DNA from: Albula goreensis
Taxonomy: Eukaryota; Chordata; Actinopteri; Albuliformes; Albulidae
DNA: 64,000 nt
Assembly (NCBI GenBank): GCA_022829145.1
Contig: CM040750.1
Coordinates: 37,124,886 to 37,188,885 of the forward strand
Reading direction: 5' to 3'
Below, one piece after another: positions 1-64,000 of this stretch (its first letter is position 1; every line of letters starts with the position of its first letter). A program made the translations under genes and the position numbers. The notes under the pieces were generated by a model. It was not told the DNA's origin. It did no database searches and was given only the letters and a program-made list of their open reading frames with translations.

Positions 1-88
1 CCTTCACGTTCAGAGTGTCATAGTCAGGTGATGCAGCGGCCAGGTTGAGACCTGTGTAGGTGTCATCTTGGGGGTCAGGATGAGCACT
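1..88 (-). CDS. Copy A exon 13: last tail exon with paired YxxL motifs (partial)
   Basis: Acceptor ttctacag, then codons for DDTYTGLNL and SPDYDTLNVK. By comparison with copy B the stop should lie about 8 bases beyond the window edge. Confidence 0.65.
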
Positions 89-581
89 CTGTAGAAGGAA
101 GTGATGTCACTGAGATATGAAGGGTTGGAAGGAGTCGGCTGGAGGTTTGTTGTTGTGCTTGTCATGTTACTGTCCCCATTATGTTTCAAGCACTCATCAC
201 CTTACAGTCAGGTAGATATCAGTACTGCTCTTACAAACTGGATACAAACAGTAAATAACCCCCCCCACCACCACCTCTCTGCCCCAATATTCAAAGTAAG
301 TCATTTAAAATAATATTTAAATGTATTTAAGTCATCTGTTTATATGTGCTTACAGTACACCGCCAGCTCATACATTACCTCCAGGCAAATCATTAAAATT
401 CATTAGAAATGTTCAAAACTAAATCTTACCTTCCTATGTGGAAGCCAAACTAAAAACTAAAGACTAAAACTGATCTGAGATTGATACAAATTTAATCACA
501 AGCAATCTGATGGCATACTGCTTCTCTACCCATGGGCCAGTGTGTCAGTAGATAGTAATTAACCAATCAGGTAAAACTCAC

Positions 582-662
582 GCTCAGTGTGTCATAATCA
601 GGTGACACAGTCTTCAGGTTGAGAGCTGTGTAGGTGTCATTGTGCGGGGCAGAACAGGATCT
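582..662 (-). CDS. Copy A exon 12: tail exon with paired YxxL motifs
   Basis: Exactly 81 nt (27 codons, phase 0-0), with donor gtgagt. It encodes NDTYTALNLKTVSPDYDTLS, so two YxxL motifs separated by eight residues. A 48-bp direct repeat covers the acceptor and creates a second acceptor about 48 bp upstream; using it would add a TGA stop. Confidence 0.7.
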
Positions 663-752
663 CTGCAGAAGGAAATGATGTCATAGAGAGATGAAGGGAA
701 GGAAGGATCTCTGCAGAAGGAAATGATGTCATAGAGAGATGAAGGGAAGGAA
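657..752. repeat. 48-bp direct repeat covering the acceptor of copy A's tail exon
   Basis: Two nearly identical 48-bp copies, each with the splice acceptor of exon 12 (start positions 657 and 705). Copy B has one copy only. Confidence 0.8.
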
Positions 753-1093
753 GGACTTGGCTCTATGTTCTCATTGGCCTCTCTTCTTCCCTCCCGGCCT
801 GTGGTTCTGTGAGACCTGGGTCATCCCTGACTTACAGATGGGGCTCGTGTGCTACGATATTAATGACCATGGCCAAACCCCCGACAGTGTGCTTTAAACA
901 GTTGTTTTATTTTATTTGCATGCAGATGTGCAGCTGTTTCCATGCCATGATGACTCATGTGCATATGAAATCCAGGTTTACTGCCGCTGCAGCTACATTT
1001 TAAGGTATGACTGCTCCCCAGTCAAACTTAGAACATATTTCTGTATGATATGCCTAAACCATATTCTGCATTTACAGCTTTCTGAGTGGGGAG

Positions 1094-4000
1094 GGTAGCC
1101 AGCTCACCCAGGATGGTGCCCTGTAGGTATGAGGGTACCCAGCTCACCCAGGATGGTGCCCTGTAGGTATGAGGGTACCCAGCCCACCCAGGATGGTGCC
1201 CTGTAGGTATGAGGGTACCCAGCCCACCCAGGATGGTGCCCTGTAGGTATGGGGGTACCCAGCTCACCCAGGATTGTGCCCTGTAGTAGGATGGGTACCC
1301 AGCTCACCCAGGATGGTGCCCTGTAGGTATGGGGGTACCCAGCCACCCAGGATGGTGCCCTGTAGGTATGGGGGTACCCAGCTCACCCAGGATGGTGCCC
1401 TGTAGGTATGGGGGTACCCAGCTCACCCAGGATGGTGCCCCTGTAGGTATGAGGTACCCAGCTCACCCAGGATGGTGCCCTGTAGTATGGGGGTACCCAG
1501 CTCACCCAGGATGGTGCCCTGTAGGTATGGGGGTACCCAGCTCACCCAGGATGGTGCCCTGTAGGTAGGATGGGGTACCCAGCTCACCCAGGATGGTGCC
1601 CTGTAGGTGTACCCAGCTCACCCAGGATGGTGCCCTGTAGGTATCACCCAGGAGGTACCCAGCTCACCCAGGATGGTGCCCTGTAGGTATGGGGGTACCC
1701 AGCTCACCCAGGATGGTGCCCTGCTCACCCAGGATGGTGTATGGGGTACCCAGCTCACCCAGGATGGTGCCCTGTAGGTATGGGGGTACCCAGCTCACCC
1801 AGGATGGTGCCCTGTAGGTATGGGGGTACCCAGCTCACCCAGGATGGTGTCCTGTAGGTTTGGGGGTACCCAGCTCACCCAGGATGGTGCCCTGTAGGTA
1901 TGGGGGTACCCAGGGTGGGGGTACCCAGCTCACCCAGGACCCAGCTCACCCAGGATGGTGCCCTGTAGGTATGGGGTACCCAGCTCACCCAGGATGGTGC
2001 CCTGTAGGTATGGGGGTACCCAGCTCACCCAGGATGGTGCCCTGTAGGTATGGGGGTACCCAGCTCACCCAGGATGGTGCCCTGTAGGCTCACCCAGGAT
2101 GGTGCCCTGTAGGTATGGGGGTACCCAGCTCAGGATGGTGCCCAGGAGCCCACCCAGGATGGTGCCCTAGGTATGGGGTACCCAGCTCACCCAGGATGGT
2201 GCCCTGTAGGTACCCAGCTCACCCAGGATGGTGCCCTGTAGGTATGGGGGTACCCAGCTCACCCAGGATGGTGCCTGTAGGTTTGGGGTACCCAGCTCAC
2301 CCAGGATGGTGCCCTGTAGGTATGGGGGTACCCAGCTCACCCAGGATGGTGCCCTGTAGGTATGGGGGTACCCAGCTCACCCAGGATGGTGCCCTGTAGG
2401 TATGAGGGTACCCAGCTCACCCAGGATGGTGCCCTGTAGGTATGGGGTACCCAGCTCACCCAGGATGGTGCCCTGTGGTATGGGGTACCCAGCTCACCCA
2501 GGATGGTGCCCTGTAGGGTATGGGGGTACCCAGCTCACCCAGGATGGTGCCCTGTAGGTATGGGGGTACCCAGCTCACCCAGGATGGTGCCCTGTAGGTA
2601 TGGGGCTACCCAGCTCACCCAGGATGGTGCCCTGTAGGTTTGGGGGTACCCAGCTCACCCAGGATGGTGCCCTGTAGGTATGGGGGTACCCAGCTCACCC
2701 AGGATGGTGCCCTGTAGGTATGGGGTACCCAGCTCACCCAGGATGGTGCCCTGTAGGTATGGGGTACCCAGCTCACCCAGGATGGTGCCCTGTAGGTTTG
2801 AGGGTACCCAGCTCACCCAGGATGGTGCCCCTGTGCCCTGGTATGGGGTACCCAGCTCACCCAGGATGGTGCCCTGTAGGTATGGGGGTACCCAGCTCAC
2901 CCAGGATGGTGCCCTGTAGGGTATGGGGTACCCAGCTCACCCAGGATGGTGCCCTGTAGGTATGGGCCCAGCTCACCCAGGATGGTGCCCTGTAGGTATG
3001 GGGTACCCAGCCCACCCAGGATGGTGCCCTGTAGGTATGGGGTACCCAGCTCACCCAGGATGGTGCCCTGTAGGTATGGGGTACCCAGCTCACCCAGGAT
3101 GGTGCCCTGTAGGTATGGGGGTACCCAGCTCACCCAGGATGGTGCCCTGTAGGTATGGGGGTACCCAGCTCACCCAGGATGGTGCCCTGTAGGTATGGGG
3201 GTACCCAGCTCACCCAGGATGGTGCCCTGTAGGTATGGGGGTACCCAGCTCACCCAGGATGGTGCCCTGTAGGTATGGGGGTACCCAGCTCACCCAGGAT
3301 GGTGCCCTGTAGGTATGATGGTACCCAGCTCACCCAGGATGGTGCCCTGTAGGTATGGGGGTACCCAGCTCACCCAGGATGGTGCCCTGTAGGTATGAGG
3401 GTACCCAGCTCACCCAGGATGGTGCCCTGTTAGGTATGGGGGTACCCAGCTCACCCAGGATGGTGCCCTGTAGGTATGGGGGTACCCAGCTCACCCAGAT
3501 GGTGCCCTGTAGGTATGATGGTACCCAGCTCACCCAGGATGGTGCCCTGTAGGTATGGGGGTACCCAGCTCACCCAGGATGGTGCCCTGTAGGTATGGGG
3601 GTACCCAGCTCACCCAGGATGGTGCCCTGAAGATATGGGGGTACACAGCTCACCCAGGATGGTGCCCTGTAGGTAGGTATGGGGTACCCAGCTCACCCAG
3701 GATGGTGCCCTGTAGGTATGGGGTACCCAGCTCACCCAGGATGGTGCCCTGTAGGTAGCTCACCCAGGGGGTACCCAGCTCACCCAGGCTCATGATTGTG
3801 CCTGTAGGTATGGGGGTACCCAGCTCACCCAGGATGGTGCCCTGTTGGTATGGGGTACCCAGCTCACCCAGGATGGTGCCCTGTAGGTATGGGGGGTACC
3901 CAGCTCACCCAGTATGGTGCCCTGTAGGTATGGGGTACCCAGCTCACCCAGGATGGTGCCCTGTAGGTATGGGGGTACCCAGCTCACCCAGGATGGTGCC

Positions 4001-4362
4001 CTGTAGGTATGGGGTACCCCGGCTCACCCAGGATTGTGCCCTGTAGGTATGGGGTACCCAGCTCACCCAGGATGGTGCCTTGTAGGTATGGGGGGGCTCA
4101 CCCAGGATGGTGCCCTGTAGGTATGAGGGTACCCAGCTCACCCAGGATGGTGCCCTCTAGGTATGGGGGTACCCAGCTCACCCAGGATGGTGCCCTGTAG
4201 GTATGGGGGTACCCAGCTCACCCAGGATGGTGCCCTGTAGGTATGGGGGGTACACAGCTCACCCTACCCAGCTCACCCAGGATGGTGCCCTGTAGGTATG
4301 GGGGTACCCAGCTCACCCAGGATGGTGCCCTGTAGGTATGGGGGTACCCAGCTTACCCACAG
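1094..4362. repeat. Minisatellite VNTR-1, ~40-bp unit, ~80 copies
   Basis: A tandem array of a 39-41 bp unit containing CAGCTCACCCAGGATGGTGC, with many one-base length variants and partial units. It lies in the intron between copy A's 49-nt exon and its first tail exon. Read on the gene's strand, each unit contains an AG-bounded and GT-bounded 13-nt segment (ctacag / ggcaccatcctgg / gtgagc). Open frames inside it are by-products of the repeat. Confidence 0.95.
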
Positions 4363-4431
4363 CAAATCTTCATTCAGTGAACCCAGCTCAGTAACCCTAA
4401 TACTTCTGCTGAAGAATTTTGACTGACTAAC

Positions 4432-4480
4432 CTCTTTATCCACTTTGGTGAGCTCTGTCTTGTTTGCTGGGTTTCTCCTT
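4432..4480 (-). CDS. Copy A exon 11: short cytoplasmic exon
   Basis: A 49-nt exon with acceptor ccaaacag and donor GAG/gttagt. It reads RRNPANKTELTKVDKE, basic then polar. The length and phase match copy B's 49-nt exon exactly although the sequence has diverged, which supports the call. Confidence 0.55.
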
Positions 4481-4607
4481 CTGTTTGGAAAGAAGTGCAC
4501 AAGCAGGGGAAAAAATCTCCATCAGTCAAAGGTTGGTGCAGAAGCATCAGTGATCAAACATAAAAAAGTAATAAAATCACAAAAGAACTGAGTACGAGAA
4601 TGGGATA

Positions 4608-4610
4608 TGA

Positions 4611-4685
<75 letters not shown>

Positions 4686-4692
4686 ATATATT
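4608..4692. repeat. (AT)n microsatellite
   Basis: A nearly pure AT dinucleotide run in copy A's intron between the transmembrane exon and the 49-nt exon. Confidence 0.95.
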
Positions 4693-4780
4693 CTACACAT
4701 ACATGACATTAGAGCAGTGTATTGTGCAGGTAATTCATGAAGTTTGAATGAACAGGAACCCAACCCTAAATGAATCTTAC

Positions 4781-4883
4781 CTCTTACACACACACACAGT
4801 AGCAGCTATGAACGCAAGAGCCACAAAGACTGTGATCCCACCAGCAGCACATATAACTAGCACGTGATTTCTGAAGAGATGAC
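4781..4883 (-). CDS. Copy A exon 10: transmembrane segment
   Basis: A 103-nt exon encoding a hydrophobic run of about 24 residues (VLVICAAGGITVFVALAF and following), then the cysteine-rich VCVCKR stop-transfer end. Acceptor ttcag, donor gtaaga. Confidence 0.8.
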
Positions 4884-4975
4884 CTGAAAGGTGTAAGTGT
4901 ATCAGTTAGCCAACATTAGCCATGTCACAATAACCCAGTATATATCCAACATATCCTGTATATGACTAAACTTAC

Positions 4976-5245
4976 TGTCTTTCATGATTAATTTAGTTGT
5001 AGCATTGTGTGTTCCATGTGTGTTCTGTGTCTCACAGTAGTACAGTCCACTGTTCCAGGATCTAAAGTTAGAAAAGTTCAAACTCTGTCCTGATCCTGTC
5101 TGCCAGACTCCACTTTCATTCTTCTTAAACCAGGTGTAGCTCTGCACTGGTGGGTTGGCATCACTGCTGCAGGTCAGAGTCACTGAACTGCCCTCCTTTA
5201 CTTCACCAGAGGGATTGACTGAGACTGAAGTGTTCTTGGGACCAT
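4976..5245 (-). CDS. Copy A exon 9: membrane-proximal C2 Ig domain
   Basis: A 270-nt phase 1-1 exon with ANPPVQ, YTWFKKNES and GLYYCETQNTHG. It is orthologous in position and sequence to copy B's exon at 18,706, which has lost four codons (SSDA). Confidence 0.82.
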
Positions 5246-5407
5246 CTTTAAACAAGAGACATGTGTTATTCGTAAAAAATAATGCATATTTATTTATTAT
5301 TCAATATTGGGCCCGCATCTAATATATAGTGAAACCTAACTAACTCAATGAGCCAACTAGGGTGCAAAGCAGCTAAAAATAAAAAATAAAGTAAAAAATG
5401 TACTCAC

Positions 5408-5677
5408 ACTGAACATCTACAGTCACAGCAGGAGAGTTCAGAGCTCCATGCTGGTTCTGTGCCTCACAGTAGTACTGCCCACTGTCCTCAGAGCTGATGT
5501 TAGTGAAGGTGTAACTCTCTCCTGTTCCTCTCTCTGAGCTTCCAGCTCCAGTCTTCTTAAACCAGGTGTATCTCTGCACTGGTGGGTTGGCATCACTGCT
5601 GCAGGTCAGAGTCACTGAACTGCCCTCCTTTATGACACCAGAGGGACTGACTGATACTGTGGTGCTCTTGGGAGGAT
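5408..5677 (-). CDS. Copy A exon 8: C2-type Ig domain, NPPVQ type
   Basis: A 270-nt phase 1-1 exon with SSVTLTCSSDANPPVQ, YTWFKKTG and GQYYCEAQNQHG. This is the CD22-like membrane-proximal domain type. It is very similar to copy B exons at 19,634 and 20,571. Confidence 0.82.
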
Positions 5678-5872
5678 CTGAAAGAGATGAAAAGGTCCTG
5701 TAGTTGAATATAAATGTCACTCACACACAGCCCAGTAACATTTGTGGGCTTACTGCCACAAATCTATTTGCAAGGCTTTACATGGTGTATTAAAACCTAA
5801 TTCATGGTTTGAATCAGCTGGTATTTGAGTTTTAGAGGGCAGTACATTTCACAGTGCACTTAACATACTCAC

Positions 5873-6121
5873 AGTTGACACTGAGAGTCACTGCAGAGGA
5901 GAGCAGATGGTTGTGTCCATCCTGTACAGCACAGGAGTATCTGCCTGAGTCTCCTCTCCTGGCTGTGAGCTGAAGGTCCTGGTTGGTGATGGAAAGAGAT
6001 TCTCCATTCTTGTACCAGGTGAAGGTTTGGCTGTTGCTCAGGTGAGTACAGGTGGTAATACAGGTCAGTGTCACCACCTGTCCCTCTGTCACAGTGTCTG
6101 GTTTTACTTGTATCTTCGTAC
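5873..6121 (-). CDS. Copy A exon 7: C2-type Ig domain
   Basis: A 249-nt phase 1-1 exon with DTVTEGQVVTLTC, FTWYKNGES and GRYSCAVQDG. It is the fourth DTVTEGQ-type domain of this gene. Confidence 0.78.
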
Positions 6122-6511
6122 CTGTGTGCATAAAATAAATATAGTACCAAAGTCATCCAGTTATTCAACACAGAACTAGAATGTGCAGTCAAAATAGGAT
6201 ATAATATATACATAATATACAGAGATACTGACATAATATTTGTATCTGACATTATTTGGTCATAATGAAAGGTATTTCCTGTGGCACTATAATGATTCCT
6301 GATATTGTCTTTGAAATTTCAGAATCTGAAACATACTGTGTTTGTTTCAGCAAACCACATGCCAAACATGATCACAGCTCCTCTGTTTTCTGCACATCCT
6401 GATTCAGCCATATTCATTTTGAGGATGTATCAAAGTGTTATTTCACAAAAAATGTCTGGTCTTTTGGTAATAAAGGGTAGTAAATATATGAATGTGACTT
6501 TGTTAACTCAC

Positions 6512-6757
6512 ATTCCACACTGAGAGTCACTTCATTAGAAAGGAGATTCTCATATCCTCCTACAGCACAGGAGTATCTGCCTGTATCTCCACTGCTGGCT
6601 GTGAACTGGAGCTCCTGGTTGGTGTTCTGTAGAGATTTTCCATTCTGGTACCAGATGAAGGCTGGGCTGTTTCTCATGTGAGTGCAGACGATCTTACAGG
6701 TCATAGTCACCCTCCACACATCTGTGACTGGGTGAGAATTTATATCAACCCTAAAAC
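6512..6757 (-). CDS. Copy A exon 6: C2-type Ig domain
   Basis: A 246-nt phase 1-1 exon with VTMTCKIVCTH, FIWYQNGKSL and GRYSCAVGGY. The usual DTVTEGQ strand is diverged to HPVTDVW. It has no counterpart in copy B. Confidence 0.76.
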
Positions 6758-7156
6758 CTGTGTGGATAAAAGAAATGAGGCATCACAGTATGTCATGCCA
6801 TTCTGCAAAGTTTGAGACCCGATCTGAAATTGCAATTCTGGAGGGCTGCAGGGTATTGGCAGATACAGGAGGGTGCACTATGCCCATGAACCCTCTGACC
6901 CATAACCCCCCCCCACCGCTCACAACCACCACCAAAACATAAAATAAAATAAAACAAAGGTTTAACATTTTTGCAGTCTTATGTAACACCTCTTCCTTGT
7001 GCCCATCACAAATGTATGGTGAAACTGACTGTGACTGTAGCTGCAGGGGAATGGTTTAACAAACACGATACATTGAAGTAAAAAAAAATTCACTGCTCAC
7101 TTGTTTCTCTCTGCATTTAAGAGGACAGTAAAATGAATTAAGCCTCACACACTCAC

Positions 7157-7417
7157 ATGTCACTTTGAGAGTCACTGCAAGAGAATGCAGGTATTTCCCA
7201 ATGACATAGCCACCATCCCATACATCACAGGAGTAGCTGCCTGCTCTTTCACTGCTGGCTGTAAACTGAAGCTCCTGTTTGTTGTTGGATAGATCTTGTC
7301 CATTCTTGTACCAGTGGAAGTATTTACTGTTACTCAGGTGAGTACAGGTGGTTCTACAGGTCAGTGTCACACTCTGTCCCTCTGTCACTGTGTCAGAGTC
7401 TGTTTCAGCCCTTACAC
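7157..7417 (-). CDS. Copy A exon 5: C2-type Ig domain
   Basis: A 261-nt phase 1-1 exon with VTLTCRTTCTHLS, FHWYKNGQ and GSYSCDVWD. It has no counterpart in copy B. Confidence 0.78.
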
Positions 7418-7809
7418 CTGAGTGGATAAAAGCAGCATATTAATGAAATGCACTCCAGTTATTCACATAAACACAGAACCCTTTACATATATAAACCTAG
7501 TCTCTGGTTTCTCCTTTGAGTTTTCTGTGACAAATCATTTTCATTTTGGCAAATAATGCATTAAAAAGTGACTATTACACCACTATCCATTCCTATTATA
7601 AAACCTTAAAGTCACTTTTCAATGTTTCTGAAGACACTAAATATAACCACAATGAAATATTCCAGTGTTTAAGAACTACAATCAACCATGTCACAACCAG
7701 CTACAAAATCTTGAATCACAGATGTTATTTTCTAGACACTCTCTTTGGTGCATTCTAAAAAAGATATATCTAGTCAGTGTACACACATAACACCATTGTG
7801 CACACTCAC

Positions 7810-8052
7810 ATTTCACACTGACTGCAGGAGAAGGAGATCTCTCATAGCCTTTTACAGCACAGGAGTAGAGGTCTGTATCATCACTGCTGGCTAAGATGAA
7901 GGAGTACTGCATCCGGTTTTCATTGTTTATAACTTTGCTGTTCTTGTACCAGATGAAGGCTGGGCTGCCTGTCAGAGTGCAGGTGGTTCTACAGGTGAGT
8001 GTCACCCTCTGTCCCTCTGTCACTGTGTCAGGATTCACACTCACCTGTAGAT
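7810..8052 (-). CDS. Copy A exon 4: C2-type Ig domain
   Basis: A 243-nt phase 1-1 exon with Ig hallmarks VTLTC, FIWYKN and LYSCAVKG. The extra cysteine in LTCRTTCT is typical of the second domain of Siglecs, where it bonds to the V domain. It is the counterpart of copy B's only exon of this type. Confidence 0.8.
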
Positions 8053-8153
8053 CTGCATAAAAAACAAGCATGATTAAAACAGCATTTCTCTTTTCTGTTG
8101 CCTTTATAGAAAAGTAAAAATAATGTAGTTTAAATGTGTACTTGCAGAGTTAC

Positions 8154-8500
8154 CTGTAACTGTTAATGTGACACCAGGCTGACCAGTATATTTCCCCCCT
8201 TCAGTATTAGTCAGGAACCTGAAGCGGTATGTTGCTGAATCACTTTCTGTCAGACCTGTTATTCTAAAACTGCAGTCATGGTCTTATTCCCTCTGTACTG
8301 AACACGCCCTCTGTACTGTGGGTTCTGAGACAGGTCTTCAGGCTCAGAATTTTCAGGCCAGCAAGTGAACCACAACCTTTTCTGTACTATATTACCCCTG
8401 GGGTAAGAGTAAGTGCAGGGCATGTCCACTGTAGATCCCTTTAAGGCACAGATTCTCTCAGGGGTGTAAGTCACACTCCAGCCATTCTGACCCACAACAC
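8154..8500 (-). pseudogene. Copy A exon 3: Siglec-type V-set domain, one-base frameshift
   Basis: The exon is 347 nt; copy B's is 351 nt. It encodes a V-type domain with a B-strand cysteine (MPCTYSYP) and the YRGRVQYRG strand. After RGNKT the frame shifts by one base and meets a TAA near 8,257. In the next frame the expected DCSFRITGL...SATYRF continues, so the loss is a single base near 8,277. Splice sites remain good. Confidence 0.75.
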
Positions 8501-9228
8501 CTGAGAAACAAACACACTGCTCAGAAATGTTCTTGCATACAAGTTTTCTGCCACCATTTCACACATATTCTTTGGTATAATTTCACAGAAAGTCAAATGG
8601 CCACATCTACCATTTCCTCTGCTCGTAGATCATACCCATAAATGTATCTTATTCACAGCTCTGCCCGTTTCACACGGCCAGAGATATTTCCATTCACTCA
8701 GAGCATCTCTGCTGCACAGCAGAGTGTGAAGAGGAAATTCAGATCATGAACTCAGTTTGTGCTGTTCCTCTTCAGATGTTTGATGAAAAACAAACACAAC
8801 ATAAAACATAATCCACCGCTTTAAGCCATTGCCAGCGGACATTACAGTGTGATTTTTGTGGACAGGATCTGAAATCCTATTGCACAGGACATGTCTTTAA
8901 TTCCCTACATTTAGCCACATAACACATAGAGTTACTGTTTAGATTAAACAGTAACATGATAGGTTGAATATAGACAGATTGGCTCAGACACCCATAAGTC
9001 ACACATTTGATCAAACAATCCATTCACTGTGAGAAAATAAATGATTAAATATTATTAACATTTTCTTGCTCACCTTGCATTTATTTCTTAAATGATTGAA
9101 TATGTAATAAAGCATTGATCATTTTTAACCATAAAAAGGTGAATATGGAAGTATTTAGTGCTGAAAGACCCTGTAACACATTCACAGCTGACAAAGACAA
9201 ACAGCGCTGAAATAATGAAAGTCTTTAC
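8501..9228 (-). other. Copy A intron 2 (leader to V exon)
   Basis: No gene seen. It is nearly identical to the copy B intron at 22,683-23,416, showing that the two genes share a recent ancestor here. Confidence 0.7.
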
Positions 9229-9285
9229 CTGACACACAGAGGAACGCCAAAATGACTCTTGATGTTTTACAGACCATGGCTGTTC
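9229..9285 (-). CDS. Copy A exon 2: signal peptide
   Basis: A 57-nt exon with acceptor ttcag and donor gtaaag. It encodes a hydrophobic leader ending AFLCVS that exits in phase 1, the standard phase for joining Ig exons. The same exon in copy B differs by one residue (R to G). Confidence 0.7.
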
Positions 9286-9733
9286 CTGAATGTTAAACAT
9301 ATCTTGTGTTAATTTTTTTTTAAACAATAGTGAATGATAAATACCAACTGTAGCAAAACAATGTGCAGCATATTTGCAATAACTTGGAAAGACATTAAAT
9401 TGTATTAACCAGTTAAAGATAAGAATACAACTTTTTATTTTTTTAATAACTTTTTTAAAAATACTTCAAAATATTCTATTTTTATAACAAATATTGAAAC
9501 TATCTCTTGTGCTGACTCCTTATTTACCACTGAATAAACTGATAACAGTAACGTTGGGAGTGGATGTAAGCTCAGGAATGTTGATTCTTCTTCAGTACTT
9601 TGAAAATATTTCATTATTTCAGCCTTCTCACAGCAGAGAGCGAAGCATTCCATTCAAACTATGTTTACTGCCACTCAACCCTAGGAAATAGTTAAAGAAA
9701 ACAAATTTCACATTTATTAAAGCATGCACTTAC

Positions 9734-9752
9734 CCTGTTGAAGAGTTTTCAT
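9734..9752 (-). CDS. Copy A exon 1: start codon and first leader codons
   Basis: A 19-nt coding part beginning ATG AAA ACT CTT, ending at a GTAAGT donor. It joins in frame to the next exon, giving a leader starting MKTLQQ. Exon 2 has a second in-frame ATG (9,277), which would by itself give a compact signal peptide, so the true start is uncertain. Confidence 0.6.
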
Positions 9753-10212
9753 CTCAGTATTTTTGATAAATGTATGAAACGGCCTTACTGACAGAGCAGA
9801 GCCACTGAATGTAACTGTGAAGTTTGTGGCTCACACTAATATTAAAAGTTGACTGGGCTGAACACACTCATGAATGACTTTTTTTCTTCCTATTTTACAT
9901 GCATAATGATGATCGCAATGTTTTCATTTGCTCTACCCCTGTGCAACACCACATCAGTCTTACTTTACAGCAGTGTAATCCTACTCATCTCTAAAACTTA
10001 ACTCATAAATGTAATTGAATAATTTTTTAGCAAGTAGTGTATTTATTTGTATTTTAAACAATTCATTTAAATATTTAAACAATTTTATCTTAAATAATTA
10101 ATGTTGCTGTTTTTGGAGCTGACTTGATCTGTCTCCTGCTCAAAATGTTTCTTCACAAGGTGAAACTTATCTGTGAATAACAGCATAGATTCACTTTTAC
10201 CTGAATAGTTAT
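9753..10212. other. 5' flank of copy A
   Basis: AT-rich flank homologous to the 5' flank of copy B (about 23,940-24,340). A promoter presumably lies here, but I see no clear TATA box. Confidence 0.4.
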
Positions 10213-10224
10213 TTCTATCTGTTA

Positions 10225-10615
10225 TAAATGTGCAGTGATATGTTTTAGATCTGTCAGTCTGAGGGTGCTCTCTTGCTCCATATTCCCCGGATACTCCACA
10301 CAGCCTCTGTACTCACAGGCAGGGGTGTAGCTAGAAATTCTGGGCCCTGTGCACAGGCAGACTCTGAGGGCCCCTCCACTCTTTATAAAAAAAAATCCCA
10401 GACTTTCACGGGCCCCTTCAAACCCCTTCGAGCCCTGTAACTTAGTACCCTCTTCCCCTGGTGCTATGCCCCAGCTCACTGGTGTCAGACAGATCATGAT
10501 TACTTTCTAAATACCAGACTGCTTGTTCTACTGTATTATCAGAGGGATATGAGTAAGTACAGGACGCTTCCATATTATCTCAGAGATATAAGTCAAACTC
10601 CACATTCGCTCACAT
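10225..10615 (-). pseudogene. Dead Siglec-type V exon, interrupted by a transposon (copy 1)
   Basis: On the minus strand the codons read EASCTYSYPSDNT, AVWYLE, then (after the insertion) YRGCVEYPGN and STLRLTDL before a stop. This matches the V exon of the receptors, with the E-strand cysteine lost. The region before CTYSYP is also frame-disrupted. No neighbouring Ig exons remain. Confidence 0.7.
10320..10474. mobile_element. hAT-like miniature inverted-repeat element (copy 1)
   Basis: A 155-bp insert with ends CAGGGGTGTAGC and GCTATGCCCCAG (imperfect inverted repeats). It is flanked by near-perfect 8-bp direct repeats, CTCACAGG (10,312-10,319) and CTCACTGG (10,475-10,482). The 8-bp target duplication and CAGGGG ends fit the hAT superfamily. 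It has no coding capacity. Confidence 0.65.
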
Positions 10616-10840
10616 AGAATACGTAAGAAGAAAAGTCTGAGATGAACAGATTTTCCACAGAATTCCACCTTATAACATATGCATACATCACACATCTAAT
10701 AAGGTGTGTGTGTGTGTGTGTGTATTGCATGATCATATCATATCTTATCATATAGTATGATGCTTAGCCTGTGACTCCACACTGACTCCAGTACATTCTT
10801 AAGCACACTTCACAGCAGCTTTGTGTATAACTGTGAACAG

Positions 10841-10979
10841 GCTGGGTGTTTACTGACACATGAGCTGACATCATCATTCTGAGACTGCTGGGTGTTTACT
10901 GACACATGAGCTGACATCATCATTCTGAGACTGCTGGGTGTTTACTGACACATGAGCTGACATCATCATTCTGAGACTA
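10841..10979. repeat. 46-bp tandem repeat, 3 copies
   Basis: Three tandem 46-bp units containing TGACACATGAGCTGACATCA. Confidence 0.9.
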
Positions 10980-11261
10980 CTCTCCTTCCTTCTTTTCATG
11001 GGCCGAAGTGCAGACAGGAAGTACCCAAGCAGAACGTACTGCACCACATTGCCAAATGCATAGGAACACAAGTATTTCAGTGCAAAACATGCTGTGATGA
11101 ATCTTTTCACATGCCATGAAAGAGTGCTATCCATTATAATAGACGATATTATATACATTAATAGACGTATTTACACCCATGACATGGCTGGAATCTCTTA
11201 AATTGGAACAATGTAAGTATTTCTTCTGAGGAATGCAATATTTCTCAATCACTCACTCCCT

Positions 11262-11548
11262 CCCACACACACACACAAACACAGACACACACATATTCAC
11301 ACACACGCACACACACATACTCGCACACACGTACACGCACCCACACACACTCGCACACATACACAAACACACACACACAGCACACATACACATACACAAA
11401 CGTACAGTTACACAGACACACACACACTCTCACAGACACACACACACACACACGTGCACGCACACACAGACGCACACACACACACACGTGCACTCACACA
11501 GACACACACACTCACGCTTATACTCACACACACGCACACACAAAAAAA
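11262..11548. repeat. CA-rich microsatellite
   Basis: Interrupted (CA)n with CG, CT and TA variants. Long open frames here are artefacts of the dinucleotide repeat. Confidence 0.95.
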
Positions 11549-11789
11549 AACCCCACAGAAATACATCTTTTTTCATTCTAACAGCTATCCAACCAACACA
11601 CAATACACAAAATGTCCCAAACAAATCAAATGAAATATTTTTACATTCATTTATAGCTTTTATTTCAGTATATTATGGACTGCATCAAATATAATGAACA
11701 CATTTAATGCCCAGAGCCTATTCAGCATGTATCAGAGTTACAGAAATTCAGAACACAGCCTTGTTTAACAGCTAATTGAATGAGGAAGT

Positions 11790-11966
11790 AGCAGAAACAC
11801 ACAGCAGTTCTGTACAGCAGTTTAGCAGAAACACACAGCAGTTCTGTACAGTAGATTAGCAGAAACACACAGCAGTTCTGTACAGCAGTTTAGCAGAGAC
11901 ACACAGCAGTTCTGTACAGTAGATTAGCAGAAACACACAGCAGTTCTGTGTAGTAGATTAGCTTTA
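11790..11966. repeat. 34-bp minisatellite, ~5 copies
   Basis: Units containing AGAAACACACAGCAGTTCTG. It lies in receptor 3' flank. Confidence 0.9.
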
Positions 11967-12252
11967 GAAGAGTCTCCCTTCCATCCTAAAATCCATCAGT
12001 TGTTTTCTCTGCAGATTCTCTCCTCTGTGTATTTCAGTCGCACACTGAGGCCTGAGCAGCTCGCTAAAGTGCTGAGTTTGTGTCACTGGCTGTGCTTCTC
12101 ATGCTCTGAAAACAGGAACACACTCAGTCACACAGTTACACCCAGAAATACTGTTAACCATACAGATATGCTTATTCTTGTACATCAGCACTCACATAAA
12201 CTGCGTTGGTTGGTGACAAACAGTCAACATATAATTTTTATATGCTGGCAAA

Positions 12253-12348
12253 TTAAGACACCTTCACGTTCAGAGTGTCATAGTCAGGTGATGCAGCGGC
12301 CAGGTTGAGACCTGTGTAGGTGTCATCTTGGGGGTCAGGATGAGCACT
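12253..12348 (-). pseudogene. Orphan receptor tail exon
   Basis: A complete duplicate of the last tail exon (96 nt with stop, DDTYTGLNL and SPDYDTLNVK) with its acceptor. It has no upstream receptor exons: immediately beyond it the sequence jumps to the start of duplication unit 2. It is probably unused, although it could serve as an alternative terminal exon. Confidence 0.65.
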
Positions 12349-12597
12349 CTGTAGAAGGAAGTGATGTCACTGAGATCATAAATGTAATTGAATAATTTTT
12401 TAGCAAGTAGTGTATTTATTTGTATTTTAAACAATTCATTTAAATATTTAAACAATTTTATCTTAAATAATTAATGTTGCTGTTTTTGGAGCTGACTTGA
12501 TCTGTCTCCTGCTCAAAATGTTTCTTCACAAGGTGAAACTTATCTGTGAATAACAGCATAGATTCACTTTTACCTGAATAGTTATTTCTATCTGTTA

Positions 12598-12988
12598 TAA
12601 ATGTGCAGTGATATGTTTTAGATCCGTCAGTCTGAGGGTGCTCTCTTGCTCCATATTCCCCGGATACTCCACACAGCCTCTGTACTCACAGGCAGGGGAG
12701 TAGCTAGAAATTCTGGGCCCTGTGCACAGGCAGACTCTGAGGGCCCCTCCACTCTTTATAAAAAAAAATCCCAGACTTTCACGGGCCCCTTCAAACCCCT
12801 TCGAGCCCTGTAACTTAGTACCCTCTTCCCCTGGTGCTATGCCCCAGCTCACTGGTGTCAGACAGATCATGATTACTTTCTAAATACCAGACTGCTTGTT
12901 CTACTGTATTATCAGAGGGATATGAGTAAGTACAGGACGCTTCCATATTATCTCAGAGATATAAGTCAAACTCCACATTCGCTCACAT
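12598..12988 (-). pseudogene. Dead Siglec-type V exon, interrupted by a transposon (copy 2)
   Basis: Near-identical duplicate of the dead V exon at 10,225-10,615, carrying the same insertion at the same base. The insertion is therefore older than the 2.4-kb duplication. Confidence 0.7.
12693..12847. mobile_element. hAT-like miniature inverted-repeat element (copy 2)
   Basis: Same 155-bp element, same flanking 8-bp repeats, carried along by the tandem duplication. Start reads CAGGGGAGTAGC. Confidence 0.65.
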
Positions 12989-13212
12989 AGAATACGTAAG
13001 AAGAAAAGTCTGAGATGAACAGATTTTCCACAGAATTCCACCTTATAACATATGCATACATCACACATCTAATAAGGTGTGTGTGTGTGTGTGTGTATTG
13101 CATGATCATATCATATCTTATCATATAGTATGATGCTTAGCCTGTGACTCCACACTGACTCCAGTACATTCTTAAGCACACTTCACAGCAGCTTTGTGTA
13201 TAACTGTGAACA

Positions 13213-13350
13213 GGCTGGGTGTTTACTGACACATGAGCTGACATCATCATTCTGAGACTGCTGGGTGTTTACTGACACATGAGCTGACATCATCATTCTG
13301 AGACTGCTGGGTGTTTACTGACACATGAGCTGACATCATCATTCTGCGAC
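13213..13350. repeat. 46-bp tandem repeat, 3 copies (duplicate)
   Basis: Same repeat as 10,841-10,979 in duplication unit 2. Confidence 0.9.
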
Positions 13351-13631
13351 TGCTCTCCTTCCTTCTTTTCATGGGCCGAAGTGCAGACAGAAAGTACCCA
13401 AGCAGAACGTACTGCACCACATTGCCAAATGTATCGGGACACAAGTATTTCAGTGCAAAACATGCTGTGATGAATCTTTTCACATGCCATGAAAGAGTGC
13501 TATCCATTATAATAGACGATACATTAATAGACGTATTTACACCCATGACATGGCTGGAATCTCTTAAATGGGAACAATGTAAGTATTTCTTCTGAGGAAT
13601 GCCGTATTTCTCAATCATTCACTCCCTCCCT

Positions 13632-13832
13632 CCCACACACACACATACACAGACACACGCACACACACACATACTCGCACACACGCACACGCACCCACAC
13701 ACACTCGCACACATACACAAACACACACGTACACTTACACAGACACACACACACACACTCTCACAGACACACACTCACACACACACGTGCACGCACACAC
13801 AGACGCACACACACACACACGCACACACAAAA
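13632..13832. repeat. CA-rich microsatellite (duplicate, shorter)
   Basis: Counterpart of the array at 11,262 in duplication unit 2. Confidence 0.95.
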
Positions 13833-14074
13833 AAACCCACAGAAATACATCTTTTTTCATTCTAACAGCTATCCAACCAACACGCAATACACAAAATGTC
13901 CCAAACAAATCAAATGAAATATTTTTACATTCATTTATAGCTTTTATTTCAATATATTATGGACTGCATCAAATATAATGATCAAATTTAATGCCCAGAG
14001 CCTATTCAGCATGTATTCAGCAGAGAACAGCAATTCAGAGAACAGCCTTGTTTAACAGCTAATTGAATGAGGAA

Positions 14075-14486
14075 GTAGCAGAAACACACAGCAGTTCTGT
14101 ACGGCAGTTTAGCAGAAACACTCAGCAGTTCTGTACAGTAGATTAGCAGAAAAACACAGCAGTTTTGTACAGTAGTTTAGCAGAAACACACAGCAGTTCT
14201 GTACAGTAGATTAGCAGAAACACACAGCAGTTCTGTACAGTAGATTAGCAGAAACACACAGCAGTTCTGTACAGTAGTTTAGCAGAGACACACAGCAGTT
14301 CTGTACAGTAGTTTAGCAGAAACACACAGCAGTTCTGTACAGCAGTTTAGCAGAGACACACAGCAGTTCTGTACAGTAGATTAGCAGAGCCACACAGCAG
14401 TTCTGTTCAGTAGATTAGCAGAAACACACAGCAGTTTTGTACAGCAGTTTAGCAGAGACACACAGCAGTTCTGTGTAGTAGATTAT
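14075..14486. repeat. 34-bp minisatellite, ~12 copies
   Basis: Expanded version of the array at 11,790, just downstream of copy B's last exon. Confidence 0.9.
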
Positions 14487-14786
14487 CTTTAGAAGAGTCT
14501 CCCTTCCATCCTAAACTCCATCAGTTGTTTTCTCTGCAGACTCTCTCCTCTGTGTATTTTAGTCACACACTGAGGCCTGAGCAGCTCTCTGAAGTGCAGA
14601 GTGTGTATCACTGGCTGTGCTTCTCATGCTCTGAAAGAGGAAAGACAGGAACACACTCAGTCACACAGTTGCATCCAGAAATACTGTTAACCATACAGAT
14701 ATGCTTATTCTTGTACATCAGCACTCACATTAACTGCGTTGGTTGGTGACAAACAGTCAACATATAATTTTTTATATGCTGGCAAA

Positions 14787-14882
14787 TTAAGACACCCTCA
14801 CGTTCAGAGTGTCATAGTCAGGTGATGCAGTGGCCAGGTTGAGACCTGTGTAGATTTCATCTTGGGGGTCAGGATGAGCACT
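14787..14882 (-). CDS. Copy B exon 12: last tail exon with paired YxxL motifs and stop
   Basis: 96 nt including TAA. Reads DEIYTGLNL, then SPDYDTLNVRVS. It is an evident duplicate of exon 11, so the tail doubles its tyrosine pair. Confidence 0.75.
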   Translation of the reverse strand, partial: SAHPDPQDEIYTGLNLATASPDYDTLNVRVS

Positions 14883-17800
14883 CTGTAGAAGGAAGTGATG
14901 TCACTGAGATATGAAGGGTTGGAAGGAGTCGGCTGGAGGTTTGTTGTTGTGCTTGTCATGTTACTGTCCCCATTATGTTTCAAGCACTCATCACGTTATC
15001 GTCAGGTAGACATCAGTAGTGCTCTTACAAACTGGATTTTTTACTCTTGGTGTAAAACAGTGAATAACACCCCCACCACCTCTCTGCCCCAATATTCAAA
15101 GTAAGTCATTTAAAATAAGATTTAAATGTATTTAAGTCATCTGTTTATATGTGCTTACAGTACACTGCCAGCTCATTCATTACCTCCAGGCAAATCATTA
15201 AAATTAATTAGAAATCTTCAAAACTAAATCTTACCTTCCTATGTGGAAGCCAAACTAATCTGAAGCTGATCTGAGATTGATACAAAGTTAATCACAAGCA
15301 AGCCGATGGCATACGACTTCTCTACCCATGCGCCAGTGTGTCAGAAGAGAGTAATTGACCAATCAGGTAAAACTCACACTCAGTGTGTCATAATCAGGTG
15401 ACACAGTCTTCAGGTTGAGAGCTGTGTAGGTGTCATTGTGGGGGGCAGAACAGGATCTCTGTAAAAGGAAATGATGTCATAGAGAGATGAAGGGAAGGAA
15501 GGACTTAGCTCTATGTTCTCATTGGCCTCTCTTCTTCCCTCCCCACCTGTAGTTCTGTGAAACCTGGGTCATCCCTTACAGATGGGGCTTGTGTGCTATG
15601 ATATTAATGACCATGGCCATCTCTTACAGTGTGCTCCTGTATTTATGACCATGGCCAAACCCCCTACAGTGTGCTCCTATATTCATGACCATGGCCAAAC
15701 CCCCTATAGTGTGCTCCTATATTCATGACCATGGCCAAACCCCCTATAGTGTGCTCCTATATTCATGACCATGGCCAAACCCCCTATAGTGTGCTCCTAT
15801 ATTCATGACCATGGCCAAACCCCCTACAGTGTGCTCCTATATTCATGACCATGGCCAAACCCCCTACAGTGTGCTCCTATATTAATGACCATGGCCAAAC
15901 CCCCTACAGGGTGCTCCTATATTCATGACCATGGCCAAACCCCCTATAGTGTGCTCCTATATTCATGACCATGGCATCTCCTACAGTGTGCTCCTATATT
16001 AATGACCATGGCCAAACCCCCTACAGTGTGCTCCTATATTCATGACCATGGCCAAACCCCCTACAGTGTGCTCCTGTATTTATGACCATGGCATCTCCTA
16101 CAGTGTGCTCCATATCATACCATAGGAGATACCATGGCATCTCCTACAGTGTGCTCCTATATTCATGACCATGGCCAAACCCCCTACAGTGTGCTCCTAT
16201 ATTCATGACCATGGCCAAATCCCCTACAGTGTGCTCCTATATTAATGACCATGGCCAAACCCCCTACAGTGTGCTCCTATATTCATGACCATGGCATCTC
16301 CTACAGTGTGCTCCTATATTCATGACCATGGCCAAACCCCCTACAGTGTGCTCCTATATTCATGACCATGGCCAAACCCCCTACAGTGTGCTCCTTTATT
16401 CATGACCATGGCATCTCCTACAGTGTGCTCCTGTATTAATGACCATGGCCATCTCTTACAGTGTGCTCCTATATTCATGGCCATGGCCAAACCCCCTATA
16501 GTGTGCTCCTATATTCATGACCATGGCCAAACCCCCTACAGTGTGCTCCTATATTAATGACCATGGCCAAACCCCCTACAGGGTGCTCCTATATTCATGA
16601 CCATGGCCAAACCCCCTATAGTGTGCTCCTATATTCATGACCATGGCATCTCCTACAGTGTGCTCCTATATTAATGACCATGGCCAAACCCCCTACAGTG
16701 TGCTCCTATATTCATGACCATGGCCAAACCCCCTACAGTGTGCTCCTGTATTTATGACCATGGCATCTCCTACAGTGTGCTCCATATCATACCATAGGAG
16801 ATACCATGGCATCTCCTACAGTGTGCTCCTATATTCATGACCATGGCCAAACCCCCTACAGTGTGCTCCTATATTCATGACCATGGCCAAATCCCCTACA
16901 GTGTGCTCCTATATTAATGACCATGGCCAAACCCCCTACAGTGTGCTCCTATATTCATGACCATGGCATCTCCTACAGTGTGCTCCTATATTCATGACCA
17001 TGGCCAAACCCCCTACAGTGTGCTCCTATATTCATGACCATGGCCAAACCCCCTACAGTGTGCTCCTTTATTCATGACCATGGCATCTCCTACAGTGTGC
17101 TCCTGTATTAATGACCATGGCCATCTCTTACAGTGTGCTCCTATATTCATGGCCATGGCCAAACCCCCTATAGTGTGCTCCTATATTCATGACCATGGCC
17201 AAACCCCCTACAGTGTGCTCCTATTTTAATGGCCATGGCCAAACCCCCTACAGTGTGCTCCTATATTCATGGCCATGGCCAAACCCCCTACAGTGTGCTC
17301 CTATATTCATGACCATGGCCAAACCCCCTACAGTGTGCTCCTATATTCATGGCCATGGCCAAACCCCCTACAGTGTGCTCCTGTATTTATGACCATGGCC
17401 AAACCCCCTACAGTGTGCTCCTATATTCATGACCATGGCCAAACCCCCTACAGTGTGCTCCTATATTCATGACCATGGCATCTCCTACAGTGTGCTCCTA
17501 TATTCATGACCATGGCCAAACCCCTACAGTGTGCTCCTATATTCATGACCATGGCCAAACCCCCTACAGTGTGCTCCTATATTAATGACCATGGCCAAAC
17601 CCCCTACAGTGTGCTCCTATATTCATGACCATGGCATCTCCTACAGTGTGCTCCTATATTCATGACCATGGCCAAACCCCCTACAGTGTGCTCCTATATT
17701 CATGACCATGGCCAAATCCCTACAGTGTGCTCCTATATTCATGACCATGGCATCTCCTACAGTGTGCTCCTATATTCATGACCATGGCATCTCCTACAGT

Positions 17801-20800
17801 GTGCTCCTATATTAATGACCATGGCCAAACCCCCTACAGTGTGCTCCTATATTCATGGCCATGGCCAAACCCCCTACAGTGTGCTCCTATATTCGTACAC
17901 ACAGCAGTTTTGTACATGGCCGTTGGTGGTGGCATCATGCTGCCATGACGACTCATTTGCAAATGAACTCCTATATGGCTGTTACAGGGAGACAGGACAT
18001 TTTTGAACAACTGTCTGCTTATGTTCTTTGTTACAATGATTAAGTGGTCCTCTCTGCTTTTCCCATAAAACACAGCAGATTAAAAGGGAATTCCAGCATG
18101 GGACGTCTGTAATTAGGTCACGATACGCAGAAGAACTTCTCAAATATGTGTTAAATGTGTGGCCCACGCCTCAAAATGGACCCCTAAAGAAATGGACAGT
18201 TCAAACATTCACATTTGAAGGGGACTGAACTATATTCAGAGTGAGTTCTATCAGACATATAAAAAGCATGTTCAAAGGAAATAAGAACATCAATCTACTG
18301 AACATGTAAGAGTATTATTGTGGGTCTAACACCGTGAGACTCACCTGTGTGTCTGCTCCTCCCGCTCTCTCTCCTGGTGTTCCTCTCTTCTTCCTGAAGA
18401 GAGGGAGAGTGAGAATAACAGGCACATTCAGGAGGTGTGCATCAGCAGTTTCAGGTGATATTTCACTCTAACATTCACACACAGCGCTCTGATGGTGAAC
18501 AGCTCTTACCTCTTACACACACACACAGTCGTAGCTATGAGCACAAGAGCCACAAAGACTGTGATCCCAACAGCAGCACATATAACCAGCATCTGATTTC
18601 TGAAGAGAGGACCTGAAAGGTGTATGTGTATCAGTTAGCCAACATCAGCCATGTCACAATACATCCAGTATATATCCAGCATATCCTGTATATAAATGAA
18701 CTTACTGTCTTTCATGATTAATTTAGTTGTAGCATTGTGTGTTCCATGTGTGTTCTCTGTCTCACAGTAGTACAGTCCACTGTTCCAGGATCTGAAGTTA
18801 GAAAAGTTCAAACTCTGTCCTGATCCTGTCAGCCAGACTCCACTTTCATTCTTCTTAAACCAGGTGTAGTTCTGCACTGGTGGGTTGCAGGTCAGAGTCA
18901 CTGAACTGCCCTCCTCTATTTCACCAGAGGGACTGACTGACAGTGAGGGGCTCTTGGGGGGATCTGGAAGACAGCATGAAGTTTTCTGCCACTGAGCAAA
19001 ACTACCACTCAAACACATCTTAGTGGTTTAATGATGAAGGGCTAATACAGTACACAAGCAAATAAGATGGTATATGTGCGCTAATGTAATGTAAGGGTGT
19101 GGCTGTATATGAATACATGAAACTGTTTATGACAAATCTTTTAATGGGCATTTCATTTTCATGTATAAAAAAAGAAACAACTTTTAAAAGCCAATTTGAA
19201 TGATATTGATTAAATGATATTATATTTAGCTGATATATAGCTGAATATCAAAAATCAGAAAAAAACTGGTTATTTGAATGAGGAATAAATCTGGAGGAAA
19301 TATCCTAATTATTCTCAGTTAATTTCAAAATATTTTAAGGTAAGCAACCAAGACAATATCATGCTTTTCATAAATTATTTTGTTAAATCACAGGTAAAAC
19401 TGGAAGGAGAGAGGAGGAGAGACCCCTTGACAATAAGCTGCTATTTGTGAAAATGAACAAGCTGGATATCAAAAGCTATTTCACCTAAAGATGGGCTAAA
19501 ACAATGTACTCACAGTGAACATCTACAAAACTTCTTTTTATCTTTGATGTCACAAATGCAAAAAGGCAAGAATTAATCCAACACTATCATGAATAAATAA
19601 ATAAATAAATAAATAAGAATAAAATGCACTCACAGTGAACATCTACAGTGACAGCAGTAGAGCTCAGAGCTCCATGCTGGTTCTGTGCCTCACAGTAGTA
19701 CTGCCCACTGTCCTCAGAGCTGATGTTAGTGAAGGTGTAACTCTCTCCTGTTCCTCTCTCTGAGCTTCCAGATCCAGTCTTCTTAAACCAGGTGTATCTC
19801 TGCACTGGTGGGTTGGCATCACTGCTGCAGGTCAGAGTCACTGAACTGCCTTCCTGTATAATAGAGGTACCCACTGATGCAGAGGTGTTCTTGGGAGAAT
19901 CTGGAAGACAGCATGATGTTTTCTGCCACTGAGCAAAACTACCACTCAAACACATCTTAGTGGTTTAATAATGAAGGGCTAATACAGTACACAAGCAAAT
20001 AAGATGGTATATGTGCGCTAATGTAATGTAAGTGTGTGGCTGTATATGAATACATGAAACTGTTTATGACAAATCTTTTAATGGGCATTTCATTTTCATG
20101 TATAAAAAAAAGAAAAAACTTTTAAAAGCCCATTTGAATGATATTGATTAAATGATATTATATTTAGCTGATATATAGCTGAATATCAAAAATCAGAAAA
20201 AACTGGTTATTTGAATGAGGAATAAATCTGGAGGAAATATCCTAATTATTCTCAGTTAATTTCAAAATATTTTAAGGTAAGCAACCAAGACAATATCATG
20301 CTTTTCATAAATTATTTTGTTAAATCACAGGTAAAACTGGAAGGAGAGAGGAGGAGAGACCCCTTGACAATAAGCTGCTATTTGTGAAAATGAACAAACT
20401 GGATATCAAAAGCTATTTCACCTAAAGATGGGCTAAAACAATGTACTCACAGTGAACATCTACAAAACTTCTTTTTATCTTTGATGTCACAAATGCAAAA
20501 AGGCAAGAATTAATCCAACACTATCATGAATAAATAAATAAATAAATAAATAAGAATAAAATGCACTCACAGTGAACATCTACAGTGACAGCAGTAGAGC
20601 TCAGAGCTCCATGCTGGTTCTGTGCCTCACAGTAGTACTGCCCACTGTCCTCAGAGCTGATGTTAGTGATGGTGCGACTCTCTCCTGTTCCTCTCTCTGA
20701 GCTTCCAGATCCAGTCTTCTTAAACCAGGTGTATCTCTGCACTGGTGGGTTGGCATCACTGCTGCAGGTCAGAGTCACTGAACTGCCCTCCTCTATTTCA

Positions 20801-23800
20801 CCAGAGGGACTGACTGATCCCTTGACATGCTTTGGAGGATCTGAAAGAGAAGGTGAAGGTAACGTCTGTACGCAAACGCAACACACTCATCTCAGTCCAA
20901 ATGGAATGTTGTCAGTGTTCAGAAAATTTCAGTTACATGGTTACATAATTCAGGCATTTTTCTCAGTCTGATAAATGCACTACACACACACTGACCATTG
21001 TGTGATTTCACACTGTAATTACAGCTTCACCAGATTTCACCTCAACTAACACATCATTCTTAGTTCCCTAAAGAGTTAATAGTCTGAAGCTGCCCTTAAA
21101 GTCACAGGTAATATCCCATTAGACTGAAACTGGTACACTCAAATACACTCACACTGCACATCAAGACGTTTAGGGGGTGATGTTCCTGTTCCTATCCCGT
21201 TCCATGTCTGACAGTAGTACTCTCCAGAATCTGATATCTTGATTTTGTTGATGCTGTAATTTTGCCTTGATGCTATCCATAAGGGTTGAGCTCCAGTCTT
21301 CTTAAACCAGGTGTATCTCTGCACTGGTGGGTTGGCATCACTGCTGCAGGTCAGAGTCACTGAACTGTCCTCCTCTATTTCACCGGAGGGACTGACTGTT
21401 ACTGAGGTGTGTTTAGGAGCATCTGAAAGATAGAATGACAGATAGAGCAGCTAAACATAATTATACAGCACACCTAAACATGTTCTGCAGTATGTGAATC
21501 TCCTCCAAACACACAGCAGTGCTTTGCTTAGACATTGAATGAATAGGAACTGACTGATACTGAGGTGTGCTTGGGCGAATCTGCAAAGGGGAGTGAAAGG
21601 CAATGCTTTAAAATATTTATAATTATTATTATTTTTGTTGTTGTTGTTGTTGTTATTATCTAGGAGATATCTGTCAGCTATTTTGTATCAGAACCCCCAT
21701 CACTCAGGGTGGGGAGGGACAGTACATTAATCTGGGGCATAATTATACGTTCACTGAACTGAGTTATGGGCCATAACAGTTCTTCACTGAACAGCATTTT
21801 TACATTTGCAGCACAGGAAGCACTGAAGTAAACCATCCTTAACTGCTGTTATCAAAAAAATTAAATATTCATGTGTTCTAAGTGATGTGCTGCACTCACT
21901 GCAGTGAAAATGCTGAATTACTTCCTGTAGGAAACCTCCAGTGTTAAAAGAAAAGCTAAATACACAGGCCAGAGCTCACACTCACATTGTACACTGAGAG
22001 TAACTGCAGGTGAAGGGAGAATCCCATATCCTTGTATAGCACAGGAGTATCTGCCTGCATCTCCACTGCTGGCTGTGATCTGGTGCTGCTGGCTGGTAAA
22101 GGACAGACGCTGGTTGTTCTTGTACCAGATGAAGGCTGGAGTTTTACTCAGAGTGCAGGTGGTTCTACAGGTGAGTGTCACACTCTGTCCCTCTGTCACT
22201 GTGTCAGGATCCACACTCACCTGCAGATCTGCACAGGAGAAATAAAACGGTACATCCTTAAAGAGTCCCTTCCACACTCCTTGGTCTATGTTTGTGTATT
22301 ACTGTGGGGGTAATAATTACATTAGAGTTACCTGTAACTGTGAGTGAGACACCGGGCTGACCAGTATAACTTCCCCTCTCATCATTAGTCAGGAACCTGA
22401 AGCGGTATGTTGCTGAATCACTTTCTTTCAGACCTGTTATTCTAAGACCACAGTCACTGTAATAATCCCCTCTGTACTCCACACGCCCTCTGTACTGTGG
22501 GCTCTGAGACAGGTCTTTAGGCTCCCCTTCATTATTTAAATTAAAAATAAACCACACTGTATTTTTGATGATATGACTCTTTGGATAAGAGTAAGTGCAG
22601 AGCATGTCCACTGTAGATCCCTTTAAGGCGCAGATTCTCTCAGGGGTGCAAGTCACACTCCAGCCATTCTGACCCACAACACCTGAGAAACAAACACACT
22701 GTTCAGAAATGTTCTTGCATAAGAGTTTTCTGCCACCATTTCACACATATTCTTTGGTATAATTTCACAGAAAGTCAAATGGACATATCTACCATTTCCT
22801 CTGCTCGTAGATCATGCTCATAAATGTATCTTATTCACAGCTCTGCCCATTTCACACGGCCAGAGATATTTCCATTTACTCAGAGCATCTCTGCTGCACA
22901 GCAGAGTGTGAAGAGAAAATTCAGATCATGAACTCATTCTGCTCTTCCTCTTCAGATGTTTGATGAAAAACAAACACAACATAAAACATAATCCACCGCT
23001 TTCAGCCATTGCCAGCAAACATTACAGTGTGATTTTTGTGGACAGGATCTGCAATCCTATTGCACAGGACATGTCTTTAATTGTCTACATTTAGCCACAT
23101 AACACATAGAGTTATTGTTTAGATGACAACAGTAACATGATAGGTTGAATATACAGACAGACAGGCTCAGACACCCATGTTATAAGTCACACATTTGATC
23201 AAACAATCCATTCACTGTGAGAAAATAAATGATTAAATATTATTATCATTTTCTTGCACACCTTGCATTTATTTCTTAAATGATTGAATACGTAATAAAG
23301 CATTGATCATTTTTAACCATAAAAAGGTGAATATGGAAGTATTTAGTGCTGAAAGACCCTGTAACACATTCACAGCTGACAAAGACAAACAGCGCTGAAA
23401 TAATGAAAGTCTTTACCTGACACACAGAGGAACGCCAAAATGACTCCTGATGTTTTACAGACCATGGCTGTTCCTGAATGTTAAACATATCTTGTGTTAA
23501 TTTTTTTTAAACAATAGTGAATGATAAATACCAACTGTAGCAAAACAATGTGCAGCATATTTGCCATAACTTGGAAACACATTAAATTGTATTAACCAGT
23601 TATAGATAAGAATATAACTTTTTCTTTTTTTATAACTTTTTTTTTAAATACTTCAAAAGAATCTGTTTTTATTACAAATATTGAAACTATCTCTTGTGCT
23701 GACTCCTTATTTACCACTGAATAAACTGATAACAGTAACGTTGGGAGTGGATGTAAGCTCAGGAATGTTGATTCTTCTTCAGTACTTTGAAAATATTTCA

Positions 23801-23939
23801 CTATTTCAGCCTTCTCACAGCAGAGAGCGAAGCATTCCATTCAAACTATGTTTACTGCCACTCAACCCTAGGAAATAGTTAAAGAAAACAAATTTCACAT
23901 TCATTAAAGCATGCACTTACCCTGTTGAAGAGTTTTCAT
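14787..23939 (-). CDS. CD22/Siglec-like Ig receptor, copy B (intact model, 687 aa)
   Basis: Twelve exons join in one open frame of 2,064 nt: leader (residues 1-26), V domain (to 142), five C2 Ig domains (to 223, 313, 403, 492 and 578), transmembrane exon (to about 612), and a cytoplasmic tail with four YxxL tyrosines. Siglec-type features are the B-strand cysteine (MLCTYSYP), an E-strand cysteine (SDCGLRI), an F-strand arginine (YRFRF) and the extra cysteine in C2 domain 1. By family it is a type I membrane receptor of leukocytes; sialic-acid binding and signalling are inferred. It is a tandem paralogue of copy A but has one DTVTEGQ-type domain (copy A four) and four NPPVQ-type domains (copy A two). 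The tail intron holds a 2.3-kb minisatellite. Confidence 0.85.
15378..15458 (-). CDS. Copy B exon 11: tail exon with paired YxxL motifs
   Basis: 81 nt, phase 0-0, identical in protein to copy A exon 12 (DTYTALNLKTVSPDYDTL). Confidence 0.75.
15596..17893. repeat. Minisatellite VNTR-2, 40-bp unit, ~57 copies
   Basis: A tandem array of a 40-bp unit containing CATGACCATGGCCAAACCCC, with a shorter GGCATCTCC variant unit. A rearranged piece (catatcataccataggagat) occurs at 16,110 and 16,782, so a 672-bp higher-order block is duplicated. It lies in the copy B tail intron. Copy A retains a single unit (about 858-898). Confidence 0.95.
18345..18393 (-). CDS. Copy B exon 10: short cytoplasmic exon
   Basis: 49 nt, acceptor ttcag, donor gtgagt, reading KKRGTPGERAGGADTQ. 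Confidence 0.7.
18510..18612 (-). CDS. Copy B exon 9: transmembrane segment
   Basis: 103 nt encoding MLVICAAVGITVFVALVLIA and then VCVCKR. One membrane span, stop-transfer basic end. Confidence 0.82.
18706..18963 (-). CDS. Copy B exon 8: membrane-proximal C2 Ig domain
   Basis: 258 nt, phase 1-1. The four codons SSDA after the B-strand cysteine are missing (LTCNPPVQ), an in-frame 12-base deletion. Otherwise it matches copy A exon 9. Confidence 0.83.
18964..19633 (-). repeat. Duplicated intron, copy 1
   Basis: This intron is nearly identical to the next one (19,901-20,570), including an (AATA)n run and an Ig exon fragment. The two mark a tandem duplication of about 937 bp that made exons 6 and 7. 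Confidence 0.85.
19514..19526 (-). pseudogene. Ig exon relic (last codons plus donor) in intron, copy 1
   Basis: Short VDVH-coding end of an NPPVQ-type Ig exon, followed by a perfect gtgagt donor (19,508-19,513). The rest of the exon is gone. Confidence 0.5.
19634..19900 (-). CDS. Copy B exon 7: C2 Ig domain
   Basis: 267 nt, phase 1-1, one codon shorter than exon 6. From SSVTLTC to the end it is almost the same as exon 6, but its first strand (SPKNTSASVGTS) differs. Confidence 0.83.
19901..20570 (-). repeat. Duplicated intron, copy 2
   Basis: Partner of 18,964-19,633. Confidence 0.85.
20451..20463 (-). pseudogene. Ig exon relic (last codons plus donor) in intron, copy 2
   Basis: Duplicate of the relic at 19,514. 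Confidence 0.5.
20571..20840 (-). CDS. Copy B exon 6: C2 Ig domain
   Basis: 270 nt, phase 1-1, with ANPPVQ, YTWFKKTGSGSS and GQYYCEAQNQHG. Nearly identical to exon 7. Confidence 0.83.
21153..21422 (-). CDS. Copy B exon 5: C2 Ig domain
   Basis: 270 nt, phase 1-1, with VTLTCSSDANPPVQ, YTWFKKTGAQ and GEYYCQTWNG. Its C'-E region is the most diverged of this type. Confidence 0.82.
21545..21580 (-). pseudogene. Ig exon relic (acceptor plus first strand) in intron
   Basis: Acceptor tttgcag then codons for SPKHTSVSVS, the usual opening of an NPPVQ-type Ig exon, ending in unrelated intron sequence. It is the 5' end of a lost Ig domain. Confidence 0.55.
21986..22228 (-). CDS. Copy B exon 4: C2 Ig domain, DTVTEGQ type
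   Basis: 243 nt, phase 1-1, with DTVTEGQSVTLTCRTTCT, FIWYKNNQ and GRYSCAIQGYG. The spare cysteine is a candidate for an interdomain bond to the V domain. Confidence 0.83.
22332..22682 (-). CDS. Copy B exon 3: Siglec-type V-set domain
   Basis: 351 nt, phase 1-1, open. It has WSVTCTPERICALKGS, MLCTYSYP, YRGRVEYRG, DCGLRITGL and SATYRFRF. The cysteine of strand F is absent, as expected when the bond is within the B-E sheet in Siglec-type V sets. The arginine in YRFRF is a candidate sialic-acid contact (inference from family). Confidence 0.85.
23417..23473 (-). CDS. Copy B exon 2: signal peptide
   Basis: 57 nt ending in phase 1. Hydrophobic core SGVILAFLCVS. Confidence 0.72.
23921..23939 (-). 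CDS. Copy B exon 1: start codon
   Basis: 19 nt from ATG to a GTAAGT donor (MKTLQQ), in frame with exon 2. An internal ATG in exon 2 (23,465) is an alternative start. Confidence 0.6.
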
Positions 23940-25170
23940 CTCAGTATTTCTGATAAATGTATGACACGGCCTTACTGGCAGAGCAGAACTGTAACTGTGA
24001 AGTTTGTGGCTCACACTAATATTAAAAGTTGACTGGGCTGAACACACTCATGAATAACTTTTTTTTCTTCCTATTTTACATGCATAATGATGATCGCAAG
24101 TAGATGTTTTCTTTTGCTCTACTCCTGTGCAGCATTAAATCAGTCTTACTTTACAGCAGTGTAATCCTACTCATCTCTGATACTTAACTTATAAATGTAA
24201 TTGAACCACTTTTTAGAAAATAGGGTTTTTTTTTTTATTTTACATGCAATTATCTTAAATAATTAATGTTGCTGTTTTTGGAGCTGACTTGATCTGTCTC
24301 CTGCTCAAAATGTTTCATCACAAGGTGAAAGTTATGTGCACAAAATATTAACTCAAAAAGTGTTTTAAAAACTCAAAGACTGATAAATGTCTGCTAGTTT
24401 TATAGGAGTCTCTGTATAACTAATGCAAGTATAATTCATATTTAAGCAGTCCTGCATTGTTTTCACTCTGATTTAGCTCAGGGGTCACAGTGAACACTCT
24501 GCTCCAGTGCAAGCAGCATCAGAGCTGAGGCACACCCCCTCCTCTTATGCACTCTGCCATGAGCCAATCAGAGGAGAGCTACGTCTGTCACTTAACACCG
24601 GGCACTTCTATTGGCTGATGTACCAGTGGGGAGGGGTAATGGAGGTGTAACAATTTAAACTGCCTGCTTCTGTCTAATAACACTGGTGCATGTTATTTCC
24701 CCATTATTTATGTATAACGTTGCATCCTTTAGCATAGTTTCTGTAATGATAAATACAAAAATAATTTTTAACAGGTACTGTATTTGATTGATTTCCCTGT
24801 TCTCCATTACAAAGTGTGAACTAACCCTAAATAAAAGTGTTGAGGCTTTCCTCAGTATGAAACATTGTTGTATGAAACAGTAACAGAAATGGTTCTTTTC
24901 TGTGTTAAAATATTTCTAAAATAAAAAAATAAAAACAATAAAAAAGTTGTATACTGAAAAAACAACTAGGAATCCAATACTGTTACCTTGCATTGGGAGA
25001 GAGACAAACACAAATAAGATGCATGTTGTTTTTAGGAGCACAACTGGATTACACTGTAAAAGATTCACATTGTAATTACAACATTTTTTATTGTCCAACA
25101 ATGTACTGTTCTTTACTAATCAAATGCAAGTGTGGATTAATTATTTTATCCTCCAGCTCCTATTAATGAG
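23940..25170. other. 5' flank of copy B and intergenic DNA
   Basis: Homologous to copy A's 5' flank up to about 24,340, then unique. Two CCAAT-type boxes occur at about 24,555 (ccaatcag) and 24,610 (attggctg, inverted) in a GC-richer stretch, a possible promoter. No coding region was recognised. Confidence 0.35.
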
Positions 25171-25373
25171 GATTGGCTACCCACCAATCCACTAAATTGT
25201 TAGGAATCACTTTCTTGCTAAACATTGTGTCAAAGTCAAAAGAATGCATAGTTTTTGAAATTGTTTGCTGTTGTTCATTGTTTTGCTTGTTAGCATGGTT
25301 TCCACAGATACATGACAGTCTCAGGGTTTGGACCTGGGCTGCTGTGGTGGGGCCTCTTCCCTATGTAATTCAC

Positions 25374-25655
25374 ACTGACTGCGCAGCTCTGCTTCACTCT
25401 GTGCTCCTGCAACACACTGACTGCGCAGCTCTGCTTCACTCTGCGCTCCTGCAACACACTGACTGCGCAGCTCTGCTTCACTCTGTGATCCTGAAACACA
25501 CTGACTGTGCAGCTCTGCTTCACACTGTGCTCCTGCAACACACTGACTGCGCAGCTGTGCTTCACTCTGTGCTCCTCCAACACACTGACTGCGCAGCTCT
25601 GCTTCACTCTGCGCTCCTGCAACACACTGACTGCGCAGCTCTGCTTGTAACTCCA
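25374..25655. repeat. 42-bp minisatellite, ~6.5 copies
   Basis: Unit containing CACACTGACTGCGCAGCTCT. Period 42 keeps frames open on both strands, which is not evidence for coding. The same unit forms the array at 37,069. Confidence 0.92.
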
Positions 25656-25699
25656 TACATGCAACTCCACCCTGATGTTTTTGTTAAGCTCTGTTTTGT

Positions 25700-26570
25700 G
25701 AGTGTCCAATGAAGTTCTTGAAAAATAAATGTATTATGCATTAATATGCAATATAGAAACCTTTTCCATAAACTACCTGAAAAAATGATGGGAACCACAA
25801 ATTTAAAACGCTGAAATTGGCATGTCCCTGAACTGAAGGGGTTTTGAAGCCCCCTGAATTGGTGGCAGCATAGTTACCGTCGATGTTCATTTTTAACACT
25901 TTCTTTTAATGCTGCAATTAACCATGTTTTTCACTGTTGTATTATTTAGATGCAATAAGATAGATTTCTGTGGTAAAATGCCATATTATTGATTATTTGA
26001 CGGTCATCTCTTGATATTTGAACAATTTAACCCAAAAGCTGAGAGGTTATTCCTTCCAAGTGCTACAAATGAATATGTGACATTTATTATTGTGCAAAAG
26101 AGTTCATTTTATCCACAGTCATAATCCATTTGTCGTTTGGGACTACTTCCACTGCTTCCAGGTCTCCTCTGGTGAGACCTGACTTCAGAAGTGTGCTTTT
26201 GCAAATGACAATCACTGTCAGATCACTACCAGTGGACCGTGCCAGGCTGAGACGCCATGTGCAGCAAATGTCAATACAGACAGTGAATGGACAGAGTCTG
26301 ATGTTTGTTCAACACTCACAGCTGGAACTAAAATAACTAAATCCACCTCTGGCCAATGAAGCTGCTTCCCTTTGACCTGGCAGTCTTAAAAACTGTATGT
26401 TACCATTGGAAATGGTGTTGAAAAGGACCTCAGCTCACTGTCTCACGACCAGTACAAACACTATTTATCTTTATAAAGTAAGAAAGGTAAAATGAAAATA
26501 ATGATTTGTAGTAATCAAAAAGAAGATATGAAATGAAAACTTGAAATGTTAAATGATGAAATAAATTTAT
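25700..26570. other. Intergenic, nothing recognised
   Basis: AT-rich sequence. I saw no conserved motif or exon structure. Confidence 0.4.
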
Positions 26571-26576
26571 TTCTGT

Positions 26577-27072
26577 CAGGGTGCAGTATGAACTCAAGTG
26601 CAGACAGGGATGAGATTAACCAGAGTTTATTAAGAGGGGCAAATCCAAAAACAGAGTCAAAAACAGGCACAGGGTCAAACCAGGAGAGCACGGTGTCAGG
26701 GCAAAAACAGAATCCAAAGCAGTAGTCAAAAACAGGCAAAGTCCGAACCAGGTAAACACAGCAATCAGGCAGAGACACAATCCAAAAATCAGAAATCGGG
26801 TAAACAGGCAGGTCAGAACAGGGAAAGGCTCGTAGCGAAACTGATCACAGGGAATACAGAGACGAACTCGCACAGAACAAACACAAAACAGGGTTTAAAT
26901 ACACAGACTAACGAGCCAATGAGACACAGGTACAAAACAGGGCAGGGGAAACAAATGAGTAATCAACTGGGCAGGTAACAAGGAAGGCGGGTCAGACACA
27001 GGGGAATGAAAACAAAAGCACATGGACAGGGAAACAAAAACCAAAACACAGGATCAGACAGCATTACTGACA
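26577..27072. mobile_element. Non-autonomous transposon-like repeat
   Basis: About 495 bp, rich in AAACAGG / CAGAATC-like words, beginning TGTCAGGGTGCAG and ending TTACTGACA. It resembles the element at 48,436-48,960 in word usage, order and ends, so both belong to one dispersed fish repeat family. Class not determined. Confidence 0.5.
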
Positions 27073-27200
27073 ATTTCAAAGCACACAGCAAAGAAACACT
27101 CAGCCAGTGCGCTGTGCATTAGAGGGGTTTTGCATAGATTGTGCATCAAAGGGTTAATTACTGTTTGTAGAGCGAGTGTGTTCTCTGTTTGCTCTTGCAG

Positions 27201-27357
27201 GTGCAGCGTTGTTGATACTATGAGTGCTGGGGAGACCAAAACCTTTCAGTGTGAGCAGCCAATGCTGGGACGCTACGTGACTGTGTACATCCCACGCCAT
27301 GAATACCTGCACCTCTGTGAAGTGGAGGTGAACGCGCTGGTTCAGGATGATGCATGA
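27201..27357 (+). pseudogene. Orphan fucolectin last exon (F1)
   Basis: Acceptor gctcttgcag, then [29 protein letters not shown] and [12 protein letters not shown] to a stop. This is the C-terminal third of an F-type lectin domain. No signal or first lectin exon is found upstream, where the transposon-like repeat ends only 130 bases away. The exon and its 3' flank to about 27,780 match F4 (43,131-43,760). The open frame suggests recent truncation. Confidence 0.75.
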
Positions 27358-28410
27358 AGGGTTGTGATGCATTTTTAAGCAGTAGATTACAGATTCACAG
27401 TGTGCTGAAGCCACTGCTTTATAATCAGGTCAGATTAGCATTAACTGGGAGAACAATATTATTTTGGGGAGAGGTTTTACAATCATAAGGGGATATTTCT
27501 GAAGATCTCATGTTCTCTCTTTGGGGTGATTCATTGATTGATTTTCTTTGTTGTGCATCAAATAAACATATCAGCATCCAATAAAAGATCTCAGCATCAA
27601 GCAAAGCCACCAGCATCTCATTTCAGTCATTCACATACATGCCGTGTTTGTCGTGTTCACTATGGGATGCCCATGTTGAGTGATCTTAAATGGAAGTGAC
27701 CTCTCTTTGGAGGGGAAGTGTGTTCATGTGCTGTCTTATGATGGGGTGCATGGTACATTTCACTGCACTCGTGGAGTTCCTACAAAGCAGTGCTCAAGAT
27801 ATGTCCATTAATATATTTATTATTTATATACATTTATTAATATATTTAAAGGACCTGATGTTTAGGGATGATAAAAAATTCAATTCAATGGAGTTTTCAG
27901 ACACCTTTAAACTTCATTAAAACAAAGTCATATTCAGACAATCAATCAAACTGTTCCTCAGTTGTAGAAAACCTTGACAAAAGCCATCTTCTCTCTGCAT
28001 TGGTAAGGCAGCAGTTGGCCCAGCCTCAATGGGGACAGACCAGAGGCCAGTTCACATCAGATTCACCTCTCTTTAACAGCCAGTCCTGGCCATTTGGCCT
28101 GCAGGAGGTACATGACCCGAGTGTATGACGGCTTCATGTTCCTCTGATAGCAGAGGCAGTATGTGTTCAGTGCCACTTCTGAAGTGAGAAAGCAGAACGA
28201 GGGACAGTGGTCATGTGACTGAGAGGGACAGTGGTCATGTGACTGAGAGGGACAGTGGTCATGTGACTGGGAGGACTCAGTGTGTACGGCTTCCTCCTCC
28301 TTAGTTTGTGGGAGAAGATCAGTCAGTTCACTTCTGGAGAGGGACAATAACAACCAATAATCTTAACTGCAGGAGAAAAAAATATTAGCTTTTCTTATAT
28401 AAAAATGTGA
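27358..28410. other. 3' flank of F1 and intergenic DNA
   Basis: The first 420 bases match the F4 3' flank, with AATAAA signals at about 27,560. A 22-bp unit (gagggacagtggtcatgtgact) is repeated three times at about 28,199-28,270. No further gene was seen. Confidence 0.5.
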
Positions 28411-28900
28411 ATATACTCATCTGAGAGTCACGTCACAGCTGTCCCCCGGGTCTAAACTTTTACCTGAACATGGCAGAGCTAAGAGAACCTGTGTCACTGT
28501 GCACCAGAATGTCTGGCTCCACTTCCATTTGAACACACTGTTTTCCGTATGTCCCTCATTAATATTGACCATGGATAAGGTGTGGGTTCTTGGTGAAACA
28601 CACTCAGATCTCCTCATGCTGACCTTTGAAAGGTTTTACTGTTTCTCTGCTCCTAAGACCAGATCTTATGGACTCAAGACCAACTCCAATCTCGTGACAC
28701 GACCACATTACATTACATCCTCCTGACCTTAAATAAATATTGTCTGTCTACCAGGTTAGGGGTGGTATTGACTGATGTGATTTTATGTGTACCACCTGGC
28801 ATAGTGTGGGCTTCACCCATTTCACTGGAAGCAAATGAACAAATAAAATAACATAATGTTATCTATCACACATAACTTCACACCCATGTTAGACTATTTA
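28410..28900. repeat. Segment duplicated upstream of F2 and F4
   Basis: Matches 39,335-39,560 and then resumes at 40,758. The F4 copy has about 1.2 kb extra in the middle (with a 31-bp minisatellite). Spurious open frames here contain no known domain. Confidence 0.7.
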
Positions 28901-28998
28901 AGCCAAACTTATCAGATACATCCACAGTGCAGCTTCAGCGCAGACCAACGGTTAAGTATGAGTGACCCACCTGTGTACACCTGCTACCTGACCGACAG
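28891..28998 (+). promoter_or_regulatory. Probable core promoter and untranslated exon of fucolectin F2
   Basis: TATA-like actatttaag at 28,892-28,901, then about 97 bases to a strong donor (gacag/gtaaga at 28,999). The coding exon has a perfect acceptor just before its ATG, so an upstream untranslated exon is required. The same arrangement exists at F4 (TATA-like 40,994, donor 41,100). The transcription start is inferred. Confidence 0.45.
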
Positions 28999-29938
28999 GT
29001 AAGAAGATCTTTCTCCTGATCTTTCAGCAAAATTCTGCTTTAGCAATATTTTGCAGATAGTGACTCATGGCAATGCAGAAATTTCTGCAATGCTAAATAA
29101 GAACATGTGATGTTGACACTCTGTTTTTGCATTCATTTCCATGTGTTGCAGGGGTACAATAAAACAAATTAATATAAAAACCAAAAGCACAAAATTCAAA
29201 CATTGATCGTTAAAAATCTATGAAACAGTAAAACAGTATCAACAGAACACTGTCTGACAACCTGTGCAAAAGGCAAAACAAGGACTCAATGAAAGATGCT
29301 GAATGTTGTCTGTTAACATCTGGCCATTCGTTAGCAGCAGTCATATATAAAAAAGAAAGTTACTGTTGAAATGGTTGGTAACTGGTTTCCAGGCTGACGC
29401 AGCCACACAGTTGTGGCACTCAACACAAAACAAAGCAGCAGCAAGTTACTTTATTTTAAAATTCCCATCTTACACAACGTTCAGATACAAGCTTATGCTT
29501 CAGATCTCGTTGTTAAGTGTCTATTTTTAGTAACCAAGGGACTACCGACATTTACGCATTTATATAAAAGACATGATTTACCATACGCTACCTGCTGCCT
29601 CCAGGGAAAGAAATGACCAATGAGCTCTTTCTACCCATTAAACCTATCAAACGAAGGTAGTTTATGTGAGTTAGTGTACGTAATGGCACATTGGGAAATA
29701 AACACATTTGTGCACTGAATACAAACATACCATAAACTTTACTCATCTCCATGTTCACAGACTTGCCTCAAACCAGGAAGTGTTGACCTTAGTCATCTGT
29801 CTTCACACCTTTACCTCTCACTTTTACAACATAAAAACGGGCCGAGGAAAATAAGCAATTAAACTCAGGTGCCTGCTTGGTTCCCGGGACTACTTTGTAT
29901 GTGAGTGTGTGTGTGTGGATTTCCGCCTTGTTAACAGG

Positions 29939-30032
29939 ATGAAGTTGCTGAAGGTGATCCTGCTTTTCCAAATCTTGGCTGTTTCAACGGCCAATCCACT
30001 GGCAGCTCCAAATCATCCGGGCTTCAAACTCG
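29939..30032 (+). CDS. F2 coding exon 1: signal peptide
   Basis: 94 nt, [20 protein letters not shown] and then [12 protein letters not shown], donor gtacgt. Nearly identical to F4 exon 1 and unlike F5's. Confidence 0.85.
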
Positions 30033-33000
30033 GTACGTCTCTCCCCGTGTGTGCTGTGTGTTTATATCAAAGACAGCCATGGCTCTCTGATAGTAGAAGC
30101 TCCTTGTCGTGGAGATCAGAACAGCAGAGTCTCTGACCACCTTTAAAGACAGATATAAGACTCGTCTGTGAACTGAATATCATTTTACAATGTGTGTACT
30201 TCAGCTTACAAAGTACACACATCGTAAGATATGGACAAGTTCCTTGCTGCATTTCTAAAGATAAACGAGGAGAAATCAGTGATTTAAGAATGTGGTTTTG
30301 GGAACCTCATGATGGGTGGAGCTACTCTAAGCTGTCAGTCTTTGCCAGAACCAATCATAAAGTTATGCTGTATGCACTAAAGCACAATGATTGGTTCAAC
30401 ACATTCAGGGACTGTAATAATATGGTAGCTCCACACTTTTGTGGTACCATTAAGTCTGATACTCTTATCACTAATACAGACTTCGCAGCAGACGGCCTTG
30501 CTCATCCAAATTTGGAAAAGGGAAAAAATCAAGCCTGTCCTCTTTTCTTCCTAAACCAATCCTGGTTTCTCCTAAATATATAGTAAATGCATTTTCATGT
30601 GAATCTCAGTAGTTTCTCTGCAGAGTGTCTGAACCAATCAAATGTTGCATTTACAGTGTTTTAACTTGGTGCATTTTAACAGACAAAAGAGTGAGAATGT
30701 TTGTTGCATTTTGGTGTGCTTGTGAAACAATGTTAAATGAGAAAACCCTTAGTTGTTCTCTGAAATTGAATGAAAACTCTTCTCGCTCTTTTGTTCACCC
30801 ATCTTGTCATACAGAGAATGTATCTTTGCATGGTGGAAGACATACCTAACCTGGGTTAAAATTGAATGAAACTGGGAGTATAGGGGACTGAAACACAGTG
30901 GACTGGGAGCATAGGACACTGAAACATAGTGGTCTGGGAGCATAGGGCACTGAGACATAGGGCACTGGGAGCATAGGACACTGAAACATAGGGCACTGAA
31001 ACATAGTAGACTGGGAGCATAGGACACTGAAACATAGGGCACTGGGAGCATAGGGCACTGAAACATAGTGGACTGGGAGCATAGGGCACTGAAACATAGT
31101 GGACTGGGAGCATAGGGCACTGAAACACAGTGGACTGGGAGCATAGGGCACTGAAACATAGGGCACTGGGAGCATAGGGCACTGAAACACAGTGGTCTGG
31201 GAGCATAGGGCACTGAAACATAGGGCACTGGGAGCATAGGGCACTGGGAGCATAGGGCACTGAAACATAGGGCACTGGGAGCATAGGGCACTGAAACATA
31301 GGGCACTGGGAGCATAGGACACTGAAACATAGGGCACTGGGAGCATAGGGCACTGAAACATAGTGGACTGGGAGCATAGGGCACTGAAACATAGTGGACT
31401 GGGAGCATAGGGCACTGAAACACAGTGGACTGGGAGCATAGGGCACTGAAACATAGGGCACTGGGAGCATAGGGCACTGAAACACAGTGGTCTGGGAGCA
31501 TAGGGCACTGAAACATAGGGCACTGGGAGCATAGGGCACTGAAACATAGGGCACTGGGAGCATAGGGCACTGAAACTTAGGACACTGAAACATCTGGCAC
31601 TGGGAGCATAGGGCACTGAAACATAGTGGACTGGGAGCATAGGGCACTGAAACACAGTGGACTGGGAGCATAGGGCACTGAAACATAGGGCACTGGGAGC
31701 ATAGGGCACTGAAACACAGTGGTCTGGGAGCATAGGGCACTGAAACATAGGGCACTGGGAGCATAGGGCACTGGGAGCATAGGGCACTGAAACATAGGGC
31801 ACTGGGAGCATAGGGCACTGAAACTTAGGACACTGAAACATCTGGCACTGGGAGCATAGGGCACTGAAACATAGGGCACTGGGAGCATAGGGCACTGAAA
31901 CACAGTGGTCTGGGAGCATAGGGCACTGAAACATAGGGCACTGGGAGCATAGGGCACTGAAACATAGTGGACTGGGGGTATAGGACACTGAAACATAGTG
32001 GACTGGGAGCATAGGGCATTGAAACACAGTGGACTGGGAGCATAGGACACTGAAACACAGGGGACTGGGAGCATAGGGCACTGAAACATAGTGGACTGGG
32101 AGCATAGGACACTGAAACATATGGCACTGGGAGCATAGGGCACTGAAACATATGGCACTGGGAGCATAGGGCACTGAAACATAGGGCACTGGGAGCATAG
32201 GGCACTGAAACATAGGGCACTGGGAGCATAGGGCACTGAAACATAGTGGACTGGGAGCATAGGGCACTGAAACATAGGGCACTGGGAGCATAGGGCACTG
32301 AAACACAGTGGTCTGGGAGCATAGGGCACTGAAACATAGGGCACTGGGAGCATAGGGCACTGAAACATATGGCACTGGGAGCATAGGGCACTGAAACATA
32401 GGGCACTGGGAGCATAGGGCACTGAAACATAGGGCACTGGGAGCATAGGGCACTGAAACATAGTGGACTGGGAGCATAGGGCACTGGGAGCATAGGGCAC
32501 TGAAACTTAGGGCACTGGGAGCATAGGGCACTGAAACTTAGGACACTGAAACATAGGGCACTGGGAGCATAGCGCACTGAAACATAGTGGTCTGGGAGCA
32601 TAGGGCACTGAAACTTTTTTAATGAAACCTTTTCTTGCCTCTCTGCCTCTCTACCCCTTCCCCATGTCCCCATACAGTGAATGTGGCTCTGCGCGGGAAG
32701 GCGACTCAGTCAGTTCTTTATCATCAGGGAAATTCCCCCCATTATTCAGCGTTCAGTCAGCCGGATCATGCCATCGATGGGAACCGAGATTCCCACTGGC
32801 ATCATGGGTCCTGCACCCACACTGCCAGTGTGCCCAACCCCTGGTGGAGGGTGGACCTGTTAAAGCCGTACAAAATAGTCTCTGTCACCATCACCAACAG
32901 ACAAGACTGCTGTGCGGAAAGGATAAATGGAGCCCAGATCCGCATCGGAAACTCCCTGGAAAACAACGGAATCGACAATCCAGTGTAGGTATCAGAATGT

Positions 33001-33256
33001 GATCAGTATGTGATCTCAAAGTGCACCATAGTTTGATGATGATTGCCACAATTATGTTTCTAATGCTTCTGTTTTCTGTGTTTTCACATACAGATGCAGT
33101 GTGATTGGGTCTTGGGGCAACGGCGCGACTCAGACATTCACTTGTCCCGAGCCGATGGTGGGACGCTACATTACTGTGTACATTCCACGTGCAGAGTACC
33201 TGCACCTGTGTGAAGTGGAGGTGAACGCCTTGTTTCCTGACTTTGAAGAGTGTTAA
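29939..33256 (+). CDS. Fucolectin F2 (F-type lectin), 187 aa
   Basis: Three coding exons (29,939-30,032, 32,678-32,984, 33,094-33,256) join in frame to 564 nt. Residues 1-20 are a signal peptide. The rest is one F-type (F5/8C-like) lectin domain with the family signatures [48 protein letters not shown] and [12 protein letters not shown]. In eel fucolectin one His and two Arg contact L-fucose; candidates here are the His of HHGSC and the Args of TNRQDCC and AERI. The adjacent CC pair is kept. It is predicted to be secreted and to bind fucosylated surfaces. The gene is a mosaic of F4 (5' end) and F5 (rest). Intron 1 holds a 1.75-kb minisatellite. AATAAA at 33,327 and 33,404. Confidence 0.85.
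30194..30583 (+). other. Conserved 129-codon open frame inside F2 intron 1 (function unknown)
   Basis: An open frame starting [15 protein letters not shown] and ending NQSWFLLNI. The F5 intron carries the same frame (46,630-47,022, 130 codons) with an in-frame 3-base difference and a few substitutions, mostly amino-acid changing. I recognise no domain. It may simply reflect the recent duplication, so coding is not claimed. Confidence 0.25.
30868..32614. repeat. 31-bp minisatellite, ~56 copies, in F2 intron 1
   Basis: Unit built of gggcactgggagcata plus gggcactgaaacata, with variants (agtggact, tatggcac). F5's matching intron has none, so the array grew after the duplication. Because 31 is not a multiple of three but the unit lacks minus-strand stops, frames of up to 561 codons arise by chance. 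Confidence 0.95.
32678..32984 (+). CDS. F2 coding exon 2: lectin domain, first two thirds
   Basis: 307 nt, acceptor ccatacag, donor gtaggt. Almost identical to F5's exon 2. Confidence 0.88.
33094..33256 (+). CDS. F2 coding exon 3: lectin domain end
   Basis: 163 nt with stop TAA. Reads [28 protein letters not shown] and [13 protein letters not shown], ending FEEC. Confidence 0.88.
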
Positions 33257-34250
33257 GCAGTTAAACTCCTGGACAGCACTTTGTCGTGAAATCCAAGGTC
33301 TACTGGAACATATAAGAATGAGAGTTAATAAAAGTATCAACATTATTTTGAGGTCATGTTCTTTCTGTGTGTAATTAATTGATTGATTTTCTTTGCAGCA
33401 CATCAAATAAACATATCGGCATCCAATAAAATACGTCAGAATCTCACATTCTCAAAGAAAGAATTCAAAACATATTTCTATTCTTGACTTTTAAGAATCC
33501 TGACATTCTTTTATTCATTTCATTTATGTAATTCAGGCAGAGCCCTCTGTCACAGTGTGGTATATATGTTCTGTTCCCATCATGAATATGATATTGATCG
33601 GAAATTGTCCGTAAATGCATTTACTCAAAAAAAAATGTGGGAATTATCAAAGTTTTCGTACATCAGTTTGTTCGTAGGCTCCGAAGAGATTTCAGGACTT
33701 TTCTAAACTGTTCGTATTCTGTGCGTAAATGGAAAAACACAGCTGTAAAGCGTGTTTTTGCTTTTATTTTTCCATTTCCTCATCTTTTATTGGATTAAAA
33801 ATGAGTAGCAAATTATTTGGTATTAAGATAGTAATATTGCAACGGTGTATATTGTTATATAAAACCATTATTGGATTCAACATGAAAGCAGGTCATGCTT
33901 CATTTATGTAATCCTGATTTATGAAATTAAGATTATTTAGATTTTTACATGAATTCAATAAAACATGTGAACGATGTTAATGTTTTCTGCTATAAATAAG
34001 AAGCTGAAAAACCATTGCTAAGGTCTTCATTGCTGTGGCTGACCTTGCTTTAAGGAAAACTTAAGCAGTCAACACGTCTCCGAAACACCACAGACTTAGG
34101 ACTGTCATAACACACTTACGTTCTTATTTAATAAACATACATTCTTATGTTATTTGACTAATATAGCCAGCTGATTTGGCCATTTAATGTGTAGGAATTT
34201 GCGATCTAATTTTCTCCTGTCTAAGAAAAATAGATCTAAATATTACATTT
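33257..34250. other. F2 3' flank and intergenic DNA
   Basis: 3' flank shared with F5 up to about 33,540 (inverted copy near 45,480-45,770). From about 33,590 the sequence is unrelated, AT-rich, and may be part of the Harbinger-like fossil. Confidence 0.4.
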
Positions 34251-34257
34251 GTTATTT

Positions 34258-34778
34258 TTACACAATAATAGGTAAAATGACGTGAGAGTTTGAAAAGGAA
34301 AGGGACAGCAGTGTGGAAGAGGCAGACGAGGGCACACTATTGCAGAGGATAATAAATACGTAATAATTCCAATTTGAACAAATTGTTTTACTTAGGATTC
34401 GTTCCAAGTTGATTTTGGAAAAACGAGACAGTGTAACCGACGTATTGCATGTGTCATTACCACTTTGGCCAGCCATGCCCCTCCTCGCGGGCCCGGGTGC
34501 AGCTGTCCCCCTAGAATTTATGGCAACGATAAGCCTGGTATGCAAAAACTTACCTTCAGAATTGGAGGGTGATTTATCAAAGACGAGGGAAAACGGATCG
34601 CTGTCACCCTCCACGGTAATTTCAGCCAATGACGTCTCTCCGCCTCCAGTTTCATGTTGAACCATTTTCTTTTCACCTGTTGCAGCGTATGCATAACTTT
34701 TACCACCAAATTTACTGCAACAGTTATTTCTTGCCAGGTTTTGGTCTTCCCCGGTCCTGACACTCCACTGTCGTCCAC
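34258..34778 (-). pseudogene. Probable Harbinger-associated Myb/SANT-like protein fossil
   Basis: On the minus strand GKTKTWQEITVAVN and QQVKRKWFNMKLEAERRH resemble the Myb/SANT-like DNA-binding domain that accompanies PIF/Harbinger transposases. Reading then shifts frame to GGGETSLAEITVEGDSDPF and runs to a donor-like gtaagt at about 34,550. The frameshift and lack of other exons suggest a dead copy. The match is from memory of the family pattern, so the identification is tentative. Confidence 0.35.
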
Positions 34779-34799
34779 TTAGCGTCTGCTAAATGCCTA

Positions 34800-36400
34800 C
34801 AATTTAAAGTTATTTTAATGTTCTCTAAACGCATGTTTCTTCTCTTATCAGATGATTACTCTGCTTTCTATCATGCTGTCAACCTGTCTGTCTTGGTGTT
34901 TTTTTTAATTTTTTTATTCGTCAGTTCATTTGCTCACATATGGGCATGGAAGGGGGAACTAGAAGAGGTCTGTGCCAGAGAGTACAGCTGACATTGTGTT
35001 TAGGTCTATTTAACCACATTCTTCACACACATGCTTTGCTTCTGCTCTTCCAGTAAGCCTGTCTTTATTTTATTTTTGCTATTAGATGGATAACATTTTA
35101 TAATTTTTCTTTTTTGGACAAAACAAGAAAAATTATATTGCCAAAATTATACAGTATGGATGTGTACTTCCAGTATTTGATTTTAGACTATACAGTGTTT
35201 AATCCATGATGGTGTCATGGTTTAGCAGTGTTTCCAGATCCTGGTTCTGGGGACCTTCTCAATAAACGGTGCCTCAGAGCAGCTCAGTTCATGTGTAATC
35301 TGATGCACCTGAGCTCATAACTCATATTATTTTGGCTTATGTATCATTTCACAGTTACAAACAGGACTTAATAATGAATGATTGAATTGATATTTCTCTC
35401 ATAGATCTCCCTTACTGGGTCTGTCTCTCCAAATATTTACCATGGTATATTTTTGTGTCTTAATAACGTGTGCACTTGCATGTGATGGCTGAAACAGTAT
35501 TCATAATCAATATTAATTTCAAATGGCTAAGTATTGCTTATTATTTTAGTCAATATCACATCATGACTGATAATCATGCTGAACAAATGTGATGACACAA
35601 AATAAACACTGAGAATAACAACACTGCTGCAATGTACTGAGTCCATCGCGTTTCTGGGGGTGATTAAGGAGTTCTGCATTGCTGGTGTTTAATTAATCCA
35701 CCAGGACAACGGTTCTGGTAATCTTCCCATATGCAATCAGAATGAACTGCTATACGCACACAACACGTAATGACAGCAGGTCTCTGCATCTCCATGGTTT
35801 CTCTCACTAACTTCCGAGTGGAAGCGTGGTCCAATTCAAAATATCCTGCTCCCTCCCTTGCTCCTCCCCCTGGTGTTGGAGTGTCTTCTCGTGTTCTTCT
35901 GCTTCTGCACCACATCCTCCAGAGGGAAGCTTGCAACTGGAAGTGTACGAGGGCAAAGCATTTTACGGATAGGACCGCAGCCTAGAAAGTGTTAGTTTCA
36001 TCATGTGTGCAGTCAGTTTTGCTCTTCCAGTTTGTGTACTGGTTGCCAGGGCATCGGCCAGTGCCAGGTTAAAGATTTAGATGTTGGTGGCCGTCTTCAT
36101 CTTGGTGTACCTGTTCAGAGGGAGAGTCCTCTCAAACACACGTTCAACGTCCCACACACAGTCACACCAACTACACTTATTCCTGGGAAGGAATGTCTAT
36201 CTGTATGAGGGTTGTGCTAAAAGCCCACATGATTCAGTCTGAGGTTTCTAAGCTGCATCTCACATCCTGTGGATTGGAAATGGTTCTGCACAATGATCCG
36301 GAAACTGACACGTCCATGAAGAAAAGAGTGACTGCACTGTGAATGTCCATTTTCTATCCTCCTACATACCTTTCCCATGTTCCATGACTTATGTTCTTGC
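34800..36400. other. Intergenic, nothing firm
   Basis: AT-rich DNA with a short GC-rich island at about 35,640-35,990 whose open frames have no recognised domain. The stretch taagcgtctgctaaatgcc just before it (34,778-34,800) is a common fish repeat tail. Confidence 0.3.
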
Positions 36401-36418
36401 CTTTATTACAGATGTGAA

Positions 36419-36513
36419 GGTTAGGGGATAGGGGATAGGGGTTAGGGGATAGGGGATAGGGATAGGGGATAGAGGTTATTGGTTAGGGGATAGGGGTTAG
36501 GGTTAGGCTATCT
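36419..36513. repeat. Degenerate telomere-like repeat
   Basis: Interspersed GGTTAGGGGATAGGGG units, a variant of TTAGGG, about 95 bp. An interstitial tract. Confidence 0.7.
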
Positions 36514-36881
36514 TGTCTCTAAGGTCACTGAGTGAATGGGGAGGGGGGGGGCTTACTTCTGTTGCATCACCAAACTCTGCATCCTCTCTGATAATTTCTT
36601 CAGATAAAATCCATAAATAGGCTTGGCTGGAGTGAGCAGCTAATGCTGGTACAAATAGCTTTGCACAGTCCCTTTTAAATAAACCAATAAACTAAGCTAC
36701 ACTTCAAAAACACCAGGGGAACCTGCAGATGTGAATCTCTGCTGTTCATGTAAAGAGGCTTGTGACAGTCTCACATGATGAAATCTTTTCATGTTGAACC
36801 AGTTAGTGGAATATTACAGACTTTTCAGCGTGGCATCCTGTGCAGAAATTATATTATTAGCCTTCAGCCTTGTGTTTTTTT

Positions 36882-37839
36882 CCCTGGGAAACAACGGAAT
36901 CAACAATCCACTGTAAGTGCAAGCATGTGTCACCCAAAGCTGTGTGTTAAATTATTTCTTTTCTCTGTGTGGGATGCTCACCTGTGTTCTTACACCTGTC
37001 TCTTCACTCCAGCATCTTCTGTCAGTTCAGGAGAGCTCAGACAACTACACTCCACTCAGCGGCATCTGCTTCACTCTCTGCTCCTGCAACACACTGACTG
37101 CACAGCTCTGCTTCACTCTGCACTCCTCCAACACACTGACTGCGCAGCTCTGCTTCAGTCTGTGCTCCTGCAACACACTGACTGCGCAGCTCTGCTTCAG
37201 TCTGTGCTCCTGCAACACACTGACTGCGCAGCTCTGCTTCACTCTGTAGTCCTGCAACACACTGACTGCGCAGCTCTGCTTCAGTCTGTGCTCCTCCAAC
37301 ACACTGACTGCACAGCTCTGCTTCACTCTGTGCTCCTCCAACACACTGGCTGCGCAGCTCTGCTTCATTAACTTAATCTCTCCCCTTTAAAATTCCTATC
37401 ACTTTTTATTCTCTTGTGACCTGATATTAATGGTTTTTATGCATTATTAATACACGCGTACCTTGTGTATTAATGCTTTTAATTGTCTTCCTTTCATGTT
37501 CTATTTTTGAAGCTCTTTGAACAATGTTGTATGTATGAAAGGTGCTCTATGAATGAAGGTAGATGGTTGGTTGGTGATTATTATAATAATATGTAATATG
37601 ACATTTATCATAAAGAAGAGTTACGTCTATTGTTCAAATGCCGTCCCTGTTCTGTGTTTCCTTCCGCTTGCAGGCGCTGTGAAATCAGTTTTATGGGTGC
37701 AGAGGTGACTGTAACCTTACCATGTGCTCAGCCAATGGAGGGCCTCTATGTTAATGTGCACCTCCCACACAAAGAAGCTCTGACGCTCTGTGATGAGGGG
37801 GTGAATCCTGAGGGGAACCAGGAAGCCACTTGCCAGTAG
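36882..37839 (+). pseudogene. Degraded fucolectin F3
   Basis: Two pieces: the last 31 nt of lectin exon 2 (36,882-36,912, SLGNNGINNPL, with a good gtaagt donor) and a whole last exon (37,674-37,839). The exon keeps an open frame and its acceptor but has lost hallmarks: GRYVTV became EGLYVNV and [11 protein letters not shown] became LTLCDEGVNPE. The signal exon and most of the lectin exon are missing. The intron between holds a 42-bp minisatellite. Confidence 0.72.
37069..37367. repeat. 42-bp minisatellite, ~7 copies (second site)
   Basis: Same unit as 25,374-25,655, here inside the F3 relic's intron. Confidence 0.92.
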
Positions 37840-38500
37840 TTTTCAAATCTATGCTCCATTTACTGCTTTCTTGCTCTGTAGGCAAATCAAAAGATTTGGG
37901 ATACAAATTTACATTATTTCAGGGTCTATCTTTGCAATTGTATGTGTTATGCACATAAAACCTAAAAAAAATCTCTGTTCTTTCTGTGGGCTGATTCACT
38001 CATTCATTTTCTTTGTAGTGCATCACATATTTTGGTTGTGACACAGGCGTAACCTTGACACAATGCAATCGATGCAATCAATGTAAATTACAATGTAATT
38101 TTACATGTCCTGCACTATGCCAGGCAGTACAATTTCTACTTAGTTCTATTTAACTTGAATTTTGTTGTACATACTGTATGTATTAAATTATCTCAAACAC
38201 TCAATTTTGTAGAGACCAGCAAATCACTGATCACAAAGGTTACACCCCTCAGATGGTGACAACACACCTAACCGAGCAAGCAGCAGTCTATTTAAATGGA
38301 CATTTCTCAGCACTTTGCCAATTTTAATATCTCTGGCTTCAATACTATTGTCTTTATCACGAGAGAGGTGGCAGAACACAAAAACAGATTTCCAATTTGT
38401 TCTGTATTTCCAAAAAGAGCCTTTTTAAAATCAAGTAAGTTGGCTATAATCAGGGATGTTGTCAGGAAACTGCACAGCGCAAACAGAAGGAGGGAGGGTG
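37840..38500. other. Intergenic, nothing recognised
   Basis: 3' flank of F3 and AT-rich DNA. An open frame starting at 38,296 has no recognised domain. Confidence 0.35.
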
Positions 38501-38509
38501 AGTTCAGAC

Positions 38510-38860
38510 TCATACAGGCCAATCCAGCAGCTGCATTCTTCTCCAGGACAGTCAGTACCTGCTGGAAATGGGCCCCCCAGGTAAGGAGGCTCGGTATCGC
38601 TGCATGGTTCAGTTAGGCCACACTGAAGTCCTCACAAGCTCCATCAGTCTCTGGAAAGCTGCTGGTTCTCCATGCAACCCAAACGGCATGACAGTGAATG
38701 GGAAGATGGCCAGGGGTGTTCAGAAAGCTGTGTACTCCTTTGACCATTTCCCTGGAAGGGGGATCAGCTAGTAACCTTTGCAGAGGTCAAACGATGCGTT
38801 CAACTGGACCCAGGCCTCCTGCTCCAGCATTTCATCAATCCCTGCCATTTGGGAAGACAT
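38510..38860 (-). mobile_element. Ty3/Gypsy-type reverse transcriptase fossil
   Basis: Translating the minus strand gives RT signatures in order: FDLCKGY, LPGKWSKEYTAF, FTVMPFGLHG and AAFQRLM. These match the RT palm region of Gypsy-class retrotransposons. Several in-frame stops and frame breaks show that it is long dead. No LTRs, integrase or gag were seen nearby. Confidence 0.7.
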
Positions 38861-38862
38861 GT

Positions 38863-38888
38863 TTGGGTTAGGGTTAGGGTTAGGGCTT
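38863..38888. repeat. (TTAGGG)n interstitial telomeric tract
   Basis: About four GGGTTA units in perfect phase, directly next to the RT fossil. Confidence 0.8.
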
Positions 38889-39951
38889 AATCACAATTAC
38901 TTGTAATTAAAGCTTGTAATTAAATTGACTGGCTTTAATTACTTATAATTAAACCCAGCCAGGTAAGACAGAGTGGCCTAATCCATGTTTTTATTGATAA
39001 CAGTGATAAACATTTTTTCCACCTCACCTGAGATGATGAAATCTGCTTCCCAGGGGCATTTGGCGTTGGAATAGTCAGATGTATGATGGCATTTTGGGGA
39101 ACAAGTTCTCAGTCATTTGGAAAAATTGGCCAATTATACCGCTGACTTTGGTGCTTTTTGTCCAAACAGAGCCTTCTGAGGTATACAAACTGTCCAGCAA
39201 GGAGAGTGTACTTAAACAACATGGGGTAGTGCTCGCTGTACAATATCCATGCAGACATTCCAGCAGAGATCTCCTGGCAAAACCTCATTGTTTGTATTAG
39301 TAAAAAAAAATTATAGTAATTCCTCTTTTTAACAGGACGGCAGCTGTCTCCATGGGTCTAAACTTTTACCTGAACATGGCAGAGCTAAGAGAACCTGTGT
39401 CACTGTGCACCAGAATGTCTGGCTACACTTCCATTTGAACACACTGTTTTCCATATGTCCCTCATTAATATTGACCATGGATAAGGTGTGGGTTCTTGGT
39501 GAAACACACTCAGATCTCCTCATGCTGAGCTTTGAAAGGTTTTACTGTTTCTCTGCTCCACATCTGTTGCTTCCTTATGTGTTAAACTGTCACCTATCTG
39601 TTTGTGCAAGTAAACTTATACCAACGAATACAAAACATGTTTCTTCCAGGGAACTTCATTCTATGAGCCTTGGTCAAACTAAGACAGCTTAAACACACTG
39701 AATAATGTTTGCAGAATCCTTGTGATCCCTGTTTGAGTATGTAAATGTATACCAATGAATAAACAATGCATCCCTTCCAGGGACCTTCAGACTGAGACAG
39801 ATTAAATATACTTAACATGTTTGTAAAATCCTTGTGATTCCTGTCAGGAACTGGAACTTATTAACTCATGTTTTTACTCTGAGACTTTAGCTTGATCAGG
39901 AGCTCATAGTGAATACCTACAATGGGATTAGTTAGTCTCTGTCTCAAAGGG
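38889..39951. other. Intergenic, partly duplicated from 28.4 kb
   Basis: 39,335-39,560 matches 28,417-28,660. The remainder has no recognised feature. Confidence 0.4.
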
Positions 39952-40358
39952 CCCTGAAACATAGGGCACTGAAACATAGGGCACTGGGAGCATAGGGCAC
40001 TGAAACATAGGGCACTGGGAGCATAGGGCACTGAAACATAGGGGACTGGGAGCATAGGGCACTGAAACATAGGGCACTGGGAGCATAGGGCACTGAAACA
40101 TAGGGGACTGGGAGCATAGGACACTGAAACATAGGGCACTGGGAGCATAGGGCACTGAAACATAGGGCACTGGGAGCATAGGGCACTGAAACATAGGGCA
40201 CTGGGAGCACAGGGCACTGAAACATAGGGCACTGGGAGCATAGGGCACTGAAACATAGGGCACTGGGAGCATAGGGCACTGAAACATAGGGCACTGGGAG
40301 CATAGGGCACTGAAACATAGGGCACTGGGAACACAGGGCACTGAAACTTAGGGCACAA
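39952..40358. repeat. 31-bp minisatellite, ~13 copies (second site)
   Basis: The same 31-bp unit as in F2 intron 1, about 7.3 kb away and not flanked by lectin exons. Units here are more uniform. Confidence 0.95.
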
Positions 40359-40987
40359 AATAGGGTGGACTTGGAAGTATGAACACCACCCTGCTGCCAA
40401 TTTGAGAGAGAAGTACTGCAGCTGCAAACCAGAGAGGAAGGGAGAGGGAATAAATTTCACCAGGAGGGAGGGTCGGGGGAATATTTCTGACGGGAAAATG
40501 TCAATCATCCAAACGTGATGGCTGGATTGGCTCTGCTGTGATTGTTCATCAGCTGAGAAATGAGAAAGCTGCAATGTGTGTAACAGCAGGCATCTTGTAG
40601 CATAGCTTACCATAATAACTCATACTGAAGCAAACTGGTGCCAAAATGGTATGTAAAATGGTAGACAGGTCTGTAGTTGGTCTTTGGAGGAAATTAGAGT
40701 CAAATAAAGGTGATGGAGACCAAGAAAAAGCAGTTCAGCGATTGATACATTACCAAGACACAGATCTTATGGACTCAAGACCCACTCCAATCTCGTGACA
40801 TGACCACATTACATTACATCCTCCTGACCTTAAATAAATACTGTCTGTCTGCCAGGTTAGGGGTGGTATTGACTCATGTGCTTTTATGTATACCACCTGG
40901 CATAGTGTGGGCTTCACCCATTTCACTGGAAGCAAATGAACAAATAAAATAACATTATGATATCTATCACACATAACTTCACACCCA

Positions 40988-41099
40988 TGTTAGACTATTT
41001 AAGCCAAACTTCTCAGATACATCCAAAGTGCAGCTTCAGCGCAGAGCAACGGTTAAGTACTAGCGACCCACCTGTGTACACCTGCTACCTGACCGACAG
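40988..41099 (+). promoter_or_regulatory. Probable core promoter and untranslated exon of F4
   Basis: TATA-like gactatttaag at about 40,993, donor gacag/gtaagg at 41,100. Sequence almost identical to the F2 region at 28,885-28,998. Confidence 0.45.
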
Positions 41100-41439
41100 G
41101 TAAGGAGATCTTTCTCATGATCTTTCAGCAAAATTCTGCTTTTGCAATACTTCGCAGATAGTGACTCATGGCCATGTAAAAATTTCTGCAGGGCATCACA
41201 GTTGTAATCCAACATTACTATTTTATTTGCCAGTTTTTATTATTTTGCAGTTTTTTCAGGTATTTCTGCTGTCTGCTAATGCTACTGTACTGTGTGGTAA
41301 CACAACATAAGAAAACCTGTGATGTTGACACTGTTTTTGCATTGATTTCCATTTGTTGCAGGGGTACAATACAACAAATTAATATACTAGCCATTAGCAC
41401 AAAATTCAAATGGTGATTGTTAAAAATCTAACATGATTC

Positions 41440-41510
41440 TTGTTTGCCTTCTAAGTTGCTCTGGATAAGAGCATCTAAGAAATGTCCTTTAATGTAATTT
41501 AATGTAACAA
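41440..41510. repeat. Fish short-repeat tail (SINE-like)
   Basis: Contains gctctggataagagcatct followed by a TAATGTAATTTAATG run, the characteristic 3' tail of widespread fish retroposons. The F2 duplicate lacks it at the matching place. Confidence 0.5.
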
Positions 41511-42180
41511 ACTGAAACAGTATCAACAGAAGAGTGTCTGAAAACCTGTGCAAAAGGCAAAACAAGGATTCGGTGAAAGACGTTGAATGTTGTCTGCTCA
41601 CATCTGGCCATTCATTAGCAGCAGTAATAAGATATAAAAAAGAAAGTTACTGATGAAATGGTTGGCAATTGGTTTCCATTCCGATGCAGCCACATAGTCG
41701 TGATGCTCTACACAATACAAAGCAGCGGCAAGTTACTTTATTTTAAAATTCCCATTTTACACAGCGTTCAGATACAAGCTTATGTTTCAGATGTCGTTGT
41801 TAAGTGTCTATTTTTAGTAACCAAGGGACAACCGACATTTACGCATTTATATAAAAGACATGATTTACCATACGCTACCTGCTGCCTCCAGGGAAAGAAA
41901 TGACCAATGAGCTCTTTTGACCCATTAAACCTATCAAACGAAGGTAGTTTATGTGAGTAAGTGTACGTAACAGCACATTGGGAAATAAACACATTTGTGC
42001 ACTGAATACAAACATACCATAAACTTTACTCATCTCCACGTTCACAGACTTGCCTCAAACCAGGAAGTGTTGACCTTAGTCATCTGTCTTCTCACCTTTA
42101 CCTCTCACTTTTACAACATAAAAACGGGCCGAGGAAAATAAGCAATTAAACTCAGGTGCCTGCTTGGTTCCCGGGACTAC

Positions 42181-42203
42181 ATTGTGTGTGAGTGTGTGTG
42201 TGT

Positions 42204-42235
<32 letters not shown>

Positions 42236-42237
42236 AG
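42181..42237. repeat. (GT)n(GA)n microsatellite upstream of F4
   Basis: GTGTGTGTGTGA followed by AGAGAG repeats; part of a roughly 110-bp insertion in F4's 5' intron relative to F2. Confidence 0.85.
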
Positions 42238-42333
42238 CAGAGAGATGGGATTTGACAACAAAAAAATAAGACTGCACAGATGAAATGACAGCGAAAACCT
42301 GAGAAATTCTGGGATTTCCGCCTCCTTAACAGG

Positions 42334-42427
42334 ATGAAGTTGTTGAAGGTGATCCTGCTTTTCCAAATCTTGGCTGTTTCAACGGCCAATCCACTGGCAG
42401 CTCCAAAATATCCGGGCTGCAAACTAG
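42334..42427 (+). CDS. F4 coding exon 1: signal peptide
   Basis: 94 nt. The ATG follows an acceptor (cttaacag/gATG). Donor gtacgt. Confidence 0.85.
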
Positions 42428-43290
42428 GTACGTCTCTCCCGATGTGTGCTGTGTGTTTACATCAAAGACGGCCGTGTCTGCTGTGTGTTCTGGCTCCTGG
42501 TGGTGGAATGACCTTCCCACGGAGGTCAGAACAGCAGAGTCTCTGACCACCCTAAAGCTCAGACTAGGACTCACCTCTTCAGGATGCACCTCTCCCCATC
42601 CCTACTCCTCTACTTAGCTACACTCATTCTACACCTGCTAGTATGATTATAGTTGTGTGCAGAACTTATATGCTTGTTGTGAATGCTCTGTCCTCTTACA
42701 GTGAACGTGGCTTTGCATGGGAAGGCGACTCAGTCGGCCACTTACACTACCTATGAGGGTAGAAGTCAAGCAGACGCCGCCATTGATGGAAACCGAGATT
42801 CCAACAGGCTACATGGGTCCTGCTTCCACACGACCAATGTGCCCAACCCCTGGTGGAGGGTGGACCTGCTCCAGACATACAGCATAGTCTCTGTCACCAT
42901 CACCAACAGAGGAGACTGCTGTGGAGAAAGGATAAAAGGAGCTCAGATCCGTATCGGTAACTCCCTGGGAAACAACGGAATCACCAATCCACTGTAAGTA
43001 GCAGAATGAAATCAGATTTTGGTTTTGTTTTGATAAGGCCACCATATTATAATTTTCATCATGGTTGTATTTATAAAAGGTCTTTCTCTATAAGCCAAAC
43101 GGTACCTTTGTTCTGTGTTCCCACCTGCAGGTGCTCTGAGATTCACTCTTTGGGCCAAGGGGTGACTCAAACCTTTCATTGTCCCCAGAAGATGTTGGGA
43201 CGCTACGTTACCGTGCACATTCCACGAAAAGAGTACCTGCACCTGTGTGAAGTGGAGGTGAACGCCTTGGTTCCTGATAATGATAATTGA
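42334..43290 (+). CDS. Fucolectin F4 (F-type lectin), 181 aa
   Basis: Three exons (42,334-42,427, 42,702-42,993, 43,131-43,290) join to 546 nt. Signal peptide, then one F-type lectin domain with [61 protein letters not shown] and [12 protein letters not shown]. The [11 protein letters not shown] motif is the closest of the three genes to that of eel fucolectin, with the fucose-contacting His and two Arg positions present. It is predicted to be a secreted fucose-binding opsonin. Short introns and no minisatellite inside. AATAAA at 43,504 and 43,523. Confidence 0.9.
42702..42993 (+). CDS. F4 coding exon 2: lectin domain, first two thirds
   Basis: 292 nt, acceptor cctcttacag, donor gtaagt. Five codons shorter than F2's exon in the loop after ATQS. 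Confidence 0.9.
43131..43290 (+). CDS. F4 coding exon 3: lectin domain end
   Basis: 160 nt, acceptor cacctgcag, stop TGA after VPDNDN. Confidence 0.9.
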
Positions 43291-44970
43291 GGAATTTTCT
43301 AAGCAGTGAACCTACTGACCAGTGCTTTATGCTCACTTCCAATATATAATGATCACCGTCAGTTAGACAAGAAATAATATTTTTGGTTTGGTTTTATAAT
43401 GTTAAGGGTATATGTCTGGATTTTTGTCAACACAAAACCTACTGATCATGTCATGTTCTTTCTTTGGGGTGATTCATTGATTGATTTTCTTTGTTGTGCA
43501 TCAAATAAACATATCAGCATCCAATAAAAGATCTCAGCATCAAGCAAAGCCACCAGCATCTCATTTCAGTCATTCACATACATGCCGTGTTTGTCGTGTT
43601 CACTATGGGATGCCCATGTTGAGTGATCTTAAATGGAAGTGACCTCTCTTTGGAGGGGAAGTGTGTTCATTTGCTGTCTTATGATGGGGTGCATGGTACA
43701 TTTCACTGCACCAGTGGAGTTCATACAAAGGACAATTCCAACGTCATGAGTGTTTCCCTTAACTACGGGCTGTTCCATTCTGTAAATCACCACGTGAATT
43801 ACTGTGTGACTGAATTAGAGGTGACTATAGCAACAGAAAACCCTTATGTACACCCATACCTGAACTCAACAATCACCTCAGAATGAGTAAAGATAGATGA
43901 CTGTGGATTTGTGATTTCTTTTCACATGTCAGCAACGGAGGCCCTTGGAGTTAAAAGCATTTTCCACACAACCTTAGTAAAAATCTTGTGCATGATCCTT
44001 CGTAGAGATCATGGCTCAATGTCTTTAAAGAAGATAGATATTTAACATTACACAGTATAACTTTTAAGATTTTGTCCCTCTGACATTGTCGCAGTGACAG
44101 CAGAGGGTGGTGCTGCAGAGCTCAGAGTTTTTTTTTAGCATATTCATAGTTTCTCTTAAAATCCCTGTTCTCTACATAGAGGTGTCCCATTTTTCTGCAT
44201 TGAACTGCAGTCCATCATAAAGACCCTACACACTGTATGGGCCCTGTATTGTGTGTCACCGCCCTTTTGAACCAGGCTAAAACCTGACTCCAGGTTGGTC
44301 CAGTGCCCAGGAAGATAGCCATTGTCCCAGCAGAGCCTTCTGGGGTGTGAAGAACCATCAAACGATGACACTATGCTCCAACAACAGGGAGCGGCAGCTG
44401 CACAATATCCATGATCTTACATTAGGTGGGTTTCTGCCTCTCGTACTGGATGAAGTTTGCAGTTCGCAACGGAAACATCAATTACTACTTTACAGCAGTA
44501 CTTACATAACATTAATGCATTAACTTTTTAGCCCATTTTATTTTATTTTTTATTCATTTTTTCCCTACATGCAGCTAAAACTACAGGTTCTGTGCTTCAT
44601 GAAGGAAATCCAAAGGCCGCTCCAGGCTTTTGTCTCGCTACCTCCCGCACATGACGCCTCCCGCTCTTCCATGCTATATCTTCAGGATATAGCAATGACT
44701 TTTTAATAATGTATAACAAGTGAAACAACTAGTTAGTGAAACCAAAGTCCTATGTTGCAAACAGCATTGGCATTTTTATCTTGTGCCCATCTACAATGAT
44801 ACGAATCCATTTGAGGAAACATATCTAGCTGACGCACAGACATGTCAATCATGGTTTTTTCCCCGAATAACAACAAGAAAATTCAGGTAGAAGAAATATC
44901 CAGTTCCATCGCATGTGCCTTTCTGAATAATGTATTCATATTCATATATACATACTTAATATGTATTCAT
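43291..44970. other. F4 3' flank and intergenic DNA
   Basis: 43,450-43,760 matches the F1 3' flank. The rest, including open frames around 43,623 and 44,156, shows no recognised domain. Confidence 0.4.
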
Positions 44971-44977
44971 ATGACAG

Positions 44978-45180
44978 TGCCAAACGAGTGTCAATCAGCT
45001 CAGCTCCAGACTGTGCCAAACGAGTGTCAAACAACTCAACTCCAGACTGAACCAAACGAGCGTCAAACAACTCAACTCCAGACTGAGCCAAATGAGCGTC
45101 AAACAACTCAGCCCCAGACTGAGCCAAACGAGCGTCAAACAACTCAACTCCAGACTGAGCCAAACGAGTGTCAAACAAGT
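44978..45180. repeat. 36-bp minisatellite, ~5.5 copies
   Basis: Unit containing CCAAACGAGCGTCAAACAAC. Period 36 is a multiple of three, so it gives a 12-residue repeat (TEPNERQTTQLQ) in a plus-strand frame and another on the minus strand. No gene context supports translation. Confidence 0.9.
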
Positions 45181-45775
45181 ATGAAAGCGTCGGCAAGCAG
45201 CTGTTGTAGAGTCCTGTTGACTTTGCGTGAGAGTGGGGAGGAGAAACCTCTTCAGATGTGAAGTAGGGATGACCTCTGAACTCTTATATTGAGTGATACT
45301 ATTAAATCATTTGTAACAGTTATCACAATGTTTCTAAATTGTTCATGTGTCATTTTCCTTTTTATTCATGCATAAGGCAGAATCAAGGTCATGGCTGTTT
45401 AATGCCTTCACACTTTTATTTTGAAAAAAAAAATTACAGTTGTGTGATATTGTTAAGATCGCTGAAGAAAACTTAGCAAATGTTTATAATACAGACTTAG
45501 AATGTCAGGACTCTTAAAAGTCAAGGACAGAAAATTTCTGTTTTATCTGTTTTTTCAAAAATATGTTTTGAATGCTTTGTTTGAGTATCTGAGATTCTGA
45601 TGTATTTTATTGGATGCCGATGTGTGTATTTGATGTGCTGCAAAGAAAATCAAACAATTACACACAGGGAGAACTTGACCTCAAAATAATGTTGATACTT
45701 TTATTAACTCTCATTCTTATATATTTCTATAGATCTTGGATTTCACGACAAAGTGTTGTCCAGGAGTTTAACTGC

Positions 45776-45938
45776 TTAACACTCTTCACAGTCTGGAAAC
45801 AAGGCGTTCACCTCCACTTCACACAGGTGCAGGTACTCTGCACGTGGAATGTACACAGTAATGTAGCGTCCCACCATCGGCTCGGAACAAGTGAATGTCT
45901 TAGTCGCGCCGTTACCCCAAGACCCAATCACACTGCAT
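45776..45938 (-). CDS. F5 coding exon 3: lectin domain end
   Basis: 163 nt with stop TAA, acceptor cacatacag. Confidence 0.88.
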
Positions 45939-47265
45939 CTGTATGTGAAAACACAGAAGACAGAAGCATTAGAAACATAACCATGGTAATCATCATCAAA
46001 CTATGGTGCACTTTGAGATCACATACTGATCACATTCTGATACCTACACTGGATTGTCGATTCCGTTGTTTTCCAGGGAGTTTCCGATGCGGATCTGGGC
46101 TCCATTTATCCTTTCCGCACAGCAGTCTTGTCTGTTGGTGATGGTGACAGAGACTATTTCGTATGGGTTTAACAGGTCCACCCTCCACCAGGGGTTGGGC
46201 AAATTGGCAGTGTGGGTGCAGGACCCATGATGCCAGTGGGAATCTCGGTTCCCATCGATGGCATGATCTGGCTGACTGAACGCTGAATAATGGGGGGAAC
46301 TTCCGTGATGATAAAGAACTGACTGAGTCGCCTTCCCGCGCAGAGCCACATTCACTGTATGGGGACATGGGGAAGGGGTAGAGAGGCAGAGAGGCAAGAA
46401 AAGGTTTCATTAAATTTAACTCAGGGCAGGTACGTCTTCCCCCACGCAAAGATACATTCTCTGTAAGAGAAGATGGGTGAACAATAGGGCAAGAGTAGTT
46501 TTCATTCAATTTCAGATAACAGCTAAGGGTTTTCTCATTTAACCTTTCACAAGCACACTAAAAGGCAACATTTGATTGGTTCAGACACTCTGCAGAGAAA
46601 CAACTGAGATTCACATGAAAATGCATTTACTATATATTTAGGAGAAACCAGGATTGGTTTAGGAAGAAAAGAGGACAGGCTTGATTTTTACCCCTTTCCA
46701 AATTTGGATGAGCAAGGCCGTCTGCTGCAAAGTCTGTATTAGTGATAAGAGTATCAGACTTAATGGTACCACAAAAGTGTGGAGCTACCATATTACTACA
46801 GTACCTGAATGTGTTGAACCAATCATTGTGCTTTAGTGCATACAGCATAACTTTGTGATTGGTTCTGGCAAAGACTGACAGCTCATTGTAGCTCCACCCA
46901 TCATGAGGTTCCCAAAACCACATTCTTAAATCACTGATTTCTCCTCGTTTATCTTTAGAAATGCAGCAAGGAACTTGTCCATGATATCTTACGATGTGTG
47001 TACTTTGTAAAATGAAATACAAACATTGTAAAATGATATTCAGTTCACAGACGAGTCTTACATCTGTCCTTGAAGGTGGTCAGAGACTCTGCTGTTCTGA
47101 TCTCCATGGCAAGAACCTTCTACTATCAGAGAGCCATGGCTGTCTTTGATATAAACACACAGCACACATGGGGAAAGACGTACCTAGTTTGTAGCCTGGC
47201 GGATTTGGATTGGCAGTTGAAACGGCCAACATTTGGAAAAGCAGGATCACGGTTTTCACCTTCAT
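45776..47265 (-). CDS. Fucolectin F5 (F-type lectin), 183 aa, inverted relative to F2
   Basis: Three exons on the minus strand (47,265-47,184, 46,354-46,048, 45,938-45,776) join to 552 nt. Signal peptide [20 protein letters not shown], then an F-type lectin domain with [29 protein letters not shown] and [13 protein letters not shown], ending CEEC. Exons 2 and 3 differ from F2 by only a few bases, including LNPYEIV for LKPYKIV and NGATKTF for NGATQTF. An upstream in-frame ATG (47,343) exists, but the acceptor cctttacag directly before 47,265 favours the shorter start. Confidence 0.87.
46048..46354 (-). CDS. F5 coding exon 2: lectin domain, first two thirds
   Basis: 307 nt, acceptor ccatacag, donor gtaggt, as in F2. 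Confidence 0.88.
46630..47022 (-). other. Conserved 130-codon open frame inside F5 intron 1 (function unknown)
   Basis: Counterpart of 30,194-30,583, with one extra codon (RYHGQ versus RYGQ) and about six other residue changes. See that entry. Confidence 0.25.
47184..47265 (-). CDS. F5 coding exon 1: signal peptide
   Basis: 82 nt, four codons shorter than F2 and F4 exon 1 ([12 protein letters not shown]). Confidence 0.82.
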
Positions 47266-47389
47266 CCTGTAAAGGAGACCCTTTAGTAGCCCTTGGTGTT
47301 TCTGTACATGGCAATTTATAAACATAAAAACAAAGCGTGCCATTCCCCATATTTATGACTGAAAATTAATCTGACCATTCATTGTAGGT

Positions 47390-47950
47390 AAAACAATTGT
47401 TTCACCTTACAAAGGAAAATAAATTTTTGAACCTTTTGAATGTTTTGCTCAAATATTTGTATGTTTTATTGTCAAAACTCAATAAACAAGTTGTTAGCAT
47501 AAAAAAGGTTCAAGCTGGTTATTATTCATTGGTAATATTGCAGGTATTGAACGACAACATCTGAGTTTTTCTGGGACATAAGCCAGAATCTCCTTACCTG
47601 TCAGTAATGTGGCAGGTCTTCTGCAGTCGCTAGTCTGTTGTTGGTCTGCTCTGAAGCTACAGCCTGAATCTACTGTGGACTGTGTGTCTTAAATACTCAT
47701 GGGCATATGCCAGAAAAATGCAATGAAGATGGGTTATTGCATCAATACAATTATATTTTGCAAAAACTATTGCGTAACAAAGCTTTGAAAATAAACCCTT
47801 TTTTGGACATGTCGGTTACTTGAAAACGTTTGCCTAATAGTGTCAAGTAAGATACAGCACACAGTGTGTTACAGTCCACAGGGCAGGCTGGGTTCTGTAG
47901 TCCACCCACATGCTTCCATGAGGAGCCAGGGTTCAATCCCCATCATGTGC
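47390..47950. repeat. F5 5' flank, duplication copy 1
   Basis: Includes a probable untranslated exon of F5: on the minus strand the sequence reads ...actgacag/gtaagga near 47,600, as in the F2/F4 first exons. The whole block is repeated at 48,120-49,200, where it is split by a transposon-like insertion. Confidence 0.75.
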
Positions 47951-47984
47951 AAATGTCTGACGAGTGAAGATTAGTAGGCTATTA

Positions 47985-48070
47985 CATTACTTTACATTAC
48001 ATTATAGTCATTTTGCAGACGTTCTTATCCAGAGTGACTTACAACTCAAAGTGCATTAAGCCAGGGACAA
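47985..48070. repeat. Fish short-repeat tail (SINE-like), inverted
   Basis: tttgcagacgttcttatcc plus agagtgacttacaa, the reverse of the common fish retroposon tail, next to a TTACATTACATTA run. It lies between the two copies of the F5 5' flank. Confidence 0.5.
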
Positions 48071-48119
48071 GAGTTCTAGAGTGCTAGAGCAGGGTAAAAG
48101 TCCCAAGTGCCAGAAGGGA

Positions 48120-49200
48120 TGGCACCTTACAAAGGAAAATAAATGCTTGAACCTTTTGAATGTTTGGCTCAAATATTTGTATGTTTTATTGTCAAAACTC
48201 AATAAACAAGTTGTTAGCATAAAAAAGGTTCAAGCTGGTTATTATTCATTGGTAATATTGCAGGTATTGAACGACAACATCTGAGTTTTTCTGGGACATA
48301 AGCCAGAATCTCCTTACCTGTCAGTAATGTGGCAGGTCTTCTCAGGTGTGCAGCCGCTAGTCTGTTGTTGGTCTGCTCTGAAGCTGACTCTCTTGTGTCT
48401 AGCTCTACTGCTTGAATCAACTGTGGACTGTGTGTCAGTGCTCAGACAGGGACTCAAGCGCAGACGAGAATAAAACAAACAGGAGTTTATATTTAGCCAA
48501 GTCCAAAATTTAGAGTCAGGTACAGGCAATGGTCAAACCAGGAGAGCACAGCAAAGGCAGAGAATCACAATCCAGGAACAAAAATGTTAAGACAGGCAAA
48601 AGTAAAAAAAAAAATGTAAAAAAAGAAAGCACGGCAGTCAGACACAGATGAAATAAAAGAGCAGTCGAGAAAACAGGCAGGGTAATACATGGAAAAACTC
48701 ACAAGCAGATACAGAAAGGCAGGGCGCAAAACAAAGACAATCTACTGAGCCGAACTGGGAATGGAGACAGAAATGCAAGGGGTTTAAATGCAAAACTAAC
48801 TAAGGAAAAATAGAGAACAGGTGCGAAAACTGGCATATGAACAGGGCAGGTAATAAGACACTTAACGCACACTTAACACACATGGCACAGAGATGGGGAA
48901 ACACAAAAGAAAAAACAAAAACCAAAAAATGAAAAAAGGTGACGAGGATTACTGACACTGTGTCTAAAATGCTCATAGGGGCGTATGCCAGATAAAAGGT
49001 CAAGAAAATGGGTTACAGCAAAATATTTAGCAAAACACTATTATGTAACAAAGCTATACAAATAAACCCTTTTTTGGACATGTCGGTTACTTGGAAATGT
49101 TTGCTTAATAGTGTCCAGTGAGATACAGCACACAGTGTGTTCCAGTCAATAGGGCAGGCTGGGTTCTGTAGTCCACCCACATGCTCCCCCCAGGGACATG
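48120..49200. repeat. F5 5' flank, duplication copy 2 (interrupted)
   Basis: Matches 47,395-47,950, with the insertion at 48,436-48,960. The untranslated exon and its donor are also duplicated (near 48,320). Confidence 0.75.
48436..48960. mobile_element. Non-autonomous transposon-like insertion
   Basis: About 525 bp inserted into the second F5 flank copy. The empty site survives at about 47,690 (gactgtgtgtcttaaata). The ends are short inverted repeats (CAGTGCTCAG versus, read inverted, CAGTGTCAG), and a 3-4 bp TGT(G) target duplication is likely. No coding capacity. Related to 26,577-27,072. Confidence 0.6.
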
Positions 49201-49747
49201 GCTTAGGGGTGATGATGTTCAGACGATACAGGGATGGGTTTCTCACCCATTTTGAAAAAGATGTTCTCTCTGGTGAGAAGCTGATCAAGTTAGATTAAGT
49301 TCAGTTAACATGTTTTTATCGCATGCAATTTGGCTTTTGTTTTAGCTTCTAGCATAGAGCTCTTCCCAAGCGCCAAGCATCCTCTGGCCTGGTTCCCTGA
49401 CAGGCTGGACCACCACAACATCAGGGAAACTGCTGATGCGGTGTTCCATCGCCGTGGATACCTCAGGCAGCACAGCTGATTGGTTACTTTGTGGGACTGG
49501 GTGGGCTTCTGTGACCGGGATTATAACTTTGGTTTGGATGCAGGGTGGAATGCCCTTTATCTCATTATTAATCTTTTTTTCTTTTTTTTTGCTGCTAATA
49601 GGGAGTGTGTCTATGTTAGCCTCTGTGCGAAAGTGAGTTTGTGTGTTACCATGCATCTACTCTTATTGGAAAGCCTGGTCCCCATTTGTCCGGTTGCATT
49701 TCATGGTCCTCACTTTGATAGCTATTGCTCTGTGTGTGTGTGTAGCT
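49201..49747. other. 3' side of the NLR gene
   Basis: Nothing coding recognised. Probably contains the NLR 3' UTR on the minus strand; no clear poly(A) signal was picked. Confidence 0.35.
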
Positions 49748-50352
49748 CTACCCCAGTCGGCACAGGGACACTGTGGAGTCCCACACTGCAAACCCAGCAC
49801 AGAGGGGTTGGTTTTCACTGAAGTTCACACGGTCTCTGTACAGGAGGGTCAGTGTGCCTGGGTCAGTGACGCTGTAGAAGGACAGAGTGCCGGCCGGACG
49901 GTCCACATACACGCCCACTCTGAACACGCTCTCTCCTGAAGTGCGGTAGGCGGAGGGTGGAGCAGCTATGTCCGTTTTCTTCTTGTTGTGACAGACAGAG
50001 TATCTATGTTCAGAGCACTTGAGAATCCAGGAGTTTTTGTTGCGTCCGAACTCGCAGTCAGCACCCAGACCTTTCCTGCTGATGCCTTTGAGTGTGACAG
50101 CTATAGAGACCCAGCCTCCCTCAGGCTCGCTCCAGTCAGGTTTACTCCACTCCGCCTCCCTCCACTCCGCCTCCCAGTAACAGCGTCCCGTCAGACTCTC
50201 CCTGCACATAACCTGGGGGTGGGACTTAAATCTCTCTGCATGGTCTGGATATGGCTGCTGCCTCCCCAGGGTGTGTGTCACCTTCCTGTTCCTCTCACAC
50301 AGAGACAGCTCTCTGTGTGCTGTGTCCGGATCCAGTTTGAGCCGACGGGCAT
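49748..50352 (-). CDS. NLR exon: PRY-SPRY (B30.2) domain and stop
   Basis: 605 nt. [75 protein letters not shown] and [16 protein letters not shown] 15-base tandem duplication gives EAEWREAEW, adding five residues at a loop. Ends in TAG. It may act as the ligand-recognition end of the NLR. Confidence 0.9.
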
Positions 50353-50689
50353 CTGCAGACCAAAAGTGTGAATGAATTTAATCACCATCAATATTCATGG
50401 AATTTCGTGTTTAAATGACCGCTTGTGTGTGAAAGCAAAATGGACTTATATTTATTTGTGTTCCTGCTTCATGTAAACAGATAAAATGACCTATATGATC
50501 ACAGGAGACACACACACGCAAATGCACACACACACACACGCACGCACACACGCTGTGTGTGAAAGCAAAATGGACTTATATTTATTTGTGTTCCTGCTTC
50601 TGTGTGTGTGTGTGTGCGCACGTGCATGCATGTGTGTGTGTGTGTGTGTGCATTTGTGTGTGTGTGTATGTGTGTGTGTGCATTTGTGT

Positions 50690-50767
<78 letters not shown>

Positions 50768-53700
50768 GTGTGTACCCATAGTTGGGTTCATCAGGAGACA
50801 CACACACACACACACAAACACACACAGTACAGTCATGAATGTACGGAAGGACTATACATACAGATATGTGGACGTGGACACATACACACACACACACACA
50901 CTTTCACACACAAATGCACACACACACACACACTCACACACACAAATGCACACACACACACACTCACACACACAAATGCACACACACACACACTCACACA
51001 CACAAATGCACACACACACATACACACACACACAAATCACACACACAAATGCACACACACACACACACACAAATGCACACACACATACACACACACACAA
51101 ACCCACACACACACAAAGTACAGTAATGAATGTATGGAAGGTCTTCTGTACACATACAGATATGTGGACGTGTGTCACTGTGAAATACTGTTTGTGACAG
51201 AGAGAAAGCAGAGGAAATGGAGGGAGTGAGAGTTCAAGGATGACTCACATTTCCTGGGTCCTGATTGGTTCGTGCTCTCTCCTCCATGGTCCACACTGTT
51301 GGAACAGCAGAACAGACAGTGTCTGAGTGACACAGTGTGGAAACTCTCTGTACTTACAGCAGTGTGTCTATGAGGTGCAGTGTGGAATCTCTCTGTACTT
51401 ACAGCAGTGTGTCTATGAGGTTCAGTGTGGAAACTCTCTGTACTTACAGCAGTGTGTCTATGAGGTGCAGTGTGGAAACTCTCTGTACTTACAGCAATGT
51501 GTCTATGAGGTGCAGTGTGGAAACTCTCTGTACTTACAGCAGTGTGTCTATGAGGTGCAGTGTGGAAACTCTCTGTACTTACAGCAGTGTGTCTATGAGG
51601 TGCAGTGTGAAAACTCTCTGTACTTACAACAGTGTGTCTATGAGGTGCAGTGTGGAAACTCTCTGTACTTACAGCAGTGTGTCTATGAGGTGCAGTGTGG
51701 AAACTCTCTGTACTTACAGCAGTGTGTCTATGAGGTGCAGTGTGGAAACTCTCTGTACTTACAGCAGTGTGTCTATGAGGTTCAGTGTGGAAACTCTCTG
51801 TACTTACAGCAGTGTATCTATGAGGTACAGTGTGGAAACTCTCTGTACTTACAGCAGTGTGTCTATGAGGTGCAGTGTGGCAACTCTCTGTACTCACAGC
51901 AGTGTGTCTATGGGGTGCAGTGTGGAAACTCTCTGTACTTACAGCAGTGTGTCTATGAGGTGCAGTGTGGAAACTCTCTGTACTTACAGCAGAGTGTCAA
52001 CTCTCTGTACTTACAGCAGTGTGTCTATGAGGTGCAGTGTGGGAACTCTCTGTACTTACAGCAGTGTGTCTATGAGGTGCAGTGTGGAAACTCTCTGTAC
52101 TTACAGCAGTGTGTCTATGAGGTTCAGTGTGGAAACTCTCTGTACTTACAGCAGTGTATCTATGAGGTACAGTGTGGAAACTCTCTGTACTTACAGCAGT
52201 GTGTCTATGAGGTGCAGTGTGGAAACTCTCTGTACTTACAGCAGTATGTCTATGAGGTGCAGTGTGGAAACTCTCTGTACTTACAGCAGTGTATCTATGA
52301 GGTGCAGTGTGGAAACTCTCTGTACTTACAGTAGTGTGTCTATGAGGTGCAGTGTGGAAGCTCTCTGTACTTACAGCAGTGTAAGTGTGTCCAGTTTAGC
52401 AGTAGAGAGCGCTCTCTCTCCTGAGTCTCCTGGGTGATTGTAGCTCAGATCCAGCTCTCTCAGGTGTGAGGGGTTTGAACGCAGAGCTGATGCCAACCAA
52501 TCACAGCCTCTCTCTGTGACTCGACAGCCTGACAGCCTGCAGAGAGAAGGAGACCAGCCTTGGATAAATACGGTTTATAGTAGGTGAATACATTATAAAA
52601 GGGCTGTGGGAATAGTTCATTACACCTATCCAGCAATTAATCTGTTTTTTAACCAAACTTTTGGTTATCTTACATCTAATTACCATAAAATTCACATATA
52701 AGTCCAGGAAATATTGTGTTACCTTCTGGAAATTGTTATCTACTGTCTGTCAGCACAGTAGAAATATTGCTCACAATAATATTTTTCAACTTCTTCACCC
52801 TTAAAGAAAACTGGGATTTCTGCTTCTGTCCCACTCACCCCAGTTTCTGAAGTTTACAGTGTGGGTCCTCCAGTCCAGTAGAGAGCGCTCTCACTCCTGA
52901 ATCCTGCAGGTCATTGTCTCTGAGCTCCAGGTCTCTCAGCGCTGAGTGCGGAGAATGCAGGACTGCAGCCAGATCAAAACAGCAGCCCTCAGTGAGATTA
53001 CACCAACCCAGCCTGTGGAGAGCATGTACAGACACTATAAAAATACACACCAGCCCAGCCTGTGGAGAGCATGTACAGACACTATGAAAATACACACCAG
53101 CCCAGCCTGTGGAGAGCATGTACAGACACTATGAAAATACACACCAGCCCAGCCTGTGGAGAGCATGTACAGACACTATGAAAATACACACCAGCCCAGC
53201 CTGTGGAGAGCATGTACAGACACTATAAAAATACACACCAGCCCAGCCTGTGGAGAGCATGTACAGACACTATAAAAATACACACCAGCCCAGCCTGTGG
53301 AGAGCATGTACAGACACTATGAAAATACACACCAGCCCAGCCTGTGGAGAGAATGTACAGACACTATGAAAATACACACCAGCCCAGCCTGTGGAGAGCA
53401 TGTACAGACACTATAAAAATACACACCAGCCCAGCCTGTGGAGAGCATGTACAGACACTATAAAAATACACACCAGCCCAGCCTGTGGAGAGCATGTACA
53501 GACACTATAAAAATACACAGCAGCCCAGCCTGTGGAGAGCATGTACAGACACTATAAAAATACACACCAGCCCAGCCTGTGGAGAGCATGTACAGACACT
53601 ATAAAAATACACACCAGCCCAGCCTGTGGAGAGCATGTACAGACACTATAAAAATACGCACCAACCAATATACATGTCTTATAAGCTGTCCAAATTAACT

Positions 53701-56700
53701 GTCGGTAACACTTTAGGTTGGGTAATGCAAAAAAAAGCATATAAACACATTATTGGGTGGTTTATAATCACTTGTAATCAGTTTATGAATCATTATGTAT
53801 GATTTGCATAACACAGGTTGAGCTTGGTAAGCACTATTGACTTCCTGATGCCTGTGCCAGGTCAAAGGTCACCTAGAAGGCTGATCAATTGTGGTTAAAA
53901 AGTCAAACCTACCTCAGCCATAGACAGAGTAATTTAGTAACGTTCACTAACTCATCAGCCAATCAAACATAGTGATTAATAAACAGGTGACTAATGACTA
54001 TAAAGTATTTATTGTTGTATTTATAAATGTTTTTTTCATTACCAAATCTAAGTGTTACTTATCTGTTCTGTAATAACTTTTTCATCTACTGCAGAGATTT
54101 CTTGCTAACAAATAGTAGTTGTTTAAAGTTCCTCTGTACACAGTCATAATCACTAATTCTGTTTGCTGAAGGATACAAAGAAGTTAGCATTTCTCACCCC
54201 AGTGTCTGTAGTTTACAGGTTGGACTCTTTAGTCCAGAACAGAGAACCTTCACTCCTGAATCTCCTGTGCGATTGTAGCTAAGGTCCAGTCTCTGTAGTT
54301 TGCAGTTTGGACTCTTCAGTGCGGCACAGAGCAGCTTCATTCCTGAATATCCCAGGTTATTGTAGCTGAGGTCCAGCTCTCTCAGGGGTGAGCTTGATGA
54401 CTGAAGAGCTGAGGCCACAATTTCACAGACCTGCTCTTTAAGATCACAGCTGTCCAGTCTACAAAGAAAAGTCGATGTTTTGTATTCTATCATTAAATAT
54501 GACAATGGGACCCTTTGGATGGTGATATATTCTGTTTACTTGACTGTATGTTCAATGGAAAGCAGGCACTTGCAGAAATATTTTTCTGGGTCCTTTGACT
54601 TCCAGATTTCATTGGTGGCATCATGAACTAAATACTGTGAAGACATTCAAAAGATATTAAAGATACTATTGAGATCTGGTCAAATTTTTTTTCTTCTCAG
54701 AATTTTTTAACTAAAATATTAAATTTGTCATTGTCAATCATTTCTATTACAATTAAAATAACAGTACTCACTTGGCCTTCCTGCAGTTCCTGATAGCAGG
54801 GAGCAGTCTCTGCCGACCAGCTGCTGATGTGTTGTACGTCTTCAAGTCAAACTCATCCAGGACCTCCTCTGACATCAGCAACACAAAGGCCAGAGCTGAG
54901 CATTGGTGTGGTTCCAGCTCTTTATCAGAAAGTCTTCCTGATCTCAGGGAAGTCTGGATTTCCTCCACTAGAGAGTTGTCATTCAGTTCATTCAGGCAGT
55001 GGAACAGGTTGATGGTCCTCTCTGCTGAAGATTCCTCTCTGATCTTCTGCTTCATGTACCGGGATGTTTCCTCAATGATCTCTGATCTACTTTCTGTGGG
55101 CTTAAACATTCTTACTAATGACTTCATGAGTGATCTACGTCCTGTCTGCATCAATGGGCCAGACACAGGCGAACCACTTCCCGTTTGCGTCAGCAGTTCC
55201 CCTAAGAGAGTCTGAGTGGACTCCAGTGTGAGGCCCAGAAGGAATCGGAGGAAAAGGTCCAGGTGTCCATTCTTACTCTGTAAGGCCTGATTCACTGCAA
55301 CCCTGTGTACCTCAGACAGCTGAATTCTTTCACGAGGAGATCTTGAATCTTCTGGTCTGAGTGCATTTCTGTTCTCATTTACACATGAATAAAACACAAA
55401 CAAGGCAGCCAGAAACTCCTGAATGCTCAGATGCACAAAGCAGTAGACTTTCTCCTGATGCAACCCAGACTCCTCTTTAAAGATTTCTGTGCACACCCCA
55501 GAGTACACTGAAGCTTCACTGACATCAATGCCACTCTCTCTCAGGTCCTCTTCATAGAATATCAGATTGCCCTTTTCCAGCTGTACAAAAGCCAGCTTCC
55601 CCAGTTTCAGGATCATTTCTGTATCTGACGCTGAGATCTTCTCTGGGTTTGTCTCACTGGTGCCATGATACTTCTGACTCTTCATATTTGTCTGAATGAG
55701 CAGGAAGTGTGTGTACATTTCAGTCAGAGTTTTGGGGAGTTTCCTGCTATCTACCTTACCCAACAATGTCTCCAGAACTGTAGCAGAGATCCAGCAGAAG
55801 ACTGGAATGTGACACATGATATGGAGACTCCTGGATGACTTTATGTGTGAGATAATTCTGCTGGCCAGGTTACAATCTTTGATTCTCTTGCCAAAATACT
55901 TCTCTTTTTGTGGGTCAGTGAACCCTCGTACCTCTGTCACCTGGTGGACACACTCAGGAGGGATCTGATTGGCTGCTGCTGGTCGGGAGGTGATCCAGAG
56001 GAGAGCAGAGGGAAGCAGATTCCCCTGAATGAGGTTGGTCAGCAGCACGTCCACTGATGCTGACTCTGTTACATCACAGCAGATCTCATTGTTCTGGAAA
56101 TCTAGAGGAAGTCGACACTCATCCAGTCCATCAAAGATGAACACAACTTTGACTTCATCATGTTCAACACGTTCAATCTCTTTCAGCTGTGGAAAGTAGT
56201 GCTGGAGGAGTTGCATCAGACTGAACTCTCCCTCCTTCTTCAAATTCAAGTCTCGGAAAGGAAGAGTGAAGATGAAATGGATGTCCTGATTGGCTTTTCC
56301 TTCTGCCCAGTCCAGAATGAACTTCTGCACAGAGACAGTTTTCCCAATGCCAGCGATGCCCTTTGTAAGCACAGTTCTGATGTGTTTCTCCTGTCCAGGT
56401 AAAGGTTTAAAGATGTCATTGCAGAGGATTGCAGTCTCCTGTGTGGTTTGTCTCTTGGATGCTGCCTCAATCTGTCTGACCTCATGTTCATTATTGACCC
56501 CCCCACCTCCTCCCTCTGTGATGTAGAGCTCTGTATAGATCTCATTGAGGAGGGTTGGGTGGCCCTGCTGTACCAAACCTTCAAATATGCATTCAAACTT
56601 CTTCTTCAGATCAGATTTCAGTGTCTGTTTGGTTCTTTGTATGTATTCACCTGAGGAGGAAAAACATGAAAAACCGTTTCACATAACTTTGAAACTGAGA

Positions 56701-59700
56701 TATCGAATATCAGGAATACACCGTCAGTCTTTCACAGTATTATGAATTCTTCACAATGTGTTAAATCTATCAGTGTTGAGTCACAGAAGAATTTTTATGG
56801 CTCTATGTATGGTGTTGTTGAGCCATGACAGGCTAACACGCTAAGGTTGCTGTTTTCATCCTCAGGGTAAATGGGGGCTGGTCAGAGTAAATAATTAAAA
56901 AACCAAAACATACTGTTCAAATCTTTTTACACATTTTGAGTTAAAGAGTACATGTAAAATGGCAGTGTTTTACAGAACACATTTTTCATTCTACATACTA
57001 CTAAAATGTCCATGCATGACACAGGTAAGGTTCATTTTGAGAACAACATTTGAGAATGTGCACAGGATAATAAATGCAGCACAGCGGTTAAGCATTTTAA
57101 TTAAAACACAATTATAATGAGACTAACTGTTACTCTTCTGTTCATCTCTCTCCAGTGGGCCCATGAGATCCTTCTGCTTCATGTTCCTCAGGATGTGGAG
57201 TGTGATCTTCAGAGACCTCTCACTGCCAAAGGTCTCCAGCATCTTCTCAACTATGTGCAGAGCTTCCAGGTCCTCCTGTTGTCTCTCAGTGCATTCTGGG
57301 TAATACTGGCTCAGACCGCTCAGAAACCATCTCAGCTCTTTCTTCCTCAGCTTCATCAGTGTGTGCTGGAGAGACTGAAGTAAACACAAGAGGATATATG
57401 CTGTATCACATTATAAAATAATATACAGTTTGTTAACTGTTAATAAATGTGAAACACTGTCTTAAGTAATGTGTCTATTAAGCATTTATTAACTATATGC
57501 ATGTTGATTACTAAAATGCCAGTCTGTTTTATCATATGGAGTGTGGACTTCAATATAGATACTTCATTGACTGGGAAAGATGGTATTATCTTTGTAAATG
57601 TTTCATAAAGGGCAAACAACTTTATTTTCAACTTCCTTTTTCATTATAAAAAAATATTAAACATCTGTAAAAATTCCAAATAAAAGAATTCACCATGATG
57701 GAACAGCTAACTTCCATTGCCAGTTAAAAAAGAAAAGAAGCCATACAAACATTAATTATAGTTATTCATTATGGATATTATGTACCCCAGATGTCATCTT
57801 CAAAAGGAACTGTACAATAACAAAAGGAATACAATAAATAAATAGAATTACATAGGAAATAAAGGTACCTTTTTTGTAGGTGCAAACTGACATGGACTCC
57901 TCTTTTCTAGATCAAATGATGGTAGGGAACCCTGGACCCTGTAAATAGAATATGGAAATGAAAGAATTAACCTCATCCTCTTACTGCAGCTCTAACTCAC
58001 AACACATGGAGACAGAGATTTGTTACTTTTATTTTTAATTTTACCTTGGATCACCTGTGATCACTCCTGTGAACTTAAGTGGTGGTTCGATTGACCAGTC
58101 ACTCTTCATTGACACACAGCTGGGTACAGGTGACCCAGATCTTTCCTGTTGGACCCTGTGACCAAAAAATGGAGACAGAGCTTCCTGTAAACCTCATCCT
58201 CTTTTTGCAGCTCTAACTCACAGCACATGGAGACAGAGCTTCCAGTTAACCTCATCCTCTTATTGCAGCTCAAACTCACAGCACATGGAGACAGAGCTTC
58301 CAGTTAACCTCATCCTCTAACTGCAGCTCTAACTCACAGCACATGGAGACAGAGCTTCCAGTTAACCTCATCCTCTTACTGCAGCTCTAACTCACAGCAC
58401 ATACAGACAGAGCTTCCAGTTAACCTCATCCTCTTATTGCAGCTCTAACTCACAGCACATGGAGACAGAGCTTCCAGTTAACCTCATCCTCTTACTGCAG
58501 CTCTAACTCACAGCACATGGAGACAGAGCTTCCAGTTAACCTCATCCTCTTACTGCAGCTCTAACTCACAGCACATGGAGACAGAGCTTCCAGTTAACCT
58601 CATTCTCTTACTGCAGCTCCAATTCACAGCACATGGATACAAAGATTAGTTACTTTTTTATTTTACCTTGGATCTCCTGTGAATTTCAGTGGTTGTTCCA
58701 TTGACCAGTCACTCTTCATTGTCACACAGCTGGGTATAGGTGACCCAGATCTTTCCTGCTGGACCCTTTGACCAAAACATGGAGACACAGTTTCCTGTTA
58801 ACCTCATCCTCTTACTGCAGCTCTAACTCACAGCACATGGAGACAGAGCTTCCAGTTAACCTCATCATCTTACTGCAGCTCTAACTCACAGCACATGGAG
58901 ACAGAGATTTGTTACTTTTATTTTTAATTTTACCTTGGATCACCTGTGATCACTCCTGTGAACTTAAGTGGTGGTTCGATTGACCAGTCACTCTTCATTG
59001 ACACACAGCTGGGTACAGGTGACCCAGATCTTTCCTGTTGGACCCTGTGACCAAAACATGGAGACAGAGCTTCCTGTAAACCTCATCCTCTTTTTGCAGC
59101 TCTAACTCACAGCACATGGAGACAGAGCTTCCAGTTAACCGCATCCTCTTACTGCAGCTCTAACTCACAGCACATGGAGACAGAGCTTCCAGTTAACCTC
59201 ATCCTCTTACTGCAGCTCTAACTCACAGCACATGGAGAAAGAGCTTCCAGTTAACCTCATCCTCTTACTGCAGCTCCAATTCACAGCACATGGATACAAA
59301 GATTAGTTACTTTTTTATTTTACCTTGGATCTCCTGTGAATTTCAGTGGTTGTTCCATTGACCAGTCACTCTTCATTGTCACACAGCTGGGTATAGGTGA
59401 CCCAGATCTTTCCTGCTGGACCCTTTGACCAAAACATGGAGACACAGTTTCCTGTTAACCTCATCCTCTTACTGCAGCTCTAACTCACAGCACATGGAGA
59501 CAGAGCTTCCAGTTAACCGCATCCTCTTACTGCAGCTCTAACTCACAGCACATGGAGACAGAGATTTGTTACTTTTATTTTTAATTTTACCTTGGATCAC
59601 CTGTGATCACTCCTGTGAACTTAAGTGGTGGTTCGATTGACCAGTCACTCTTCATTGACACACAGCTGGGTACAGGTGACCCAGATCTTTCCTGTTGGAC

Positions 59701-62118
59701 CCTGTGACCAAACATGGAGACACAGTTTCTGTTAACCTCATCCTCTTACTGCAGCTCTAACTCACAGCACATGGAGACAGAGCTTCCAGTTAACCTCATC
59801 CTCTTACTGCAGCTCTAACTCACAGCACATGGAGACAGAGCTTCCAGTTAACCTCATCCTCTTATTGCAGCTCTAACTCACAGCACATGGAGACAGAACT
59901 TCCAGTTAACCTCATCCTCTTACTGCAGCTCTAACTCACAGCACATACAGACAGAGATTTGTTACTTTTATTTTTAATTTTACCTTGGATCACCTGTGAT
60001 CACTCCTGTGAATTTAAGTGGTGGTTCGATTGACCAGTCACTCTTCATTGACACACAGCTGGGTACAGGTGACCCAGATCTTTCCTGTTGGACCCTGTGA
60101 CCAAAACATGGAGACAGAGCTTCCAGTTAACCGCATCCTCTTACTGCAGCTCTAACTCACAGCACATGGAGACAGAGCTTCCAGTTAACCTCATCCTCTT
60201 ACTGCAGCTCTAACTCACAGCACATGGAGACAGAGCTTCCAGTTAACCTCATCCTCTAACTGCAGCTCTAACTCACAGCACATGGAGAAAGAGCCTCCAG
60301 TTAACCTCATCCTCTTACTGCAGCTCTAACTCACAGCACATGGAGACAGAGCTTCCAGTTAACCTCATCCTCTTACTGCAGCTCTAACTCACAGCACATG
60401 GAGACAGAGCTTCCAGTTAACCTCATCCTCTAACTGCAGCTCTAACTCACAGCACATGGAGACAGAGCTTCCAGTTAACCTCATCCTCTTACTGTAGCTC
60501 TAACTCACAGCACATGGAGAAAGAGCTTCCAGTTAACCTCATCCTCTTACTGCAGCTCCAATTCACAGCACATGGATACAAAGATTAGTTACTTTTTTAT
60601 TTTACCTTGGATCTCCTGTGAATTTCAGTGGTTGTTCCATTGACCAGTCACTCTTCATTGTCACACAGCTGGGTATAGGTGACCCAGATCTTTCCTGCTG
60701 GACCCTTTGACCAAAACATGGAGACACAGTTTCCTGTTAACCTCATCCTCTTACTGCAGCTCTAACTCACAGCACATGGAGACAGAGCTTCCAGTTAACC
60801 TCACCCTCTTACTGCAGCTCTAACTCACAGCACATGGAGACAGAGATTTGTTACTTTTATTTTTAATTTTACCTTGGATCACCTGTGATCACTCCTGTGA
60901 ACTTAAGTGGTGGTTCGATTGACCAGTCACTCTTCATTGACACACAGCTGGGTACAGGTGACCCAGATCTTTCCTGTTGGACCCTGTGACCAAAACATGG
61001 AGACACAGTTTCCTGTTAACCTCATCCTCTTACTGCAGCTCTAACTCACAGCACATGGAGACAGAGCTTTCAGTTAACCTCATCCTCTTACTGCAGCTCT
61101 AACTCACAGCACATGGAGACAGAGCTTCCAGTTCACCTCATCCTCTTACTGCAGCTCTGACTCACAGCACATGGAGACAGAGCTTCCAGTTAACCTCATC
61201 CTCTTACTGCAGCTCTAACTCACAGCACATGAAGACAGAGCTTCCAGTTAACCTCATCCTCTTACTGCAGCTCTAACTCACAGCACATGGAGACAGAGCT
61301 TCCAGTTAACCTCATCCTCTTATTGCAGCTCGAACTCACAGCACATGGAGACAGAACTTCCAGTTAACCTCATCCTCTTACTGCAGCTCTAACTCACAGC
61401 ACATACAGACAGAGCTTCCAGTTAACCTCATCCTCTTACTGCAGCTCTAACTCACAGCACATGGAGACAGAGCTTCCAGTTAACCTCATCCTCTTACTGC
61501 AGGTCTAACTCACAGCGCATGGAGACAGAGCTTCCAGTTAACCTCATCCTCTTACTGCAGCTCTAACTCACAACAAATGGAGACAGAGATTTGTTACTTT
61601 TATTTTTAATTTAACCTTGGATCACCTGTGATCACTCCTGTGAACTTAAGTGGTGGTTCGATTGACCAGTCACTCTTCATTGACACACAGCTGGGTACAG
61701 GTGACCCAGATCTTTCCTGTTGGACCCTGTGACCAAAACATGGAGACAGAGCTTCCAGTTAACCTCATCCTCTTACTGCAGCTCTAACTCACAGCACATG
61801 GAGACAGAGCTTCCAGTTAACCTCATCCTCTTACTGCAGCTCTAACTCACAGCACATGGAGACAGAGCTTCCAGTTAACCTCATCCTCTCACTGCAGCTC
61901 TAACTCACAGCACATGGAGACAGAGCTTCCAGTTAACCTCATCCTCTTACTGCAGCTCTCACTCACAGACATGGAGACTGAGATTACAGTTGATTTTTTC
62001 ATTATACCTTGGATCACCTGTGAACTGCCCTCTAAATTTCAGCGGTTGTTCCATTGACCAGTCACTCTTCATTGTCACACAGCTGGGTATAGGTGACCCA
62101 GATCTTTCCTGTTGGACC
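49748..62118 (-). CDS. NLRC3-like NLR gene: N-terminal repeats, PYD-like, FISNA-NACHT, LRR, B30.2
   Basis: Seventeen visible exons on the minus strand join without a frame break to 1,504 codons plus stop. The order is ten exons of a 33-37 residue repeat ([15 protein letters not shown] type), a 70-nt linker exon, a pyrin-like exon, a FISNA-NACHT exon with intact Walker A and B motifs, three LRR exons, a short VDHGGE exon and a PRY-SPRY exon. This is the standard plan of the greatly expanded fish NLRC3-like NLRs, cytosolic sensors thought to act in inflammasome or NF-kB control. The start codon is not in view; it may lie beyond the 85-bp array. Minisatellites sit in at least three introns. Confidence 0.88.
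50500..51118. repeat. (GT)n and (CA)n microsatellite region with CAAATGCACA subrepeats
   Basis: GT-rich to about 50,770 then CA-rich, an inverted arrangement either side of a short unique segment (50,775-50,875), with segments duplicated (agtaatgaatgta... at both ends). Lies in the NLR intron before the B30.2 exon. Confidence 0.93.
51249..51295 (-). CDS. NLR exon: VDHGGE linker
   Basis: 47 nt, acceptor tccaacag, donor gtgagt, reading [21 protein letters not shown] is the conserved junction between LRR and B30.2 in fish NLRC3-like proteins. Phases match both neighbours (2 in, 1 out), giving K-Y at the B30.2 start. Confidence 0.8.
51327..52384. repeat. 45-bp minisatellite, ~23 copies, containing a copy of the LRR 3 donor
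   Basis: Unit containing GTGTCTATGAGGTGCAGTGT and TACTTACAGCAGT. On the gene strand each unit has ctgct/gtaagta, the donor used by LRR 3. Period 45 gives 15-residue repeats open on both strands (up to 366 codons). Confidence 0.93.
52375..52536 (-). CDS. NLR exon: LRR 3 (3' end reshaped by minisatellite)
   Basis: [18 protein letters not shown] and [19 protein letters not shown] are clear. Instead of the usual LEDPHC ending, the exon reads [10 protein letters not shown] into the first units of the 45-bp array, where a gtaagt donor keeps phase 2. It is 162 nt, so 12 nt shorter than usual but in frame. Confidence 0.7.
52839..53012 (-). CDS. NLR exon: LRR 2
   Basis: 174 nt, the usual length of single LRR exons in this family, phase 2-2, with [11 protein letters not shown] and [19 protein letters not shown]. 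Its 5' splice acceptor lies inside the first unit of the 47-bp minisatellite. Confidence 0.85.
53012..53660. repeat. 47-bp minisatellite, ~14 copies, containing the LRR 2 acceptor
   Basis: Unit containing CAGCCTGTGGAGAGCATGTA. On the gene strand each unit reads ctctccacag/gctgg, a copy of the real acceptor of the LRR 2 exon. Confidence 0.93.
53661..54197 (-). other. NLR intron, no feature
   Basis: AT-rich intron between LRR 2 and LRR 1; nothing recognised. Confidence 0.6.
54198..54458 (-). CDS. NLR exon: LRR 1
   Basis: 261 nt, phase 2-2, with [19 protein letters not shown] and [22 protein letters not shown]-type ribonuclease-inhibitor-like LRRs. Confidence 0.88.
54459..54771 (-). other. NLR intron, no feature
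   Basis: Intron between LRR 1 and the NACHT exon; nothing recognised. Confidence 0.6.
54772..56650 (-). CDS. NLR exon: FISNA and NACHT domains
   Basis: 1,879 nt. FISNA starts [18 protein letters not shown] and continues through the [18 protein letters not shown] signature. Walker A GIAGIGKT is at 56,337-56,360; Walker B FIFDGLDE is at 56,118-56,141. Later NACHT elements [39 protein letters not shown] and [14 protein letters not shown] are all present. A run of glycines ([12 protein letters not shown]) marks the FISNA/NACHT linker. No stop or missing key residue, so ATPase function looks intact. Confidence 0.93.
56651..57133 (-). other. NLR intron, no feature
   Basis: Intron between the NACHT and pyrin-like exons; nothing recognised. 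Confidence 0.6.
57134..57374 (-). CDS. NLR exon: pyrin-like death-fold domain
   Basis: 241 nt entering in phase 0 from the linker exon, leaving in phase 1. The residues [25 protein letters not shown] and [16 protein letters not shown] fit a six-helix PYD. Donor AGA/gtaaca. Joined to the next exon it reads DEQKSEYIQR, in frame. Confidence 0.7.
57375..57868 (-). other. NLR intron, no feature
   Basis: AT-rich intron between the pyrin-like and linker exons; nothing recognised. Confidence 0.6.
57869..57938 (-). CDS. NLR linker exon
   Basis: 70 nt: [20 protein letters not shown] and then PTKK. The first residues (RVQ) mirror the start of the repeat exons. Phase 2 in, 0 out. Confidence 0.7.
58045..58155 (-). 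CDS. NLR N-terminal repeat exon 1 (111 nt)
   Basis: [20 protein letters not shown], then [17 protein letters not shown]. Phase 2-2, so any number of copies can be added or skipped without changing frame. Confidence 0.8.
58667..58765 (-). CDS. NLR N-terminal repeat exon 2 (99 nt)
   Basis: Short form: ends [10 protein letters not shown], lacking VITG. The acceptor is AAAG rather than CACAG, weaker. Confidence 0.7.
58934..59044 (-). CDS. NLR N-terminal repeat exon 3 (111 nt)
   Basis: Long form, near-identical to exon 1 of the series. Confidence 0.78.
59324..59422 (-). CDS. NLR N-terminal repeat exon 4 (99 nt)
   Basis: Short form with the AAAG acceptor. Confidence 0.7.
59591..59701 (-). CDS. 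NLR N-terminal repeat exon 5 (111 nt)
   Basis: Long form. Confidence 0.78.
59984..60094 (-). CDS. NLR N-terminal repeat exon 6 (111 nt)
   Basis: Long form, one silent difference (AAATTC for AAGTTC). Confidence 0.78.
60606..60704 (-). CDS. NLR N-terminal repeat exon 7 (99 nt)
   Basis: Short form with the AAAG acceptor. Confidence 0.7.
60873..60983 (-). CDS. NLR N-terminal repeat exon 8 (111 nt)
   Basis: Long form. Confidence 0.78.
61616..61726 (-). CDS. NLR N-terminal repeat exon 9 (111 nt)
   Basis: Long form. The donor is GTTAAA instead of GTAAAA, probably weaker, so this copy may be skipped. Confidence 0.68.
62008..62118 (-). CDS. NLR N-terminal repeat exon 10 (111 nt), most 5' in view
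   Basis: Diverged long form ending [14 protein letters not shown]. Transcript-wise this is the first visible exon; it still needs an upstream exon with a start codon. Confidence 0.72.
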
Positions 62119-62373
62119 CTGTGAAGAGAACATGGAGAAACCGTTTCCAGTTAACTTCATCCTCTTACTGCAGCTCTAACCCACAACATATGGAGACAGA
62201 GCTTCCAGTTAAAATTCTTTTTTTGAAAACCTTTGGTTTAAACTGCATATTGATGATATAGTAAAAAAAAGTTGACAGCAAACCTTGGTTTCTATTATCA
62301 CAAAAAATCCTTCTTCTCTTGTGAAGCCAAACACAGAAGCATCCCAGCCACATTTCTACCAATGATCGATTCC
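62119..62373. other. NLR 5' intron or flank
   Basis: One last 58-bp-like unit, then unique sequence. I found no leader exon or start codon that joins in frame. Confidence 0.4.
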
Positions 62374-64000
62374 AGTGTGCATGCCTCCTCCTCTCCTTTC
62401 AGTGCTGTGGACTCAGTGTCCCATGGTGCACTGTGCTTTATCACTTATGCTAGGTGCATGCCTCCTCCTCTCCTTTCAGTGCTGTGGACTCAGTGTCCCA
62501 TGGTGCACTGTGCTTTATCACTTATGCTAGGTCTCTCTATGCATGCCTCCTCCTCTCCTTTCAGTGCTGTGGACTCAGTGTCCCATGGTGCACTGTGCTT
62601 TATCACTAATGCTAGGTCTCTCTATGCATGCCTCCTCCTCTCCTTTCAGTGCTGTGGACTCAGTGTCCCATGGTGCACTGTGCTTTATCACTTATGCTAG
62701 GTCTCTCTATGCATGCCTCCTCCTCTCCCTTTCAGTGCTGTGGACTCAGTGTCCCATGGTGCACTGTGCTTTATCACTTATGCTAGGTCTCTCTATGCAT
62801 GCCTCCTCCCTCTCCTTTCAGTGCTGTGGACTCAGTGTCCCATGGTGCACTGTGCTTTATCACTTATGCTAGGTCTCTCTATGCATGCCTCCTCCTCTCC
62901 TTTCAGTGCTGTGGACTCAGTGTCCCATGGTGCACTGTGCTTTATCACTTATGCTAGGTCTCTCTATGCATGCCTCCTCCCTCTCATTTCAGTGCTGTGG
63001 ACTCAGTGTCCCATGGTGCACTGTGCTTTATCACTTATGCTAGGTCTCTCTATGCATGCCTCCTCCTCTCCTTTCAGTGCTGTGGACTCAGTGTCCCATG
63101 GTGCACTGTGCTTTATCACTTATGCTAGGTCTCTCTATGCATGCCTCCTCCTCTCATTTCAGTGCTGTGGACTCAGTGTCCCATGGTGCACTGTGCTTTA
63201 TCACTTATGCTAGGTCTCTCTATGCATGCCTCCTCCTCTCCTTTAAGTGCTGTGGACTCAGTGTCCCATGGTGCACTGTGCTTTATCACTTATGCTAGGT
63301 CTCTCTATGCATGCCTCCTCCTCTCATTACAGTGCTGTGGACTCAGTGTCCCATGGTGCACTGTGCTTTATCACTTATGCTAGGTCTCTCTATGCATGCC
63401 TCCTCCTCTCATTTCAGTGCTGTGGACTCAGTGTCCCATGGTGCACTGTGCTTTATCACTTATGCTAGGTCTCTCTATGCATGCCTCCTCCTCTCCTTTC
63501 AGTGCTGTGGACTCAGTGTCCCATGGTGCACTGTGCTTTATCACTTATGCTAGGTCTCTCTATGCATGCCTCCTCCTCTCCTTTCAGTGCTGTGGACTCA
63601 GTGTCCCATGGTGCACTGTGCTTTATCACTTATGCTAGGTCTCTCTATGCATGCCTCCTCCTCTCCTTTCAGTGCTGTGGACTCAGTGTCCCATGGTGCA
63701 CTGTGCTTTATCACTTATGCTAGGTCTCTCTATGCATGCCTCCTCCTCTCCTTAAGTGCTGTGGACTCAGTGTCCCATGGTGCACTGTGCTTTATCACTT
63801 ATGCTAGGTCTCTCTATGCATGCCTCCTCCTCTCCTTTCAGTGCTGTGGACTCAGTGTCCCATGGTGCACTGTGCTTTATCACTTATGCTAGGTCTCTCT
63901 ATGCATGCCTCCTCCTCTCCTTTCAGTGCTGTGGACTCAGTGTCCCATGGTGCACTGTGCTTTATCACTTATGCTAGGTCTCTCTATGCATGCCTCCTCC
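62374..64000. repeat. 85-bp minisatellite, ~19 copies, running off the window
   Basis: Very homogeneous 85-bp unit containing GTGCTGTGGACTCAGTGTCC. On the plus strand each unit has a pyrimidine tract ending in ctcctttcag, a splice-acceptor-like signal on the strand opposite to the NLR. Short open frames of 80 or so codons are repeat artefacts. Confidence 0.95.

Follow-up and report, generated by a model that had tools for sequence, protein, structure and literature searches.

The locus examined here raises the question of whether the minisatellites lying against the exons of an NLR gene of Albula goreensis are built from the gene's own splice sites, and what would follow if the surplus copies were used. 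The window, that is, the whole 64,000-nt stretch of DNA that was analysed, contains a PYRIN-FISNA-NACHT-LRR-B30.2 gene on the minus strand, extending from about 62,124 to 49,748 and delineated by Pfam, BLAST and a joined reading frame. Its exons, all on this strand, follow the order ten N-terminal repeats, PYRIN, FISNA-NACHT-winged helix-HD2, double LRR, LRR 2, LRR 3, linker, and B30.2. The N-terminal repeat exons (58008..62118), detected as 10 matches in a BLAST search with the repeat exon, are separated by introns with 58-bp units. They are followed by the PYRIN exon, with approximate borders at 57150..57380 (PF02758, E 2.7e-10), and by one large open exon (54772..56650) in which PF14484 (E 5e-35) and PF05729 (E 4e-32) were found together with PF17779 and PF17776. 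Further downstream are single-exon LRRs and a B30.2 exon: the double LRR exon (LRR 1, 54198..54458) matched LRR_6, and the B30.2 (PRY-SPRY) exon (49748..50352, including the stop codon) was identified by PF13765, PF00622, and the frame. LRR 2 alone gave 21.8 bits, below the LRR_6 cut-off of 23.4. Joining LRR 2, LRR 3, the 47-nt linker exon encoding VDHGGES (51249..51295), and the B30.2 exon at the predicted sites produced a single open frame, and both borders of the LRR exons are in phase 2. One long TG run and one long AC run, oppositely oriented, occur in the intron that separates the linker from the B30.2 exon (50601-51115); they could form a long hairpin by pairing in the pre-mRNA.

Fish NLR-B30.2 (NLR-C) receptors are described, in the accessible sections of PMC4852459 and PMC11192531, as having FISNA-NACHT, LRR exons, B30.2, N-terminal repeats, and, in some, a PYD. 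The window gene is of this type, since it combines FISNA and NACHT in one exon, single-exon LRRs followed by B30.2, and N-terminal repeat exons, and it shares the domain and exon plan including the PYD; FISNA is a fish-specific domain by its Pfam name. Many receptor genes of the same type are present in the 932-Mb genome, where a search for NACHT gave at least 99 matches above the cut-off, the best 99 of 259 candidates having been scored.

Splice junctions within the minisatellites

The 47-bp array (53000..53663, minus strand) was reported by TRF as 14.1 copies with 98% match, and TCTCCACAGGCTGGG occurs in it exactly 14 times. Each unit consists of approximately 34 nt of intron end, terminating in CTCTCCACAG, and 13 nt of exon start, the latter (GCTGGGYTGGTGT) being the first 13 nt of the LRR 2 exon (52839..53012, 174 nt, phase 2 to phase 2, minus strand). 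Of these copies, the one closest to the exon is the real LRR 2 acceptor, as joining there keeps the frame open. A sequence-only reading of this DNA had proposed both that about 14 copies of the LRR 2 3′ splice site are present and that the true acceptor lies in the exon-nearest unit, and both proposals hold.

The 45-bp array (51333..52382, minus strand) contains 24 copies, as determined from TRF rows together with copy counts and spacing; the same reading had estimated about 23. Within it, 23 GTAAGT and 21 exact GCTGTAAGT were counted, and one step between copies is 27 bp instead of 45 bp. The unit is composed of the last 8 nt of the LRR 3 exon (ACACTGCT), GTAAGTACAG, and flank, so that the exon end does lie inside the edge of the array, as had been claimed. 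The LRR 3 exon (52375..52536, 162 nt, phase 2, minus strand) ends at the donor CT/GTAAGT (the slash marks the exon end), which is the exon-proximal copy of the array and gives an open frame. A peptide that could be read from the array in one open frame was dropped because its frame differs from that of LRR 3.

The 58-bp units between the N-terminal exons present a different case. The donor-like word noted in them is real (GCAGTAAGA 35 times and GCTGTGAGTTA 36 times), but it matches none of the gene's own donors: among the 9 of 10 repeat copies with exon borders read, the donor is AAG/GTAAAA in 8 and AAG/GTATAA in 1, and the tenth exon has AAG/GTTAAA. The arrays also stop approximately 12 nt short of the exon acceptors. 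These units thus flank splice sites and copy none of the window gene's real donors. The N-terminal exon with its 58-bp units recurs elsewhere in the genome, among the best 40 of 675 candidates scored. Six of the nine exons read are 111 nt long and three are 99 nt; the shorter ones are preceded by AAAG and the others by ACAG.

The position of the junctions determines what another copy would do. Because LRR 3 ends in phase 2 and is followed by GTAAGT, splicing at the next donor would read CTG TAA; when donor copy 2 of the window gene was translated, a stop appeared at once. Translation from acceptor copies 2, 3, and 4 gave GLGWCVF followed by L or S and then a stop, the frame closing within nine codons. 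Of the 13 upstream acceptor copies in the window's 47-bp array, not one offers an open in-frame extension. Of 185 interior acceptors in paralogs, 50 would extend the protein in frame and 133 run into a stop within the stretch read. Stop-bearing transcripts with two introns downstream are expected targets of nonsense-mediated decay. Use of a decoy would therefore lead to truncation or decay and to no exchange of domains, leaving less full-length receptor or one devoid of B30.2. The suggestion that the arrays tune inclusion of LRR and B30.2 is therefore only half right: the stops at donor copy 2 and acceptors 2-4 predict truncation or decay instead.

Arrays and copy number in the paralogs

Genome-wide pattern searches allowing up to three mismatches returned 195 LRR 2 acceptors with 683 interior acceptor copies, and 169 LRR 3 donors with 1215 interior donor copies; these are pattern matches and not a count of intact genes. 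The reversed control of each of the four patterns gave 0 matches in the genome. DNA searches with border plus array also located paralogs, on several contigs, whose corresponding borders carry arrays. From the best 40 of 728 and 40 of 665 candidates, 30 loci were taken from each search, and these samples are biased towards arrays because the queries contained the array. The 100 exact donors listed, of the 169 matches, are spread over 12 contigs. In four 7-kb stretches downstream of NACHT, the LRR 2 and LRR 3 exons were reached in one (L069).

The copies retain the essential dinucleotides. Interior donors found by similarity at 58 loci have GT in 360 of 364 cases, and interior acceptors found in the same way have AG in 183 of 185. 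The exon-proximal donor is CT/GTAAGT in 38 of 42 loci and CA/GTAAGT in 2 (three duplicate rows were excluded from this tally and three from that of the interior acceptors, which also excludes L055). At two loci the array copies are retained and the exon-proximal LRR 3 donor is changed, being CT/GTAAAC in L029 and lost or moved in L019. A chance match between arrays and exon borders was ruled out, since exon sequence forms part of the units, these turn up at the corresponding borders of paralogs, and the reversed controls gave no match. On the predicted exon structure, these results show that the units of the LRR 2 acceptor array and the LRR 3 donor array consist of junction sequence, and that a large NLR-B30.2 family carries two minisatellites derived from real exon borders with gene-specific copy number.

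The number of copies differs widely from one paralog to another, the genes examined having between 1 and 24 donors. Borders read at loci picked for the other border, a sample less biased towards arrays, showed at least 3 donor copies in 13 of 13 readable cases and a single acceptor in 7 of 19, window rows and L055 being omitted. In a sample hand-picked from coordinate lists and likewise less biased, 20 donors had 2 to 15 copies (median 4.5; six with 2 and three with 3), and 10 acceptors had 1, 1, 2, 2, 2, 3, 3, 5, 8, and at least 14 copies, the last running to the end of the stretch. Overall, 9 of 29 acceptors were single, meaning that no second copy was found within 130 nt at the similarity used. 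In L065, which has a single LRR 2 acceptor, a very long GT run lies beside the remnant of one unit.

A census was made of the 100 exact donors listed among the 169 pattern matches. An exact second copy was present in 80 and at least 5 copies in 6; counting all, a further unit was kept in 99 and a further GTAAGT copy in 98. The 14 remaining donors comprised 13 with a further unit and one single donor (L116). The next copy was altered to ATAAGT in L105 and L106, GGAAGT in L104, and GTAATT in L111, and was rearranged in L103 and L112; a later GTAAGT copy is present in each of these except L111. Although L116 has one donor only, its linker exon is present. The idea that every gene must have two or more donors, suggested by the finding of 0 single-donor cases in 72 array ends, was refuted by L116, which had been missed there because its flank diverged.

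Precedents and possible effects on splicing

The nearest known case is the VNTR in intron 18 of human ABCA7. According to the accessible text of PMC5954066, the repeat, with a 25-bp unit, runs from the border of exon 18 and takes in the real donor of that exon, one retained unit introduces a premature stop, and skipping of exon 19 rises with array length, whereas retention of the unit does not. In human IFI6 (6-16, G1P3), a minisatellite supplies several donors (Turri 1995, cited in PMC2572611 and PMC4526556), and in the accessible text of the latter two papers the downstream units are reported to serve as donors, with three mRNA species as the outcome. Both genes are precedents for donor arrays; the 45-bp array likewise begins at an exon border and holds the real donor. 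The differences, as far as those texts go, are that ABCA7 is one gene with a donor repeat only, while here acceptor and donor borders are involved in many paralogs of one receptor family, and that IFI6, also one gene, makes different isoforms from its other donors, while here the next donor reads a stop. In zebrafish, NLR-C genes are described as having a uniform exon-intron structure with a last LRR that barely differs (accessible text of PMC4852459), and the intronic sequence around their exons is said to depart strongly from the reference in many cases (accessible text of PMC11192531). Splice-site arrays are not described in the accessible sections of these two papers, and neither "minisatellite" nor "splice"/"splic" occurs in their main texts. 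Among the papers listed by literature searches, with subscription papers mostly outside their reach, none dealt with splice-site arrays in NLR genes or with acceptor arrays. The family-wide scale, the acceptor array, and the combination of acceptor and donor arrays in one gene appear to be new.

In single human genes, a repeat holding a splice donor can accompany changed splicing. The Albula genome offers a natural series of 169 donor-junction matches, with 1 to 24 copies in those examined, and the effect of copy number on splicing could be read directly from long-read RNA across these 169 loci. If the effect is real, a large receptor family would have one way of varying its output with no change of protein sequence. 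At the array borders, gene models and short-read mapping are probably unreliable.

Four explanations were weighed; they are not mutually exclusive, and the probabilities attached to them need not sum to one. The first, for which we put the chances at about even from the genomic evidence, is that the majority of copies are competent for splicing and rival the exon-proximal one, mostly losing to it and leaking into unproductive products. In the window gene the exon-proximal copy alone would yield the full receptor, while leakage to another donor, or to most acceptor copies, would run into a stop and leave a fragment devoid of B30.2 or a target of nonsense-mediated decay, so that the arrays would constitute a load of unproductive splicing. 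Further donor copies perhaps help U1 snRNP engage the LRR 3 donor, because the exonic bases of that donor, GCT, are a poor match to U1. The arrays may have been born by slippage and spread by gene duplication and conversion, and a dedicated switch would be unnecessary. They appear dispensable, since L116 keeps its linker exon with a single donor and 9 of 29 acceptors are single. Leakage proportional to copy number is disfavoured because unit retention in ABCA7 is independent of array length in the accessible text.

The second explanation, that the arrays are a passive by-product of repeat-prone junctions in a repeat-rich genome, with the exon-proximal sites used and the extra copies having no effect that matters, is a serious one, although we rate it below an even chance. 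Minisatellites make up 24% of the window (20 arrays with a period of at least 20 and at least 3 copies, hand-picked from TRF rows), and interior donor units vary evenly: substitutions amount to 0.8% in the donor word and 1.0% in the unit remainder in 216 units under wraparound alignment (p 0.34 to 0.48). A first count had suggested stronger conservation of the donor word in interior units; it was biased, since the probe used for choosing matches covered the donor and the last units extended into flank, and the suggestion was rejected. Donor units differ by 1.67% between genes and the adjacent LRR 3 exon by 1.7 to 1.8%, which fits recent shared descent of the block, and the intron before LRR 3 differs by approximately 29%; these values fit a block of LRR 3, array and linker that has recently spread through duplication or conversion. 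An identical donor-unit consensus in 27 of 30 loci was not accepted as a sign of extra constraint, because the difference between genes is about that of the LRR 3 exon and the loci were chosen by similarity. The finding of one single-donor gene and many single-acceptor genes would also be compatible with a by-product. Against it, when a symmetric model of gain and loss was fitted to 20 arrays, the fits tried predicted at least 12% single-donor genes and 1 of 100 was observed, though the genes share descent and conversion. Acceptor cores, too, have changed less than the remaining unit sequence: the interior core CTCTCCACAG was changed in fewer arrays than the unit remainder (p 0.0009, 140 units), 60 interior units from other loci had 1.5% of core sites and 5.4% of remaining sites changed (p 0.018), and the difference persisted when both sets were pooled and the columns bordering the GT run were excluded (p 0.001). 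It may be that the core mutates more slowly owing to its base composition.

Selection on the array copies is possible on these comparisons. The third explanation is an evolved dial in which a selected array length sets, per gene or allele, the share of full B30.2 receptor against stop-terminated transcript. We regard this as improbable. It would account for single donors being rarer than single acceptors (1/100 against 9/29, p 4e-6, a value that, as in all these selection tests, overstates independence because the genes share descent), for the stop built in by phase 2 and GTAAGT, and for the wide range of donor copy number. A single acceptor may, however, be the older state, donor words are no more conserved than the unit remainder, and unit retention in ABCA7 bears no relation to length in the text cited. 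The corresponding view of the whole family, in which heritable, length-variable arrays at two fixed borders are under selection, the donor being almost never single, and act as a per-gene or per-allele dial of the B30.2 receptor, is likewise doubtful.

Splicing repressors that bind UG, of the TDP-43 or CELF type, act at CFTR exon 9. The fourth explanation, that UG runs in the acceptor units recruit such repressors and that the array would thereby favour skipping of LRR 2, is the least probable. In its favour, GT runs of variable length stand in the acceptor units of the majority of paralogs examined, skipping of LRR 3 keeps the frame, the 174-nt length of LRR 2 is also a multiple of 3, and alternative splicing of LRR exons alters the activity of human NLRP3 (PMC6642158); against it, the window's own 47-bp unit has no UG run. 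NLRP3 resembles the present gene in its modular LRR exons and differs in varying by exon skipping, its abstract containing no tandem splice-site array.

Other tandem repeats were observed in the window. An 85-bp array of approximately 18 copies (62455-64000) lies upstream of the N-terminal repeat exons and crosses the window end. In the left part of the window, matching tandem-repeat units are paired within 10053-14485, between 25371-25646 and 37065-37367, and between 30941-32614 and 39960-40356, which points to duplicated segments.
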